Shown here piece by piece: positions 1 through 46,417 of a stretch of 46,417 bases of DNA (position 1 is the stretch's first letter; every line of letters starts with the position of its first letter). The stretch comes from a virus. The position numbers were made by a program, and so were the translations under genes. The stretch covers positions 1-46,417 of IMG/VR virus record IMGVR_UViG_3300032278_000019, one strand, 5' to 3'. Below the pieces are notes generated by a model. That model made no database searches. It had not been told where the DNA came from and saw only the letters and a list, made by a program, of their open reading frames with translations.

Positions 1-134
1 TTTCGCGTCGAGCTCATTGGTCAGGACCGCAGCGGCGGTATAGTTGAGCGCAGCAGTCGCGAGCGAACCGTCCGCGTGCTCGTCATCGCGCTCAGGCGTC
101 CAGCCTTCGGCCTGCTGTTGGCGCTGACGCTCTG
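1..134. repeat. Terminal overlap, left copy
   Basis: Bases 1-134 match 46284-46417 with a single mismatch: T at 8 against C at 46291. The overlap joins the two ends of a circular or circularly permuted molecule of about 46,283 bp. A gene reads through the join in frame, which confirms that the ends are contiguous. It could be an assembly overlap, a read from headful-packaged permuted DNA, or a true short terminal repeat; the mismatch argues against a simple copied k-mer end. Confidence 0.95.
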
Positions 135-1011
135 CTGCAATGGCACCGGATCCGCCCTCCCGCAGCGCGTCCCGTTCCTCGATGGCGGCGGCGGAGGAGC
201 GGTGGCGGCGCGCCATCTCAGCGTTCCAAACTCGGCTTCCCTCGAAGCTCGCTGCATCGGGAGGGGTCATCGCAGCGTTCGCCTCAAAGTAGGCGGCCTG
301 CTTGTCGTTCCACTCCGCCAGCCCCTCCTCTTCCGGCTCGGGTTCGCTCTCGACAGGGGCGGGGGCCTCTTCCTTTGCGGGCGGGAGGGGGCGGGCGAGT
401 AGCCCAGCGATGAAACGACACTCGGCCGCCATCTCCCTGCAAAGCTGCTCCCAGCTATCATCCGATGCCGCGCGTGCGGCACGATCATGGCTCTCCGCGC
501 GGCGCAACAGGACTTGGCGGAGCGGATGATCCTTCCCCCCCTCGCCCTGCCCGAGGGCGGCGCCAGCTCGCGCGATGCTATCTGCCGCCAGAAAACCCGC
601 GTGCATGCAGCCCGTGAGGAAATGAAGGTACTCGCGATCCTCAGGCGACAGCGGCTTTTTCACGGCCAAGTCGTCAGCGTCTGCCTTGTGCGACTCGGCA
701 AGGCGCCGGATTTCCCTCTCGGCCTTTCTCACTTCCTCCGCATAGGCAGGGACGCCGTGGGCAGGTTCGGATGCCTTTCTAGGCAGCAGGTTCCAGAGGC
801 GGGCGGCTTCGGCTTCCGCGATAGGCTCGTGGCTCAGCTCGCTATAGGCGAAGCCAGCGCCTGCGGTGCCACAGTGGTAGCAGATGACCCGGAAGGCGCC
901 GACATCGCCGCCTTCGCGAGTGATCTCGGCAGAGCTGTCCGGATATTCCGCTCCACACTCCGGGTTCGGGCACGGCAGCAGGGCGGGTTCGGTCTTCGTC
1001 TCTTCGGTCAT
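1..1011 (-). CDS. Lar-like zinc-ribbon protein, N-terminal part (gene crosses the genome join)
   Basis: ATG at 1011 follows a GGAGAGACC ribosome site. The frame is open to base 1 and continues at 46417, ending at 46095; joined over the 134-bp overlap it is 399 residues. The N-terminus has the Lar/restriction-alleviation pattern: two cysteine pairs (CPNPEC and CYHC) followed by an EAARLWN segment. The middle is rich in Glu, Pro and Ala. The C-terminal part carries the AERQRQQQAEGWTPERDDEH pattern common in phage accessory proteins. Lar of Rac modulates type I restriction; that role here is an inference. It is the last gene of the left block before small membrane proteins. Confidence 0.8.
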   Translation of the reverse strand, partial: MTEETKTEPALLPCPNPECGAEYPDSSAEITREGGDVGAFRVICYHCGTAGAGFAYSELSHEPIAEAEAARLWNLLPRKASEPAHGVPAYAEEVRKAEREIRRLAESHKADADDLAVKKPLSPEDREYLHFLTGCMHAGFLAADSIARAGAALGQGEGGKDHPLRQVLLRRAESHDRAARAASDDSWEQLCREMAAECRFIAGLLARPLPPAKEEAPAPVESEPEPEEEGLAEWNDKQAAYFEANAAMTPPDAASFEGSRVWNAEMARRHRSSAAAIEERDALREGGSGAIAAERQRQQQAEGWTPERDDEHADGSLATAALNYTAAAVLTNELDAK

Positions 1012-1025
1012 GGTCTCTCCTCCGG

Positions 1026-1124
1026 TTAGGCGGCTTCGGTGTCGAACTTGCCCGCTTCGTCGCCCCATGCAGTCCAGCCGGGGCGGGTTTCCCGGCTGAA
1101 GAGGTCGGCCCGGCGGGCTGTCAC
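1026..1124 (-). CDS. Small hypothetical protein (32 aa)
   Basis: GTG start overlaps the methylase stop codon as GTGA, and the stop lies 14 bases before the next ATG, so it fits tightly in the leftward operon. The peptide contains DLFSRETRPGWTAWGDEAG, an acidic, tryptophan-bearing short segment. I recognise no domain. The tight coupling is the main support; it may instead be untranslated spacer. Confidence 0.5.
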   Translation of the reverse strand: MTARRADLFSRETRPGWTAWGDEAGKFDTEAA

Positions 1125-2137
1125 GCGGCGCTGCCGAACAGCGACAACGCCTCCTGCTCGGCGCGCTTGAGGTGGCCGGCGGCGAGGTCCGCATATTCCG
1201 GCTTGAGTTCGATCCCGATGTATTGGCGGCCGAGGCGTACCGCCTCGTGGCCGGTCGAGCCGATGCCGTTGAACGGGTCGAGCACGACGTCGCCGGGGTT
1301 CGACCACATCAGGACGGCACGCCGGATCAGGTCGAGCGGCATCGGGCAGATATGCCGCTCGTCATCCTGCCCTCTGGCGCCCTTCCAGCCGTGCAGCACG
1401 TCCGTTTCGCGTGTGTCCGGCCAGACGGGCGAGGCCCATTCCTGCCACTGATCGAGCGGGAAGCTGGCCAGCTCGGCAAGCCGATCGGCCGCGGCAGGTC
1501 CAACCTTGAGGCCGGCCGCCTGCATGCGAGCCGCGCCATCCTCGCCCAGCTCGCGGGCGATGCGGCGATAGGCTTCCTCGCCCCATTTCTCGGTCGCGTG
1601 CGGCACTGCCTCGCCGTGCTTCACGCCCTTCGACTCTTTGCGCAGGACGAGGAGATATTCCGGCATGCCAGGCGCGCAGGCGCGGGCGTTCTCCCCGATG
1701 TTTTTGTAGAGGAGCCGCTCCGGGTTCGACTTCGAGCGCTCGAGGACCGGACAGCGCCAGATCGTCGTCCGCGACCGCATGTCGAGTCCGGTCTCGCGGT
1801 GGATCGACAGGGCGAGGTCCGAGAAGGGGAAGATGCCGGACGTGCCGGTCGCGGAAGACCCGGCATAGTAGACGACATCCTTCACGTGATTGACGAGGAT
1901 CGCGCCAGGTTTGAGGACTCGCGCCATCTCCTGCGCTGCATACCGGTAATGATCCGCGAACTCATCGTGGCTCGCTGAGTTGCCCATATCGCGCTCGCTG
2001 TCCGAATAGATGTAGAGCGCGGAGAACGGGCAGGAGGTGACTATCAGGTCCACGCATTCATCCGGCATCCCCGCCAGGATCTCGGTGCAGTCGCCATTGT
2101 AGATCGCCCAGGCATCGCCTTCGTGGTCAGGCCGCAT
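1121..2137 (-). CDS. DNA methyltransferase, beta-class N6A/N4C type
   Basis: Transfers a methyl group from S-adenosylmethionine to DNA. The catalytic segment TSCPF lies at about residues 34-38, followed by YSDSERDMGN, which is typical of phage methylases that travel with a DEAD helicase. The SAM-binding DPFNGIGSTG is near residue 287, so motif IV precedes motif I, as in the beta class. The family usually has SPPF or DPPY at the catalytic site; the cysteine here is unusual. Start chosen at 2137 (GAGGAGAATTGATC before ATG); it overlaps the helicase by 11 bases. Protection from host restriction or regulation of phage promoters is inferred. Confidence 0.88.
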   Translation of the reverse strand: MRPDHEGDAWAIYNGDCTEILAGMPDECVDLIVTSCPFSALYIYSDSERDMGNSASHDEFADHYRYAAQEMARVLKPGAILVNHVKDVVYYAGSSATGTSGIFPFSDLALSIHRETGLDMRSRTTIWRCPVLERSKSNPERLLYKNIGENARACAPGMPEYLLVLRKESKGVKHGEAVPHATEKWGEEAYRRIARELGEDGAARMQAAGLKVGPAAADRLAELASFPLDQWQEWASPVWPDTRETDVLHGWKGARGQDDERHICPMPLDLIRRAVLMWSNPGDVVLDPFNGIGSTGHEAVRLGRQYIGIELKPEYADLAAGHLKRAEQEALSLFGSAA

Positions 2138-3527
2138 GATCAATTCTCCTCTCCATGAACTTCGGTAGGGTGACGGCCTCTGGCCGCGTGTAGGGAAGGC
2201 GCAGCGCGCTCGACTGGCCGGCATCGCGCATCGCGCGCACCATTTCGCGCTTCATGCGGTCGTGCTCTTCGGCCTTCCGCTGGACATTGGCCCAGACCGG
2301 GCGTTCCGTGTCCGTGATGATGACGTGGCAGTCGACCGGCGCCGTTCGGCCGAAACGCCAGGAGCGGCGGACGCCCTGGTAGAAGGCCTCGTAGGAGTGC
2401 GAGAGCGAGGCCCAGACTTGTGTCCCGCAGTGCTGCCAGTTGACGCCGAACCCGGCGAGCTTGGCCTTGGTGACGAGCGTCTCAATCTCGCCGCGTCGGA
2501 AGGCGGTCAGCAGCTCCGCCTTGCGGTCAGGGTCCATGCTGCCGAGCAGTTCGACGCCGCTGGTGGCTTCCGCGAGAGCCGCGCTTTCATCGTTGCGCTC
2601 GCACCACACGACGGACGGGCCGTGCGCCTCCGCGACCAGGCGGGCCGTCAGGTCGCAGCGGTCGCGGACCGTGCGCGCTTTCTCCGCTTGCAGCCCGGTC
2701 GCGGTCGTGTCCGGAATGCGGAAGAGGTCGCCATCGGCCGCACCATCGGTGAGATCGGTCTCAATGACATGCGCGTGCCGTCGCAGTTCGGGCAGGATGT
2801 AGCCTGTATCCTCTCCGCCGAGGTCGGAAGGCAGCGCCGCCGAGCGGGCCCAGCTCGCCACCCAGCGCCAGAACGGCCGGACCGCATGTCCCTTAAGGCG
2901 ATAAGCGCCCATCTTCGTCTGATCGGTCACGAACCAGCGGGACAGCATCTCATTGCCCGGCATGACGCCGAGAAAGTCGGACTGCTGCCCGATCTCCACG
3001 TGATCGTTCGGTGCCGGCGTTGCGGTCGCGGCTAGGCGGTAGGGTGTGTTCTCGAATCCCTTCCGGATCGCAGTGCTGACCTTCCCGCCATAGGCCTTCA
3101 GGATCGACGCCTCGTCGAGGCACACGGCGCCGAAGGTTTCGAGGTCGAGCTTATGAAGCCGCTCGTAATTCGCGACATAGACGGCAGGACGGGCGATCTC
3201 GGCCTGCTCGCGGATGACGGCAGCTTCGACGCCGAACGCCTCGCATTCCTCGCGCATCTGCTCCGCCACCGCGAGCGGCGTTAGGATCAGCGCAGGCTTG
3301 TTCGTCTGCCGAACGCACTGGTCTGCGAAGACGGCTTGCACGCCGGACTTGCCGAGGCCCGTGTCTAAAAAAGCCGCCGTGCGCCCCTCTCGGCAGGCGA
3401 AGTCCACGACGGCCGCCTGATGGGCGAAGAGGCGAGACGGGAGCGCGCCGGGCTGAAAGCCGCCGCTCATGGTCCGGTTGCCGCTCTTCGATGCGATGAA
3501 AGCGCGATAGGTCGAAAGCTCGCTCAT
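2127..3527 (-). CDS. SF2 DEAD/DEAH-type helicase
   Basis: 466-residue ATP-dependent helicase of superfamily 2. Walker A is DTGLGKS (about 55-61), motif II DEAS (138-141), motif III TATPAP (168-173) and motif VI QGVRRSWRFGR (about 384). The arginine-rich motif VI with WRFGR is the form seen in phage Snf2/DEAD-like helicases paired with a methylase. It overlaps its neighbours at both ends (ATGA at 3524, 11 bases with the methylase), so the three are translated as a unit. A role in phage DNA replication or recombination is inferred. Confidence 0.88.
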   Translation of the reverse strand: MSELSTYRAFIASKSGNRTMSGGFQPGALPSRLFAHQAAVVDFACREGRTAAFLDTGLGKSGVQAVFADQCVRQTNKPALILTPLAVAEQMREECEAFGVEAAVIREQAEIARPAVYVANYERLHKLDLETFGAVCLDEASILKAYGGKVSTAIRKGFENTPYRLAATATPAPNDHVEIGQQSDFLGVMPGNEMLSRWFVTDQTKMGAYRLKGHAVRPFWRWVASWARSAALPSDLGGEDTGYILPELRRHAHVIETDLTDGAADGDLFRIPDTTATGLQAEKARTVRDRCDLTARLVAEAHGPSVVWCERNDESAALAEATSGVELLGSMDPDRKAELLTAFRRGEIETLVTKAKLAGFGVNWQHCGTQVWASLSHSYEAFYQGVRRSWRFGRTAPVDCHVIITDTERPVWANVQRKAEEHDRMKREMVRAMRDAGQSSALRLPYTRPEAVTLPKFMERRIDHAA

Positions 3528-3784
3528 GCTGCGATCCTTTGTTCTGAGAGAGCGGCAAAGCCGTCCGGAGTGAGGCTGAAGCGGCGATCATCTCCGGTGC
3601 GCGCCTGCACGAGCCAGCGCTGCACCGCCTCCGAGAAGACCGAACGCGGCAGCGAGCCGAGCCGAAGCGAGGTGTCGAAGTTCGAGCCCTGGCGCAGCTC
3701 CACGCAGTAGAGCCCGTCCCAGGCGAAGCGGCCCTCGGGCGCGAGGGCGCGCAGGAGGTCGAGGATGGCGGGGGAGGTCTTCAC
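3524..3784 (-). CDS. Small winged-helix-like protein
   Basis: 86 residues with a GTG start that overlaps the nuclease stop as GTGA and an ATGA overlap with the helicase. The segment RRFSLTPDGFAALSEQRIAA resembles the last helix and wing of a winged-helix fold. No catalytic motif is visible. Its place between a nuclease and a helicase suggests a DNA-linked accessory role, but I cannot name the function. Confidence 0.6.
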   Translation of the reverse strand: MKTSPAILDLLRALAPEGRFAWDGLYCVELRQGSNFDTSLRLGSLPRSVFSEAVQRWLVQARTGDDRRFSLTPDGFAALSEQRIAA

Positions 3785-4221
3785 AACCCCACCTCCTCGA
3801 TCGCGGCCAGCAGATCCGCCGTCGACCGCACGACGCGGTAGGGATGGCCGAGCGCCGTCACTGAATCCTCGAACTCGCGCTGTTCCCTGCTCTGATAGGT
3901 GCGCTTCTGGTCGGGCCGGTACTGGCCCTTATCGAGCTTCACCTCGGCGAAGAGCACGCCGCCGCGGCCGATCACGATCAGGTCGGACGCGCCTTTCGTG
4001 ACGCCTTCAGCCTTCATGTTCGCGGCGACGGCCTTGTTCCGGTGCCCGCCGTTCGGGATGGCGACGAGGAGCAGGTCGGGCCGGATCAGCGCGACGTCGG
4101 CGACGATCTCGCGCTGAAGGCGCTGCTCGGAATTGCCGGGCTTGCGGCGCCGGGTGCGGAGGTCTTCGGGCGAGAGGCCCATCGCGGCCCGGGCCTGGTC
4201 GCGGGTCAGCCGGTCGCTCAT
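3781..4221 (-). CDS. VRR-NUC domain nuclease
   Basis: 146 residues matching the virus-type replication-repair nuclease fold: a basic N-terminus, PNGG at 56-59, an Asp in KGASDLI (D80), the catalytic EVK at 93-95 and Q105. These are the expected PD-(D/E)XK positions of stand-alone phage VRR-NUC proteins, which are usually 90-150 residues. The family cuts branched or junction DNA and often neighbours a helicase, as here. It overlaps the DnaA-like gene by ATGA. Confidence 0.88.
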   Translation of the reverse strand: MSDRLTRDQARAAMGLSPEDLRTRRRKPGNSEQRLQREIVADVALIRPDLLLVAIPNGGHRNKAVAANMKAEGVTKGASDLIVIGRGGVLFAEVKLDKGQYRPDQKRTYQSREQREFEDSVTALGHPYRVVRSTADLLAAIEEVGL

Positions 4222-4712
4222 GACCGGCCGCCTTCCAGCACGCGGAGCTCAGGGCCGAGGATCGCGGTCCGGTGCTCGATCTCGGCGCACCAGAGCGCGG
4301 CGTTGACCGCGTTGCAGGCATTGGCCTTAGGCGTGTGCGTATTGCCGATCATGCGGCTCGCCACGTCCAGGCTGGCCATGACGGTGCCGTGGTGGCGGTT
4401 CACCATCAGGCCGATCTCCGACAGGCTCAGGTCGTAGAACGGGCAGTTGCGCAGGAAGGCGATGAAGGCGTGCCGGGCGCCGGCGATCTCTTCCTTGCGC
4501 GCGCCGATGCCGTCGTGCCGCAGCTTCTCGATCGCGTAGCCTTCGGCGGCGAGGGCCCGGCAGAGATGCGCCGGAACGGGCTTCAGCTGCGGCGACTGGT
4601 GGCGACGGCCGACGACCTGGATCGACCGCGACAGCGCCTTTCGGAGGTCCGCGTGCGGGTCGTCGTGACGCGACGGTGCGGCCGCGCTTGTACTTATGGG
4701 CGTGTCAGGCAT
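4218..4712 (-). CDS. DnaA C-terminal-domain-like DNA-binding protein
   Basis: 164 residues. The middle (about 80-118) reads ARHAFIAFLRNCPFYDLSLS followed by EIG and NRHHGTVM, which follows the DnaA domain IV pattern: a helix, SLxEIG, then a basic loop and T/S-V. DnaA normally has GRDHTTV there; here NRHHGTV keeps the histidine and basic residues. There is no AAA+ domain, so this is a DNA-binding module only. It might bind DnaA boxes, compete with host DnaA or help phage replication (inference). ATG follows a good AGGAG site. Confidence 0.72.
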   Translation of the reverse strand: MPDTPISTSAAAPSRHDDPHADLRKALSRSIQVVGRRHQSPQLKPVPAHLCRALAAEGYAIEKLRHDGIGARKEEIAGARHAFIAFLRNCPFYDLSLSEIGLMVNRHHGTVMASLDVASRMIGNTHTPKANACNAVNAALWCAEIEHRTAILGPELRVLEGGRS

Positions 4713-4804
4713 ATATATCTCCTGGATTCGTTGTGGGATCCATGAGGCGAGAGCCTCGGAGCGGGCGTCCGGTGGGGATCGGGCGCCCGTTCGCTTTTCG
4801 GGGG
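4713..4804. other. Intergenic spacer with inverted repeat
   Basis: 92 bases between gapR-like and dnaA-like genes, both on the minus strand. The sequence CGGGCG (4768-4773) is repeated inverted as CGCCCG near 4788-4793, so the spacer transcript can form a short hairpin; no T-run follows on the minus strand. It may be an attenuator or a processing site. The last bases hold the AGGAG ribosome site for the DnaA-like gene. Confidence 0.4.
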
Positions 4805-5080
4805 TCAGGCTTCGCCGAGGGCGCTCAGGTACAGCTCGAGCAGGGCGTCCTGCTCCTGCCGGTCGGCGGAGTTCATCTTCCGAAGCGCCACGATCTTCTT
4901 CATGACCTTCGTGTCGAACCCGGTGCCCTTGGCCTCGGCATAGACCTCCTTGATGTCCTCAAGGATGGCGGCCTTGTCCTCCTCGAGCTTCTCCACGCGA
5001 GCGATGAACTGGCGCAGCTCTTCGGCCGCCACGCCGCCTGCCTGGTTGGCGAGGTCTTCAAAGGATTGTCCGTCAGACAT
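4805..5080 (-). CDS. gapR: GapR-like nucleoid protein (DUF2312)
   Basis: 91 residues following the GapR family closely: AAEELRQFIARVEKLEEDKA, then DIKEVYAEAKGTGFD and LRKMNSADRQEQDALLELYL. In alphaproteobacteria GapR forms a tetrameric clamp on overtwisted, AT-rich DNA ahead of forks and polymerases. The phage copy is the first gene of the leftward early operon and could aid phage replication or transcription (inference). Start set at 5080 because of GGGAGAGCAGA upstream; a longer frame to 5155 lacks family similarity. Confidence 0.9.
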   Translation of the reverse strand: MSDGQSFEDLANQAGGVAAEELRQFIARVEKLEEDKAAILEDIKEVYAEAKGTGFDTKVMKKIVALRKMNSADRQEQDALLELYLSALGEA

Positions 5081-5224
5081 TCTGCTCTCCCGCCCCGTCT
5101 GCGAGCACACGAAAGGCTGGGGCAGTCCTCCCGCATGAGCTGTAAAAGCGACCAAATGCAGCGCTTTGTTTTACTTTAAAGAGCTGCGGTGTTACCTTTT
5201 CGGTGTCCTGGGGAGGGCGAACCG
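5081..5224. promoter_or_regulatory. Divergent control region between GapR operon and XRE gene
   Basis: AT-richer than its surroundings. GCAGCGCTTT (5158-5167) and AAAGAGCTGC (5178-5187) form an inverted repeat with one mismatch around an AT-rich centre, and GTAAAA (5142-5147) is inverted as TTTTAC (5169-5174). These look like operator half-sites for a promoter feeding gapR leftward. GAGCTGTAAAA at 5137-5147 also occurs beside the integrase at 11195-11205. The protein that binds is unknown. GGGGAGGGCG before 5225 is the ribosome site of the rightward gene. Confidence 0.5.
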
Positions 5225-6010
5225 ATGGTGAACGACCTTGAGGTGCTGGCGCGTCGTGCGTCATGCGCCGCCTCCGATCTCGAACCCGACCCGCCCGGCG
5301 GGCCGCGCCGCTTCTCGGCCATCATGCGGGCCGAGATGGAAGTCCTGCGCCGCAAGGCCGGGCTGGCGGGTGCACCAGGGCAGGGCACAGCGGGAACAGG
5401 CGGAGGCATCGGGCCGGGGGAAGGGGGCTGCTTCGGTGGCGGTCTCGCGCTTCCCGATCTGACCGAAAAGTGCGCCAAGGCGTCCGGTCAAGTCGCGGTG
5501 CGGGAGGATGGACCGCCCGCTAGACTGGTGGCCATGACCGATTCCGATCCCCAGCCGAAACGAGCCACGACCCATGACGAGCCGACCGAGGCGGAGCGTG
5601 CGCTCGGCGAGGAGCTGGCGCGCCGCCGCAAGGCCAGGAACATGACGCAGGAGCAGTTCGCCGACTATCTCGGCAAGAGCCTGGCGACGGTCCGCGCCAA
5701 TGAGGCCGGGCGCCGGCTGCAATACTGGACCCGCGCTCGCGAGCTGGCCGAGCGTCTCGACACGACGCCCGACGAACTTCTCGGCATCAGTGGATCGTCG
5801 GAGCATGACGGCACCCCCGTGACGGCTGCGGAGCTTGGCGGCGTGTTCGCGGCGCTGGTGCCGGACCTTCAGGGGCGGCCGGAGCAGGCAGAGCGCTTTG
5901 CTCAAGCCGTGCTTGGAGCGATCGCCACAGTTCGAGGTCTGCGAGGAGATCAGGCGTCTGCGCAGGACTACAGCCTCGCAGCCGCGCTTCTGTCTCAGCG
6001 GCCAGGCTAG
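5225..6010 (+). CDS. XRE-family regulator with N-terminal extension
   Basis: 261 residues from ATG 5225 (strong GGGGAGGGCG site). The helix-turn-helix, about residues 125-185, contains RRRKARNMTQEQFADYLGKS and LATVRANEAGRR, an XRE/Cro-C1 DNA-binding domain. Residues 1-100 are a glycine- and alanine-rich stretch without a recognised fold. A second start at 5534 would give a compact regulator of about 158 residues. The 3' end overlaps a minus-strand reading frame by 224 bases. It probably represses or tunes the leftward transcript that it faces (inference). Confidence 0.65.
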   Translation: MVNDLEVLARRASCAASDLEPDPPGGPRRFSAIMRAEMEVLRRKAGLAGAPGQGTAGTGGGIGPGEGGCFGGGLALPDLTEKCAKASGQVAVREDGPPARLVAMTDSDPQPKRATTHDEPTEAERALGEELARRRKARNMTQEQFADYLGKSLATVRANEAGRRLQYWTRARELAERLDTTPDELLGISGSSEHDGTPVTAAELGGVFAALVPDLQGRPEQAERFAQAVLGAIATVRGLRGDQASAQDYSLAAALLSQRPG

Positions 6011-6053
6011 CCATGCGGTCGGCGATCTCGGAGGCGAGGACGGGGCAGCTCAT
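5787..6053 (-). CDS. Hypothetical protein, antisense to XRE gene 3' end
   Basis: 88 residues, coupled to the Cro-like gene by an ATGA overlap at 6050-6053. The first 55 residues have good GC3 and an alpha-helical character (EIADRMASLAAETEARL). The rest is Pro/Ala-rich and lies opposite the XRE coding frame, so only the N-terminal half is likely under selection, or the gene truly overlaps tail to tail. No domain recognised. Confidence 0.45.
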   Translation of the reverse strand: MSCPVLASEIADRMASLAAETEARLRGCSPAQTPDLLADLELWRSLQARLEQSALPAPAAPEGPAPAPRTRRQAPQPSRGCRHAPTIH

Positions 6054-6265
6054 GCGGCGGCGCCCGTGACGCCGTGCTTCGCCTCGAGCTGGTCCAGCTT
6101 GCGCAGTGCTGCGTTGAACGTCGTGACGGTGACGTCCTTCCCCTCGCGCAGCAGGCCGAGCCGCTTGCTGTCTTTGAAGAGCTTGTTGCTGAGCGTGCTC
6201 TCGCTCCAGCCGACGGCGTCGCGCAGCCGGTCGCAGCGTTCGATGAGGGGGGCATAAGGGCTCAT
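6050..6265 (-). CDS. Cro-like helix-turn-helix protein
   Basis: 71 residues with GWSESTLSNKLFKDSKRLGL, a compact helix-turn-helix resembling phage Cro-type or excision-control regulators. It is divergent from the LexA-like repressor and its promoter is covered by the GGGTWATWACCC palindromes, the classic cro position. ATG 6265 lies 7 bases after a CATAGT -10 element, so the mRNA is probably leaderless. It begins the leftward early transcript. Confidence 0.7.
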   Translation of the reverse strand: MSPYAPLIERCDRLRDAVGWSESTLSNKLFKDSKRLGLLREGKDVTVTTFNAALRKLDQLEAKHGVTGAAA

Positions 6266-6272
6266 GACCAAG

Positions 6273-6301
6273 ACTATGGGTAATAACCCAGAATGGGTCA
6301 A
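6273..6301 (-). promoter_or_regulatory. Leftward early promoter (Cro-like gene)
   Basis: On the minus strand TTGACC (6301-6296) and CATAGT (6278-6273) are spaced by 17 bases. The operator TGGGTAATAACCCA overlaps the -10 and spacer; a second palindrome sits just upstream of the -35. Predicted transcription start is at or one base from the ATG at 6265. Confidence 0.7.
6277..6290. promoter_or_regulatory. Repressor operator 1
   Basis: TGGGTAATAACCCA is a near-perfect palindrome (12 of 14 positions). It overlaps the -10 and spacer of the leftward promoter. The same motif family recurs at 6302, 7134 and 7152, so it is the probable binding site of the LexA-like repressor and/or the Cro-like protein. 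Confidence 0.75.
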
Positions 6302-6313
6302 GGGTAATTACCC
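6302..6313. promoter_or_regulatory. Repressor operator 2
   Basis: GGGTAATTACCC is a perfect 12-base palindrome, 24-25 bases from operator 1 and thus about two helical turns away on the same face. A GGGT half-site (6295-6298) lies between them. This spacing favours cooperative binding of two dimers. Confidence 0.75.
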
Positions 6314-6350
6314 ATTAGGCCGAACATTACCGATGTGGGATGAACCCTCC

Positions 6351-6962
6351 ATGGAAACGTTCGCTGATCGATTGAGGCGGCGGCTCCGAGAGGTCGACAT
6401 AAGCATGCGCAAAGCCTCGCTTGATGCTGGGCGCAATGAGACGTGGGTGCGCGATCTGCTCCATGGCAGGACGCAGATGCCTTCCGCCGAACATCTCGAG
6501 AAGCTCGCCGAGGTACTAGACTCTTCCCCGCAGTGGCTCTTACATGGAGGGGAACACAGCGGGAACGTCGGTGGCAGGACCGTCCCGCTCGTCGGCCACG
6601 TTGGGGCGGGGGCAGAGATTCTCATCATTGACGATCACGCCAAGGGCGCTGGGCTTGAAGAAGTCGCTGCGCCGCCGGGAGCGCCACGCTCGACCATCGC
6701 CGTGCGCGTGCGCGGCGAAAGCCAGCTCGGCCGGTTTGATGATGGCGACATCATCTTCTACAGCGAGCACTTGCCGCCGGACGACCTGGTCAACCGGCGC
6801 GAGTGTGTCGTGAAGCTGGCGGACGGGCGGCTGTTCGTGAAGCGGCTCGTGCGCGGGAGCGGGCAGGGGCTTTATACGCTGCTCAGTTCGAATGCGGCGC
6901 CGATCGACGATGTCGCGGTCGAGTGGGCAGCCAAAATAGACGCCGTCTCTCTCGCTTACTGA
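6351..6962 (+). CDS. LexA-like (S24) phage repressor, CI type
   Basis: 203 residues: an N-terminal XRE helix-turn-helix (about 3-55) and a C-terminal S24 peptidase domain. The LexA-type cleavage site is in VGHVGAGAE (Ala86-Gly87); the catalytic dyad is Ser124 in RGESQLG and Lys164 in FVKRL. This repressor should cut itself when RecA is activated, giving SOS induction. Start taken at 6351 (GGGATG upstream); 6334 is an alternative. It faces the Cro-like gene across two operators. It maintains lysogeny by blocking both early promoters. Confidence 0.9.
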   Translation: METFADRLRRRLREVDISMRKASLDAGRNETWVRDLLHGRTQMPSAEHLEKLAEVLDSSPQWLLHGGEHSGNVGGRTVPLVGHVGAGAEILIIDDHAKGAGLEEVAAPPGAPRSTIAVRVRGESQLGRFDDGDIIFYSEHLPPDDLVNRRECVVKLADGRLFVKRLVRGSGQGLYTLLSSNAAPIDDVAVEWAAKIDAVSLAY

Positions 6963-7130
6963 TTTCCTCTTCCTATCTTAGGGCAGGGCCGCCTTGTGCG
7001 GCTCAAGCCGCCTAGCGCGGGACTCGACCTCCCCGCCTGGGCGGCGCCTTTCCTGCGCGCTCGCGCGCCACTTCCGTTTCTCTGAGCGTTCGAACGGTGC
7101 CCACGCGCCGCACTTCCCTACGCCGTTAGA
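6963..7130. other. Intergenic region after the repressor gene
   Basis: About 168 bases without a gene. It holds a GC hairpin GCGGC-TCAA-GCCGC (6998-7011) and further GC-rich palindromes (GGCGCC, GCGCGCTCGCGCGC). No clear U-run follows, so termination of repressor transcription here is possible but not proven. Confidence 0.5.
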
Positions 7131-7133
7131 TGT

Positions 7134-7145
7134 GGGTTATAACCC
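7134..7145. promoter_or_regulatory. Repressor operator 3
   Basis: GGGTTATAACCC is a perfect 12-base palindrome immediately upstream of the -35 of the rightward early promoter. It belongs to the same motif family as the operators at 6277 and 6302. Confidence 0.78.
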
Positions 7146-7173
7146 TTGACGTGGGTATTTTCCCATGTAACTT
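7146..7173 (+). promoter_or_regulatory. Rightward early promoter with operator 4
   Basis: TTGACG (7146-7151), a 16-base spacer and TAACTT (7168-7173). The spacer contains the palindrome TGGGTATTTTCCCA (7152-7165), so a bound repressor would cover the promoter between -35 and -10. The promoter drives the recombination, integration and replication genes from 7231 on. Confidence 0.75.
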
Positions 7174-7230
7174 AGGGTTCCAGCGCCGCCGATCCCCAAT
7201 CGCAACGGGCGGCGCGGAAGGAGAACCCCG

Positions 7231-7701
7231 ATGAGCTACCCACACGATCCACAAGCCGGGCTCGCGATCCTGTCGCACTTCCCGACCCTCGCCGCGCAGA
7301 CCGAGGCCATGGCCGACCGGCTCGGCATCGAGGCGAGCCGCCTCACGGCCGAGCGCGATGGCGTGTTCAGCCTCGACGGCTGGGACGCGGTGTTCTTCCT
7401 CGGCGAGGACCAGGCCGAGCGCTGGATTGCCGACATGGATTTCCCGGAGACGCCGAAGCTGCGCGAGATCACGGCGCCGGGCGGCCCGGTCCTGACGGTC
7501 CACTTCGCCTGCGAGGAATGCAGCGAGTGCGGCGAGGACACCGCCGAGGGCCTGCACCGCAACCCCGACGATCAGGCGCGCACCGACTGGCTCTGCGGCC
7601 GGACCGACTGCCACGCCGCCGCGCAGGCCGGGCTCGAAGAGCCGGGCATCGAGAGCAACAGGCTGTGCGGCGCGCAGCTCGGCGTCGGGAGGTTCGCATG
7701 A
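7231..7701 (+). CDS. Hypothetical early protein, cysteine-rich C-terminal half
   Basis: 156 residues behind an AAGGAGAACCCCG ribosome site, first gene of the rightward operon. Cysteines in CEECSECGED and WLCGRTDCHAAA suggest a metal-binding (zinc) knuckle in the C-terminal half; the N-terminal half is alpha-helical. I do not recognise the family. First-gene position hints at host takeover or a link to the recombination genes that follow, with which it overlaps by ATGA. Confidence 0.8.
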   Translation: MSYPHDPQAGLAILSHFPTLAAQTEAMADRLGIEASRLTAERDGVFSLDGWDAVFFLGEDQAERWIADMDFPETPKLREITAPGGPVLTVHFACEECSECGEDTAEGLHRNPDDQARTDWLCGRTDCHAAAQAGLEEPGIESNRLCGAQLGVGRFA

Positions 7702-8216
7702 GCGCGCCCGAGAAGAACCGCAGGCTTGAACAAGAAGCCATCGCCGCCAAGGCGCTCGTGGAGGCGGTCGCCGCCTTCGAGGACGAGGAGCTGACCGCCG
7801 ACACGGTCGAAGGCGAGAGCGAGCTGTTCGAGATCGTCGACAAGATGCTCGCGGCGGAGGCCTTCGCCACCGCCACAGCCAAAGGCGCCGAGGAGATGGC
7901 GGCCGCGATGAAGCAGCGGGCCGATGCCGCGAAGGAGCGCAGCAAGCGGATCCGCGCCGCGATCGAGGCGGCGCTCCTGACCGCCGGGCTGGAGGGCATC
8001 CGGTTCACCCGACCCGCCGGCACGATGACCCTGAAGCGCAACCCCGAGCAGCTCGAGGTCGAGGAGGAGTCGGAGATCCCAACCCAGTTCTTCAAGCGCC
8101 AGCAGCCCCGGCTCGACCGGGCCGGGCTGAAGAAGGCCCTGAAGGACGGCCCCGACCCCATCCCCGGCGCGCGCCTGCGCGACGGCGGCTTCAGCCTGCA
8201 AATCCGGAGGAAGTAA
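7698..8216 (+). CDS. Siphovirus Gp157-like protein
   Basis: 172 residues with a long alpha-helical N-terminus and the C-terminal signature of Gp157: a TMTLKRNPEQLEVE segment, an IPTQFFK strand and a final GARLRDGGFSLQI. The family is widespread in phages next to recombinases and has been linked to phage-resistance phenotypes in Streptococcus thermophilus phages; the mechanism is unclear. It overlaps the next gene by one base (TAATG), so the two are coupled. Confidence 0.82.
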   Translation: MSAPEKNRRLEQEAIAAKALVEAVAAFEDEELTADTVEGESELFEIVDKMLAAEAFATATAKGAEEMAAAMKQRADAAKERSKRIRAAIEAALLTAGLEGIRFTRPAGTMTLKRNPEQLEVEEESEIPTQFFKRQQPRLDRAGLKKALKDGPDPIPGARLRDGGFSLQIRRK

Positions 8217-9265
8217 TGACCGGCACCGCACTCGCGCGCCAGAACGGCGCGATCGTCCCGAACCTCACCGCCCAGCAGCAAACCCTGATCCGGCGCACCG
8301 TCGCGCCGGACCTCACCCCGCAGGAGTTCGACCTCTTCATCGAGCAGTGCCGCATGTACGGCCTCTCGCCGATCACGAAGCAGATCTACGCCGTGGTCTA
8401 CAACGCGAAGAACGAGGCCAAGCGGAACGTCACGCTGATCGTCGGCATCAACGGCCTGCGCTCGATCGCCGAGCGGACCGGCCGCTACCGGCCCGACGAC
8501 CGCCCGCCGCGCTACGAGATCGACCCGGCGTTTCGTGACGAGCAGACCAACCCGCACGGCCTGATCCGGGCCGAGGTCACGATCTACAAGGCCGATGCCC
8601 GCGGCGAATGGTTCCCCGTCACCGACGAAGCCTATTGGGACGAATATGCCCCGGTCGAGGAAGAGTGGAAGTGGGGCGAGAAGAAGGGCGAGCGGATCAA
8701 GACCGGCGAGAAAACCCTCGGCGGCATGTGGGGCAAGATGCCCCGCGCCATGCTCGCCAAGGTCGCCGAGGCGAGGGCGCTGCGCCGCGCCTTCCCGGAA
8801 ATGTCCGGGCTCTACTCCGATGACGAGATGGCCCGCGCCGATGCCGAGGAACGCGACCGCACTGCCAGCGAGATCGTCGCCGAGCAGGAGCGCGAGCAGC
8901 GCCGGGCCCGCCTTGGCGACGAGAAGGCGATCCTGCTCCTGTTCGAGGCGACCGGCAATCAGGAGGCCGTGCCGGTCCCGCGCGTGACGGGGCGGCTGAT
9001 CGACTATTACCGCCGCGCCGAGAGCACGGGGCAGCTCGACTGGTTCGTCTCGGCGAACAAGGAGGCCCTGAAGCAGTTCTGGGCCGAGGACGGCGAGAGC
9101 GCGAACGAAGCCAAGGCGGTGCGCGAGGAGCGCTTCGCGATCCTTCAGCAGCGCGAGCGCGAGGAAGCCGAGGAGCAGGCCGGGCGGTCCGAGGTCCATG
9201 AGGTCGATGCCGAGATCGTCGAGGAGAACGGCACGCTCTTCGTCCAAGACGGAGGCCGGGCATGA
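8216..9265 (+). CDS. bet: Phage recombination protein Bet (RecT/Redbeta-type annealase)
   Basis: 349-residue single-strand annealing protein. The core has the Bet pattern: PQEFDLFIEQCRMYGLSPIT, KQIYAVVYN, then VGINGLRSIAERTGRYRPDD and a MLAKVAEARALRRAF helix. The C-terminal third is a charged, Glu/Arg-rich tail longer than in lambda Bet (261 residues). It anneals complementary single strands in phage recombination. No adjacent exonuclease is seen; the VRR-NUC protein or a host nuclease may supply resection. Confidence 0.88.
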   Translation: MTGTALARQNGAIVPNLTAQQQTLIRRTVAPDLTPQEFDLFIEQCRMYGLSPITKQIYAVVYNAKNEAKRNVTLIVGINGLRSIAERTGRYRPDDRPPRYEIDPAFRDEQTNPHGLIRAEVTIYKADARGEWFPVTDEAYWDEYAPVEEEWKWGEKKGERIKTGEKTLGGMWGKMPRAMLAKVAEARALRRAFPEMSGLYSDDEMARADAEERDRTASEIVAEQEREQRRARLGDEKAILLLFEATGNQEAVPVPRVTGRLIDYYRRAESTGQLDWFVSANKEALKQFWAEDGESANEAKAVREERFAILQQREREEAEEQAGRSEVHEVDAEIVEENGTLFVQDGGRA

Positions 9266-9618
9266 AGCGGGAGAAACGATATACGCCGGGGAACTGGGGC
9301 GCGAGAGCGCACAGGGTTCTTCTGAACGACAATCTGATTGCCTCGTGCTGGGCGCCGCGACTGCCCGACGAATGCCGCCACGAGGGCGAGTCTTGGCTCG
9401 ATATGCGCGAGATGACGCGGACGGATCGTGAGGCCATCGAGGCCGAGCAGCAGGCCAACGCCCGCCTGATCTCCGCCGCTCCTGATATGGTGGAGGCGCT
9501 GGCGGACTTGGTCGAGGAGGTCGAGGAGGTCGAGGAGTACGAACTCGGCAATCCTGACACACTCCGCCGCGCCCGAGCCGCCCTCGCCAAAGCCCTCGGG
9601 CAAGGCGGTGCGTCATGA
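9262..9618 (+). CDS. Small hypothetical early protein
   Basis: 118 residues overlapping its neighbours by ATGA on both sides. It carries the QANARLISAAPDMVEALADL segment that is common in small phage proteins starting with a TPGxW motif. Acidic EEVEEVEEYE run near residue 90. Function unknown. Confidence 0.75.
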   Translation: MKREKRYTPGNWGARAHRVLLNDNLIASCWAPRLPDECRHEGESWLDMREMTRTDREAIEAEQQANARLISAAPDMVEALADLVEEVEEVEEYELGNPDTLRRARAALAKALGQGGAS

Positions 9619-9866
9619 GCGGCGCGCAGAAGGGCAAGCCCAGCGTCGCCGATCAGGCGGCGGGTATCCTCGTCAAGGAGGCGAGGATCGCCCAAGGGCT
9701 CAGCCAATCCACCCTTGGCGCCTGGGTCGGGGTCTCGCACGTCCAGATCAGGAAATACGAGGACGGCGAGAACCGCATGTCGGTCGGGCGCCTGTGCCAG
9801 ATCGCCGACGCGCTGGGCGTGCCGGCGGCGGACCTCATTCCGAGCAGACCGCAGGAGGCGGCATGA
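9615..9866 (+). CDS. XRE-family small regulator
   Basis: 83 residues, almost entirely a helix-turn-helix domain: ARIAQGLSQSTLGAWVGVSH and QIRKYEDGENRMSVGRLCQI. Typical of stand-alone Cro/C1 regulators. Placed directly upstream of the excisionase-like and integrase genes, it could control their expression or enter the lysogeny circuit. Confidence 0.8.
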   Translation: MSGAQKGKPSVADQAAGILVKEARIAQGLSQSTLGAWVGVSHVQIRKYEDGENRMSVGRLCQIADALGVPAADLIPSRPQEAA

Positions 9867-10105
9867 GCCGAACCGCGCAAGCCGCCGTCGTGGTGCAGGT
9901 CACGCCGCTCGCGCTTCGGGAGGCGGCTGCGGCCGCCTTCCTCGGCGGCATGAGCACGTCGAAGTTCCGCGAGATGGTGAAGGACGGCGACCTGCCCCAG
10001 CCGATCAAGCTCGGCGGGATCGCCTGCTGGGACACCGAAGAGCTGCGCGAGGCCTGGGCAGAGCTTCGCGCAAAAAGTGCCGGTGGCAGTTCATGGGACG
10101 ACTGA
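9863..10105 (+). CDS. AlpA/excisionase-like DNA-binding protein
   Basis: 80 residues with an AlpA/MerR-like winged helix: AAAAAFLGGMSTSKFREMVK, then LPQPIKLGG and CWDTEELREAWAEL. The gene ends just upstream of the integrase, which is the usual place of xis. It would direct the integrase towards excision on induction (inference from family and position). It overlaps the XRE gene by ATGA. Confidence 0.75.
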   Translation: MSRTAQAAVVVQVTPLALREAAAAAFLGGMSTSKFREMVKDGDLPQPIKLGGIACWDTEELREAWAELRAKSAGGSSWDD

Positions 10106-10144
10106 TCGTTGACCGCTCCGAAATCATCGCGCCACGCTGCGGAG

Positions 10145-11185
10145 ATGAAGAAATATCCGCATGTGCAGCCGGTCAGGGCGGGCGGGCGCACCTATCACTA
10201 TTTCCGTCGCGCCGGAGCGCAGCGGCAGCGCTTGCCGGGCGAGCCGGGCAGCCCGGAGTTCGACCGGGCCTATTCCCGCGCGCTGGCGAAGAGCGTGAAG
10301 CCGGAGAACCGGCCCCCGACGCGCGCCAAGCGCGGCACGGTGGCATGGTGGGCCGAAGAGTACCGGAACACGCCGGAATGGGAGCGCCTGTCGGCTCGGA
10401 CGAAGGAGATCTACAACGGGTTTCTGGGCCACCTGATCGCGCTCTATGGCGAGCGGCCGCTCGGCGAGCTGACCGAGGCGCGGGTCTGGCGCGTCCGGGA
10501 CACGGCGCCGGGCCCGGTCAGCCGGGTGAACGGCATGCTGAAGGTGCTGTCGAACATGTGCGCCCTGGCGGTGCGCCGCGGCAAGCTGCCGACCAATCCG
10601 TGCGCCAATGTCTCGCCTCGGCCGACCAGCGGCGAGGGGCATGCGCCGTGGACCGAACTCCTCGTCGATCGCTACCAGGCGCATTGGGCGCGGGGCACGC
10701 TGCAGCGCGCGGCCTTCGATCTCGGGCTCTATACCGCGCAGCGCCGGGGCGATGTCTGCCGGATGCGCTGGGACGCGATCGAGGATGGCGGGGTGAACCT
10801 GACGCAGGGCAAGACGGGCAGGGCGCTTTTCGTGCCGCTGCACGCCGACCTGATCGAGACGCTCGCCGAGACGCCGCGGCTCGGCCCGTTCATCGTCGGG
10901 ACACAGGCCGGAAGCCAGCGCAGCGACAAGGCGTTCGGGAACTGGTTTCGGGAGTCGGCGTCAGCCGCGGGCGTGCCGGCGGGCTATCCGTTTCACGGCC
11001 TGCGCAAGACGGCGGCGGTCCGGCTGGTCGAGGCGGGCGTCTCTGTGGACGATGCCTGCGCCATCACCGGCCATTCGGACCCGAAGATGCTGCGGCACTA
11101 CGCGGCGACGGCGGACCAGCGGGTCCGCGCGAAACGCGCTATGGAGCGGCTGCAATCGCAGCTGGAACAGAGCGCGAAACTGTAA
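10145..11185 (+). CDS. int: Tyrosine recombinase, phage integrase
   Basis: 346 residues from ATG 10145 (TTG at 10109 would add 12). An N-terminal arm-binding/SAM-like half is followed by the catalytic domain: Arg in TAQRRGDVCRMRW, Lys in QGKTGRALFVPL, HGLRKTAA box with His and Arg, TGHSDPKMLRHYAA with His and the nucleophile Tyr. All catalytic residues are present. It integrates the phage into the host chromosome. Several TGTAAAA motifs near its 3' end may be arm-type sites. Confidence 0.92.
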   Translation: MKKYPHVQPVRAGGRTYHYFRRAGAQRQRLPGEPGSPEFDRAYSRALAKSVKPENRPPTRAKRGTVAWWAEEYRNTPEWERLSARTKEIYNGFLGHLIALYGERPLGELTEARVWRVRDTAPGPVSRVNGMLKVLSNMCALAVRRGKLPTNPCANVSPRPTSGEGHAPWTELLVDRYQAHWARGTLQRAAFDLGLYTAQRRGDVCRMRWDAIEDGGVNLTQGKTGRALFVPLHADLIETLAETPRLGPFIVGTQAGSQRSDKAFGNWFRESASAAGVPAGYPFHGLRKTAAVRLVEAGVSVDDACAITGHSDPKMLRHYAATADQRVRAKRAMERLQSQLEQSAKL

Positions 11186-11372
11186 AATCCCCTAGAGCTG
11201 TAAAACCCACAACGAAAAGGCCAGCAATGACAATGATTTGGGAAGGAGTGGCGCACCGGGGAGGTGCGGCACAACATAACGAAATCAGCGGCTTATACAA
11301 AAGCGGCGTCCCCACCGCCGCCCAGTGTTTGCCTATGCCGTCCGCGCACGGTTGTAAAATCGGAGCGCGGTC
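11186..11372. other. Candidate attP region downstream of integrase
   Basis: 187 bases without a gene, AT-richer than the genome average. TGTAAAATC occurs at 11181-11189 and 11353-11361, with GAGCTGTAAAA at 11195-11205 in between. These could be integrase arm sites flanking a core. I could not recognise a tRNA-derived core sequence, so the crossover site is unknown. Confidence 0.45.
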
Positions 11373-11756
11373 ATGAGCCGCCCGACCGAAGCCCCCGAGG
11401 CCCCGTTCTGCCGCGCCGCCTATGACGAGCTCGAACGCCTGAAATACCAGGGCAAGGCGTCCGACGCGATCGCCCACCTTCTGGCGAACCACTATCCGCC
11501 GGCCGTCCTCGCGGACTGCGAGGGCTGCGAGAGCTACGCCACCGAGGCGGATTTCATCGCGGCGGCCTGGCGCGAATATGAGCGGCTCGGGCCGGAGCTG
11601 GACCGCATCGTCCTGCACGTCTCGGCCGAGCGGGGCATGCACCTGCTGATGGGCCGCACGATCCTGCGGCGGATCCTCGTCGAGCATTACGGCATCGCCG
11701 AGCGGCCCATCGCGCCGGGCGAGAGCGCCGACACCTGCGCGGGGCTGCCGGTATGA
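11373..11756 (+). CDS. Hypothetical protein
   Basis: 127 residues, mostly alpha-helical, with three cysteines in the first half (PFCRAAY, ADCEGCESY). No recognised domain. It overlaps the HNH gene by ATGA and starts the second part of the rightward operon after the att region. Confidence 0.75.
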   Translation: MSRPTEAPEAPFCRAAYDELERLKYQGKASDAIAHLLANHYPPAVLADCEGCESYATEADFIAAAWREYERLGPELDRIVLHVSAERGMHLLMGRTILRRILVEHYGIAERPIAPGESADTCAGLPV

Positions 11757-12292
11757 GCGTTCTTGCGGAAAGCAATGTCGGGCATCCCCGTTGGTGCAAT
11801 CTCGAAACCCTCGAGTGGAGGTGGGGTTCTCTTACCCTGCCGCCGGATGGCTGGCTTTGGGCCTACTCGATCAATCCAGTTGGCCCGTTCGCCGAGGTCT
11901 CAGCTCGTGCCCTGCAGCTTCCGGTGCTCGCTGATCCATGGGGCCAGCTGCAACGCGACATGCAGGACGCCGAGCGGTGGCGGAAAGACCTCGACGACAG
12001 TCGCACCACGGCGGGCTTTCTCGAATGGCTGGAAGGGCCGCCGCTCGAGCCAGAATCGACTGCGGTTCGCGCGGCCCTGATCACGCTTCGCCGTGCCGAG
12101 TTCACCCGTGAGCGGACCGACCTCCTGCTCGGTCTGATCGATCGGGACGGATACGTCTGCCGCGGCTGCGGTGCAGGCTCCGATCTGACCGTCGACCATA
12201 TCCATCCGCTCTCGCGCGGCGGGAGCGATGCGCTCGAGAACCTTCAGCTCCTCTGTGGCTCCTGCAATTCCCGGAAGGGAGACCGGATATGA
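11753..12292 (+). CDS. HNH endonuclease
   Basis: 179 residues. The C-terminal HNH fold reads DRDGYVCRGCG, LTVDHIHPLSRGGSDALENL and CGSCNSRKGDR: two CxxC zinc pairs, the DH catalytic pair and the final N-x-x-K. The N-terminal 100 residues are not recognised. Phage HNH proteins may act in packaging, recombination or as mobile nucleases; being in an early operon, far from terminase, recombination or homing is more likely. Confidence 0.85.
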   Translation: MSVLAESNVGHPRWCNLETLEWRWGSLTLPPDGWLWAYSINPVGPFAEVSARALQLPVLADPWGQLQRDMQDAERWRKDLDDSRTTAGFLEWLEGPPLEPESTAVRAALITLRRAEFTRERTDLLLGLIDRDGYVCRGCGAGSDLTVDHIHPLSRGGSDALENLQLLCGSCNSRKGDRI

Positions 12293-13371
12293 GCGCCGAA
12301 GCAGTAGGATGGGCGCTTCGCCAGCCGATCAAGAGCGCGAGCTTAAAGCTACTCTTGGTAACGCTCGCGGACGCGGCCGACCGGGAGCGGTTCGACTGCT
12401 GGCCCTCATACCGGCACCTCGGCGAGGTCGTGCAGCGGAGCAAGGCGACCGTCATTCGCCAGATCTCCGAACTTGAGGAGATGGGACTGATCGCCGTCGA
12501 ATCCCGCACCCGCGGGAACGGCAGCACGAGTTCCAACCGCTACGTTCTCAGCGTCGGAGGGGGTATCAAAAATGAGACCCCCCGGGGGTCGCAGAAACGA
12601 TACCCCCCGGGTCACGAAAATGAGACCCCCGGGGTATCACCTGTGAGACCCCCAGAACCGCTTACTGAACCGCTTAAGGGAACCGCTCTCTCTGGTGAGA
12701 GAGAGGAGACCGGTTCGGTCTCGGCTGAGGAGGGTCCCAAGCCCCTCGCGCCGGAAGAGGCCGTCACCGCCGCAGGGCAGCGCTACGCGGCCGCGATGGG
12801 CCGTCTGGGGTTCCAGATACCCGAGAGCCCGGAACGCGGCTGTGCGGCCCGTCTGAGGGCCCTGGTGGCGGAGCACGGCGCCGAGGGCTTCCTCGAACGC
12901 TGGGACCGGGTCCTCGCCACGGTCGAGGCGGTGCCGTTCCTGCGCGGCGAGGGCGCGAAATGGGACCATGCCCCGATCGCCTGGCTGGCCGAGAAGGAGG
13001 CGCGGGTTCTGGCGGGCGAGTACGGCGAGGCGGCGAAAGGCGAGGGCAAGGCCGCCGGGCCGGTCAGCGTCTCGCCGGGCACGGCCGTGCGGAGCTGGAC
13101 CGTCTCCGGGGCATGGTGCGTCGATCTCGGACCGCCGCCCGACGATCCCCTAGCCAGCAGGACCGTGCGCGACGCGGCCGCGGCCTTCGCCGGTCCTGCC
13201 CGTCAGGCAATCCAGACCCGCAATGTCTGCGACCTGCCGAGCACCGGCCCCGTCGCTGCCGCCCAAAGGCGGCTCTGCGAGCGCGTTCGGAACGCCCCAC
13301 CGTCCGAGCGCGACACGATCGCGGCCCGCGTGGCCGCGCTGGAAACCCACAACGAGGAGAAGACACGATGA
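12289..13371 (+). CDS. Replication initiation protein (O-like), with internal origin
   Basis: 360 residues. The N-terminal winged helix (about 5-85) has SYRHLGEVVQRSKATVIRQI and LEEMGLIAVESRTRGNG, typical of phage replication proteins of the O/helix-turn-helix type. A hydrophilic linker (about 88-150) is encoded by DNA full of repeats, and a C-terminal domain follows. In lambda O the linker also encodes the origin iterons. The protein likely binds them and recruits a helicase or helicase loader. No own helicase loader gene is obvious. Confidence 0.78.
   Translation: MSAEAVGWALRQPIKSASLKLLLVTLADAADRERFDCWPSYRHLGEVVQRSKATVIRQISELEEMGLIAVESRTRGNGSTSSNRYVLSVGGGIKNETPRGSQKRYPPGHENETPGVSPVRPPEPLTEPLKGTALSGEREETGSVSAEEGPKPLAPEEAVTAAGQRYAAAMGRLGFQIPESPERGCAARLRALVAEHGAEGFLERWDRVLATVEAVPFLRGEGAKWDHAPIAWLAEKEARVLAGEYGEAAKGEGKAAGPVSVSPGTAVRSWTVSGAWCVDLGPPPDDPLASRTVRDAAAAFAGPARQAIQTRNVCDLPSTGPVAAAQRRLCERVRNAPPSERDTIAARVAALETHNEEKTR
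12556..12720. repeat. Candidate replication origin inside the rep gene
   Basis: Iterons related to GAGACCCCCGGGGTATC start at 12574, 12599, 12622 and 12645 (spacing 25, 23, 23 bases), with an inverted half at 12559-12567. They are followed by direct repeats GAACCGCTTA at 12655 and 12667 and GAACCGCTCT at 12680, a perfect hairpin CTCTCTCT-GGTG-AGAGAGAG (12686-12705) and a second hairpin GACCG-GTT-CGGTC (12708-12720). Iterons, short direct repeats and hairpins in a linker-coding region resemble lambda ori in O. Confidence 0.72.
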
Positions 13372-13523
13372 TCCGCATGATCGAGGAATGGCTGGCTGCG
13401 CGCCAACGGCGGCGCGAGGAGCGGCGCGAGCAGAGAATATGGGAGGCCTCTCGGGCATGGCGCGAGGCGAACGCTGAGCGCGTGTGGCGCGACACGAAGG
13501 CCGGGGAGGGGCGTGCACGATGA
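13368..13523 (+). CDS. Small basic hypothetical protein
   Basis: 51 residues, strongly Arg- and Glu-rich (RQRRREERREQRIW), probably one amphipathic helix. Good GAGGAGAAGACACG ribosome site; overlaps both neighbours as ATGA. May be an accessory of the replication protein or a nucleic-acid binder; not recognised. Confidence 0.6.
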   Translation: MIRMIEEWLAARQRRREERREQRIWEASRAWREANAERVWRDTKAGEGRAR

Positions 13524-14200
13524 GCCGTTCGAGAGACGCCCTCGCCGAAGTCATGGCCCGCGCCGGCAGCGGGAAGCGGTCGACCGACCACGAGGCCGAA
13601 AGGGGCCGGGCCGCTCTGGCCCGCGCCATGGGGCACGTCACGCTCGGCGACACCAAGACGCCGCTGCGCAAGGCGACGTCCTCGCCGAAGCCTCAAGCCG
13701 AGCCGAAGAAGGCGCCTTCGCCCGGAACCGATCGTTTCCGGCAGGCCGCGGCCCGCGTGGCCGAGCGGAAGGCGAGGCCGGTCGGGGAGGGGGCGCCGGC
13801 GGAGGAACCGCAGAAGCGCACGAAGAAGCCGAAGGCGAACGTTCACAGCCGCCTCTGGAACCCGAAGCTGCTGGACCTGTCGCCGGTGCCGCATGCGCTG
13901 CCGCACGAGCAGGAGATCGCAATAGTGGCCGCGTACGCCGCCGGCACGAAATCGGTAACGGTCGCAGAATCGTATGGCGTCAACTCGTCCACTGTGACTC
14001 GCCTTGTGCGCATGTACGGCATTCCGCGCCGACCGAAGGGCTGGGGGCGATCGGCACACGTGGACCGTAATACTCGCATCCTCGAGCTGCACCGCCTCGG
14101 CCTGTCTCAGAAGGAAATCGCCGGTTCGGTCGGCGGCATCACTCCGAACCGCGTCGGGCAGATCATCGCCGCGGCAGCGGAAAGCGAGGGGGCGACATGA
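13520..14200 (+). CDS. Two-helix-turn-helix regulator
   Basis: 226 residues. A basic, low-complexity N-terminal half (KKPKANVHSR) precedes two helix-turn-helix units: TKSVTVAESYGVNSSTVTRL with a basic RRPKGW, and LSQKEIAGSVGGITPNRVGQ. Sits near the end of the early operon, a position where late regulators (Q- or GcrA-like) are often found, so it may control late transcription (inference). Confidence 0.65.
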   Translation: MSRSRDALAEVMARAGSGKRSTDHEAERGRAALARAMGHVTLGDTKTPLRKATSSPKPQAEPKKAPSPGTDRFRQAAARVAERKARPVGEGAPAEEPQKRTKKPKANVHSRLWNPKLLDLSPVPHALPHEQEIAIVAAYAAGTKSVTVAESYGVNSSTVTRLVRMYGIPRRPKGWGRSAHVDRNTRILELHRLGLSQKEIAGSVGGITPNRVGQIIAAAAESEGAT

Positions 14201-14451
14201 CCAAGCGCACGACATGGCGAGAAGGCTGCGCCGCGATCATCTTCGAGGCGGTGCGCGGTCTGCCGCCGGACGCCACGCTTGAGGAGCGCACGAAGCGGGT
14301 CGATGCGGCCCGGCCCTATTGGGTCCGCCGCACCTCATGGGGCCAGAAGTCCTGGCAGGCCGCCCGGCGGGATTACCTGTCGAAGTTCGGCTATCGGAAG
14401 CGCGGCCAGAAGCAGGCGACGCTGCCGCTGTTCGAGGGGGGGCAATCATGA
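14197..14451 (+). CDS. Small hypothetical protein
   Basis: 84 basic residues rich in Arg and Trp, with WVRRTSWGQKSWQAARRDYL. ATGA overlap with the regulator. The motif is common in late-early phage genes of unknown role. No domain recognised. Confidence 0.7.
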   Translation: MTKRTTWREGCAAIIFEAVRGLPPDATLEERTKRVDAARPYWVRRTSWGQKSWQAARRDYLSKFGYRKRGQKQATLPLFEGGQS

Positions 14452-15047
14452 AGGTCTGCCCCCACACCCTAGGCGAGGTCTTCCGGGTCCTAGACGACCT
14501 CGCAGAGACGCACGACTGGAACGCGCAAAACGGTCCCGAGAGCCAGCGAGTCGAACGGGCAGCCTCCCGAGACGCCGTGTCCGTCGCGAAGGAGTTCATC
14601 GCCGCAGACCTGTTGGGGCTCTCTCCCGAGCAGGTGACGTGGTTTGCCACTCAGCCCGGCAGCGATGCCGTCAACCAGGGGCAGAAGGAGAGAAGGATGA
14701 TAACGGACTCATGCACTGACGTAGACGAAGACAGCTTCTCGGCTCTGAAGAGACGGTTCGATGCATTGACGGAGGCCGAGCGCGATGCCGTCTCGAAACC
14801 TTACGAGGTGTGGGGCAGCCGCATCCTGTTCTGGCTCTGGCCGTTCGGCACCTTCGGTCTGATCCTTGACGACCGCCTGTTGGCAGCCCTGCTCTGGTTC
14901 TTCGTCGCCGGGTTCTTTGCCTACGGAGTGGTCTCGGCGCGTATGTCGTGCACCGTGTCGCGCCACGAGGAGCGCCTACGCATCCTCAATCAGGGTGGTG
15001 GAACCTCACCTGCCGGACGACCTCGATCCTTCAGAGGGTCCGCCTGA
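14448..15047 (+). CDS. Membrane protein with possible internal start
   Basis: 199 residues. The first 83 are soluble and acidic; residues about 115-160 contain two hydrophobic segments (ILFWLWPFGTFGLIL and LLAALLWFFVAGFFAYGVV). A second in-frame ATG at 14696 has a better ribosome site (AAGGAGAGAAGG) than the first and would give a 116-residue two-helix membrane protein. Either a fusion or two products from one frame. Last gene of the rightward operon, so a holin-like or superinfection role is possible but unproven. Confidence 0.65.
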   Translation: MKVCPHTLGEVFRVLDDLAETHDWNAQNGPESQRVERAASRDAVSVAKEFIAADLLGLSPEQVTWFATQPGSDAVNQGQKERRMITDSCTDVDEDSFSALKRRFDALTEAERDAVSKPYEVWGSRILFWLWPFGTFGLILDDRLLAALLWFFVAGFFAYGVVSARMSCTVSRHEERLRILNQGGGTSPAGRPRSFRGSA

Positions 15048-15280
15048 ACGCCCGACGCCGTGACCTCGCCGCGCATCTGCATCAACTCGGCCTCGATATA
15101 GCGGCACAGGGCCTTCCGCTCGGCCGCGCTCTTTACGTGCTTCGCCACAGCAGCGCGCAGGAGGGCGCGGCCTCTCGCGGTCCACCATCTATCGACTTCG
15201 GCAAGGGTGCGCTGGCAGGCGGGCTGCCGAGGGAGCTGGCTCTTGTTCGGTGGCGTATGAGTTCCGCGTCGTCTGGGCAT
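14990..15280 (-). CDS. Hypothetical minus-strand protein
   Basis: 96 residues; its last 58 bases overlap the 3' end of the membrane-protein gene tail to tail. Residues 27-75 are helical and basic (AAVAKHVKSAAERKALCRYI). There is no clear ribosome site before ATG 15280, so the start may differ. No domain recognised. Confidence 0.45.
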   Translation of the reverse strand: MPRRRGTHTPPNKSQLPRQPACQRTLAEVDRWWTARGRALLRAAVAKHVKSAAERKALCRYIEAELMQMRGEVTASGVQADPLKDRGRPAGEVPPP

Positions 15281-15346
15281 GCGAACGGATGTAGAACGCG
15301 AGGAGGTCGGAGGCGCGGGCGATTTATCCCGAACTGGTTCCGGCGG

Positions 15347-15532
15347 TCACGCGAAGAGCGGCTGAGGTCCGAAGGTGATGGTGCCGGGTTCCACGACCAC
15401 GCCATCCTCAGCCACGCTGATGCGCGGAAGGCTCTCGACGGCCCACGTGTTCATCATCCTGACGGCGCGGTAGCCCTCGCCGAAGAGGTCGGTGAGCTTC
15501 GCCGCCTGCGCTTCCGCTTGTTCCCGCGTCAT
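15347..15532 (-). CDS. Small hypothetical protein
   Basis: 61 residues beginning TREQAEAQAAKLTDLFGEGY, a conserved-looking short helix followed by beta strands. ATG 15532 has GAGG 11 bases upstream; a TTG at 15601 would extend it into the terminator hairpin and is unlikely. Unknown function. Confidence 0.6.
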   Translation of the reverse strand: MTREQAEAQAAKLTDLFGEGYRAVRMMNTWAVESLPRISVAEDGVVVEPGTITFGPQPLFA

Positions 15533-15599
15533 CGGTGCTTCGTCCTCGCTGGGGGCCAAGAGTAGGTGATCCGGTCCAGCGTCACCAGCTTCGAAACGC

Positions 15600-15634
15600 A
15601 AAACGGCCCCGGCGCGGTCTGCGCACGGGGCCGT
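15600..15634 (-). terminator. Intrinsic terminator at the end of the lysis genes
   Basis: On the minus strand a 9-bp stem ACGGCCCCG/CGGGGCCGT (15634-15603) is followed by TTTT. It lies 35 bases after the last lysis-module gene and would end the leftward late transcript before it meets the rightward early one. Confidence 0.75.
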
Positions 15635-15668
15635 TCATGCTGAAGATCATCATGAAGAGAGCGGCCGC

Positions 15669-16115
15669 TCAGGGCGGGTCATCATCCTCGGCTTCGGCCT
15701 GTTCCTCCTCCCGGCACGCCTCGGCCTCCGCCTCCCGCCGCGCGAGGAGCCAGAGCGCCCCGGCGATGTGCCAGGCCACGACGCCGCCAGCGCAGCGCGA
15801 CACGGCGACGGAGAGATCGTTCTGCGCCGCGCTAAGGGCCCAGCTCGTCGCACCGGCCATCTCGCCGGCGATCGCGAGTCCGGACCCGGCCGCCCCGAAG
15901 ATGCAGGCGACATAGGCGAGGCAGGCGATCAGGCGGCAGAGCCGGTGGAACGGCCCAGCGAGGCGGCCGAGGCAGTGCAGCCGCACGGTCAGGCCAGGAC
16001 GCTCGGCGGTGAAGGCCAGCACGAAGAACCACATCACGATCTGCAGCCCGACAAAGGGCAAGATCCAGGGCGAGTGGTGCGCGTTGAGCGGTTCGATTCC
16101 GAGGGGCTCGATCAC
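15669..16115 (-). CDS. Membrane protein of the lysis module
   Basis: 148 residues with three hydrophobic segments (PFVGLQIVMWFFVLAF; LIACLAYVACIFGAAGSGLA; VAWHIAGALWLL) and an acidic tail. GTG start overlaps the holin stop as GTGA. It could be a second holin, an antiholin or another inner-membrane lysis protein. No family recognised. Confidence 0.7.
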   Translation of the reverse strand: MIEPLGIEPLNAHHSPWILPFVGLQIVMWFFVLAFTAERPGLTVRLHCLGRLAGPFHRLCRLIACLAYVACIFGAAGSGLAIAGEMAGATSWALSAAQNDLSVAVSRCAGGVVAWHIAGALWLLARREAEAEACREEEQAEAEDDDPP

Positions 16116-16561
16116 TGGCCGCCTCCTTTGCTGGTGACGGAGGCGCCGAGCTTCGAGAAGGCCGCGCGGACGGCCGCGACGACGCCGTCACGCGCGGCGT
16201 GCCGGACCTCGCCAGACAGCAGGACCGCGACGGCGCCATAGCCGACCAAGCCGGCGAAGAACGGCGCCGCGATGCCGTCGATCAGGGGCAGCTTGGACGC
16301 CGTGCCGCTCATCCAGACGCCGAACTGCGCGCCGACGAGGAAGGAGGCGAGGCCGCGCCCGGCCCGTCGCCACATGCCGGTCACGGGCGTCTCCTCCCGA
16401 TTGATGACGCGGAACAGGACAGCCGAGGCCGAGCCAGAGCAGGCCGAGGCGATGCCGAAGGCGGTGATGCCGTCGAGTCCGACGCTGGCCGCGCCGGCGG
16501 CAATCCCGGCCGTGGCGGCCTGCGCCATCATGACGGCCGCATCTGCGAACTTGTGCGGCAT
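16112..16561 (-). CDS. Holin-like membrane protein
   Basis: 149 residues, with hydrophobic segments near 12-33, 65-80 and 95-115 and a basic C-terminus. Position next to spanin and endolysin genes and the A/G-rich membrane helices support a phage holin. It would form the membrane lesion that times lysis. Strong AAGGAGG site before ATG. Confidence 0.7.
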   Translation of the reverse strand: MPHKFADAAVMMAQAATAGIAAGAASVGLDGITAFGIASACSGSASAVLFRVINREETPVTGMWRRAGRGLASFLVGAQFGVWMSGTASKLPLIDGIAAPFFAGLVGYGAVAVLLSGEVRHAARDGVVAAVRAAFSKLGASVTSKGGGQ

Positions 16562-16564
16562 AGG

Positions 16565-16855
16565 CTAGTCCTCCTTCCGCGGGGCGCGGGCGGCTTCGTC
16601 TCGCCAGGCGCGGCGTTCCCGCCGCTCTCCCGCCTCGCAGCGCAGGGCGGCGGCCTGGTGCAGGATCAGGTCGGCGAGCGTCGCGCTGTCAGCCACGGGG
16701 CATGGCTCTGTCGGCTCCTCGGGCGGGAGCACGGTCACGGTCCGCACCGTCTCGACCAGATCCGGCGGGGGCGGCTCCGGTGTCGTTCCACAGGCGCTCA
16801 GCGAGGCCGTCAGGGACAGGCAGGCCGAGGCAGCGATCAAGTTCAGGGTTCTCAT
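16565..16855 (-). CDS. Rz1: o-spanin, Rz1-like outer-membrane lipoprotein
   Basis: 96 residues with a signal peptide and lipobox SLSAC, followed by a proline-rich PEPPPPDL segment as in Rz1. After lipid attachment it would sit in the outer membrane and span the periplasm with Rz to fuse the membranes. Its first 167 bases overlap the Rz gene in another frame, the classic nested Rz/Rz1 arrangement. Confidence 0.8.
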   Translation of the reverse strand: MRTLNLIAASACLSLTASLSACGTTPEPPPPDLVETVRTVTVLPPEEPTEPCPVADSATLADLILHQAAALRCEAGERRERRAWRDEAARAPRKED

Positions 16856-17225
16856 TCCGGGCTCCTTGCAGGGCGGCGGCGGCATTGCGGGCCGCATCGC
16901 GCTCCCGCTCGGCTTCGGTCTCGGCGGCGGAACGCTGGGCGCGCTCTGCGGCGAGGATGGTGGCGAACCGCTCGCGCTCCGCGGCGGCGTTGGATTGCAG
17001 GCGGGTGATGGCCTCGGTTCGGGCCTGCGCGGCGGCTTCCCAGCGCACCGCGGCGGCGGCCTTCTGGTCGCGCTCGGTCTCGAGGCGATCCGCGCGGGTC
17101 TCGGCCGTGCCGAGCTGGACGAGAGACCAGACCAAGGCGGAAGCGAGGGCGCCGACGATGGCGAGGGCAAGCCCCGCTACGACGCGGGGGCGTTTCATGA
17201 CAAAGGCGAGGGCAGCCCCGATCAT
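16689..17225 (-). CDS. Rz: i-spanin, Rz-like inner-membrane protein
   Basis: 178 residues: one N-terminal membrane helix (VVAGLALAIVGALASALVW), a long Ala/Glu/Arg coiled coil and a C-terminal ELDRCLGLPVPDGLAERLW typical of Rz. Start at 17225 overlaps the endolysin stop by ATGA. Forms the inner-membrane half of the spanin complex. Confidence 0.85.
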   Translation of the reverse strand: MIGAALAFVMKRPRVVAGLALAIVGALASALVWSLVQLGTAETRADRLETERDQKAAAAVRWEAAAQARTEAITRLQSNAAAERERFATILAAERAQRSAAETEAERERDAARNAAAALQGARNENPELDRCLGLPVPDGLAERLWNDTGAAPAGSGRDGADRDRAPARGADRAMPRG

Positions 17226-17767
17226 GACAGCACCTCGTCGTGCCCTTGCAGGAAAACGCGCCGCTCGACCTCGCGGCGAGAAGTCAGGACGTGGGGCTGC
17301 CCGCCCGCGCGGTGCCACCGCAGGAACTGGTCAGCCGCCTCGGCGCGATGTTCGGCATTGAGCTTGCGGACCAGGGTCGAGTCCCGCAGCGCTGACCGTC
17401 CGATATTCCAGCAGAGCGAGACCAGCGCATCGAACTCGTGCTGCGCGAGCGGGACCGTGACCGAGGTCAGCACTGCCGTCTCATAGGCCTGCAAGCCGAG
17501 CTTCAGGAGCTCGTCGGCATAGGCCTGCTTGATCGTGACCGTGCGGCCCTGCTCGGCGGCAAAGGCCACCGCATCGGCGACGCTGTCGAACCGGCGTCCT
17601 TCCCAGAGCAGGTCGTGCGTCCAGCCATACCCAATGGTCCAGACCCCGGCGACGTCCTGATAGGCTTCGAGCTCGCAGCCCTCGAAGCGCTTCAACAGCG
17701 CGCGGCCCTCCGCGGACAGGCGCGCAGGGCGTTGCGCCGCCGCGATGGCGGCGGGTGGATAGGTCAT
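17222..17767 (-). CDS. Endolysin, T4-type lysozyme (GH24)
   Basis: 181 residues with the GH24 catalytic triad Glu29, Asp38 and Thr44 in FEGCELEAYQDVAGVWTIGY, exactly the E-x8-D-x5-T spacing. It hydrolyses peptidoglycan. No signal-anchor helix is visible, so export needs the holin. Start at 17767 has an AAGGAGCCCCCC site; a longer frame upstream lacks one. Confidence 0.92.
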   Translation of the reverse strand: MTYPPAAIAAAQRPARLSAEGRALLKRFEGCELEAYQDVAGVWTIGYGWTHDLLWEGRRFDSVADAVAFAAEQGRTVTIKQAYADELLKLGLQAYETAVLTSVTVPLAQHEFDALVSLCWNIGRSALRDSTLVRKLNAEHRAEAADQFLRWHRAGGQPHVLTSRREVERRVFLQGHDEVLS

Positions 17768-17924
17768 GGGGGGCTCCTTGGGAACGCAGCATGAACGTCG
17801 GCTGCGGCTGCGCGTTGCGCTGGCCGGGCCTGAGACTCGTCCTACTGTCAGAGGATTAGAGGCGCGGCCGGTGCTGGAACACCGCCGCGCCCTGACCATG
17901 AGCGCCTGTGAAGGAGGCACCACC
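17768..17924 (+). promoter_or_regulatory. Leader between endolysin and CTERM gene
   Basis: 157 bases between divergent genes. GGCGCGGCCGGTG (17861-17873) pairs with CACCGCCGCGCC (17880-17891) to form a stem in the leader of the plus-strand gene. AAGGAGG (17911-17917) is placed 7 bases before a TTG start. No clear -35/-10 could be assigned. Confidence 0.45.
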
Positions 17925-18518
17925 TTGGCCATTTCTGGTAACGCTATTCGTCTGTCCGCAGCCAGCGCCGCAGCTGCTCTTTTCTCCGCAGGAACGGCAT
18001 TTGCCGCGCCTTATGTCGGGGAGATCAGCGCTTCACAGGACGGCGAGGTGATCGGCACGACCGAGTTCACTTTCGATCCCGAGGTCGCGACGGTGATCAG
18101 CCGCCCGCTCGGCGACGGCACAAGCGAAGTCCTCACGGTCTACGGCTACATCGAGGATCTGACGCTGCCGATCGGCACGCTGTTCGGAGAGCACTTCTGG
18201 CTGGGTAACGATCCGCAGAACCCCAGCTTCACCGCGCTCGACACGAGCGGCCTCCGGAACGGCTTCGAGGCGCAGCCGTCTTGGTGGGTCTTCTCCGACA
18301 GCAGCGATTATGTGAGCGCCACCTTCTCCTACGGGCTGTCGTTCGACGCGGTGCAGGACAGCTTCGTCGCCGTTGTCATGGCGGACGGTCAGGCCGCTCC
18401 GCAGTTCGACGGCCTGACCTTCACCGTGACGCTGTCTGAGGCGGTCCCGCTGCCGGGAGCCGCCCTGTTCCTGCTGACCGGACTAGGCGGCATCGCCGCT
18501 TTCCGCCGTCAGAGGTAG
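17925..18518 (+). CDS. Exported VPLPA-CTERM protein (moron)
   Basis: 197 residues from a TTG start chosen for the AAGGAGG site 7 bases upstream. It has a signal peptide (cleavage near residue 28), a beta-rich body and a C-terminal sorting signal at about 174-197: VPLPGAALFLL, a glycine-rich membrane stretch and FRRQR. This tripartite tail is the VPLPA-CTERM type seen in Rhodobacteraceae, processed by exosortase-like enzymes. It lies on the opposite strand to all surrounding late genes and overlaps the spike gene by 10 bases. A role in altering the lysogen surface is inferred. Confidence 0.8.
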   Translation: MAISGNAIRLSAASAAAALFSAGTAFAAPYVGEISASQDGEVIGTTEFTFDPEVATVISRPLGDGTSEVLTVYGYIEDLTLPIGTLFGEHFWLGNDPQNPSFTALDTSGLRNGFEAQPSWWVFSDSSDYVSATFSYGLSFDAVQDSFVAVVMADGQAAPQFDGLTFTVTLSEAVPLPGAALFLLTGLGGIAAFRRQR

Positions 18519-21217
18519 TATCCCGTCAGCCCGCTGACGTGCGCCTCGAACGCTTCCTGCGCCGCCTTTACCGCTGCGGCGTCGGAGGCATAATAGTCGT
18601 TCGCCGCGGCCGCGTTGAGGAAGTCGAGCGTAGCTTGTCCGATCCGCTGATGCGGGGTTAGTCCCAGTTCGCCAGCCGTCGCACCCGGCGGCACGGCCGG
18701 CGAGGCAGGCATGAACCTCACATAGTCGGCATAGGGGCCGGTGATCTGCCCGAAGGCCTCGCGGATCGTCCAGGAGGTCGCCTCGATCTGCCCATAGGTG
18801 TTGAAGTCCGATAGGCCCTTCACGCCGGCCGCAACCGCCTCGTCGTTCGTGCAGGCTTGGATCAGGCCGTTATAGAGCGACTTCGTGTACCAGACCCAGA
18901 AGGGGCGCAGAACCGACCAGTACTGCGGGTGGTTCTCCCACTCCTTGGGCAGGGTCGTGTGCTTCCCGCCCTCGTAGAACGCGACGTCGGTTCCGATGTA
19001 GACGTCGGTGAACGCCTTGATCGCGGCCCAGCGCTTCTGGATCCCTTCGCGGCATGAGTTCAGGGCAGACTGCCCGTTCCCGTTCCCCTCCGGCTTCTCC
19101 ATAAACGTTTTCAGACGAGCGTGGGCGATCTCATGATAACGATCCGAGCCGGGGCCATGCCCGTCGAGATAGGCGGCCAGGGCGTCAATGTCAGAGCCGA
19201 CATGATCGCCGTTCTGATCGATGGTCCAGAACGGCGCGGTGTGGAAGAAGGAAGAGTAGTTCTTACCCACATGCGCCGCATTCGAGATGTTCGCGTTGAA
19301 GTAGTTCGCGACCGACAGCTCGAAGTAGTCGCCGAACCATTCCCACAGATCGCCGGTCGGGATCGGGGCATAGTCATCAGCGTCGAGACGGCCAGCGTTC
19401 ACGTCATCAATGAACTCCAGCACTCCCTCGGCGAAGAGCGCGGCGCTGATATTGACTTCGGACGCGCCGTTGCGGCCAAGGCCGAGGCGGGCGTGGTCGA
19501 AGAATAGCCCGCTGAGATAGTCCGACTGGCCTGGCGCCCGCATGCGCCACTCGATGCCGGGCTGGACCTTGCGAAGCCGAAACGCGATCTCGGCGGACGC
19601 ATAGCCGTTCTCGATCCGGTTCGGCAGCGTGTTGACGCGCGGCGTGATGCCGTATTTCGCGAGGCGCCGCTCCCGCCGGATGAGAAGGTAGTTGGCGCCC
19701 GGGCCGTAGGGTTGCGAGTTCGCCCCCCAGGTCTCGTTGGAAAGCTCGACCACGAGCTGATTGTTCACCAGCAGATCGGCGTTCTGCGCCACGCTCTCCG
19801 CGAAGCGGTCGACGTGCTCGTAGCGGTAATCGTTCAGGAGCGAGAGCCTGGTGTCGAGCGGGATGGCCGTGTTCGCCAGGACCTCCGTGCCGAAACCCCG
19901 GTCGGTTTGGTCGAGGACGCTGCGGTCCTGCATGGTGACGAGGTCGCCATAGTCGAACCGGGCGATCATGTCGGCGTCGATATGCTCTTCCTCGGTCGCC
20001 CATTCGAGGCAGGCGACGGGCAGGTTCGCCTCGTAGACGCAGCCGTGTTCCCACGCCTCTTGCAGGCGTGCCTTCAGCGGCCAGGCCACGGTTTCGGCGC
20101 CAGTGCCCCCGATCAGGTCGCGCCGGTAGCCTCCGATGTAGCTGTAGGTCGGATTGTTGTGGTAGCGCCGCGCGGTCTGGTCGTAGAGCCCCCAGAGATA
20201 ATCGTCCTCGTCGCCGAATTCCTGGAAGCGGATGCCGTTCGTCCAGTTGCTCCCGAGGAACTTGGCGTGGTTCATGTCCCGGTAGCGGCCGTAGCCATGC
20301 GCCGCCACGACCGCGCGGCGGTCCGTGAGCCTGCCCGCGGCCCAGCGCGCTTCCGCGTCGGTCGGATCGCCGAACTGGTCGTGCGTCTGAAGCAGGACAA
20401 AGCTCGCTGTGGCCGGATCGCCCGCGGTGATGGCGAGGTGGAAGCCGGTCGTGTCGCCATCCGAAATGGTGATCGTGCCGCTTTCGCCGGGGCCGACCGT
20501 GACCGTGCCGAGCCCGCCGGCACGGGGTTCGAGGTTGATCGTAAGATCCGGGCTGTCATTGATCAGCTTGAAGGTGCCGTAGCTCTCCGCGCCCGCCGCG
20601 CCGCGCCCGTTGTCGTCGTAGAACAGGTTGTGGATGACGAGCGCATTTCCTGATGCCGGATCGTGATCGGCGGGCCAGAGCGGCAGTCGGTTCTCAGCGA
20701 AGTTCAGCTCGTGCGGCTGGAGCAGAATGGTTCCGCTGCGCGGTCCGGCACGATAGGTCGCCTCCGTCATGAGGCGATCCTTCGGGAGGATGTAGGTCAG
20801 CCCGCCATAGCGCACATTGCTGTGCTGGAGCTGCACGGTCTGCTGCATCGGCGTCAGGGCTGCCGAGGTGCCGAACATGGCGGTGCTGCGATCCAGGACG
20901 GTGATGGCCGTGGAGCCTGGCACGGCGGTTCCGCTGTCATCGGTAACGGACCATTCGACCGTTTCATCGTTCGCTCCGCCTGCCGCGTAAGAGACGGCCG
21001 TGTCTCGGATTACCGTGCCGGTCGAGGAGACGGACCAGCCGGGCGTCGAGACCGCATAGCTGTAGGGCAGCGCGCCGCCAGACGCGACGATGACGAAGCC
21101 GACCGTGTCGCCGTCCTGCATGGTCGCGGCGGTCGGCGTGGCGGCGGTCGAGAAGGTGCCAGGCTGCGGCTGGACCGGCGGCGCGGGAGTGATCCCGAAG
21201 GCGGGAAAGTAGACCAT
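18509..21217 (-). CDS. Tail spike/receptor-binding protein with glycoside-hydrolase-like domain
   Basis: 902 residues. Residues about 1-110 form Ig-like beta repeats (attachment part). The large middle has features of a clan GH-A (beta/alpha)8 barrel: an Asn-Glu pair in VVELSNETWG near residue 493 (acid/base position) and a Glu in FYEGG near 748 (nucleophile position). It probably binds and cleaves a host surface polysaccharide. Start at 21217 has an AAGGAG site. Family assignment is by motif only; no known spike matched by eye. Confidence 0.7.
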   Translation of the reverse strand: MVYFPAFGITPAPPVQPQPGTFSTAATPTAATMQDGDTVGFVIVASGGALPYSYAVSTPGWSVSSTGTVIRDTAVSYAAGGANDETVEWSVTDDSGTAVPGSTAITVLDRSTAMFGTSAALTPMQQTVQLQHSNVRYGGLTYILPKDRLMTEATYRAGPRSGTILLQPHELNFAENRLPLWPADHDPASGNALVIHNLFYDDNGRGAAGAESYGTFKLINDSPDLTINLEPRAGGLGTVTVGPGESGTITISDGDTTGFHLAITAGDPATASFVLLQTHDQFGDPTDAEARWAAGRLTDRRAVVAAHGYGRYRDMNHAKFLGSNWTNGIRFQEFGDEDDYLWGLYDQTARRYHNNPTYSYIGGYRRDLIGGTGAETVAWPLKARLQEAWEHGCVYEANLPVACLEWATEEEHIDADMIARFDYGDLVTMQDRSVLDQTDRGFGTEVLANTAIPLDTRLSLLNDYRYEHVDRFAESVAQNADLLVNNQLVVELSNETWGANSQPYGPGANYLLIRRERRLAKYGITPRVNTLPNRIENGYASAEIAFRLRKVQPGIEWRMRAPGQSDYLSGLFFDHARLGLGRNGASEVNISAALFAEGVLEFIDDVNAGRLDADDYAPIPTGDLWEWFGDYFELSVANYFNANISNAAHVGKNYSSFFHTAPFWTIDQNGDHVGSDIDALAAYLDGHGPGSDRYHEIAHARLKTFMEKPEGNGNGQSALNSCREGIQKRWAAIKAFTDVYIGTDVAFYEGGKHTTLPKEWENHPQYWSVLRPFWVWYTKSLYNGLIQACTNDEAVAAGVKGLSDFNTYGQIEATSWTIREAFGQITGPYADYVRFMPASPAVPPGATAGELGLTPHQRIGQATLDFLNAAAANDYYASDAAAVKAAQEAFEAHVSGLTGYYL

Positions 21218-21230
21218 ATGCGGGGTCTCC

Positions 21231-22511
21231 TTACGCTGCGCTGATGGTGACTGAGATGTCGGATGCAAAGGCATCCGCGGTGTCTGCGACGGTCTCGACG
21301 CCGAAGATCAGCGCGCCTCCGGAGGCCTTCAGCTGCAGCTCGACTTCGTTCTTCGCGCCCCCCTGAACGGCAGTAGCAACAACAGCGCTTTCCGCCCCGT
21401 CGCGGACCTGCTGGCCGCCGTAGGAGAGATTGCCGCTAAGACCGCTTTGCAGCGAGGCTTGGTCAATCGCGACCGTGGCGACCTGGTTGCCCGCGTCGTC
21501 GAAGAAGTCGAACGGCAGCGTAATCATGCCGGTCGACACGAGCCGTTCGTTTGGCGAGGCTAAAGAACCCGCATTGTCGTCGGAGAACGTGTGAGTGAAG
21601 TTTTGCGCCCCACCACCGCCACCGCCCGTGACCAGAACAGCGCCCGGAATCCCGATGCTGACCGAGTTGCTGCCGCTTTCGCGGGTCCACGTGACGACAG
21701 GCGGGTCCTGCGTATCGTCGATCGAGATATCGACGAAAGGATCGGCGCTCGATCCCGTGCCGCCAGTCGGCAGGTCGGGGAAGGCCCCCGTCAGATCTTC
21801 GTCCTGCGGGTTCTCTCCGTTCGGATCGCTCTCGATGAAGCGCCGGACCTTCCGCGCGGTGACATTGCCGCTCTGGTCCTTCTCGACGATACCGACGGTG
21901 CGGGCCGGATCGATCCGCTGGCCTTGCAGGGTGGCGATGGAGTCGCGCGCGGTCTGGTCGACGGTGCGTGCTGCGGACCACTCCGCCTCGCTGAGCGGCG
22001 TGCGGCCTGCGGCGGTCTCGACGTCGACATAGGACTGATAGGCGCTTCTGCCGTCAGCGCCGTCAGCGCCGGGCGCGCCGTCTTGGCCATCAGCGCCTTG
22101 CAGGGAGGCAAGCCAGTCGGCGAGCGAGAGGGGAGTTCGTCCTGCGGCTTGCTCCTGCTGGACATACAGACCGTAAGCGTCGAGACCGTCGGCGCCCGGC
22201 GCCCCGTCCTGACCGTCACTGCCTTCGAGGGAGAGCAGCCATTCGTTCAGCGGCAGAGGCGTGCGTCCCGCTGCGGTCTCCGCCTCGGCGTAAAGCTCCC
22301 ATGCGCTCTGACCATCCGCCCCGTCGCTGCCCGGATCGCCCTTCGGGCCGGCAGGCGCGTTCTCGCCCGCCTTCTGCGCGATGACGCCGAGCGGCATGAA
22401 GCCGTCGTCGCCGAGAACGTTGCCGTCCGGACTTTCGACGATCGGCACCTTGTGGTGCTCGGACCAGGCGCTCGGTTGCTGGTTGGGCGTGACGAGGCGT
22501 TCTTCCGCCAT
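21231..22511 (-). CDS. Collagen-like tail fibre protein with internal repeats
   Basis: 426 residues. Three repeats (about 67-200) share AAGRTPL.L.EWL followed by a G-x-y stretch such as GQDGAPGADGL; the G-x-y parts would form short collagen triple helices in a trimer. The N-terminus (RLVTPNQQPSAWSEHH) is probably the virion-attachment part, and the C-terminus is beta-rich. It precedes the spike gene by 13 bases, so the two likely form the receptor-binding apparatus. Confidence 0.78.
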   Translation of the reverse strand: MAEERLVTPNQQPSAWSEHHKVPIVESPDGNVLGDDGFMPLGVIAQKAGENAPAGPKGDPGSDGADGQSAWELYAEAETAAGRTPLPLNEWLLSLEGSDGQDGAPGADGLDAYGLYVQQEQAAGRTPLSLADWLASLQGADGQDGAPGADGADGRSAYQSYVDVETAAGRTPLSEAEWSAARTVDQTARDSIATLQGQRIDPARTVGIVEKDQSGNVTARKVRRFIESDPNGENPQDEDLTGAFPDLPTGGTGSSADPFVDISIDDTQDPPVVTWTRESGSNSVSIGIPGAVLVTGGGGGGAQNFTHTFSDDNAGSLASPNERLVSTGMITLPFDFFDDAGNQVATVAIDQASLQSGLSGNLSYGGQQVRDGAESAVVATAVQGGAKNEVELQLKASGGALIFGVETVADTADAFASDISVTISAA

Positions 22512-22555
22512 GGCAGGACTCCTGTTCGGGAAGAGGGGAGGGAAAGTGGGCGCGC

Positions 22556-23005
22556 CTAAGCGGGCTGGTGCGTGTAGGGCTTGACGGTAGGCTGAGGCCC
22601 TTCGTCGGGCAGCGGGCTCTCAGGCAGGGCGGAGAACTCAATCGGCACCGTGACGCGCATCAGCGACCGGCCCTTCCGGCTGCCGATCGGCGTCGTCGAG
22701 ATCGAACCCGGCAGGAAGCGAACCGCATAGCGCCGCTTCACCGCGAAATAGAACGGTGATGCGACCGTCCAGTTGAACCAGTCACCGCCCGCCTCATTCA
22801 GGAATGTCCGAAGGCGCGCGACGTCGATATCGTCCATCAGCCATTTGACCTTGAACCGGTGAAGTTGGCGCCGCCGGGTCCTCCGCTGCCGAGCGACACC
22901 GCTCTCGAACTCGGTCCGCTCGATCCCGGTATCGGTCTCGCCATTCCAGCTTTCGAAGATCGGCGTGGCGAAGCCGCCGGTGCCGGGGAGCGTGAGAGTG
23001 CTCAT
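22556..23005 (-). CDS. Minor tail protein
   Basis: 149 residues between TipJ-like and fibre genes and overlapping TipJ by ATGA. Beta-rich with a basic RQRRTRRRQLHRF patch. The position in the tail-tip cluster and the small size suggest a tail-tip or baseplate adaptor; no family recognised. Confidence 0.7.
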   Translation of the reverse strand: MSTLTLPGTGGFATPIFESWNGETDTGIERTEFESGVARQRRTRRRQLHRFKVKWLMDDIDVARLRTFLNEAGGDWFNWTVASPFYFAVKRRYAVRFLPGSISTTPIGSRKGRSLMRVTVPIEFSALPESPLPDEGPQPTVKPYTHQPA

Positions 23006-25428
23006 GCGTAGACCCTTTCGTCATAGGCGTAGCCGCTGATCTCGAAGGTGAGGCCGCTGCGCTGGCGGACGTCCGTCACGATCATGTCGATCCACTCGCC
23101 TGCGGCCGGGCGGAGGATGGCGAGAACGCCGCCCTCGCTCGCATCGTCGAATGCGCTCGCAGGGAAGGGCAGGGCGGAGCCGCTCGGAGTGGTGTAGAGG
23201 TAGAGATTGCCCGAGGCGGTCATGGTGTGCGGGCCGTAGGCTCGGCCTCGGCTGTCGCGGATCATAACCGGGACCTGTCCGGTCTCCTCGAAGGGCTGGT
23301 CGATGCCGATCCATGTCGGACCGTAGCCCGTGACGACGCGGCCCTCGCCGGCGTCGAGCCAAGGCGCCGCGACATGGATCCGCTCGCCTCGCTCGACAAG
23401 GCGCCCCTCCTGCTCGGTCGCGAAGGTGATTCGGGTGTGGCGCAGGAGCTTCTGCTTCCAGAGCCGCTGGGCATAGGCCAGAGCGGCCGCGCGATAGGTG
23501 AAGCAGAACAGCTTGCGCCGCGTCGGCCGGATCGCGCTCGTCGGCCACGTCACGGCGTCGACCACGCCGGTATCGGGGTCTCGAAACTCGATCGTGAAGC
23601 CGTCCTCGTCGCCTTCGGCGCCGACTTGCGACGTCATCTTGAGAGAGCCCGCGACGATGTTATCCGGCGAGAAGAGGGTCGAGACCGTCGGCTTTGCCTT
23701 GTCATGGTCGACCGCGAGCTTGTTTCCGCGCCAGACCGGCTCGGCGTGCACGAACTGCCCGACCGAGCGCAGCGCGTCGTAGATCGTCGTCTCGGTGTCG
23801 AACACGCCGTTGGCGCCCGGCACGTCGAGGTCCCGCAGCGCATCGAAGGTCTCGTCTTCGATTTCCGAGAAAGGCCGCCCAACGGAGTAATCGGCATTGC
23901 AGTAGATGTCGGCCATGACATGCGCCGGGTCGGCCGTGCCGGTGGTCTGGCCGGTGTCATAGCGCTCGATCCTGCGCGTTGCCGTGACCTGAATGCGCTG
24001 CTGCGCGCCGCTCGACAGCTCCTCGGCCGAGGACAGCTTCACGACGAGCAGCGTGACCTCGCCATAGGCGGGCGTGCCGGCGGCGTGCTTGATGTAGCCC
24101 TTGAGCCCGGTCCAGAGCGTGCGGCTCGCCGAGCTGGTCTCTTGGTCTCCGCCGACGCGGCGGGCCTCGGCGAGATACCGCCCGGCCGGCACGTTGTAGC
24201 CATAGGTCAGGCGGATCGGATCGTTGGTCGAACGGGTCAGGACCGGATCAAAGGTGATCGGGCTGCCCGTCACGTTCCCGTCGTCGTCGATCGGCGTCAT
24301 GCGGAAGCCGAGCGTAACGGTGTTGTTCGCGAGGCTGCCGTCATCGTTCGAGGTGAACAAGCCGCTCGGCAGCTCGATGTCGAACTCGATCCGGTCAACG
24401 GTCTTGCCCGGTGGGCAGGTCACGAAGGGCCCGGCATAGCTGCCATTGTCCTGCGCGCCGCCCGAACCCTCGACCGTGCCGCTGAACTCGCCCGTGACGG
24501 AGAACTCTCCCATCACAGTGACGGCGTTCCCGCTGACCGAGACGACGTTATAGATCCCGTCCACGTCGCCGGTCGTCGTGGCATAGGTGGCCGGGCCGTT
24601 GCCGCCGGTCGGCTGGGAGCCGGACACGGTCACGGTGCCGCCGGCGCTGATGCCGAGCGAGTCGGGAGAGGCCTGCAGCGAGAGGACGCCGCGTCCCTGG
24701 CTGTCGTTCGAGACGTAGAACGTCGTGACGTCGTAGTCTGCGGCCGGGTCCGACTCCAGCGGCTGCTGCGCGACCTCGCCCGACGTGTAGACGTCCTCGT
24801 GCACGCCGAACTCGGCTTCGATCTTGCCGAGCTGGCGGTTATGCTGCCCGGGTCCGAACATGCGCCATGAGAGGATCGAGGACGGCAGCGCCTTGGCATT
24901 CGTCCCGCCGACATACAGGTCCAGAGAGGACCCGTCATAGAGCCCGGCGCCGAGGCAGAAGATGAAATACCGCATCTCCTTGTTGTTCAGAAACTTACGG
25001 TAGGAGATGGAGGCGAGGTCCGGCGCGCGCTTCACCCGGCCGTACTGGACCGGGATCACGGCGCCGAGGCGCGCCTGGTTGGTCTGCACGCCGACCGAAT
25101 AGACCTGCGAGGGCTCCGGCGCGCCGACGAAGGTGGGCGGCTTGGGGGAGATCAGGTTCGTGATGATTGCGGAAGCGACCGCAATGACGATGTTCACCAC
25201 GAGCGCGAGCTGGCCGGGCGACACTGCGACGATGACAGCCTCGTCGTCTGCGAGCGGCCGGCCCCAGTCTTCGATCTCGGTTCCGTCTTCGGTGAAGGCC
25301 TTGGCCTTCCGGCCCTTCGAGCCCTCCGGGAACTGCTTCGCCATGAAGTCGGCGATACTGCCTTCGTGCGCGAAGGTCTGCTGCTCGTCGGGGTGACGAA
25401 CGTCAGCGCATAGCTGGATCAGAGCCAT
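23002..25428 (-). CDS. Host-specificity/tail tip protein J-like (TipJ)
   Basis: 808 residues. It has a hydrophobic segment near 80-105 (LALVVNIVIAVASAIITNLI), then RLGAVIPVQYGRVKRAPDLA, a hallmark of J/TipJ proteins, and beta domains with fibronectin-like features. J proteins form the central tail tip, contact the receptor and open the DNA channel. Overlaps the NlpC gene by 10 bases. Confidence 0.85.
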   Translation of the reverse strand: MALIQLCADVRHPDEQQTFAHEGSIADFMAKQFPEGSKGRKAKAFTEDGTEIEDWGRPLADDEAVIVAVSPGQLALVVNIVIAVASAIITNLISPKPPTFVGAPEPSQVYSVGVQTNQARLGAVIPVQYGRVKRAPDLASISYRKFLNNKEMRYFIFCLGAGLYDGSSLDLYVGGTNAKALPSSILSWRMFGPGQHNRQLGKIEAEFGVHEDVYTSGEVAQQPLESDPAADYDVTTFYVSNDSQGRGVLSLQASPDSLGISAGGTVTVSGSQPTGGNGPATYATTTGDVDGIYNVVSVSGNAVTVMGEFSVTGEFSGTVEGSGGAQDNGSYAGPFVTCPPGKTVDRIEFDIELPSGLFTSNDDGSLANNTVTLGFRMTPIDDDGNVTGSPITFDPVLTRSTNDPIRLTYGYNVPAGRYLAEARRVGGDQETSSASRTLWTGLKGYIKHAAGTPAYGEVTLLVVKLSSAEELSSGAQQRIQVTATRRIERYDTGQTTGTADPAHVMADIYCNADYSVGRPFSEIEDETFDALRDLDVPGANGVFDTETTIYDALRSVGQFVHAEPVWRGNKLAVDHDKAKPTVSTLFSPDNIVAGSLKMTSQVGAEGDEDGFTIEFRDPDTGVVDAVTWPTSAIRPTRRKLFCFTYRAAALAYAQRLWKQKLLRHTRITFATEQEGRLVERGERIHVAAPWLDAGEGRVVTGYGPTWIGIDQPFEETGQVPVMIRDSRGRAYGPHTMTASGNLYLYTTPSGSALPFPASAFDDASEGGVLAILRPAAGEWIDMIVTDVRQRSGLTFEISGYAYDERVYA

Positions 25429-25841
25429 GTGTAGAACTCCGCGTTGAAGAAGGTGCTGTCCTTGAGCCGAACGTGCTCAACCCCGCGGGGCTTGTTCGCG
25501 TGCAGGATGCCCCCGGCGAGGACGACGCCGGCGTGATAGATCGCCTCGCCCGCGACACAGAGCGCGACCGCACCCTCGCGCGGCTCGCATTGGGTCCATT
25601 CCGGCAGGTGCTGCGCGAACCCTTGCGAGACGCGACGGATCGAGCCCGGCGCGATCATCGGATCATAGGGGGCGCGATACCCGGCCATGCCGAGGGCGAG
25701 CAGCACGAGGCCGTAGCAGTCCAGCCCGGCCCGCGTTCTCCCGAGGCCTACATAGGGCGTGCCGACAAGGGCGTTGACGACGGAAGCGGCATCGGGGGCG
25801 GCCACACGAAGTGGTCCGCCCCGCGAAGGGGTCAGCGGCAT
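25419..25841 (-). CDS. NlpC/P60-type tail assembly peptidase
   Basis: 140 residues. Catalytic Cys42 in GLDCYGLVLLALG, His103 in AIYHAGVVL and a second His114 in GILHANK match the NlpC/P60 triad. It resembles lambda K and GTA gp14, which sit before J in the tail cluster. It is thought to cut peptidoglycan during entry or process the tail tip. Confidence 0.87.
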   Translation of the reverse strand: MPLTPSRGGPLRVAAPDAASVVNALVGTPYVGLGRTRAGLDCYGLVLLALGMAGYRAPYDPMIAPGSIRRVSQGFAQHLPEWTQCEPREGAVALCVAGEAIYHAGVVLAGGILHANKPRGVEHVRLKDSTFFNAEFYTWL

Positions 25842-25930
25842 GCGCGCATCCTTATCTGTGGGACCCTGAGGACGCGCGGGGCGCGACGCCGGGCACGGGT
25901 GGGGAAGGGCCGTGCCCTAGAGACGGCCGG
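25842..25930. other. Spacer with hairpin between antirepressor operon and tail genes
   Basis: 89 bases. GGGCACGG (25891-25898) and CCGTGCCC (25910-25917) form an 8-bp stem. No T-run follows on the minus strand, so termination may be partial. AAGGA before 25841 is the ribosome site of the NlpC gene. Confidence 0.45.
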
Positions 25931-26239
25931 TCAGAAGTCGCCCGGGCTTCGCGCGATCCTGCTGGCGAGGTCGATCACCTTCTTGTCGCTGAACCGGGGC
26001 TCGGCGACGGTAGGAACCGGCGCGCCGATCTCTTCCTTGTCGGCCCGCGTCAGGAAGCAGGACCGGAACATCCCGTCATACATGACGATGTCGTAGATCG
26101 CCCGGATGGCTGCCGCCGATCCGCCCGCCGCGAGCTTTCCGGCGGCCTCGGTGCTGATCAGGTAGAGCGGATCGTCCGACTCCTCGGACTGAAGCACGGT
26201 GACGAACTCGTTCAGGACTTCGAGAACCGGTTCGCTCAT
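25931..26239 (-). CDS. Hypothetical protein of the antirepressor operon
   Basis: 102 residues, mainly helical, with ISTEAAGKLAAGGSAAAIRA and SDKKVIDLASRIARSPGDF. It overlaps the antirepressor by ATGA, so it is translated together with it. No domain recognised; perhaps a partner of the antirepressor. Confidence 0.7.
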   Translation of the reverse strand: MSEPVLEVLNEFVTVLQSEESDDPLYLISTEAAGKLAAGGSAAAIRAIYDIVMYDGMFRSCFLTRADKEEIGAPVPTVAEPRFSDKKVIDLASRIARSPGDF

Positions 26240-26991
26240 GCTGCCTCCTCAAGCGTCTTGCCGAGCCGCTTGGCGAGCCAGCGCAGCCCCTTCGGCGTGC
26301 AATAGGCCTGATACCGGGCCTTGTCGTCCACCACCGTCATGCGGACCGTGAAATAGCCCTTCTCGCGGTAATAGACCTTCGGCACGAGCGTCTTGCCCTC
26401 GTAGAAGAAGATGCCCGCCTTGAGGAAGGCGAAGAACTTGCCGTCCGGCTCGTTCAGGGCGCGCGCGGCGCCTCGAAGGTTGATCAGCCCGTCCGCGTTC
26501 ATGAACCGGTCGTAGAAGTCGGTCTTCGGCTTGGCCGCCTCGATCTGCTTCTCGGCCTGTTCGATCTTCTCCGTCAGCTCGCGGTTCACCTCGAAGAGCT
26601 GGATCGCGACCTTGTTCATCTGGAGCGGGTCGCGGAGGTCGATCTCCACCGGGGCTTTCCGCAGCTCCTCCTCCATGGCGTTGAAGGCGGCGATGTATTG
26701 CCGCTTCCACTTCAGCGCCTTCGCGCCGGTGAATCCCATGGCGAGCAGGGTGAAGCCGTCACGGTCCATGCTGTAGGCCCGGGTCTGGCGGGTGCCGCCA
26801 TTGCCGGTCGGCACCTCGACGGACACAAGCTCAAAATTGAGCCCGAGTAGATCTGGCTCCTCGTCGATCAGCCGGTCGATGTCGCGAAGGACGTTCTTAT
26901 GCTCCTTGCCGAACGCTTCGGCGATGTCGCGGCTGTCGGCGCGGACCGAGTCGTCCTTCACGAACAGGGTGGTCTTGATCAGATCGCTCAT
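26236..26991 (-). CDS. Antirepressor, Rha plus KilAC domains
   Basis: 251 residues. Residues 1-115 match the Rha regulatory domain (SRDIAEAFGKEHKNVLRDID, TGAKALKWKRQYIAAFNAM). A coiled-coil linker (about 135-150) precedes a KilAC domain (PKTDFYDRFMNADGLINLRG through KGLRWLAKRL). Such Ant proteins bind and disable phage repressors. It is the fourth gene of a five-gene minus-strand operon that faces a ribbon-helix-helix gene, as in P22 immI. Confidence 0.9.
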   Translation of the reverse strand: MSDLIKTTLFVKDDSVRADSRDIAEAFGKEHKNVLRDIDRLIDEEPDLLGLNFELVSVEVPTGNGGTRQTRAYSMDRDGFTLLAMGFTGAKALKWKRQYIAAFNAMEEELRKAPVEIDLRDPLQMNKVAIQLFEVNRELTEKIEQAEKQIEAAKPKTDFYDRFMNADGLINLRGAARALNEPDGKFFAFLKAGIFFYEGKTLVPKVYYREKGYFTVRMTVVDDKARYQAYCTPKGLRWLAKRLGKTLEEAA

Positions 26992-27311
26992 GCGGCTTCT
27001 CCCGTCAGTGCGCGCGCTTCTCTCCAGATCGCGCCGTGGTCCCAGTCGAGCATCTCGTGACCGCCCACGGCGGCGACGATGAGCTTGGCGGCGAAGTCGG
27101 CCGCGCAGGTGGAGGGCATGTCCTTGAGGCGGTCGCGGATCGCATCGGCCTCGTGGTAATAGAGCCGGTCCAGCGTCTCGGCGCTCATGCGGACTCGGCC
27201 CTCGGCGGCCGCCGCCGCGAACAGGTCGCGGTGACGCCGGTAGAGCCGCAGGATCTCCGTGTCTTCGGTTTCGGGCGGGGCGGGCAGGGCGGAAACGTTG
27301 CTCTCGCTCAT
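26988..27311 (-). CDS. Paralogue A, antirepressor operon
   Basis: 107 residues, clearly related to the next upstream gene product: both have TEILRLYRRHRDL/TEILRLFRKYREL, EADAIRDRL/EAAEVRDRI, a CAADFAAKLIVAAV/CATDLAAKLLVATL helix and end in EARALTGEAA/EARSLMGEAA. A tandem duplication. ATGA overlaps on both sides. Function unknown. Confidence 0.8.
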   Translation of the reverse strand: MSESNVSALPAPPETEDTEILRLYRRHRDLFAAAAAEGRVRMSAETLDRLYYHEADAIRDRLKDMPSTCAADFAAKLIVAAVGGHEMLDWDHGAIWREARALTGEAA

Positions 27312-27640
27312 GCCGCTTCTCCCATCAGGCTGCGCGCTTCCTTCAGGAGAGCGTCCGCGTATTGGTCCGCCACCAGGTCAAACCCGTGGAGCGTCGCCAC
27401 GAGCAGCTTCGCGGCGAGGTCCGTTGCGCAGGCGGACGGCAGCGCCATGATCCGGTCCCGGACCTCAGCCGCCTCGCGGTAGAACAGGCGCTCGAGAACC
27501 TCGTCGGTGTCGTCGGGATAGACCGCGCCCCCCACGAGGAGTTCGCGGTACTTGCGGAACAGGCGAAGGATTTCTGTTTCGCCCCGCTCGGGCGTCTCAG
27601 CCGGGGCGGGCAAGATGTGGATAACGCTGTTCGGGTTCAT
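27308..27640 (-). CDS. Paralogue B, antirepressor operon
   Basis: 110 residues, about half identical by eye with the downstream paralogue (shared segments listed there), which makes the pair a tandem duplication kept in one operon. The shared CxxDxAAKL helix and the carboxy end are the best-conserved parts. No known domain; may be a small regulatory or sensing partner of the antirepressor. Confidence 0.8.
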   Translation of the reverse strand: MNPNSVIHILPAPAETPERGETEILRLFRKYRELLVGGAVYPDDTDEVLERLFYREAAEVRDRIMALPSACATDLAAKLLVATLHGFDLVADQYADALLKEARSLMGEAA

Positions 27641-27870
27641 GCCGGCACCCGCTGCGCCGCTGCCGCGATCAGGCGGGCTGCACGCGCGCCGCTGTCCTCT
27701 CGCGCCGCTCTCGCCTCGGCCTGTTCCGCGACGCGAAGGGTCTCGGCCCGCAGTTTCGCATTGCCTGCACCGGTCGCCGGGATGCGCGCGGCTTCCTCGC
27801 GGGCGATCTCTGCGACCAGCAGCGCCAGACCGGCGAGGTTCGTGCTAGGGGTGGGGGTAGCTCGTGTCAT
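27637..27870 (-). CDS. First gene of the antirepressor operon, hypothetical
   Basis: 77 residues of Ala/Glu/Arg-rich helix (LALLVAEIAREEAARIPATG). GGAGACACCC before ATG 27870 is a good ribosome site. It is nearest to the divergent promoter controlled by the ribbon-helix-helix repressor. Overlaps paralogue B by ATGA. No domain recognised. Confidence 0.7.
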   Translation of the reverse strand: MTRATPTPSTNLAGLALLVAEIAREEAARIPATGAGNAKLRAETLRVAEQAEARAAREDSGARAARLIAAAAQRVPA

Positions 27871-27931
27871 GGGTGTCTCCATGGTTCGGGTTAGGCCGGG
27901 CGGTGGCGGTGGTGCGCCCCGTCCGGCTGAC

Positions 27932-27991
27932 ACATAACTTATATGCCTTATGCGCGTTGTCAATATAACCGTGCTGGGTTATATGCGTTTT
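27932..27991. promoter_or_regulatory. Overlapping divergent promoters with inverted-repeat operator
   Basis: Plus strand: TTGTCA (27957-27962), 16 bases, TTATAT (27979-27984), then ATG at 27992. Minus strand: TTGACA at 27963-27958 with an AT-rich -10 near 27941-27935 (TAAGTT). The plus-strand spacer and -10 carry ATATAACC (27963-27970) and GGTTATAT (27977-27984), a perfect inverted repeat. A further ATAACTTATAT lies at 27934-27944. Both promoters therefore share an operator that the ribbon-helix-helix protein can use. Confidence 0.72.
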
Positions 27992-28159
27992 ATGGCCCGT
28001 CCTCCGAAGCTCACCGAGAAGAAGCTGCTCACGCTCACGCCTGAGCTGGCACAGCGTATTTCCGATTTCCGGTTCGCCAGGCGCATTCCGTCCGAGACAG
28101 AAGCCATTCGGCAGCTGATCGAGGCGGGCTTGCGAGCCGAAGAGAGCCGCTCGCAGTGA
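27992..28159 (+). CDS. Ribbon-helix-helix repressor (Arc/CopG type)
   Basis: 55 residues: a short beta strand (KKLLTLTPELAQRI) and two helices (SETEAIRQLIEAGLRAE) in the Arc/MetJ arrangement. The ATG lies about 7 bases after the -10 element, so the mRNA is likely leaderless. The inverted repeat over its own promoter suggests autoregulation and control of the divergent antirepressor operon, like Arc or Mnt in P22. Confidence 0.8.
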   Translation: MARPPKLTEKKLLTLTPELAQRISDFRFARRIPSETEAIRQLIEAGLRAEESRSQ

Positions 28160-28248
28160 AGCGAGGTTTCCCCTTCACCGAGCGATGGTGGTGGGCGCTG
28201 ATGGGTCTTTTGCTTATGGCCTGGCTGGTGTCGCGCGTGTTCGGCTGA
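28156..28248 (+). CDS. 30-residue single-helix membrane protein
   Basis: GTG start overlaps the repressor stop as GTGA, so it is coupled. The peptide has a basic start, three Trp in a row and a hydrophobic helix (ALMGLLLMAWLVSRVF). One membrane span, N-terminal side likely inside. Too short for any family. Selection on coding is suggested by the exact overlap, not proven. Confidence 0.5.
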   Translation: MKRGFPFTERWWWALMGLLLMAWLVSRVFG

Positions 28249-28287
28249 GCCCACCGCCCTGCCGCCGGGGCTTTATCTGCCGCGTTC

Positions 28288-28316
28288 GTTGCGCCAGCCT
28301 TACGGCTCCGCAACGA
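28288..28316 (+). other. Stem-loop in front of exported-protein gene
   Basis: CGTTGCG (28288-28294) pairs with CGCAACG near 28310-28316, with an inner AGCC/GGCT stem and a TTAC loop. No U-run follows. It ends 12 bases before ATG 28328 and could affect translation or RNA stability. Confidence 0.5.
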
Positions 28317-28327
28317 AAGACAGCCCT

Positions 28328-28660
28328 ATGAAGATGTTCACCGCCGCCGCTGCGGCACTGCTCGCGCTTGGCTCTATCGCTCAGGCGGCAGATCTGAGCG
28401 CCGATGAATGCCGCGCAAAGCTCCAGACAGTCGACGAGGCCGGACTTCTGAAGGGGAGCGATGACACCGATCCGAACGCTTTCAGGATCATCGTGGACGG
28501 CGGTGTGTGGAAGGAACTCGATTTCCGGGCAAAGACAATGATCGCCGAATGCTTCAACACAGTGCTTCTTGGAGAGCGCTCTGGAAAAATGCTGTCCTTG
28601 AAGTTCATGGATCACCGCTCAAACGAGGTGATCGGCCGCTTCCCGCCTTACAGAGAGTAG
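28328..28660 (+). CDS. Exported small protein with signal peptide
   Basis: 110 residues. KMFTAAAAALLALGSIAQAA is a clear Sec signal peptide with cleavage after AQA. The mature part has two Cys (SADECRAKL and IAECFNTVLL) that could form one disulfide, and a helical, charged body. Periplasmic. As a plus-strand gene in the accessory island it is a moron candidate; function unknown. Confidence 0.75.
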   Translation: MKMFTAAAAALLALGSIAQAADLSADECRAKLQTVDEAGLLKGSDDTDPNAFRIIVDGGVWKELDFRAKTMIAECFNTVLLGERSGKMLSLKFMDHRSNEVIGRFPPYRE

Positions 28661-28667
28661 GCTCGCT

Positions 28668-28811
28668 TTAGTCCTCCGCGTCGCCGCTCATCAGCGACGC
28701 GGGCACGAACAGCTCGGGACCGAAATCCCCGACTCTATAGAGGTGCTGCCGCTTGCCGCGGGCGGAGCGGCGCGCCTTCCGGATTACGGCCTTAGCGAGT
28801 GTGCGGATCAT
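28668..28811 (-). CDS. 47-aa protein carrying the tape-measure FGPELF motif
   Basis: Basic helix (TLAKAVIRKARRSARGKR) followed by RVGDFGPELFVPASL, nearly the same as VGEFGPELFMPSTAG in this phage's own tape-measure protein (about residue 583). Strong GAAGGAGAGCCCC ribosome site. The leader is almost identical to that of the lipoprotein gene at 38297. It may bind the partner of the tape-measure C-terminus, as an assembly factor or a decoy; this is inference. Confidence 0.7.
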   Translation of the reverse strand: MIRTLAKAVIRKARRSARGKRQHLYRVGDFGPELFVPASLMSGDAED

Positions 28812-28846
28812 GGGGCTCTCCTTCTGCGCGCCTAACGTGGTGGTAA
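28806..28846 (-). promoter_or_regulatory. Moron leader element, copy 1
   Basis: GATCATGGGGCTCTCCTTC (28806-28824) and CCTAACGTGGTGGTAA (28831-28846), separated by 6 bases (plus-strand reading). The same two blocks, 4 bases apart, occur at 38292-38330. On the minus strand the outer block reads TTACCACCACGTTAGG and the inner one holds the ribosome site and start codon. Probably a promoter/leader cassette shared by two moron genes. Confidence 0.75.
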
Positions 28847-28925
28847 TCGGCGGCGCGGTCCAGAGGCCGGGCTCAGCTGGCGGCGTGCTGGACTCTCGCA
28901 GCGAGCGCATCCTACGAAGTGAAGC

Positions 28926-28949
28926 GGCGGCCCGTTGGAGGGGCCGCCG
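28926..28949. other. GC-rich hairpin upstream of zinc-ribbon gene
   Basis: GGCGGCCC and GGGCCGCC flank a short GTTGGAG-type loop near 28926-28948, forming an 8-bp stem. No U-run on either strand. It lies between two divergent genes and may insulate them. Confidence 0.5.
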
Positions 28950-28958
28950 TCACCTGAA

Positions 28959-29029
28959 CCAGCCATAGGGGGCTGGATATCGCGCGATGGTCGCAGCCTA
29001 TGGCCGTGCCCTGCGTGCGTCCAGCCCCC
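28959..29029 (+). ncRNA. Candidate structured RNA/leader before zinc-ribbon gene
   Basis: Three competing pairings: CCAGCC (28959-28964) with GGCTGG (28971-28976); GCCATAGG (28962-28969) with CCTATGGC (28997-29004); GGGGGCTGGA (28968-28977) with TCCAGCCCCC (29020-29029). The last two cross and could form a pseudoknot. ATCGCGCGAT (28978-28987) is a palindrome in the loop. The element ends 21 bases before ATG 29051 and next to its GGAGGGG site, so a leader switch is possible. On the opposite strand it could act as a decoy site. Confidence 0.45.
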
Positions 29030-29050
29030 GCCGATCCGGAGGGGCCTTCA

Positions 29051-29353
29051 ATGGCGAAAGATTCGATCGAAATCATCTGCCGCGCGTGCGACTGCGCCGT
29101 CGAAGCTGTCGAGGATCCGGAGGGCGACGACATTGTGACCTGTCCGTCCTGCGGGGCGAGTGACCCATTCGCAGTGGTGATGGAGAAGGTCTCGGACGAG
29201 CTGTCGGAGGTGGTCGGCGACAGCCTCATCGGAGAACTGGCGGACGGCCTCGGCAATTCGTCCTCGGTCAAGGTGACGCCGAAGCCGGACCGACAGAGCG
29301 GGTACAAGTTCACCTTCCGGCGCGATCCCAGTCATTCGAAATACCTCCGTTGA
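29051..29353 (+). CDS. Zinc-ribbon protein
   Basis: 100 residues. Two Cys pairs (CRACDC and CPSC) separated by 16-18 residues form a zinc ribbon; the C-terminal half is acidic then basic, ending FTFRRDPSHSKYLR. GGAGGGG ribosome site. Ends 6 bases before the end of the DUF1833 gene on the other strand. May bind nucleic acid or a host factor; not recognised. Confidence 0.75.
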   Translation: MAKDSIEIICRACDCAVEAVEDPEGDDIVTCPSCGASDPFAVVMEKVSDELSEVVGDSLIGELADGLGNSSSVKVTPKPDRQSGYKFTFRRDPSHSKYLR

Positions 29354-29359
29354 GCGGCG

Positions 29360-29908
29360 TCACCTGACCAGGCCCGGGAAATCCGTCGCCCGATACACCA
29401 TCCGCGGGAAGGCGCGGTTCACGATGTCGGCCCGGTTCGCCACGCCGGACAGCGTGTCGCCCTTCAGCTCGACCGCACCGAGGGACAGCGTGATCGGATC
29501 GCTCGCGGCGACGAAGGCGCCGCCCCAGCCGGTCGGTGCGCCGGGATGCACGAGATAGGTGCAGAGCTGAGCCCGGATCGGAACCGGCGCCTCGTCCCAC
29601 CGCCATTCCAGCGCGCGGCGCAGCTCCTTGCGCATCTCGCCGGTGTCGATCGCCAGATTGATCGACATGTCCTGCCGCCCGCTGCCGTCCTTCGAGGGTA
29701 GGGAGCATTTGAACGGGTAGGGCTGGAACAGGAGCTTGTAGCCCGCACCTGCTACGGTCCCCTCGAACGCCTCGGAGTGGTTCGTGAAGCCGTAGCGGCC
29801 GCTCGCGCCATTGGTGAAGGCGGGGTGATAGAGCTCCAGCCCCTCCGCCTCGATGAGGTCGGACGGCGCATGCGTCCAGCTGCGCTTGAGGTCGTCGGCC
29901 GTGGGCAT
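29360..29908 (-). CDS. DUF1833-like minor tail protein
   Basis: 182 residues with the family pattern: YPFKCSLPSKDGSGRQDMSI, INLAIDTGE and a PVPIRAQLCTYLVHP strand. Such proteins take the place of lambda L/GTA gp12 at the tail tip, between the tape measure and the NlpC protein. Gap of 3 bases to the tape-measure gene. The accessory island follows its 3' end. Confidence 0.8.
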   Translation of the reverse strand: MPTADDLKRSWTHAPSDLIEAEGLELYHPAFTNGASGRYGFTNHSEAFEGTVAGAGYKLLFQPYPFKCSLPSKDGSGRQDMSINLAIDTGEMRKELRRALEWRWDEAPVPIRAQLCTYLVHPGAPTGWGGAFVAASDPITLSLGAVELKGDTLSGVANRADIVNRAFPRMVYRATDFPGLVR

Positions 29909-29911
29909 GGA

Positions 29912-31918
29912 TCAGAACCCCTGCCTGGTCAGGCCGTAACTGTCTTCGAGCATACGGGACACCGGGCCGCGGCTGGCGAAGTCGGCCTGCATCGTCTCGA
30001 CGGTGATCTCGACGTTTCCGCGCCCGTCATCCGTCGCGCGGGCATGGGTGCCGGGCGCGAGGTTGTTGACCGTGACGTTGGCGCCGCCGCCCGCGCGCTG
30101 CGTCGCGGCGTTGCTGGCGATCGTCCCTGCCGTCGACGGCATGAAGAGCTCCGGCCCGAACTCGCCGACGAGGTAAGGCTTCCTCGACATGACCGGCCCG
30201 CCGGTGGCGCGGCCGAACAGCGAAGAGACGAAGCCGCCAATGCCGCCGCTTCCACCGCTCCCGCCGAAGAGGCTGCTGGCGATCCCGTCCATCAGGCCGT
30301 TCAGGGCGCTGTTGAAGACGCTATCGAGCACCCCTGCGAGCGCACCCTTGAAGTCGCCTTGCAGGGCTGCGCGGGTGCCGCGGGAGAAGGCGGAGCGGAA
30401 CAGATATTCCATGTCCCGCTGAAGCTCTTCGTTCTTTCTACCGTCCTCCCCTTCCCCCCCTTGCTCGCTCGCGAACCCGCCATATTGCGCCATGGCGACA
30501 CCGACCGCCGTTCCGCCGGTCCGCTTCAGCCGGTCGGCCTTGGCCTGCTCCACGGCGGCGATCTGCCGCTCGGCGGCGAGCCTTGCATCGGCGCCCTCGA
30601 CGCCGGCCGCATCGAACTCCGCGATCAGGCGGCGCAGTTCGAGCCGTTTCTCGAGGTTCGCGATCTTCTCCCTATCGCCTTCGGCCTCTGCGACCAGGAG
30701 AGCGTTCCGCAGTTCCAGATCTTCGCGCATCTGGCGTTCGAGGGCAGCCTGTTGCGCCTTGGCTTCGGCAGTCTCTCGCGCCGCCACGCTCGGCTTGCCG
30801 GATCCTCCGCCATCGCCCTGCGCCTGAGCCGTGCGCTCGACCGCCTCGGCTTCCCGTTCGGCGGCCTCGGCAGAGACACGGTTCTGCTCGGCGATTAGCG
30901 CGCCGAGGTTCGCACGGCGCTCCTGCAGCTCGGCCAGGCGCTGCTCGACCTCGTCCTGATCCCGCTTGGCCAGCGGGACGAAACCCAAATTCGCGTCGAA
31001 CAGTCCCCCGTCCTTCATCCGCTGGAGCTTGTCCTCCATGAAGGCGATCTCGCGGTTCGTCTTCTGGTACTGCGCCGTCAGGTCTCCTGCCTCGGCCCGG
31101 CGGTCGACCTGTGCCCGCGCGTTCCTGAGCTCGAGGAAGTCGCGGAGTTTGCCCGCCGCGAAGTCGATCTCGTCGGCGAATCGGTTGAGTTCAGCTGTGC
31201 CTGTGTCGCGGAGCAGGCCGAACAGCCCGTCGAGCTCGCGTTTCGCGTCCGCCGCTGCGGCCACGGTGTCGTCCGCCATGATGCGGCCGACCCGCTCCCA
31301 TTCGTCACCGGTTCGGCGGATGTAGCCTTCGCCTTTGACGAGGATGGCGTTGATCTGGTTGCCTTGTTCACCAACCAACTGAGCGCCCAAGGCCGCCGCT
31401 CGCGACGCATCATCAAGCCGGGCGAGGGCATCAGCAATCTTCACGAATTGCTCGTCCGACCTCAGACCTTCGAGGTCTTTGAGCGGAATGTTGAGTTCCT
31501 GAAGCGCTTCCGCCGCCTCGCCTGTGCCGTAGATCAGCGCTTCGCCGATCCGCTCGTTCATGTCGGTCAGGACGTCGACGGCGGCTTGCCCGTCCTTGCC
31601 GACCGAGCGGAAGGCGGCCTGAATACGCTGAAGTCCGCTCGCCGAAGTGTTCGTCTGCTGACTGAGCTCTTCGAGCTGCCGGGCCGTGGCGAGAGCCTCC
31701 CCAGTGAACTTGCCCAGCGCCGCCCCGCCCGCCGCCGCGCCGGCGGCGAGCGCCGTCGCGCTCGTGGCCGCGAAGCTCTTCAGTTTGCCTTCCGCGAGGG
31801 CGAACCGGCGCTCCATGTCGCCCGCGCTCTCCTTCGTCTTGTTCCGGAGCCGGTCGATCTTGTTGAGCGCCTCGTCGACCTTGGCTTCGAACTCGATCTT
31901 GATCGCGCGCAGCTTCAT
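29912..31918 (-). CDS. Tape-measure protein
   Basis: 668 residues. The N-terminal coiled coil (IEFEAKVDEALNKIDRLRNK), a hydrophobic Ala/Gly stretch (about 50-75), long Ala/Glu/Arg helices, a glycine-rich hinge (GGSGGSGGIGG) and the C-terminal VGEFGPELFMPSTAG signature (about 583). Sets tail length and enters the host membrane during DNA ejection. It is short for the class, which predicts a tail near 100 nm by the usual 0.15 nm per residue rule (estimate). Confidence 0.92.
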   Translation of the reverse strand: MKLRAIKIEFEAKVDEALNKIDRLRNKTKESAGDMERRFALAEGKLKSFAATSATALAAGAAAGGAALGKFTGEALATARQLEELSQQTNTSASGLQRIQAAFRSVGKDGQAAVDVLTDMNERIGEALIYGTGEAAEALQELNIPLKDLEGLRSDEQFVKIADALARLDDASRAAALGAQLVGEQGNQINAILVKGEGYIRRTGDEWERVGRIMADDTVAAAADAKRELDGLFGLLRDTGTAELNRFADEIDFAAGKLRDFLELRNARAQVDRRAEAGDLTAQYQKTNREIAFMEDKLQRMKDGGLFDANLGFVPLAKRDQDEVEQRLAELQERRANLGALIAEQNRVSAEAAEREAEAVERTAQAQGDGGGSGKPSVAARETAEAKAQQAALERQMREDLELRNALLVAEAEGDREKIANLEKRLELRRLIAEFDAAGVEGADARLAAERQIAAVEQAKADRLKRTGGTAVGVAMAQYGGFASEQGGEGEDGRKNEELQRDMEYLFRSAFSRGTRAALQGDFKGALAGVLDSVFNSALNGLMDGIASSLFGGSGGSGGIGGFVSSLFGRATGGPVMSRKPYLVGEFGPELFMPSTAGTIASNAATQRAGGGANVTVNNLAPGTHARATDDGRGNVEITVETMQADFASRGPVSRMLEDSYGLTRQGF

Positions 31919-31931
31919 GCCTGTTCTCCGG

Positions 31932-32542
31932 TCATCGCATCAACTCCTCGTCGAACCCGTCCCAAGCCTCGGCCCATCCGGCCGCCAGCTCGTCGTCGGT
32001 CAGGTGGTCAGGCGGGGCCATCTCGCCGGAGGCGCGCGAATGGATCTCGCGCATGAGCCGGGCGTATCGGACGGCGGTGCCGGTGTGCTGATACCAGGTC
32101 AGTTCATCGACCAGGTGCGGGGGCGTGCCGCCTATGTGCGCATGGAGCGCGTAAGCGTCTGCCAGATCGAAGCGGCGCGACGCAGCGCGCCCCGAAGCTT
32201 TCCCGGCGCCTCCTCGTCGGGAGAGACGCCTTCGAGTGCGGCAGCTAGGATGACCGTCGCGCAGGCGCGGATCTGCGCGAACGGCATCTCCTCGACCATG
32301 CGCTCCGCGAGCGGCTCGGCCGAGGAGCGGTGCATTCCGCCGCCGATCAGCCCGAGGCGGAACAAGTGCGGCGCGACCTTGGCGAGGTGCTTCGGATTGG
32401 TGTTCCGCACCATCTCGGGAATGTCGAACAAGTCGGCGCCACTGTCCTCCTGGAGCCGATCCAGCTCGACGAGCCGCAGCCTGAAGGTGCGAGGCTCGCC
32501 CAGCACCTTCAGCTCGACCGCGTTCCGGGTATAGGCGCTCAT
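31932..32542 (-). CDS. Tail assembly chaperone fusion GT, made by -1 frameshift
   Basis: Reading starts at 32542 in the G frame, shifts at GGGAAAG (minus strand, 32204-32198) and continues in the -1 frame from 32198 to the TGA at 31934-31932. The joined product is 203 residues; its T part contains TWYQHTGTAVRYARLMREIH and ends WDGFDEELMR. The heptamer reads G GGA AAG in the G frame, the same slip site as lambda G-GT. No stop codon interrupts the -1 frame. The GT protein would load the tape measure onto tail-tube subunits. Confidence 0.85.
32132..32542 (-). CDS. Tail assembly chaperone G
   Basis: 136 residues; unshifted product of the G/GT gene. Sequence resembles GTA gp10/TAC proteins: a beta-strand start (LKVLGEPRTFRLRLVELDRL) and helical body with PHLFRLGLIGGGM. 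The slip site is at codons 114-115. Overlaps the tube gene by ATGA. Confidence 0.8.
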   Translation of the reverse strand: MSAYTRNAVELKVLGEPRTFRLRLVELDRLQEDSGADLFDIPEMVRNTNPKHLAKVAPHLFRLGLIGGGMHRSSAEPLAERMVEEMPFAQIRACATVILAAALEGVSPDEEAPGKLRGALRRAASIWQTLTRSMRT

Positions 32543-33045
32543 GCGGTCAGGGCTTGGAAGATCGCGCTGGCGCCGATCGGCGCATCGTCGTGCCAGTAAT
32601 CGACCTTCCCGTCGCTTTCGAAGTTCGCCGAAAAGGTCTGGAGACCGCCGCTACGCGAAGCTCCCCAGGTCAGGGAGGTCAGGACAAAGCGTCCGGCGAG
32701 ATACCAGTTCATGATGCCGGTCGGGTTGTTGTCAGGGGCCTGCATCGAGAACAGGCCGATCTTCTCGCTCGCTGTCGAGTCTAGCCAGGCCGAGAACAGC
32801 TCGCGATCATTGAGCGCGAAAGTGCCCTGTGCAGAGAACGTCGCGCCTTGGCTGAGGACGCTGGTCGCCATCCAGGCCGGTGCCATGAAATTGGCCGCAT
32901 CGGGCACCGCATCGCGCTGGGTGCTTCGCGTGATCTCGCCCGTGACCTCCTCGAAGGTCGCGAGCATAGTGATCTTCGGCGTCGCCGCGCCGTCGCTGTG
33001 GATCATGCGGGCCTTGCCGCCCGGAAGGGTGTTCTTCGTCGCCAT
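32539..33045 (-). CDS. Major tail tube protein
   Basis: 168 residues, beta-rich, with ATKNTLPGGKARMIHSDG at the N-terminus and FSANFESDGKVDYWHDD at the end, as in phage tube proteins. Position between the chaperones and the tail terminator. Forms hexameric rings of the non-contractile tail. Confidence 0.8.
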   Translation of the reverse strand: MATKNTLPGGKARMIHSDGAATPKITMLATFEEVTGEITRSTQRDAVPDAANFMAPAWMATSVLSQGATFSAQGTFALNDRELFSAWLDSTASEKIGLFSMQAPDNNPTGIMNWYLAGRFVLTSLTWGASRSGGLQTFSANFESDGKVDYWHDDAPIGASAIFQALTA

Positions 33046-33059
33046 GGTCGGGCTCCTGT

Positions 33060-33488
33060 TCAGGCGGTTTGGGTGAGGCGGGCGCGGTATTCGAGCGCGG
33101 TCGTCCAGAGCTTGGGCGAGCCGGTCTCGGGGGAGAGCGGCGCGCCGATCCGCTCCCAGAGCTCAAGGGATGCCCCCTTGGGGAAAATGCCGTCGCGGTC
33201 GGACAGCGCCGTCATCACGGCGGAGACGATCTCGGTCATCCGGTCGTCATCGGGTGCCTCGTCGTGCACCGTGACGGCGATCTCGATCTCGGAGCCCGGG
33301 TGCCCCGCTAGGGTGTCCTCGAACTCCGCCGTGACGCCGACCGTGATGTAGGGGTGCGCCGTCGATCCGATCTTGAAGGTGCCGGGCGCGTAGATCCGCT
33401 CGCCGACGAGGGCGGCCAGATCAGGCGTCTGGTTCAGGGTCCTGATCACTGCTCCACGCATCGGGCTGCGGAGATCCAGTCTCTTCAT
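33060..33488 (-). CDS. Tail terminator/completion protein (DUF3168-like)
   Basis: 142 residues. PDLAALVGERIYAP followed by PYITVGVTAEFED and a C-terminal ALEYRARLTQ follow the DUF3168 pattern. Caps the tail. Start at 33488 preferred (GAGGG upstream); it overlaps the preceding small gene by 68 bases in another frame. Confidence 0.75.
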   Translation of the reverse strand: MKRLDLRSPMRGAVIRTLNQTPDLAALVGERIYAPGTFKIGSTAHPYITVGVTAEFEDTLAGHPGSEIEIAVTVHDEAPDDDRMTEIVSAVMTALSDRDGIFPKGASLELWERIGAPLSPETGSPKLWTTALEYRARLTQTA

Positions 33489-33630
33489 AGGCGTAGCCCT
33501 CACTGATCAGGAAATCGGCCATGTCCTGCGGCAGGTGATCGGGCACGAGCAGGGTGCGGCCGTTGATGTAGAACCGGGCCGAAGTCTCGGTCAGTTCTTC
33601 GCGGTACGTCTTGGTGATGGTGATCTTCAT
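33421..33630 (-). CDS. Small head-tail region protein
   Basis: 69 residues, ATGA overlap with the HK97 gp10-like gene. Begins MKITITKTYREELTETSARF and ends with an acidic, Asp/Pro tail that overlaps the terminator gene. Not recognised; perhaps an auxiliary head-completion protein. Confidence 0.6.
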   Translation of the reverse strand: MKITITKTYREELTETSARFYINGRTLLVPDHLPQDMADFLISEGYAYEETGSPQPDAWSSDQDPEPDA

Positions 33631-34028
33631 CGCAGGACCTTCTCTTTGACCTTGTCGAACAGGCGGATGATCTTGCGCCGGCTCTTGTTGAGGGCGGGGC
33701 GCATGAAGGGGCGTTCGGCCATGCGGGAGGTCCCGTATTCGAGCGCGGCGCTGTAGGGCGCGCTGCTCATGACCTCGGCGCTCAGCTCGCCGGTGCGGCG
33801 GGAGAGGATGCCGCGCTGAAGCTGGCCCGTGTCGGTGTTGGGCGGCTCGCCCGGGCGCGAGGGAACGTGGTTCTGGCCGCTGGTCGAGCCTTGCGAGACG
33901 AGGTGCTGCGCCTCCGCCTTGACGATGTCCGCCGCGACGAAGACCGCGCGCCCCGCCTCCTTGCGCGTCTCGCGGGAGAGCCCGGAGAGCGCCTTGTCGA
34001 GCTCCCGCACGCCTTCGACCTTAACCAC
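33627..34028 (-). CDS. HK97 gp10-like tail completion protein
   Basis: 133 residues with the family pattern: GVRELDKALSGLSRETRKEA, VPSRPGEPPNTDTGQLQRGI, YSAALEYGTSRMAERPFMRP. Acts at the head-tail joint. It overlaps the next upstream gene by 8 bases. Confidence 0.85.
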   Translation of the reverse strand: MVKVEGVRELDKALSGLSRETRKEAGRAVFVAADIVKAEAQHLVSQGSTSGQNHVPSRPGEPPNTDTGQLQRGILSRRTGELSAEVMSSAPYSAALEYGTSRMAERPFMRPALNKSRRKIIRLFDKVKEKVLR

Positions 34029-34497
34029 GGACGATGCGTGCGCCGTTGGCCTTCACGATATAGGCCCCGTTCGCCTTGACGAGCGGGATGGAGGGCGGGC
34101 GGATCGGTGCCGGGGTCGCGGCCTGGCTCATGGTGACGTCGATAACCCAGAGCACGCCGCCGCTGTCCTGCGAGGCGGATCCGGCCTCGTAGCGGTTGCC
34201 GTCCTGATCGATCAGCTGCGCGTCGAGGTCGTCGCTCGGCGAGATGATGCCGGTCAGGCCCCGCGCCTCGATCTGCGCGCGCAGGGGCGCCTGGAGGACG
34301 CGCATCACGGCCTGTTTGCGGGTGACGCCGTCCTCGGTGACGGTCCGGGTGCCGAGCTGGTATTTGATCGGGACGGTATAGGTGTCGAGCACGACGACCT
34401 TGCCCTCGTCGGTGATCGCGGTGCGCGTCGTGACGATCGAGCCGTCCCGGTAGAACGTGCCGAGCCCGGCCGCGAACATGCTGCTCAGGTCAACCAT
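34021..34497 (-). CDS. Head-tail joining protein, hypothetical
   Basis: 158 residues from ATG 34497 (GGGAGGGTTCT upstream). Beta-rich; the C-terminus contains a repeated VKANGAYIVKANGARIV segment. Position between the DUF4054 connector and gp10-like genes matches a stopper or neck protein. A longer frame to 34563 would overlap the connector gene more and lacks a ribosome site. Confidence 0.72.
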   Translation of the reverse strand: MVDLSSMFAAGLGTFYRDGSIVTTRTAITDEGKVVVLDTYTVPIKYQLGTRTVTEDGVTRKQAVMRVLQAPLRAQIEARGLTGIISPSDDLDAQLIDQDGNRYEAGSASQDSGGVLWVIDVTMSQAATPAPIRPPSIPLVKANGAYIVKANGARIVRG

Positions 34498-34858
34498 AGA
34501 ACCCTCCCACAGCGCGCGGACCGCCGCCCAGAGACGTCGCAAGAGCGAGAAGGCGCTGGCCATAGGACGTCCTCTCGTAGAGCGAGGCGCTGGCCTCGGT
34601 CGGAGCGAAGTTCAGCGAGGCGTCGCCGCTCCTGGCGCTGGTCACGCCGGCGCTGCGTTGCGCGACGAGCTTCCCCTCTTCGCCGTGCCCGTTCAGCGTC
34701 AGCTCATGCGCCGCCGCGAGAAGCGTGGCGCGGTCGATCTGATCGCCGAACAGGTCCGCCGACAGCGACGGGACCGCCAGCGCGTCGAGCACCGCCCCAT
34801 CGGGCGCCTCCGCGAGCAGCGGGAACCGCTCGCGGAAGGTCTGGAGGTCCGCCGCCAT
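34490..34858 (-). CDS. Head-tail connector, DUF4054-like
   Basis: 122 residues: FRERFPLLAEAPDGAVLDAL, then ATLLAAAHELTLNG and YGQRLLALA, as in gp6-like connectors that bind under the portal. Three bases separate it from the capsid gene. Confidence 0.8.
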   Translation of the reverse strand: MAADLQTFRERFPLLAEAPDGAVLDALAVPSLSADLFGDQIDRATLLAAAHELTLNGHGEEGKLVAQRSAGVTSARSGDASLNFAPTEASASLYERTSYGQRLLALATSLGGGPRAVGGFYG

Positions 34859-34861
34859 GGC

Positions 34862-35836
34862 TTAGGCGCCGTCGCGGTAGACGATTGCCTTCGGCTTGTG
34901 GACGTGCGGGGCGCCGACACGCAGCGCGCCGGGGACCATGAAGCCGAACGCGCCGTATTCGCGCGGGTCGAAGAAGGTGAAGCGCTGCGCCATCGGCAGC
35001 GTCACGACGTCTTCCTCGTTGCGGTAACCGACCATGCGGGTCTTGCCGCTCGCGCCAGCCGTCTCCGCCTCGATCGGGGTCCGCACCATCGGCGCCTGGC
35101 CCGTATCGTCGGTGTAGGGGTTGTTGGCCATGAAGAAGGCCCAGATCGTCGTATCCGAGGCGTCGGACAGGCGGGTCTGCGCGAGCAGGCGCTTGATCGA
35201 CGGCGGGAGCAGGACCGTGTCCGGGCGCTCGACCTCGTTCGTCTCCGCGAGCGGGATCGAGAGGAGGTCGAACAGGTCGGCGAGGATGGCATCCCGACCG
35301 GCCTGCGTCTTGATCTTCTCCGCGAAGGTGCGCTCGGTCGCCGTGGAGCCGGAGACGTTGGCCGCAGCGACGGAGGGATGGTTCAGCAGGCCGGAGACGC
35401 CCTTCTCCCCGGAACCATTGATGACGAGGCGCTGCACGAAGCGCTCCGCGACGAGGCGCGCCGCGTTCGCCTTGCGGGTCTGCAGGGCGGGCTGGCCCGG
35501 ACGGGAGGGCAGGGCCGCAGCCTTGTCGATCTCCCACTGCGTGTAGTCGTAGCCCACGCCAGCGGTGAAGATCGGGCCGGTGGCGCTGTCCTGCGACACG
35601 GTCACGAGCGGGACGCTGTTCGTGTTGTTGGACAGGAACTCGGCTTTGCCCGCGATGTCGAACTCGTCGTAGCGGACCGAGTCGGCGAAGGCGGCGATGC
35701 TCTCGTCGACCGTGATCAGCTCGGGATAGGTGATCTGACCGTAGGTCTTGGAGAGGACGATGTTCGAGACCGCTTCGGCCTCGCGTGTGACGAAGGCGAG
35801 GGCCGCCGCCGCGTCTCGGAAGTTCTGGTAAGTCAT
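34862..35836 (-). CDS. Major capsid protein (DUF2184-like)
   Basis: 324 residues. The N-terminal arm is followed by a HK97-fold-like body; IAGKAEFLSN, YDYTQWEIDKA, RLVAERFVQRLVINGSG and VLLPPSIKRLLAQTR fit DUF2184 major capsid proteins. C-terminus HVHKPKAIVYRDG. Main head shell protein. GAAGGAGG ribosome site, expected high expression. Confidence 0.85.
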   Translation of the reverse strand: MTYQNFRDAAAALAFVTREAEAVSNIVLSKTYGQITYPELITVDESIAAFADSVRYDEFDIAGKAEFLSNNTNSVPLVTVSQDSATGPIFTAGVGYDYTQWEIDKAAALPSRPGQPALQTRKANAARLVAERFVQRLVINGSGEKGVSGLLNHPSVAAANVSGSTATERTFAEKIKTQAGRDAILADLFDLLSIPLAETNEVERPDTVLLPPSIKRLLAQTRLSDASDTTIWAFFMANNPYTDDTGQAPMVRTPIEAETAGASGKTRMVGYRNEEDVVTLPMAQRFTFFDPREYGAFGFMVPGALRVGAPHVHKPKAIVYRDGA

Positions 35837-35906
35837 GAAGGAGGTTCCTTGAAGAGGGGCGGCCGCCCTTCTCGGGCAGGCCGGAGGCTCGGCTCAGACG
35901 GCCGCG
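35837..35906. other. Spacer with palindrome between cement and capsid genes
   Basis: GGGCGGCCGCCC (35857-35868) is a perfect palindrome that extends imperfectly to about 20 bases. On the minus transcript it forms a stem just before the capsid ribosome site. It may stop RNA decay or adjust the ratio of the two structural proteins. Confidence 0.5.
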
Positions 35907-36335
35907 TTACTTGAGGTTGATGCGGACCAGGTCGCCGGCGGAGCCGCTGTCGACGTAGGTTGCGCCGCCGGGGAACTCGTTGAGCCCGGTCGGGCCGAAC
36001 GTGCCGTCATCGGCGAAGGTCACGCCGTCACCGGCAGAGACGGCTTCGCCTGCGGTGATCCAGAAGGTGCCGCGCGTGCAGATCGTGGCGGTGTCGCCGG
36101 CCTTGTACTGCTCGCCATTGCCCGCCGGGACGAGCGGGTCGCGGTAGACGATGCCGAGCGGCGAGGCGCCGGCGCTCATCACGTCCGCCTCGCGGTCGGT
36201 CGTGCCCTGCACCGCGACTGCGCCGAAGGGCAGGTCAGCCTCTGCGGTCAGGCTGCGGGCGTCGTAGTTTTCCATCGTCGCGCGCGCGCCAGGGGCGCCC
36301 ACGGCGGGGTCGAGGTCGTAATTGTCGATAGCCAT
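35907..36335 (-). CDS. Head decoration/cement protein (Gp24-like)
   Basis: 142 residues, beta-rich, rich in Gly and Asp, with FGAVAVQGTTDREADVMSAG and DTATICTRGTFWITAGEAVS, the pattern of structural cement proteins. It would stabilise the capsid. It sits between the scaffold/protease and the capsid gene, the usual place. Confidence 0.78.
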   Translation of the reverse strand: MAIDNYDLDPAVGAPGARATMENYDARSLTAEADLPFGAVAVQGTTDREADVMSAGASPLGIVYRDPLVPAGNGEQYKAGDTATICTRGTFWITAGEAVSAGDGVTFADDGTFGPTGLNEFPGGATYVDSGSAGDLVRINLK

Positions 36336-36446
36336 GATCGAGCTCCTGTCGTGGCCGATAAGGGGGAGGGTGCTGCGGGTGAGGGAGAGCGCGCCCGGCG
36401 CAGCGACCGGGCGCGTCAGAAGGCAGGCGCGGGGCCTAGAGGGGGA
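36336..36446. other. Spacer with hairpin between protease-scaffold and cement genes
   Basis: GCGCCCGG (36391-36398) and CCGGGCGC (36407-36414) form a strong 8-9 bp stem with an 8-base loop. No U-run. Possibly an RNA-processing or partial termination site inside the head operon. Confidence 0.5.
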
Positions 36447-37055
36447 TTAGGCCGCGCGGTTGCGCTTCGGGTGCAGGAAGGCGTCCTGAGCCGCGAGGGC
36501 CTTGGCGCGGTCTGCATCGGCGTCGCCGGTCATACGGTCCTCGTCAGCGCGAGGGGCGGGGGAATGGCTGCCGTAGCCTTCCGAACCGGAGACTGAGGCC
36601 ATCTCGTCGAGGCGCGCCGTGATGGCCGTGTCGACGTTGTCGCCGAAGCGCTCTTTCAGGCTGTCATAGGTCGCCGTGCCGCGCTTCTCCTTGAAGAGCG
36701 CGGCCCGGTCCGCCGCGGCGTCGCCGGTCGGCTTGAAGTTCGAGACGCCGAGCTTCTTCGCCATGTCCTCGAGGCCCTGCCGGTCCTTCGCCATCTTCTC
36801 GGCGGCAGCGGCGACGGCTTCGGGGCTGGACTTCGCTTCGAGATCGGAGACCTGCGCGCGCAGCTCCTCGATCGTGCCGTCGCGGGCGGCGAGGTCGGTC
36901 TGTGCGGTGTCGCGGGCCTGCACGGCTGCGTCGCGTTCGGCCTGCACCGTTTCGAGCGCACGGTTCGCGTCGCGCATGATGCGCTCCACAAGCTCGGCGT
37001 CGGCGAGAGCGAGAGTGACGGCCGAGCCGTCGAGGGTGATCGTGCGCGTCGTCAT
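36447..37055 (-). CDS. Nested scaffold protein (internal start)
   Basis: In-frame ATG at 37055 is preceded by AGGAGACAGCGCC, a good ribosome site inside the fusion gene. It would make a separate 202-residue scaffold lacking the protease domain, as in lambda C/Nu3. Evidence is the site and the domain boundary; expression is not shown. Confidence 0.6.
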   Translation of the reverse strand: MTTRTITLDGSAVTLALADAELVERIMRDANRALETVQAERDAAVQARDTAQTDLAARDGTIEELRAQVSDLEAKSSPEAVAAAAEKMAKDRQGLEDMAKKLGVSNFKPTGDAAADRAALFKEKRGTATYDSLKERFGDNVDTAITARLDEMASVSGSEGYGSHSPAPRADEDRMTGDADADRAKALAAQDAFLHPKRNRAA

Positions 37056-37712
37056 GGCGCTGTCTCCTGTGCTGCTGGGGGTGCCGGTCGGCTGGGAGCC
37101 TTCCCCCGCCAAACCGGCGGCGCGGGGGTCGGAAGTCGAGACGCCGAAGGCGTAGCGCTTGTCGTCGCCGATCCGGGCGTCAGGGCCGGCGCGACCGCGC
37201 GGCACGATTGCCACATGATCTGCAACGATCGAGCGCATCACGCCGTCATAGGGGCCGTGCTTCGGGTCGGTGCCGGGCGTCATGTCGAGGCGGCTCATGT
37301 AGCCCGCGGAGAGCTCGCGCTCGCCGCCCTCGATCGTTTCGATGGCCTCGGCCGCGTCGATGACGAGGTTCGCGGTGAAGTGGTCGCCGGAGGCCAGCGT
37401 CTCGCGCCCCATGTCGACCGGGTCGACGTTGCCCACGGTGTATTTGCGGAGCGCCGCGCCGTCGCCGCGGACCGGCTCATTCGGGTGGCCGATCGTGACC
37501 GGCGCGCGGGCGAAGCTTTCGAGGCTGGCCCGGTCGAACACCTCGTCGGACGGGCGGAGGATGCGGTAGATGCGGTCCTCGCCGCCGATCTCGCTCCCGT
37601 GGTACTCGTAGATCCCGTCGCGCGCGATCCGCGCCTTGGCGACGAGCCTGCCCCACTGGTCCCGCTTCGTGCCGGAGATCGTCACCTTATCGGCGACAAG
37701 GATATCGGGCAT
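36447..37712 (-). CDS. Prohead protease-scaffold fusion (DUF2213)
   Basis: 421 residues. The protease half (about 1-200) has His76 in TIGHPNEP, Ser135 in RELSAGY and His166 in DHVAIVPRGRAG, the catalytic set of herpesvirus-like prohead proteases. The second half is a Glu/Ala/Arg coiled coil typical of scaffold. Cleaves scaffold and capsid during maturation. Confidence 0.87.
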   Translation of the reverse strand: MPDILVADKVTISGTKRDQWGRLVAKARIARDGIYEYHGSEIGGEDRIYRILRPSDEVFDRASLESFARAPVTIGHPNEPVRGDGAALRKYTVGNVDPVDMGRETLASGDHFTANLVIDAAEAIETIEGGERELSAGYMSRLDMTPGTDPKHGPYDGVMRSIVADHVAIVPRGRAGPDARIGDDKRYAFGVSTSDPRAAGLAGEGSQPTGTPSSTGDSAMTTRTITLDGSAVTLALADAELVERIMRDANRALETVQAERDAAVQARDTAQTDLAARDGTIEELRAQVSDLEAKSSPEAVAAAAEKMAKDRQGLEDMAKKLGVSNFKPTGDAAADRAALFKEKRGTATYDSLKERFGDNVDTAITARLDEMASVSGSEGYGSHSPAPRADEDRMTGDADADRAKALAAQDAFLHPKRNRAA

Positions 37713-37735
37713 CGGGCCCCTCCTTTCAGGCAGAG

Positions 37736-37760
37736 AAAAGCCCCGCTCGGTGGCGGGGCT
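37736..37760 (-). terminator. Intrinsic terminator of the lipoprotein moron
   Basis: On the minus strand AGCCCCGC-CACCGA-GCGGGGCT (37760-37739) is followed by TTTTCTC. It lies 37 bases after the lipoprotein gene and before the protease-scaffold gene. With the leader element at 38292-38330 it makes the gene a self-contained moron. Confidence 0.8.
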
Positions 37761-37796
37761 GGTGTCGGTGCTGGTCTGCCGGAGGAGGGCGGGCGC

Positions 37797-38297
37797 TTAC
37801 TGCGGCGCGGCCTCAATGGCAGTGAGCATTTCCGCGAACCGTTCGGGCGGGACCTGCAGGGTGACGGCGCCGCGGCTGCCGGACAGCTTCACGTCGAGCC
37901 CTTCGGCGGCGTAGCGCTGCAGCTGGTCTGCGCTGAGCGGGATGCCGCCCTTCTCCTGGATGCGGCTGCCAGAGAGCACCTGCCGGTCGCGAACCCTGTA
38001 ATCGAGCGAGTCGCCCCCGGCATATGCGTTCTCGAGGAACAGCCAGTCGCTGTGTTCGACCCGCGTGTAGAGCATGACGTACCAGGGCGAGCCCGCTTCC
38101 GGCTGCGTCGCGCCGACATTGGCATAGACGCTAGGCCCCAGCCCTATCGCCGTCATCTTCATGATGTTCCGGCCGTCCAGCGTCGCCTGCCCGGTGTATT
38201 CGTCCGCTTTGAAGACGACGTCTTCCGTCACCATCGTGCCGCCGGTGGCGCACGCGGCGAGGCTGACAAGGGCAAGGGCGGCTAGGGCTCTGATCAT
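37797..38297 (-). CDS. Lipoprotein (moron)
   Basis: 166 residues. A short signal peptide ends in the lipobox SLAAC (Cys about 16), so the mature protein is lipid-anchored. The body is beta-rich with VKLSGSRGAVTLQVPP. Starts MIR, as does the 47-aa protein, and shares its leader element. Phage lipoproteins often block superinfection; that is an inference here. Confidence 0.82.
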   Translation of the reverse strand: MIRALAALALVSLAACATGGTMVTEDVVFKADEYTGQATLDGRNIMKMTAIGLGPSVYANVGATQPEAGSPWYVMLYTRVEHSDWLFLENAYAGGDSLDYRVRDRQVLSGSRIQEKGGIPLSADQLQRYAAEGLDVKLSGSRGAVTLQVPPERFAEMLTAIEAAPQ

Positions 38298-38330
38298 GGG
38301 GCTCTCCTTCGGCCCCTAACGTGGTGGTAA
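38292..38330 (-). promoter_or_regulatory. Moron leader element, copy 2
   Basis: GATCATGGGGCTCTCCTTC (38292-38310) and CCTAACGTGGTGGTAA (38315-38330), plus-strand reading. All 35 bases of the two blocks are identical to copy 1 at 28806-28846; only the spacer length differs (4 versus 6). Holds the ribosome site and start of the lipoprotein gene. Confidence 0.75.
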
Positions 38331-38356
38331 ACGTCTGGCGGGTCTAGGGGCGGGTG

Positions 38357-39163
38357 TCAGGTGCAGTTAGTTCGCTTCTTCGGATCCGGCGGCGTTTCTA
38401 CCGCTCGCTCGACTGACCAACCTTTGTTGAGGCGCTTCTGAATCGCAGACCGACTGAGACCGCTAAGTTTGGAAAGCTGGTGCAGCGATAACTCCTGCCC
38501 TCGATAAGCATATCGCTTCGACCCGCGCCTCGCGCCGGATGCCTGCGGAGTGGACAGGAGCTCTTCTGCCCCCCATCCGCGGGCAATTCGATGATGAATT
38601 GTCGCGATCGACAAGCCCGACTCTTCAGAGAATTCGCGAACTGTCTTCGTTTGCCCACCTATCGTCACCGTCGGCGTTTCAGTCGGAAGGGCCACTCCCT
38701 CCGCCAGAGAAAGCCCTCGCCGCCGCCGCCCGCTCAGCGTTGCCTTGTTCACCCCGTAGCGGCTCGCCGCTTCTGTGAGTGTCAGCGCTTCGCCCGAAAC
38801 ATTCTCTCGCATAGTGGAGCGCTTGTTCCGGTTTTGCTCTTCAATGGTCGCCCAACGGACGTTACCCGGCTCGTAATGACCGTCGACGTCGATCCGATCT
38901 AATGAGTGGCGCGCCGAGGGCCGGGGGCCGACACACTCAAAGAAGGCTTCAAAACTCCGGCGCCACTCCTCGCATAAACGAATGCCACGGCCTCCATAGT
39001 GCTCGTAGCTGGTGGCGTTCGGGTTCTCGCAACGCTGCCTCATGCCATGCCAAGCGCTATACTCAGGCGCCGTGTCATCCGCTCGCCGCATGCCGTGGCG
39101 AACCGCATCAGGGCGGTTGGTAGTGAATTCGGCGCCGTTCAGCGCTATAACGCGCGTAGCCAT
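38357..39163 (-). CDS. Homing-endonuclease-like protein with helix-turn-helix repeats
   Basis: 268 residues. The N-terminal half has the phage AP2/HNH-like pattern: EYSAWHGMRQRCENPN, YEHYGGRGIRLCEEW, SLDRIDVDGHYEPGNVRWAT and EQNRNKR. The C-terminal half has three helix-turn-helix units (LTEAASRYGVNKATLSGRRR; VREFSEESGLSIATIHHRIA; LHQLSKLSGLSRSAIQKRLN) for site recognition. Base composition is less GC-rich than neighbours. It stands alone between head genes, typical for a mobile homing gene. GAGGTCCAA before ATG. Confidence 0.75.
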   Translation of the reverse strand: MATRVIALNGAEFTTNRPDAVRHGMRRADDTAPEYSAWHGMRQRCENPNATSYEHYGGRGIRLCEEWRRSFEAFFECVGPRPSARHSLDRIDVDGHYEPGNVRWATIEEQNRNKRSTMRENVSGEALTLTEAASRYGVNKATLSGRRRRGLSLAEGVALPTETPTVTIGGQTKTVREFSEESGLSIATIHHRIARGWGAEELLSTPQASGARRGSKRYAYRGQELSLHQLSKLSGLSRSAIQKRLNKGWSVERAVETPPDPKKRTNCT

Positions 39164-39229
39164 TTGGACCTCCTCACAGGTTCATCCGGTTAGAGCGCGA
39201 TCAGAGATTAGGCCCTCTGGTCGCGCTCG
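39164..39229. other. Strong hairpin between homing gene and head morphogenesis gene
   Basis: AGCGCGATCAGAG (39194-39206) and CTCTGGTCGCGCT (39215-39227) form a 13-bp stem with one wobble pair and an 8-base loop. On the minus strand no T-run follows. It may limit read-through into the homing gene or mark its insertion edge. Confidence 0.6.
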
Positions 39230-40093
39230 TTATTCTATCAGCTCTCCGCCTATTCTCAATACTGCGCGGCTTGTACATTTGCAGTTTATAGGACCGCCCG
39301 GAATTTCGCCTCCCGGCGGATCGTTCCACCGGTAAATATTCCCGTCGCGCTCAATGTGGTAATCGCGAGGATTGCTGGACCTGCTGTGAACCCACTTGAA
39401 TTCTTCGATTCCCGCTTCCTCAGAACGAAGCTGATCAAGCTTGCCTGCTATTTTCCCCGTCTGATCCCGCGCAATGGTGATCGCGCGGCGCCGCCCGATC
39501 CCGAACCGCTCGCGCAGATCCTTCGCCAGCTCGCGCCGGGGCCGGTTCTCCGTCACGGCGGCATAGGTGAGGGAGGCGATCTCCTTGCGGGTGTCGTCTG
39601 CGAGGCTGCGGATCAGGTCGGTGGCCCATTGCTGATAGGCCGCGATCTGCGCCTCGGTGTTCATCGGCACCATGAAGGCCGGGACGTCGACGTCGGTCGC
39701 CGCCTTCGCCGCCGCGCCCCACGCCTTCCGGTGCCAGTCCTCGACCTCCACGGCCCAGCGCCGGACCTGCGGGGCGAGGCGCACGATCAGGACGCCGATT
39801 CGCTCGCCCGCCTGGTCGAACCACTGCTGAAGCGGACCATCGTCCGCGATAACACGAAGACGCGCCGAGCTGTCCGTGGTCAGGCCCGCCCCGTCATCGG
39901 TGACGAGGCCGCCGCGCTCGAGAAGCGGGAGCAGCTCGTCCTTCACCATCTCGCGCCAGGCCCGCACCACCGAGAACCCGGCGTCCCTGAGCGGCGCTCG
40001 CTTCGCCACCGGCACCTTCACGGGCCGGATCTCGATCACGTCGCGGCGGCGGGCCTTCTTGCGCTTCGCGGCGCTCGCGAGGTCGTAGGTCAT
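39230..40093 (-). CDS. Phage head morphogenesis protein (SPP1 gp7/Mu F-like)
   Basis: 287 residues from ATG 40093. The C-terminal minor-head domain reads RAITIARDQTGKIAGKLDQL, EFKWVHSRSSNPRDYHIERD, GEIPGGPINCKC, the classic set with the final GxxxNCRC-type ending. Binds the portal and enters the capsid. It is coupled to the upstream small gene (TGATG). Confidence 0.85.
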   Translation of the reverse strand: MTYDLASAAKRKKARRRDVIEIRPVKVPVAKRAPLRDAGFSVVRAWREMVKDELLPLLERGGLVTDDGAGLTTDSSARLRVIADDGPLQQWFDQAGERIGVLIVRLAPQVRRWAVEVEDWHRKAWGAAAKAATDVDVPAFMVPMNTEAQIAAYQQWATDLIRSLADDTRKEIASLTYAAVTENRPRRELAKDLRERFGIGRRRAITIARDQTGKIAGKLDQLRSEEAGIEEFKWVHSRSSNPRDYHIERDGNIYRWNDPPGGEIPGGPINCKCTSRAVLRIGGELIE

Positions 40094-40290
40094 CAGCGCC
40101 CCGGCAGCAGTTCGACGTTCGGCGGGATCCAGTAGAGCGTCAGGAGGTCGAGCGACCAGCCGAGCGGCACGGCCGCGCCCTCGCGCCGGTCGCGCTCGGA
40201 TATCCCGCCCGCGTTCCGCGCCGCGGAGAAGCGGCAACCGGCCTCGGCGATGATCCGCGTGATCTCCTCCTCGGTCAGCACGATGGTCAT
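40093..40290 (-). CDS. Small hypothetical protein
   Basis: 65 residues between portal and head morphogenesis genes, overlapping both. LTEEEITRIIAEAGCRFSAA at the N-terminus and a Trp/Leu-rich centre. Not recognised. Confidence 0.65.
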   Translation of the reverse strand: MTIVLTEEEITRIIAEAGCRFSAARNAGGISERDRREGAAVPLGWSLDLLTLYWIPPNVELLPGR

Positions 40291-41627
40291 TCGCCTTCGG
40301 GGTCTTCGCCTTCCCCCTCGCCGATCAGCGGCTCGTCGAGATCGTCGCCAGGCCGGTTCGCAAACGCCTCCGCCGCGCCCGGGAAGGCCGGGTTCGCGGT
40401 CAGCTGCGACTCGGCGATGGCCTGCAGCGCAGTACCTTCGACCAGGCCGGCCGTGGCGTAGATGTTCAGCGTCTCGGCGTCGCGCTTGCCGCGCTCGCTC
40501 TCTTCGGCCTCAGTCGGGGTCCAGAGCGGGCGCCAGTCCCAGGAGACGGCGTCGGGGTTCACGCCGGCGGCGGGGATCAGCGCCGCGTCGAGCTTCTCGA
40601 GGGCAGGGCGCAAGACGTTCTGCTGCGTGCCCTTGAGCGCGTCGTAATAGTTGCGGCTGTCGCTCTCGCCGGTCGAGTTCAGGCCGCCCGGGCTTTGCCC
40701 CAGGAGGCGCGTCACGGGGATATCCGCCGCGGCGGCGAGCATCTCGGCGAAGAGGTGCACGACCTGCGGCAGGCCGCCGAACTGCGCCTGCTTCTGGTGC
40801 CAGACTTCCTCGGCGTCCATGAGCCCGACGCGGTTCGTCGTCTTGCCGAGCTTCCACGCCGTGAGGCGCTTCGCCATGTGCTGCTCGAAGTTCTTGTCGT
40901 CGATCAGCCGCGCCATGAGCTTCGGCACGGCAATCATGTCCTGAAGGGCCTCATCGGTCAGGCTGACGAGGTTGCCCTTGGCCCGGGTGAAGTCGTCCAC
41001 GGCCTCGAGGAGAACCTGCACGCGCGACATGCCCCAGAGCCGCTTGTTCCAGTCCGTCGCGTTCGGATCCGCAGGACCGTCGAAGCGGATGCAGCGGCTC
41101 GCGTGAATGACGGTGCGGGAGCCATCCGTCGTGGTGTAGCGCTCCGGCAGGCCGAATTCAGGGCTGGTCACGTCGCGGTTCGGATCGCCGACTTCGATCT
41201 GGCGGCGGTCCAGCACGATCAGGTTCCGCAGCGCGCCGAGGCCGATCCCATCGGGCAGCGGCTCGGACAGGTCGTTGTTCGTCACCATGACGAGCAGCGC
41301 GCCGCCGAACACCTGCGCGAGCCGGTGGGCTTTCTCGACCTTCGACCGCACCGAGAGCTCCGCCTCGAGGCGCTTGATCGTCTCGCCGTCCTCGCCGTCC
41401 GCCTGCCATTCGCGCCAGTTGCGCGTCATGTCGGCCGAGGGCGCGTCGACGGCCTTCCGCAGCAGCGGGCTCGTCGCATAGGCGTTGGCGATCTGGCGCG
41501 CGTCGTAGCGCGGCGGGGTCCAGTAGCTGCCGGTCCCCCGGTCGACGCCCGGCACGCCCTGGCCGGTGAAGACGTTGGCGAGCCCATCGGCGAGGAAGGA
41601 ACGGACGGCGGACACGGCCTTCGTCAT
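40287..41627 (-). CDS. Portal protein (DUF1073 type)
   Basis: 446 residues from ATG 41627 (TTGGAGACGCGC). Typical: DARQIANAYATSPLLRKAVD, PSADMTRNWREW, VMVTNNDLSEPLPDG, WGMSRVQVLLEAVDDF, and RLLGQSPGGLNSTGESDSRN. Forms the dodecameric portal through which DNA is packed. Databases sometimes label the family anti-CBASS Acb1-like because of neighbouring domains; no such domain is visible here. Confidence 0.88.
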   Translation of the reverse strand: MTKAVSAVRSFLADGLANVFTGQGVPGVDRGTGSYWTPPRYDARQIANAYATSPLLRKAVDAPSADMTRNWREWQADGEDGETIKRLEAELSVRSKVEKAHRLAQVFGGALLVMVTNNDLSEPLPDGIGLGALRNLIVLDRRQIEVGDPNRDVTSPEFGLPERYTTTDGSRTVIHASRCIRFDGPADPNATDWNKRLWGMSRVQVLLEAVDDFTRAKGNLVSLTDEALQDMIAVPKLMARLIDDKNFEQHMAKRLTAWKLGKTTNRVGLMDAEEVWHQKQAQFGGLPQVVHLFAEMLAAAADIPVTRLLGQSPGGLNSTGESDSRNYYDALKGTQQNVLRPALEKLDAALIPAAGVNPDAVSWDWRPLWTPTEAEESERGKRDAETLNIYATAGLVEGTALQAIAESQLTANPAFPGAAEAFANRPGDDLDEPLIGEGEGEDPEGE

Positions 41628-41803
41628 GCGCGTCTCCAATTCTGGCGGACCGGCGCGAGGCACAGGAGGCCGATGGCCTGCGTGCGCTCAAGCGCGGCGA
41701 AGGTGACGAGGGCGAGCAGGCTGGCCAGCACCAGGGCGAGGATCACGAAGGCGACCAGCGCGACGAAGACCATGCCCGGCGCGTGGCGGCGGAGCCGGAT
41801 CAC
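41624..41803 (-). CDS. 59-residue membrane protein between terminase and portal
   Basis: GTG start overlaps the large terminase stop as GTGA; the stop overlaps the portal ATG as ATGA. The peptide has a basic start (IRLRRHAPG) and one long membrane helix (VFVALVAFVILALVLASLLA), then a basic end. The exact coupling on both sides is strong support. It could dock packaging or the prohead to the membrane, or be a lysis or exclusion factor; not recognised. Confidence 0.65.
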   Translation of the reverse strand: MIRLRRHAPGMVFVALVAFVILALVLASLLALVTFAALERTQAIGLLCLAPVRQNWRRA

Positions 41804-43461
41804 AGGCCGTCCCAGCTGTAGGAGCTGGCAGGAGGACAGGGCCAGAACGCCATCATCACGGCATCGGCCATGTTCGGCGAGCGCGTCCCGGACGGGGTCT
41901 TGTTGACCAGCAGCTTCATGCGGGCGCTCTTTCCAGAGGTGGGCTGGCTCAGCTCCTTCTCGAGCTGGCGGAGCCGGGGCATGCCGCCGTCGAGACTGAT
42001 CATCTCATCGGGCGAGAAGGTCACGCCCTCCGTCACGGCGCGGTGCGTCTTCTCGAACCGGCGCCGCAGCTGCCACCAGCCCTGCGCCTTGAGGTTGGCG
42101 TAGAAGTCTCGGTTCAGCGGGGTGTCCTCGTCGTCCGGCTCGACATGACCGTCAGGGTTCAGCGGCCCGGCGCCGGCGTCCCACGAGACGAAACGGACGC
42201 CCTTGGGAAGCAGGTGCTCATCATCGAGGCGGTTGGCCTCCGCCTTCACGCCCGCTCCGACACCGATCGAATCGTATTGCAGCTCGACCCCACCGAGTCC
42301 TTCGCAGGCCGCGAGCGCCTTGCGCGTCGTCGTGCCGGTGTCGCGTTCGCCCCACTCGTCGACCGAGCGCAGCACGACGCCTTTTCGGAGCGCCAGAGCG
42401 TTGAGGTCCTTGCCTTCGTCGGCAACGTCCAGCGCGCCGACCCAACCCCCATCGTCCGAGAAGCCGAGCTTTACATGCGCGTCGATCGCGGAGCGGACCC
42501 ATTCGGCCGGGATGATGACGCCTTCGACCGAGGCGGCGTAATTACGATCGACCTCCTGGGCGAAGGTGTGCAGCAGGCCTTCAGCTTCGGCCTTGGCCCG
42601 GCGCTGCTCATACCACTCCTCGGTCTTCGCCGGATGATCGCGCCAGTCCATGACGAAGACGTTCGCCCGGCGCGGGTCCAGAGGTTCGCCCGGCATCCAT
42701 TCCTTGCCCGCCTCGCGGCGGCGGTGAAACACGTTGCCCAAGCCCTTCACCGACGAGATATCGATCTGGACCCGGGTGTTGTCGGCCAGCGCTGCCTCGA
42801 TCAGCTCGGGCCGCTCGTAGTGCGCGCTCTCATCCTTGAAGTAGATCAGCTTCCGGCCGCCGCGCCCGATATTGTCGCCAGCCTCACCCGTTATCGTCGC
42901 GCCCGTCTCGGGGTTGAGGATCTTCATGTAGGTCATGTGATCCGAGGTGAAGCCGTCCGGCAGCAGGAAAGCGGGCAGGCGCCGAATGATCATGCGCATC
43001 TTCTCGAAGATGCTGTCGGGATCGCCGATCCGGTCGACCAGCCCCTCTTTCCGCGAGCCCCAGCCCACTGCCGCGCCGGGCCAGGCCAGCCAGAGCCAGA
43101 CCGAGAACGCGGCGCAGACCCATGTCGCGCCCATGTCGCGCGCCTTCTCGATCAGCCCGCTCGCCTCGGCACCGAGGCAGTCGGACAGGAAGGTCACGAG
43201 GTCGGCCTGCCGCGGGAACATCTGCAGGGGCAGGTGCGCGGGAAGGTCGGTGCTCGCATTGCGCGGGTCGTAAGTGTCGACCCAGTGGTTGATGAACTCG
43301 ACCGGGCGGGTCCGGTAGTATTCCTTGGCGCCGATCCGCGCGGCAATGTCGTCCTTCAGGCGCCGGAGCTGTTGCTGACGCCAGGCATAGACCGGCAGGA
43401 CGTCAGGCGGCCAATGGTCACTCCGGATCCCCATCGGCGGCGAGAGTGCGGGCATAGGCAT
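41800..43461 (-). CDS. terL: Terminase large subunit
   Basis: 553 residues. The ATPase has EKARDMGATW (about 105-114) in place of the classical Walker A, as in this phage subgroup, and Walker B LIYFKDES (about 205-212). The nuclease part has Asp in GALDVADEG, YDSIGVG and SPNMADAVM. Pumps and cuts DNA. Start at 43461 chosen for AAGGAGG 6 bases upstream; 43434 lacks one. Confidence 0.92.
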   Translation of the reverse strand: MPMPALSPPMGIRSDHWPPDVLPVYAWRQQQLRRLKDDIAARIGAKEYYRTRPVEFINHWVDTYDPRNASTDLPAHLPLQMFPRQADLVTFLSDCLGAEASGLIEKARDMGATWVCAAFSVWLWLAWPGAAVGWGSRKEGLVDRIGDPDSIFEKMRMIIRRLPAFLLPDGFTSDHMTYMKILNPETGATITGEAGDNIGRGGRKLIYFKDESAHYERPELIEAALADNTRVQIDISSVKGLGNVFHRRREAGKEWMPGEPLDPRRANVFVMDWRDHPAKTEEWYEQRRAKAEAEGLLHTFAQEVDRNYAASVEGVIIPAEWVRSAIDAHVKLGFSDDGGWVGALDVADEGKDLNALALRKGVVLRSVDEWGERDTGTTTRKALAACEGLGGVELQYDSIGVGAGVKAEANRLDDEHLLPKGVRFVSWDAGAGPLNPDGHVEPDDEDTPLNRDFYANLKAQGWWQLRRRFEKTHRAVTEGVTFSPDEMISLDGGMPRLRQLEKELSQPTSGKSARMKLLVNKTPSGTRSPNMADAVMMAFWPCPPASSYSWDGL

Positions 43462-44023
43462 CCGCGGCCTCCTTCGCCGTCATCTCGCGCGACACGGTCT
43501 CGATCGGCCCACCGTTCTTGCCGGTGTGCTCGTGCAGGTTTTTGAACATGCCGAGGTGCTTGCCCATGTCGACCAGCGCGGCGCGCTTGTCCCAGAGCTT
43601 CACCTTCACGCGACGGACCTCGCGGGCGTTCTCGCCGCGGCCCTCCATGTAATCCTCCACCGTGACCTCCGACAGGGCGGCGGTCTGCTCCGGGGTCAGG
43701 TCGGACAGGTCGAGGAAGGGGTCGCCATCGGGCGTGACGCGCAGCATGTCGCCGATGTTCGCAAAGCCGATCTTTGCCAGCTCCTTGAGCACGGCGTCCT
43801 GCGTGATCTCGGTGCGCTCGGAGCGCTTTCCTTGGGCCTTCAGGATGGCAGCGAAGACGTGCGGCTTTACCTTACTATCGCTTACCCACTGATACGCCTT
43901 GGAACCTGCCGTCGACGCCGCGAAGCCAGCGGCCAGAGCGGCGCGCTTCGGATCCAGGTCGATGAGGTATTCTTCGACGAAGCGCTTCTCTTTCGCGCTC
44001 AGTTTCTGAGAGGCTTTCGCCAT
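43418..44023 (-). CDS. terS: Terminase small subunit
   Basis: 201 residues. SAKEKRFVEEYLIDLDPKRA and ALAAGFAASTAGSKAYQWV form the N-terminal helix-turn-helix; a KLWDKRAALVDMGKHLGMF helix follows, as in TerS_2 proteins. It recognises the packaging site and delivers it to the large subunit. Overlaps the large subunit gene by 44 bases. Confidence 0.85.
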   Translation of the reverse strand: MAKASQKLSAKEKRFVEEYLIDLDPKRAALAAGFAASTAGSKAYQWVSDSKVKPHVFAAILKAQGKRSERTEITQDAVLKELAKIGFANIGDMLRVTPDGDPFLDLSDLTPEQTAALSEVTVEDYMEGRGENAREVRRVKVKLWDKRAALVDMGKHLGMFKNLHEHTGKNGGPIETVSREMTAKEAADAYARTLAADGDPE

Positions 44024-44551
44024 GCGCGCCTCCTTCGTGAATGGTGCCGGGGCGACGCGAGCAGGTAAGGGCCGCAGACCGCTCCGGCCCGCGCGCGTCT
44101 CTCAGAAGCCCGGCCTCCTGTGAAAGACCCGGAGCGGTGTTCGCGAATGGATGCCGGGGATGGCGCGCTTGCAGGGATGATGTCCCAATCCGCTCAGGCC
44201 CTGCGCGCAGCCACGCCTCGCAGACGCCCCGGCCCGCCTGTGAAAAGCATCCCGAGCGGATGAGGTTGCGGCGCGCGGCCCGCTCCCTTGGGGGAGGGCG
44301 GGAGAGGAACGCGCGCCACCATGCGGCGGGTCCGGGCAGGGCCATGAATGCCGCATGAACTGATAGGGCGGACATGGCTTCGCCATCGCGGCCCGAGCGC
44401 CCCTTGGGGAATATGCTCAGGCCCGGATCGGCCGCGCCGCGTCTGACAGGATTTCTCCCCGAGGGCGTCTCGTCACCGGTCGTCCTCCCGCCAAGGTGGC
44501 AGTGTTCGTTTCGGTGTCAATAGGTGATCTATTCGGTGGCGGTAGGGCGGG
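44024..44551. other. Noncoding region with paired repeat modules (candidate pac site)
   Basis: 528 bases without a convincing gene. Module 1 (44079-44137) starts CCGCTCCGG and ends CCGGAGCGG; module 2 (44190-44259) starts CCGCTCAGG and ends CCCGAGCGG. Both carry CTGTGAAA about 14 bases before the end. The end blocks are inverted repeats, perfect in module 1. Near 44515-44533 lie TTGACA (minus strand, 44520-44515) and an AATAG-GTGAT-CTATT palindrome, a possible late promoter. Sites beside terS are typical for pac. Confidence 0.6.
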
Positions 44552-45334
44552 TCAGTCCGAAGCCGCCCGCAGATCCCCGAGGGGCAGGGTGATCGCCTTG
44601 GCCGCGGCGAGGAAGCCCCGCGCCATGTCGCCCGCCGCTTCTAACTGCACCTCTCCCGTCTCGGGCAGGACAGAGGTGACGGTGAAGCGCACCCCGGCGA
44701 GCAGGTGCCGCGCATCCTCGACCTCGACCGCATCGCCGGTGGAAAACTCGGGCTCCGCGGCGTAGCGCCGGTCGGCTTCGGGCGGCGGCGCCATGCGGTC
44801 CAAGTGCTCCTTGCGCAGACGCTCCATGTCCCGCCCGGCGATGGCCCGGGGGCGCCCTGCGATCCCGTCGACCACGACCCGGCTGCGCGTCTTCGCCATG
44901 GCCTGAGCTGCGGCCTGGAAGGCGCCGGCCGGATCGGCGTCATGCGCACCGAGGAACATCACGCCGGGAATGAGCTGCCGGAACACGGGCTCGCGGCTGG
45001 CGAGCGGACGGCCGGGCGGCTTGGCCCAGCCCAGCGAGCCAGGCACGAAGGTGCGGACGCCGGGCGAGGCGACGCCGATCTCGTGCTTGACCTTGAACAC
45101 GCGCTGCGACGGCACGCGGAACGCGAACCAGAGCCCGAGCGACCAGATCGCGTCGGGCACGGCATCTTCGGCCGTGACCATCTCGCGCAGTTCGGCGGCC
45201 CGACGCGCATCGATTCCACGATAGCGCTCGCCGTCCCGCTGCGCCGCCTCGATCAGGTCCAGCTTGTCCTGAACCGCCGCCGCGATGACCTGCCGCCGCT
45301 TACGCTTCCGCCTTGCCTTCGATGCCCTGCCCAT
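44552..45334 (-). CDS. NusG-like transcription factor
   Basis: 260 residues. A basic N-terminus (KARRKRKRRQ), then an NGN-like region with WFAFRVPSQRVFKVKHEIG, TFVPGSLGWAK and LIPGVMFLG, and a KOW-like end: FSTGDAVEVEDARHLLAGVR followed by GEVQLEA. NusG homologues bind RNA polymerase at its clamp and regulate pausing. A phage-borne copy directly upstream of the late genes is likely a late antiterminator. Start at 45334; an upstream GTG at 45388 is less likely. Confidence 0.8.
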   Translation of the reverse strand: MGRASKARRKRKRRQVIAAAVQDKLDLIEAAQRDGERYRGIDARRAAELREMVTAEDAVPDAIWSLGLWFAFRVPSQRVFKVKHEIGVASPGVRTFVPGSLGWAKPPGRPLASREPVFRQLIPGVMFLGAHDADPAGAFQAAAQAMAKTRSRVVVDGIAGRPRAIAGRDMERLRKEHLDRMAPPPEADRRYAAEPEFSTGDAVEVEDARHLLAGVRFTVTSVLPETGEVQLEAAGDMARGFLAAAKAITLPLGDLRAASD

Positions 45335-45388
45335 GCCGCCCCCGCGCCCTGCCGAGCGGGCAGTATGGAGTGCGCCGGGAGGTAACAC

Positions 45389-45448
45389 AAACGGTAGCGG
45401 TCGGGCGGGTGGGGGAGAGACTGGCGGTGGTGCTGCCGGTCCCTTTTT
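45389..45448. other. Short spacer
   Basis: 60 bases between two minus-strand genes; a CCCTTTTTTCAC tract (plus-strand reading) is the only notable feature. No hairpin of note. Confidence 0.4.
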
Positions 45449-45667
45449 TCACTGACAGGAAGTGTCGGGCGGAATCGGCACCGCGACGGTCTGGACGTCG
45501 TACTCCCCGCAGCAGGTGCAGCGCTTCGTCATCTGCAGAATCTCGAACTCGCCCTGCACGCCGTGGCCGCTGTCTTCGGGCGCCCAGGCATGGCCGAAGA
45601 GGCGGCAGGAGAGGCGGGCGATGCGGGTTAGCAGAGGGGCGACGTTGCCGGTGACGACCCGCTCCAT
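45449..45667 (-). CDS. Small cysteine-containing protein
   Basis: 72 residues. CRLFGHAW in the middle and RCTCCGEYD further on make a likely metal site of Cys and His, a pattern shared with short phage proteins (DUF1660-like). Start overlaps the upstream stop as TGATG. Unknown function. Confidence 0.65.
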   Translation of the reverse strand: MERVVTGNVAPLLTRIARLSCRLFGHAWAPEDSGHGVQGEFEILQMTKRCTCCGEYDVQTVAVPIPPDTSCQ

Positions 45668-45858
45668 CAGAAGCCTCCCAGCTTTGCGGTGCAGACGATG
45701 GCGACCAGCAGGAACGGCAGGCAGACCACAGCCATTGTCTTCCGCCGAGCGCGGTCGAGCCGCACAGGGTCCATGCGGTTCTCGTAGGCCGCTGCCGCCC
45801 CGAAGAAGAGGGCGAGAGGCCAGCAGATGGCGACGCCGAGGATGTAGAGCACCCCCAT
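45667..45858 (-). CDS. Small membrane protein
   Basis: 63 residues with two hydrophobic helices (MGVLYILGVAICWPLALFFG and TMAVVCLPFLLVAIVCTAKL) and a basic loop RLDRARRK. Overlaps its neighbours (TGATG). Unknown role; holin-like or exclusion functions are possible. Confidence 0.65.
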   Translation of the reverse strand: MGVLYILGVAICWPLALFFGAAAAYENRMDPVRLDRARRKTMAVVCLPFLLVAIVCTAKLGGF

Positions 45859-46091
45859 CACGAGCCCTCCTTGTGCTGCCACGGGCGCCCGACGCGATCA
45901 CAATAACGGTTGTTGGCCCGTCTCGCGTGCCCATAGGCCCAGTCTTTCGGACCCTCTTGAACGGCGCCGATCAGGTCGGCGAGCTGGCGCAGCGCCTCCG
46001 CTACAAGTGCGAAGGGCAGAAGCAGGCAGGCGAGGCCGATAGCGGCACGCTGCCACCAGCGAGCCTTCGGGCATGGGTAATCGCTCCACAT
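45858..46091 (-). CDS. Small membrane-associated protein
   Basis: 77 residues: basic N-terminus, one helix (AAIGLACLLLPFALVAEAL) and a basic C-terminus with WAYGHARRANNRYCDRVG. Good GGAGGGC site upstream. Part of the leftward small-gene series. Not recognised. Confidence 0.65.
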   Translation of the reverse strand: MWSDYPCPKARWWQRAAIGLACLLLPFALVAEALRQLADLIGAVQEGPKDWAYGHARRANNRYCDRVGRPWQHKEGS

Positions 46092-46094
46092 CCC

Positions 46095-46417
46095 TCAGCC
46101 CTCCTTCTTGAGCGCGGCGCGGTCGAGGCGGTCGATCTCGGCAGCGATCAGGGCGCCTGCCTTGACGAGCATCCGCCGATGGTCGCCGGGCTTCCACCAT
46201 TCGTCGTTCCACGGCCATGTGAGCTGTGCGCCCATGAAGCCGTCGAAGGGCGGAGTGTCGAAGGGCGGAGTATGGTCGTAACCTTTCGCGCCGAGCTCAT
46301 TGGTCAGGACCGCAGCGGCGGTATAGTTGAGCGCAGCAGTCGCGAGCGAACCGTCCGCGTGCTCGTCATCGCGCTCAGGCGTCCAGCCTTCGGCCTGCTG
46401 TTGGCGCTGACGCTCTG
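46095..46417 (-). CDS. Lar-like zinc-ribbon protein, C-terminal part (gene crosses the join)
   Basis: Continues the gene that starts at 1011. The last part reads WPWNDEWWKPGDHRRMLVKA and GALIAAEIDRLDRAALKKEG, a conserved ending of phage proteins with the AERQRQ..GWTPERDDEH motif. Stop TGA at 46095-46097. Across the overlap the right copy has Gly where the left copy has Asp (codon GGC versus GAC). Confidence 0.8.
   Translation of the reverse strand, partial: ERQRQQQAEGWTPERDDEHADGSLATAALNYTAAAVLTNELGAKGYDHTPPFDTPPFDGFMGAQLTWPWNDEWWKPGDHRRMLVKAGALIAAEIDRLDRAALKKEG
46284..46417. repeat. Terminal overlap, right copy
   Basis: Repeats bases 1-134 with one mismatch (C at 46291 versus T at 8). See the left copy. 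The codon change gives a Gly/Asp variant in the protein that crosses the join. Confidence 0.95.

Follow-up and report, generated by a model that had tools for sequence, protein, structure and literature searches.

A probable exosortase substrate encoded beside a phage tail spike gene and its possible role in adsorption

What would a tailed phage gain from a gene, placed directly beside that of its last tail spike, whose product carries the sorting signal of a bacterial surface-protein pathway? In bacteria the PEP-CTERM proteins have signal peptides, are mostly encoded as single-gene units, are paired with exosortases of the EpsH type, and their systems co-occur with exopolysaccharide production (PMC1569441). 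The gene considered here comes from IMG/VR, in a record 46,417 bp long that is classed as linear; all of this record was analysed and is referred to below as the window. An earlier interpretation made from the letters alone (the sequence-only reading) had proposed a surface protein that is sorted by the host and might block re-adsorption. The gene and its parts are the following.

17925-18518, plus strand: gene for the VPLPA-CTERM surface protein (197 aa, read from a TTG codon), with a TIGR03370 match, a Shine-Dalgarno sequence and a homologue in Parvularcula oceani
17925-18005, plus strand: putative signal peptide for Sec export (residues 1-27, cut after AFA), by inspection and hydropathy
18006-18443, plus strand: mature domain without known family, residues 28-173, 92% identical to P. 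oceani
18444-18515, plus strand: sorting tail of VPLPA-CTERM type, made up of VPLPG, a hydrophobic stretch and RRQR and aligned to positions 1-24 of the 25 in TIGR03370
17833-17924, plus strand: leader in common with the P. oceani cassette (blastn), with a GC-rich hairpin at about 17861-17891 and the Shine-Dalgarno sequence

The translation of 197 aa opens with AISGNAIRLSAASAAAALFSAGTAFA, continues with APYVGEI and ends with SEAVPLPGAALFLLTGLGGIAAFRRQR. The elements on which the sequence-only reading was based are all visible: the N-terminus has a typical h-region and an A-F-A cleavage site (by inspection and hydropathy), and the C-terminal VPLP motif is followed by a hydrophobic peak (residues 179-193, with a Kyte-Doolittle average of 2.0) and then by RRQR. 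The assignment to the exosortase-type substrates is backed by the curated model TIGR03370 (NCBIfam VPLPA-CTERM). The search with this profile, which had been suggested as a check, gave a match to residues 174-197 of 27.7 bits (E 2e-6), modestly above the curated cut-off of 25.35 bits. Searched against the DNA of the record, the model yielded 31.2 bits (E 1.7e-8) and this match was the only one. Moreover, a tail built in this way is found in only one ORF of the window, against an average of 0.005 in windows randomised with a first-order Markov model. The mature domain had no match in Pfam or PHROG and no relative in the PDB, and AlphaFold, given a two-row alignment, returned a pLDDT of 38, too low for use. 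The protein contains no lipobox and no Cys after the signal peptide.

The TTG start is preceded by AAGGAGG at 17911-17917 with a spacer of 7 nt. An ORF of 250 aa that starts at 17766 was set aside as an upstream extension, the ribosome-binding site, the signal peptide and the homologue all favouring the TTG. A promoter was sought for the gene and none was identified. The leader hairpin is present in both the phage and P. oceani and its folding energy is not clearly above that of shuffled sequences; a role as regulatory RNA is unsupported, as the folding statistics were not significant and comparison of the two sequences shows only one compensatory pair.

The surroundings of the gene are those of a phage, as the following features show.

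16565-17170, minus strand: candidate Rz1-like spanin of the lysis module (PF23793 LysC, E 3e-4, below cut-off)
17222-17767, minus strand: endolysin (phage lysozyme; PF00959, E 3e-36), start at 17767 inferred
18509-21274, minus strand: the last of the tail spike genes (921 aa), which encodes NETW and YEGG motifs and converges on the VPLPA gene
6264-6962, plus strand: CI-like repressor (phrog_4 transcriptional repressor, E 2e-22)
41800-43461, minus strand: terminase large subunit (phrog_2), a phage hallmark

The spike ORF (18509-21274) overlaps the 3' end of the VPLPA gene by 10 nt in a tail-to-tail arrangement; the ORF coordinates thus confirm the position claimed earlier, adjoining the spike gene and on the strand opposite to the late genes. 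On the other side the endolysin ORF as called runs from 17222 to 17932, its PF00959 domain covers residues 81-223, and an ATG with an AAGGAG ribosome site can be read at 17767. The called ORF is therefore probably too long at its start, and the endolysin and VPLPA genes probably diverge across a gap of 157 nt.

The replicon is a genuine tailed-phage genome. Its minus strand encodes the terminase, portal, MuF, protease, major head protein, tape measure, NlpC and TipJ as well as a collagen-like fibre, the spike and the endolysin, and its plus strand encodes Gam, RecT, an O-like replication initiator and the CI-like repressor. The possibility that exposed host flank had been mistaken for phage was ruled out, since the VPLPA gene has phage lysis genes on one side and tail genes on the other. 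The nearest terminases are up to 67% identical in IMG/VR and 58-60% identical in Rhizobium and Pseudanabaena phages (58% for those of Rhizobium). Outside the terminase the gene content is mosaic relative to these phages; a VPLPA match was found in none of the 38 records with a related terminase, and a search with TipJ returned no viral relatives. The presence of the CI-like repressor together with Rha/Ant makes a temperate lifestyle likely; neither an integrase nor a tRNA was found in the window. Near the left end (1121-3527, minus strand), the gene for a DNA N6/N4 methyltransferase overlaps that for a helicase.

A scan of 84,980 species genomes, IMG/VR and INPHARED revealed one homologue of the protein, in Parvularcula oceani JLT2013, and in 385 class-level and 62 family-level genomes the further matches were weak or limited to the sorting tail. 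The two mature domains share 92% of their amino acids, the signal peptides only 46%. At the DNA level the match (blastn) comprises 661 nt at 85% identity (L2 9850-10501 to window 17833-18485); it begins 92 nt before the start codon and ends near the end of the gene. Since it includes the 92-nt leader, the cassette appears to move together with its leader. In the mature domain dN is 0.036 and dS 0.243 (dN/dS about 0.15), and 24 of the 33 differences fall on third codon positions; on this comparison of two sequences the gene is protein-coding and under purifying selection. Divergence is far greater in the signal peptide and sorting tail than in the mature domain, and the P. oceani copy by itself scores 23.1 bits with TIGR03370, just under the cut-off of 25.35.

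In P. oceani the gene is flanked by a tyrosine integrase (L002:5555-6793) and tRNA-Thr(tgt), and a 47-nt stretch of the tRNA 3' end is repeated perfectly (L002 5367-5413 and 11746-11792). The att-like repeats thus delimit an integrated element of 6.4 kb (L002:5367-11792), which carries the VPLPA gene as cargo and in which no phage structural gene was recognised. As the gene occurs both in a phage and in an integrase element, it behaves as mobile cargo of two kinds of element, and we regard it as very probably a mobile exosortase substrate.

The genome of P. oceani encodes one exosortase, XrtD (TIGR04152, 499.5 bits; cut-off 400), which is the enzyme named for VPLPA substrates. Among 299 sampled genomes of the order XrtD was detected in 39 (38 over the cut-off). 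All 39 are from the P. oceani family, of which about 60 members had been sampled, and none was found elsewhere in the sampled order. Strong homologues of the spike were limited, in the same order sample, to two genomes (G455 and G713), both of this family, with XrtD and rich in VPLPA proteins. Because the sole homologue of the VPLPA protein, the distribution of XrtD and the strong spike homologues all lie in one family, the host is likely to be Parvularcula-like. The Rhodobacteraceae, named as host group by the sequence-only reading, find no support. The proposed check for an exosortase gene came out positive for P. oceani, the only organism with a homologue. That a host XrtD delivers the phage protein appears quite likely to us.

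The nature of the spike bears on what such delivery could serve. Its homologues (L151 and L152, 27-36% identical) are secreted-type host proteins encoded beside hisG-like genes, and a polysaccharide flippase gene (PF13440) is located close to L152. The spike motifs N-E-T-W (513-516) and Y-E-G-G (767-770) are invariant among the homologues and are what we would presumably see for the acid/base and nucleophile glutamates of clan GH-A glycosidases. They suggest a new glycosidase group, and our working reading is that the spike may degrade exopolysaccharide; neither Pfam, the PDB nor structure prediction (AlphaFold on the spike alone, pLDDT 33) supported a glycosidase fold. As its motifs are common to a host protein beside a flippase gene, the spike would fit a contest that centres on exopolysaccharide. 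A HEIAH motif was rejected as the mark of a metallopeptidase, since homologues lack it, whereas NETW and YEGG are invariant. The spike has its homology with secreted proteins of Parvularcula-family bacteria and not with known phage spikes.

We scanned IMG/VR with three DNA patterns for VPLPA and PEP-CTERM tails. VPLPA-type proteins were found in at least eight other records, of which G424, G425, G427, G428, G740, G741 and G742 exceed the TIGR03370 cut-off and G739 (L165) falls below it. L099 and most matches of the loosest pattern were dismissed as chance, and L102 scored far below the cut-off. In four of the eight records, three of which (G740-G742) are not independent, the gene stands tail-to-tail with the last spike or fibre-like gene, with a 3'-3' gap between -25 and +16 nt (-10 nt on the same scale in the window). 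More specifically, the partner in G740 (-4 nt) is the last in a tandem row of three fibre-like genes, with the endolysin beyond; in G741 (-25 nt) and G742 (-13 nt) the partners are fibre-like genes, and in G428 (+16 nt) it is a PKD spike downstream of a J-type fibre. In G425 the gene faces Rz1, holin and endolysin, in G424 it directly follows a fibre-like gene on the same strand, and in G427 and G739 it lies at other positions.

Proteins with a PEP-CTERM (VPEP) tail are encoded in IMG/VR phage contigs at least a dozen times (L103-L120). Their genes converge with a fibre-like gene in L117 (-13 nt), L110 (+115 nt) and L112, and less certainly in L106 and L108; in L103 the flanking genes are a tail gene and an endolysin, and the remaining cases lie elsewhere. 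Several of the genes called fibre-like here have no tail HMM match and were assigned by size, order and repeats. A tblastn search of named phages with a 30-aa consensus tail gave no matches; it gave none in plasmids either, so the query was uninformative.

The VPLPA mature domains show no mutual similarity in blastp, even within G740-G742, which share fibre N-termini and have similar signal peptides. Unrelated mature domains are as expected if each protein targets a different receptor. The fibre C-termini of G740 and G741 also differ. Three isolate proviruses (L185:10460-11026, L186:3848-4510 and L187:126-893) encode proteins with a common start MRAFAL, a sorting tail and unrelated mature domains.

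Taken from established PEP-CTERM/exosortase biology, the route of the protein would start with export by Sec, and the C-terminal stretch would anchor it in the inner membrane; the host XrtD would recognise VPLP(A/G) and hand the protein to the outer envelope or the exopolysaccharide layer. The position of the gene suggests expression independent of the late genes, probably by the prophage, and a function in adsorption. Once on display, the mature domain could cover, occupy or alter the polysaccharide or protein used by the spikes of this or of rival phages, which would lead to superinfection exclusion and/or keep progeny from sticking to lysed cells. The location beside the spike, the opposite strand, the recurrence in unrelated phages and the replaceable mature domains fit a spike-matched exclusion or decoy protein. 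That the gene is a conversion gene acting at the surface is in our view rather probable; that its product blocks adsorption is a tentative proposal, somewhat short of an even chance. The account as a whole, of a moron gene whose product reaches the host surface via XrtD and functions in adsorption, stands about evenly balanced.

The conversion gene might instead serve the architecture of biofilm or exopolysaccharide (adhesion, floc formation or attachment to particles), a gain in host fitness with no part in exclusion. PEP-CTERM proteins and exopolysaccharide are indeed tied to flocs and biofilms (PMC1569441), and an advantage to the host would most simply explain why the P. oceani copy has been kept, given that no phage structural gene was recognised in its small integrase element. 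The benefit of the gene therefore need not concern the spike, and its persistence away from one in P. oceani fits a host-protective as well as a host-fitness role. The repeated pairing with a spike or fibre gene in several phages is, however, not predicted by this alternative, which we consider unlikely. Still less probable is an action late in the lytic programme, in which the protein is displayed or released at lysis and keeps new virions off exopolysaccharide and debris or aids the spike: the junction of tail and lysis genes in the window, G740, G425 and L103 would suit it, but in the window and most relatives the gene and the late operon occupy different strands, and an exosortase step would need time in a dying cell. 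That the gene is a passenger picked up by chance from a host, without phage function and merely tolerated at a tail-to-tail site, is very unlikely given the low dN/dS of the mature domain (about 0.15), the conserved leader and the recurrence with unrelated sequences, even though the tail/lysis junction is a tolerant site, PEP-CTERM genes usually stand alone and so can move singly (PMC1569441), and the 38 records with related terminases lack the gene.

Superinfection exclusion by a sorted protein may be compared with several known systems. With the VPLPA-CTERM/XrtD system (TIGR03370, TIGR04152) the phage protein shares a putative signal peptide, a variable mature domain and a tail of VPLP, hydrophobic stretch and Arg-rich end, and XrtD is present in the genome of the homologue; unlike in that system, the gene resides on a phage and an integrase element and not at a host chromosomal locus, and the exosortase must be that of the host. 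The Lom/Bor-type morons of lambda are likewise stand-alone envelope-protein genes in late-region junctions, but their products are an outer-membrane barrel or a lipoprotein, are not exosortase-sorted and affect the cell differently. Ltp-type exclusion lipoproteins block DNA entry. Those of Streptococcus thermophilus phages resemble the present protein in being temperate-phage proteins exposed on the host surface (PMC3952083); they differ as Gram-positive lipoproteins with another anchoring. The closest parallel in gene order is Llp of T5, an exclusion lipoprotein that blocks FhuA and whose gene is adjacent to and downstream of that for the receptor-binding pb5 (PMC9586334). As in the Llp/Cor family, a small envelope protein is encoded beside a receptor-binding gene, where the receptor-binding role of our spike is inferred and the role in adsorption presumed. 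The phage protein, known here from its sequence, differs from that family in its exosortase sorting and lack of homology; neither a PHROG match nor a lipobox places it there.

Surface-acting accessory genes of phages are already known, and what is new is the probable exosortase route. The sequence-only reading knew of no phage moron of this class. Genes of VPLPA type do occur in the other IMG/VR records listed above; a prior description of an exosortase-sorted phage gene was not found in a literature search that left most subscription journals outside its coverage. We know of no established role for most exosortase substrates, and the phage gene beside the spike gives one of them a direct candidate function, the blocking of the adjoining spike. 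If true, this would add to superinfection exclusion a route that hijacks a sorting pathway and needs no lipoprotein, and it would account for part of the patchy distribution of VPLPA/PEP-CTERM proteins. It is conceivable, though doubtful, that a general class exists: exosortase-sorted (VPLPA- or PEP-CTERM) proteins encoded tail-to-tail with a spike or fibre gene, with mature domains that are freely replaced and spike-matched, which block adsorption via host sorting in exopolysaccharide-making Gram-negatives. A sorting tail together with convergence on the last fibre gene would then be a simple signature for the mining of viral databases. In one PEP-CTERM contig (L112:2142-3437) two signal-peptide proteins are encoded in succession, the first with a PEP-CTERM tail, and a convergent tail fibre gene comes next.

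Follow-up and report, generated by a model that had tools for sequence, protein, structure and literature searches.

Two accessory genes of a temperate phage have a common start-associated leader

The window analyzed here, i.e., the whole stretch of 46,417 nucleotides, is a viral genome record of 46.4 kb with a GC content of 67%. A direct repeat is found at both ends (beginning at positions 9 and 46292); therefore, the record is probably a complete circular genome. The encoded proteins include a tyrosine integrase, a CI-like repressor, RecT, a Rha/KilAC antirepressor and a tape measure protein (TMP), a gene content indicative of a temperate tailed phage. Identity of the large terminase is 60% with Pseudanabaena phage Pam3 and 58% with Rhizobium phage I65, and reaches at most 69% with IMG/VR contigs. 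Searches for relatives via the lipoprotein described below or the capsid protein yielded no related loci, and the capsid matches in the phage collection were all distant. No close relative was found (best terminase identity ~69%, capsid identity only ~30-36%). A NusG-like assignment of the region 44552-45388 was rejected, as it was a weak hint only and Pfam and PHROGs gave no support.

Two minus-strand genes are the subject of this analysis (Table 1). The gene for a 47-aa protein lies amid the tail genes as part of an accessory block and is antisense to the genes on either side. The tape-measure-like motif YRVGDFGPELFVPAS of this protein resembles YLVGEFGPELFMPST in the TMP of the phage itself; no family match was found for the protein, and tblastn against phages gave no match. 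Near the 3' end of the gene, inspection by eye revealed only a hairpin without a T run. The second gene, encoding a predicted lipoprotein, is flanked by the gene of an HNH endonuclease and that of the head protease/scaffold. In Pam3, I65 and TM26, no gene is annotated between the minor head/head morphogenesis protein and the scaffold, which indicates that the lipoprotein gene is an insertion. No homologue of the lipoprotein was detected in phages, plasmids, PDB or 80 terminase-related loci. The gene is directly followed by a hairpin resembling an intrinsic terminator; four terminator-like sites were found in the scanned region versus 1.5 expected. The adjoining HNH gene (38357-39163) belongs to the head module, and in another locus (L021) an HNH gene fills the slot immediately before the protease gene. 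Both genes are absent from all 80 terminase-related loci and, judging from this absence, are predicted to be accessory (moron) genes. Together with the presence of the integrase and the CI-like repressor, this agrees with the initial annotation, which described two moron genes with a common leader.

Table 1. Positions of the leader elements, the two genes and other features in the window
Feature	Position	Strand	Remark
Distal element TTACCACCACGTTAGG, copy 1	28831-28846	-	exact
Distal element TTACCACCACGTTAGG, copy 2	38315-38330	-	exact
Ribosome-site block GAAGGAGAGCCCCATGATC, copy 1	28806-28824	-	exact; holds start codon 28811-28809
Ribosome-site block GAAGGAGAGCCCCATGATC, copy 2	38292-38310	-	exact; holds start codon 38297-38295
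Upstream box CCTCTGGACC, copy 1	28857-28866	-	candidate -35-like element; matches copy 2 at 8/10 positions
Upstream box CCCCTAGACC, copy 2	38341-38350	-	in the gap that begins at the HNH stop
47-aa protein gene	28811-28668	-	basic N-terminus and tape-measure-like motif YRVGDFGPELFVPAS
Predicted lipoprotein gene (166 aa)	38297-37797	-	MIRALAALALVSLAAC, with lipobox; from sequence
Intrinsic-terminator-like hairpin AGCCCCGCCACCGAGCGGGGCT, then TTTCTC	37760-37739	-	directly after the lipoprotein gene
Tyrosine integrase gene	10109-11185		
CI-like repressor gene	6264-6962		

On the minus strand, the order of elements is the same in both copies of the leader, i.e., TTACCACCACGTTAGG, a spacer of 6 or 4 nt, and GAAGGAGAGCCCCATGATC. 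The blocks are identical between the copies at 35/35 positions (16 + 19 nt), exactly as initially described, and the spacer is CGCGCA in copy 1 and GGCC in copy 2. The distal element ends 17-19 nt 5' of the start codon, whereas the ribosome-site blocks enclose the start codon and extend into codon 2. Copy 1 occupies a divergent gap and is not immediately preceded by a co-directional gene, and copy 2 fits in the 59-nt gap between the HNH stop codon and the lipoprotein start codon. The element TTACCACCACGTTAGG has two exact matches in the window, and two matches were observed in none of 100 shuffles. The 19-mer GAAGGAGAGCCCCATGATC is the joint-longest repeat in the genome, with the exception of the terminal repeat, and none of 40 genomes simulated with a third-order Markov model contained two long direct repeats next to each other. 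Leaders were also compared all against all within loci, using the window, terminase relatives and, as a positive control, phage TM4. This set comprised 61 loci with 1,540 putative leaders; the pair described here was the top within-locus pair (score 36), followed by a paralogous pair (28) and the known SAS/ESAS pair of TM4 (27.5). In its length and its placement, the leader common to both accessory genes exceeds what chance would give. It should be noted that AAGGAGAACCCCGATG, a partial ribosome site at 7218 on the plus strand, also precedes the gene at 7231, and the ribosome-site half is partly the general style of this genome. A third full copy of the leader is not present in the window.

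The similarity extends beyond the identical blocks that were originally taken as the leader, upstream into a CCYCTRGACC box and downstream into the coding sequence. The two proteins had been considered non-homologous beyond MIR; the three residues do match, but this is an understatement, because residues 1-6 (MIRTLA and MIRALA) conform to MIRxLA. Codons 3-6 differ between the genes (CGC/AGA, ACA/GCC, CTC/CTA and GCT/GCC), and this is the sole pair among 780 gene pairs matching at three of residues 3-6. The box is located exactly 10 nt upstream of TTACCACCACGTTAGG in both copies and matches at 8/10 positions at shift 0, compared to at most 6/10 at other shifts (P ~0.014 for random pairs); as a third common element it is only moderately significant. 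The common boxes at fixed spacing suggest that the genes may have their own promoter, but the dedicated promoter proposed in the initial annotation is no more than suggested by them: no sigma-70 promoter consensus was recognised at the leaders, and CACGTT, the -10-like part located at 17 nt, is a poor match. The EcfG general-stress promoter has the form GGAAC-N16/17-CGTT. This candidate was rejected: GGAAC-N15-18-CGTT does not occur in the window, and the leaders have a spacing of 19 with the -35-like box GGACC/AGACC.

Searches for the element elsewhere gave little. The exact 16-mer TTACCACCACGTTAGG had five matches in the viral contig collection, none of them in a comparable leader; looser leader patterns had five and three matches in this collection, below or near the chance level and none convincing. 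The element had no matches in the genome contig collection, and no convincing copy was found before a gene in the 80 terminase-related loci. With no third copy in the window and no convincing copy at gene starts in viral or genome contigs, the notion of a mobile leader found no support. The reverse complement GCCTAACGTGGTGGTAA is located in attC-like sites of two viral contigs, L003 and L005, and these sites (L003:75-190 and L005:605-710) fold as long hairpins (z -3.5 and -1.7, respectively). Accordingly, the element could be half of an integron attC recombination site. However, the copies in the window lack the partner half (paired R and L boxes) and fold no better than shuffles (z 0.76 and -0.15), and five exact matches are, by estimate, no more than chance for a collection of this size. 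For the window copies, the attC half-site was rejected as very improbable.

Repeats associated with gene starts have been described in other phages. The Start-Associated and Extended Start-Associated Sequences (SAS/ESAS) of cluster K mycobacteriophages are present in 11-19 copies (PMC3203893); among Microbacterium phages, cluster EF has the SAS GGGAAAGGACCCC with ESAS, and cluster EC has motifs 22-30 bp upstream of starts, with 10-12 copies each (PMC7302621). These systems combine start-adjacent blocks, in which the conserved positions go beyond Shine-Dalgarno pairing, with an upstream element (PMC3203893, PMC7302621). Similarly to cluster K, a conserved Shine-Dalgarno block ending in CCC is found here just before the starts of unrelated genes (GAAGGAGAGCCCC, compared to GGGATAGGAGCCC for the SAS), and a second conserved element lies just upstream of it. 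Unlike in cluster K, there are two full copies and one partial ribosome site, the upstream part is a single non-palindromic 16-mer with a separate box rather than a pair of 17-bp imperfect inverted repeats, the phages and hosts are unrelated, and the genes are insertions in or beside the structural region. A repeated motif that keeps a fixed distance from the starts of different genes downstream of it is also a feature of the Microbacterium repeats (here, the distance from the end of the distal element to the start is 17-19 nt), whose sequences are unrelated and whose 10-12 copies contrast with two here. By analogy, the leader appears to work most like SAS/ESAS, yet we do not count it as a member because of the copy number and the lack of an inverted repeat.

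Comparable repeats are present in relatives by terminase. The motif GAAA(T/A)GGAG(A/C) precedes starts 11 times in I65, 10 times in Rhizobium phage TM26 and 6 times in Pam3, versus 0-0.2 in shuffles, and some of these repeats are preceded by a box of the form GGGGATA(A/G) or (T/C)TATCCCC; in I65, TTWACCAACCTTAGAAATGGAGAA is common to two neighbouring genes. These repeats differ in sequence from the leader, are more numerous, and are mostly outside the structural genes. We found no earlier description of them in a literature search that was not exhaustive. Thus, the habit of start-associated repeats is present in this phage group, though the sequence of the leader is not common to it. Reports of such repeats in phages date from 2011 and 2020 and did not establish what they do; here, comparable repeats occur in a different phage group, and two genes with one leader make a simple case for distinguishing transcription from translation.

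The repeat is probably functional and of a kind described before in other phages. We consider it somewhat more probable than the reverse that it is a constrained two-part 5' leader of a two-gene moron regulon, combining a promoter/operator box with a fixed ribosome site. The upstream part, CCYCTRGACC-N10-TTACCACCACGTTAGG, with its rigid spacing, would be the promoter/operator, which overlaps the transcription start or ends close to it. Downstream, GAAGGAGAGCCCC-ATG-ATC would be the ribosome site, fixed and SAS-like, separated from the upstream part by a variable 4-6 nt of unconstrained 5' UTR. The 47-aa protein and the lipoprotein would then be expressed together, apart from the surrounding late operons; we infer promoter/operator activity, co-expression and expression in the lysogen. 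The rigid upstream spacing, the flexible spacing to the ribosome site, and blocks that stayed identical next to a spacer and synonymous sites that differ fit a selected promoter/operator and ribosome site, whereas the small number of copies, only two compared to 10-19 in described SAS sets, speaks against this interpretation, as do the lack of a recognised sigma-70 consensus, the partly general style of the ribosome site and the moderate significance of the third box. Alternatively, the likeness may be mainly a leftover of common descent without present function, if the 5' end of one gene (leader and first codons) was copied before the other, either as a mobile leader or through recombination making a new gene. 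Such an origin, which we regard as unlikely although deserving serious weight, is consistent with the similarity spanning the upstream box to codon 6, with the chimaeric look of the 47-aa protein, in which a basic N-terminus is joined to a tape-measure-like motif, and with the HNH endonuclease gene adjoining copy 2. A single recent copying event would be expected to transfer the spacer along with the blocks; the different spacers inside perfect blocks therefore argue against such an event and favour a constrained two-part leader, and the duplicated leader initially suggested is disfavoured in this form. Conversely, in an old copy, 35/35 block positions should not have survived alongside changes in the spacer and at synonymous sites, and the lack of a third copy in the window also counts against common descent.

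A purely post-transcriptional role appears quite unlikely. In this scenario, the distal element would not be a promoter but would be transcribed as 5' UTR, and the leader would be an mRNA element, either a translation signal similar to SAS or a target of a small RNA or a regulatory protein. The blocks surround the start and reach codon 2, as would be expected of such an element, and a translational role of SAS was proposed by its authors (PMC3203893). In copy 2, the Shine-Dalgarno sequence can be enclosed in a GGGGC/GCCCC hairpin (-11.8 kcal/mol), but copy 1 does not retain this hairpin (-4.7 kcal/mol), there is no Rfam match, and the fixed spacing to the upstream box combined with the flexible gap to the ribosome site better fits a promoter or DNA binding.

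The constrained two-part leader marks the two accessory genes as likely expressed together. The ltp gene of phage TP-J34 is a moron encoding a superinfection-exclusion lipoprotein (PMC3952083), and the target of Ltp is the tape measure protein, according to a study cited in that article. Similarly to ltp, the gene described here encodes a lipoprotein and is inserted in a temperate phage, and its partner gene carries a tape-measure-like motif, which recalls the Ltp target named by the cited study. In contrast, no sequence similarity to ltp was shown, and Ltp comes from phages of a Gram-positive host. A minimal regulon, in which one leader drives an envelope lipoprotein and a mini-protein mimicking the tape measure motif of the incoming phage, both expressed in the lysogen and together excluding superinfecting phages, is improbable as a whole. 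We treat a joint role of the two proteins in superinfection exclusion as a lead and not a result, because it derives from the exclusion of phages by the TP-J34 lipoprotein and from the target attributed to it in the cited study.

Other observations concern neighbouring sequence. At 26988-27640, two adjoining genes (107 and 110 aa) resemble tandem paralogues and have similar leaders. At 27940-28000, a TATAACC...GGTTATA inverted repeat, perhaps an operator, was seen by eye at the start region of a small plus-strand gene.
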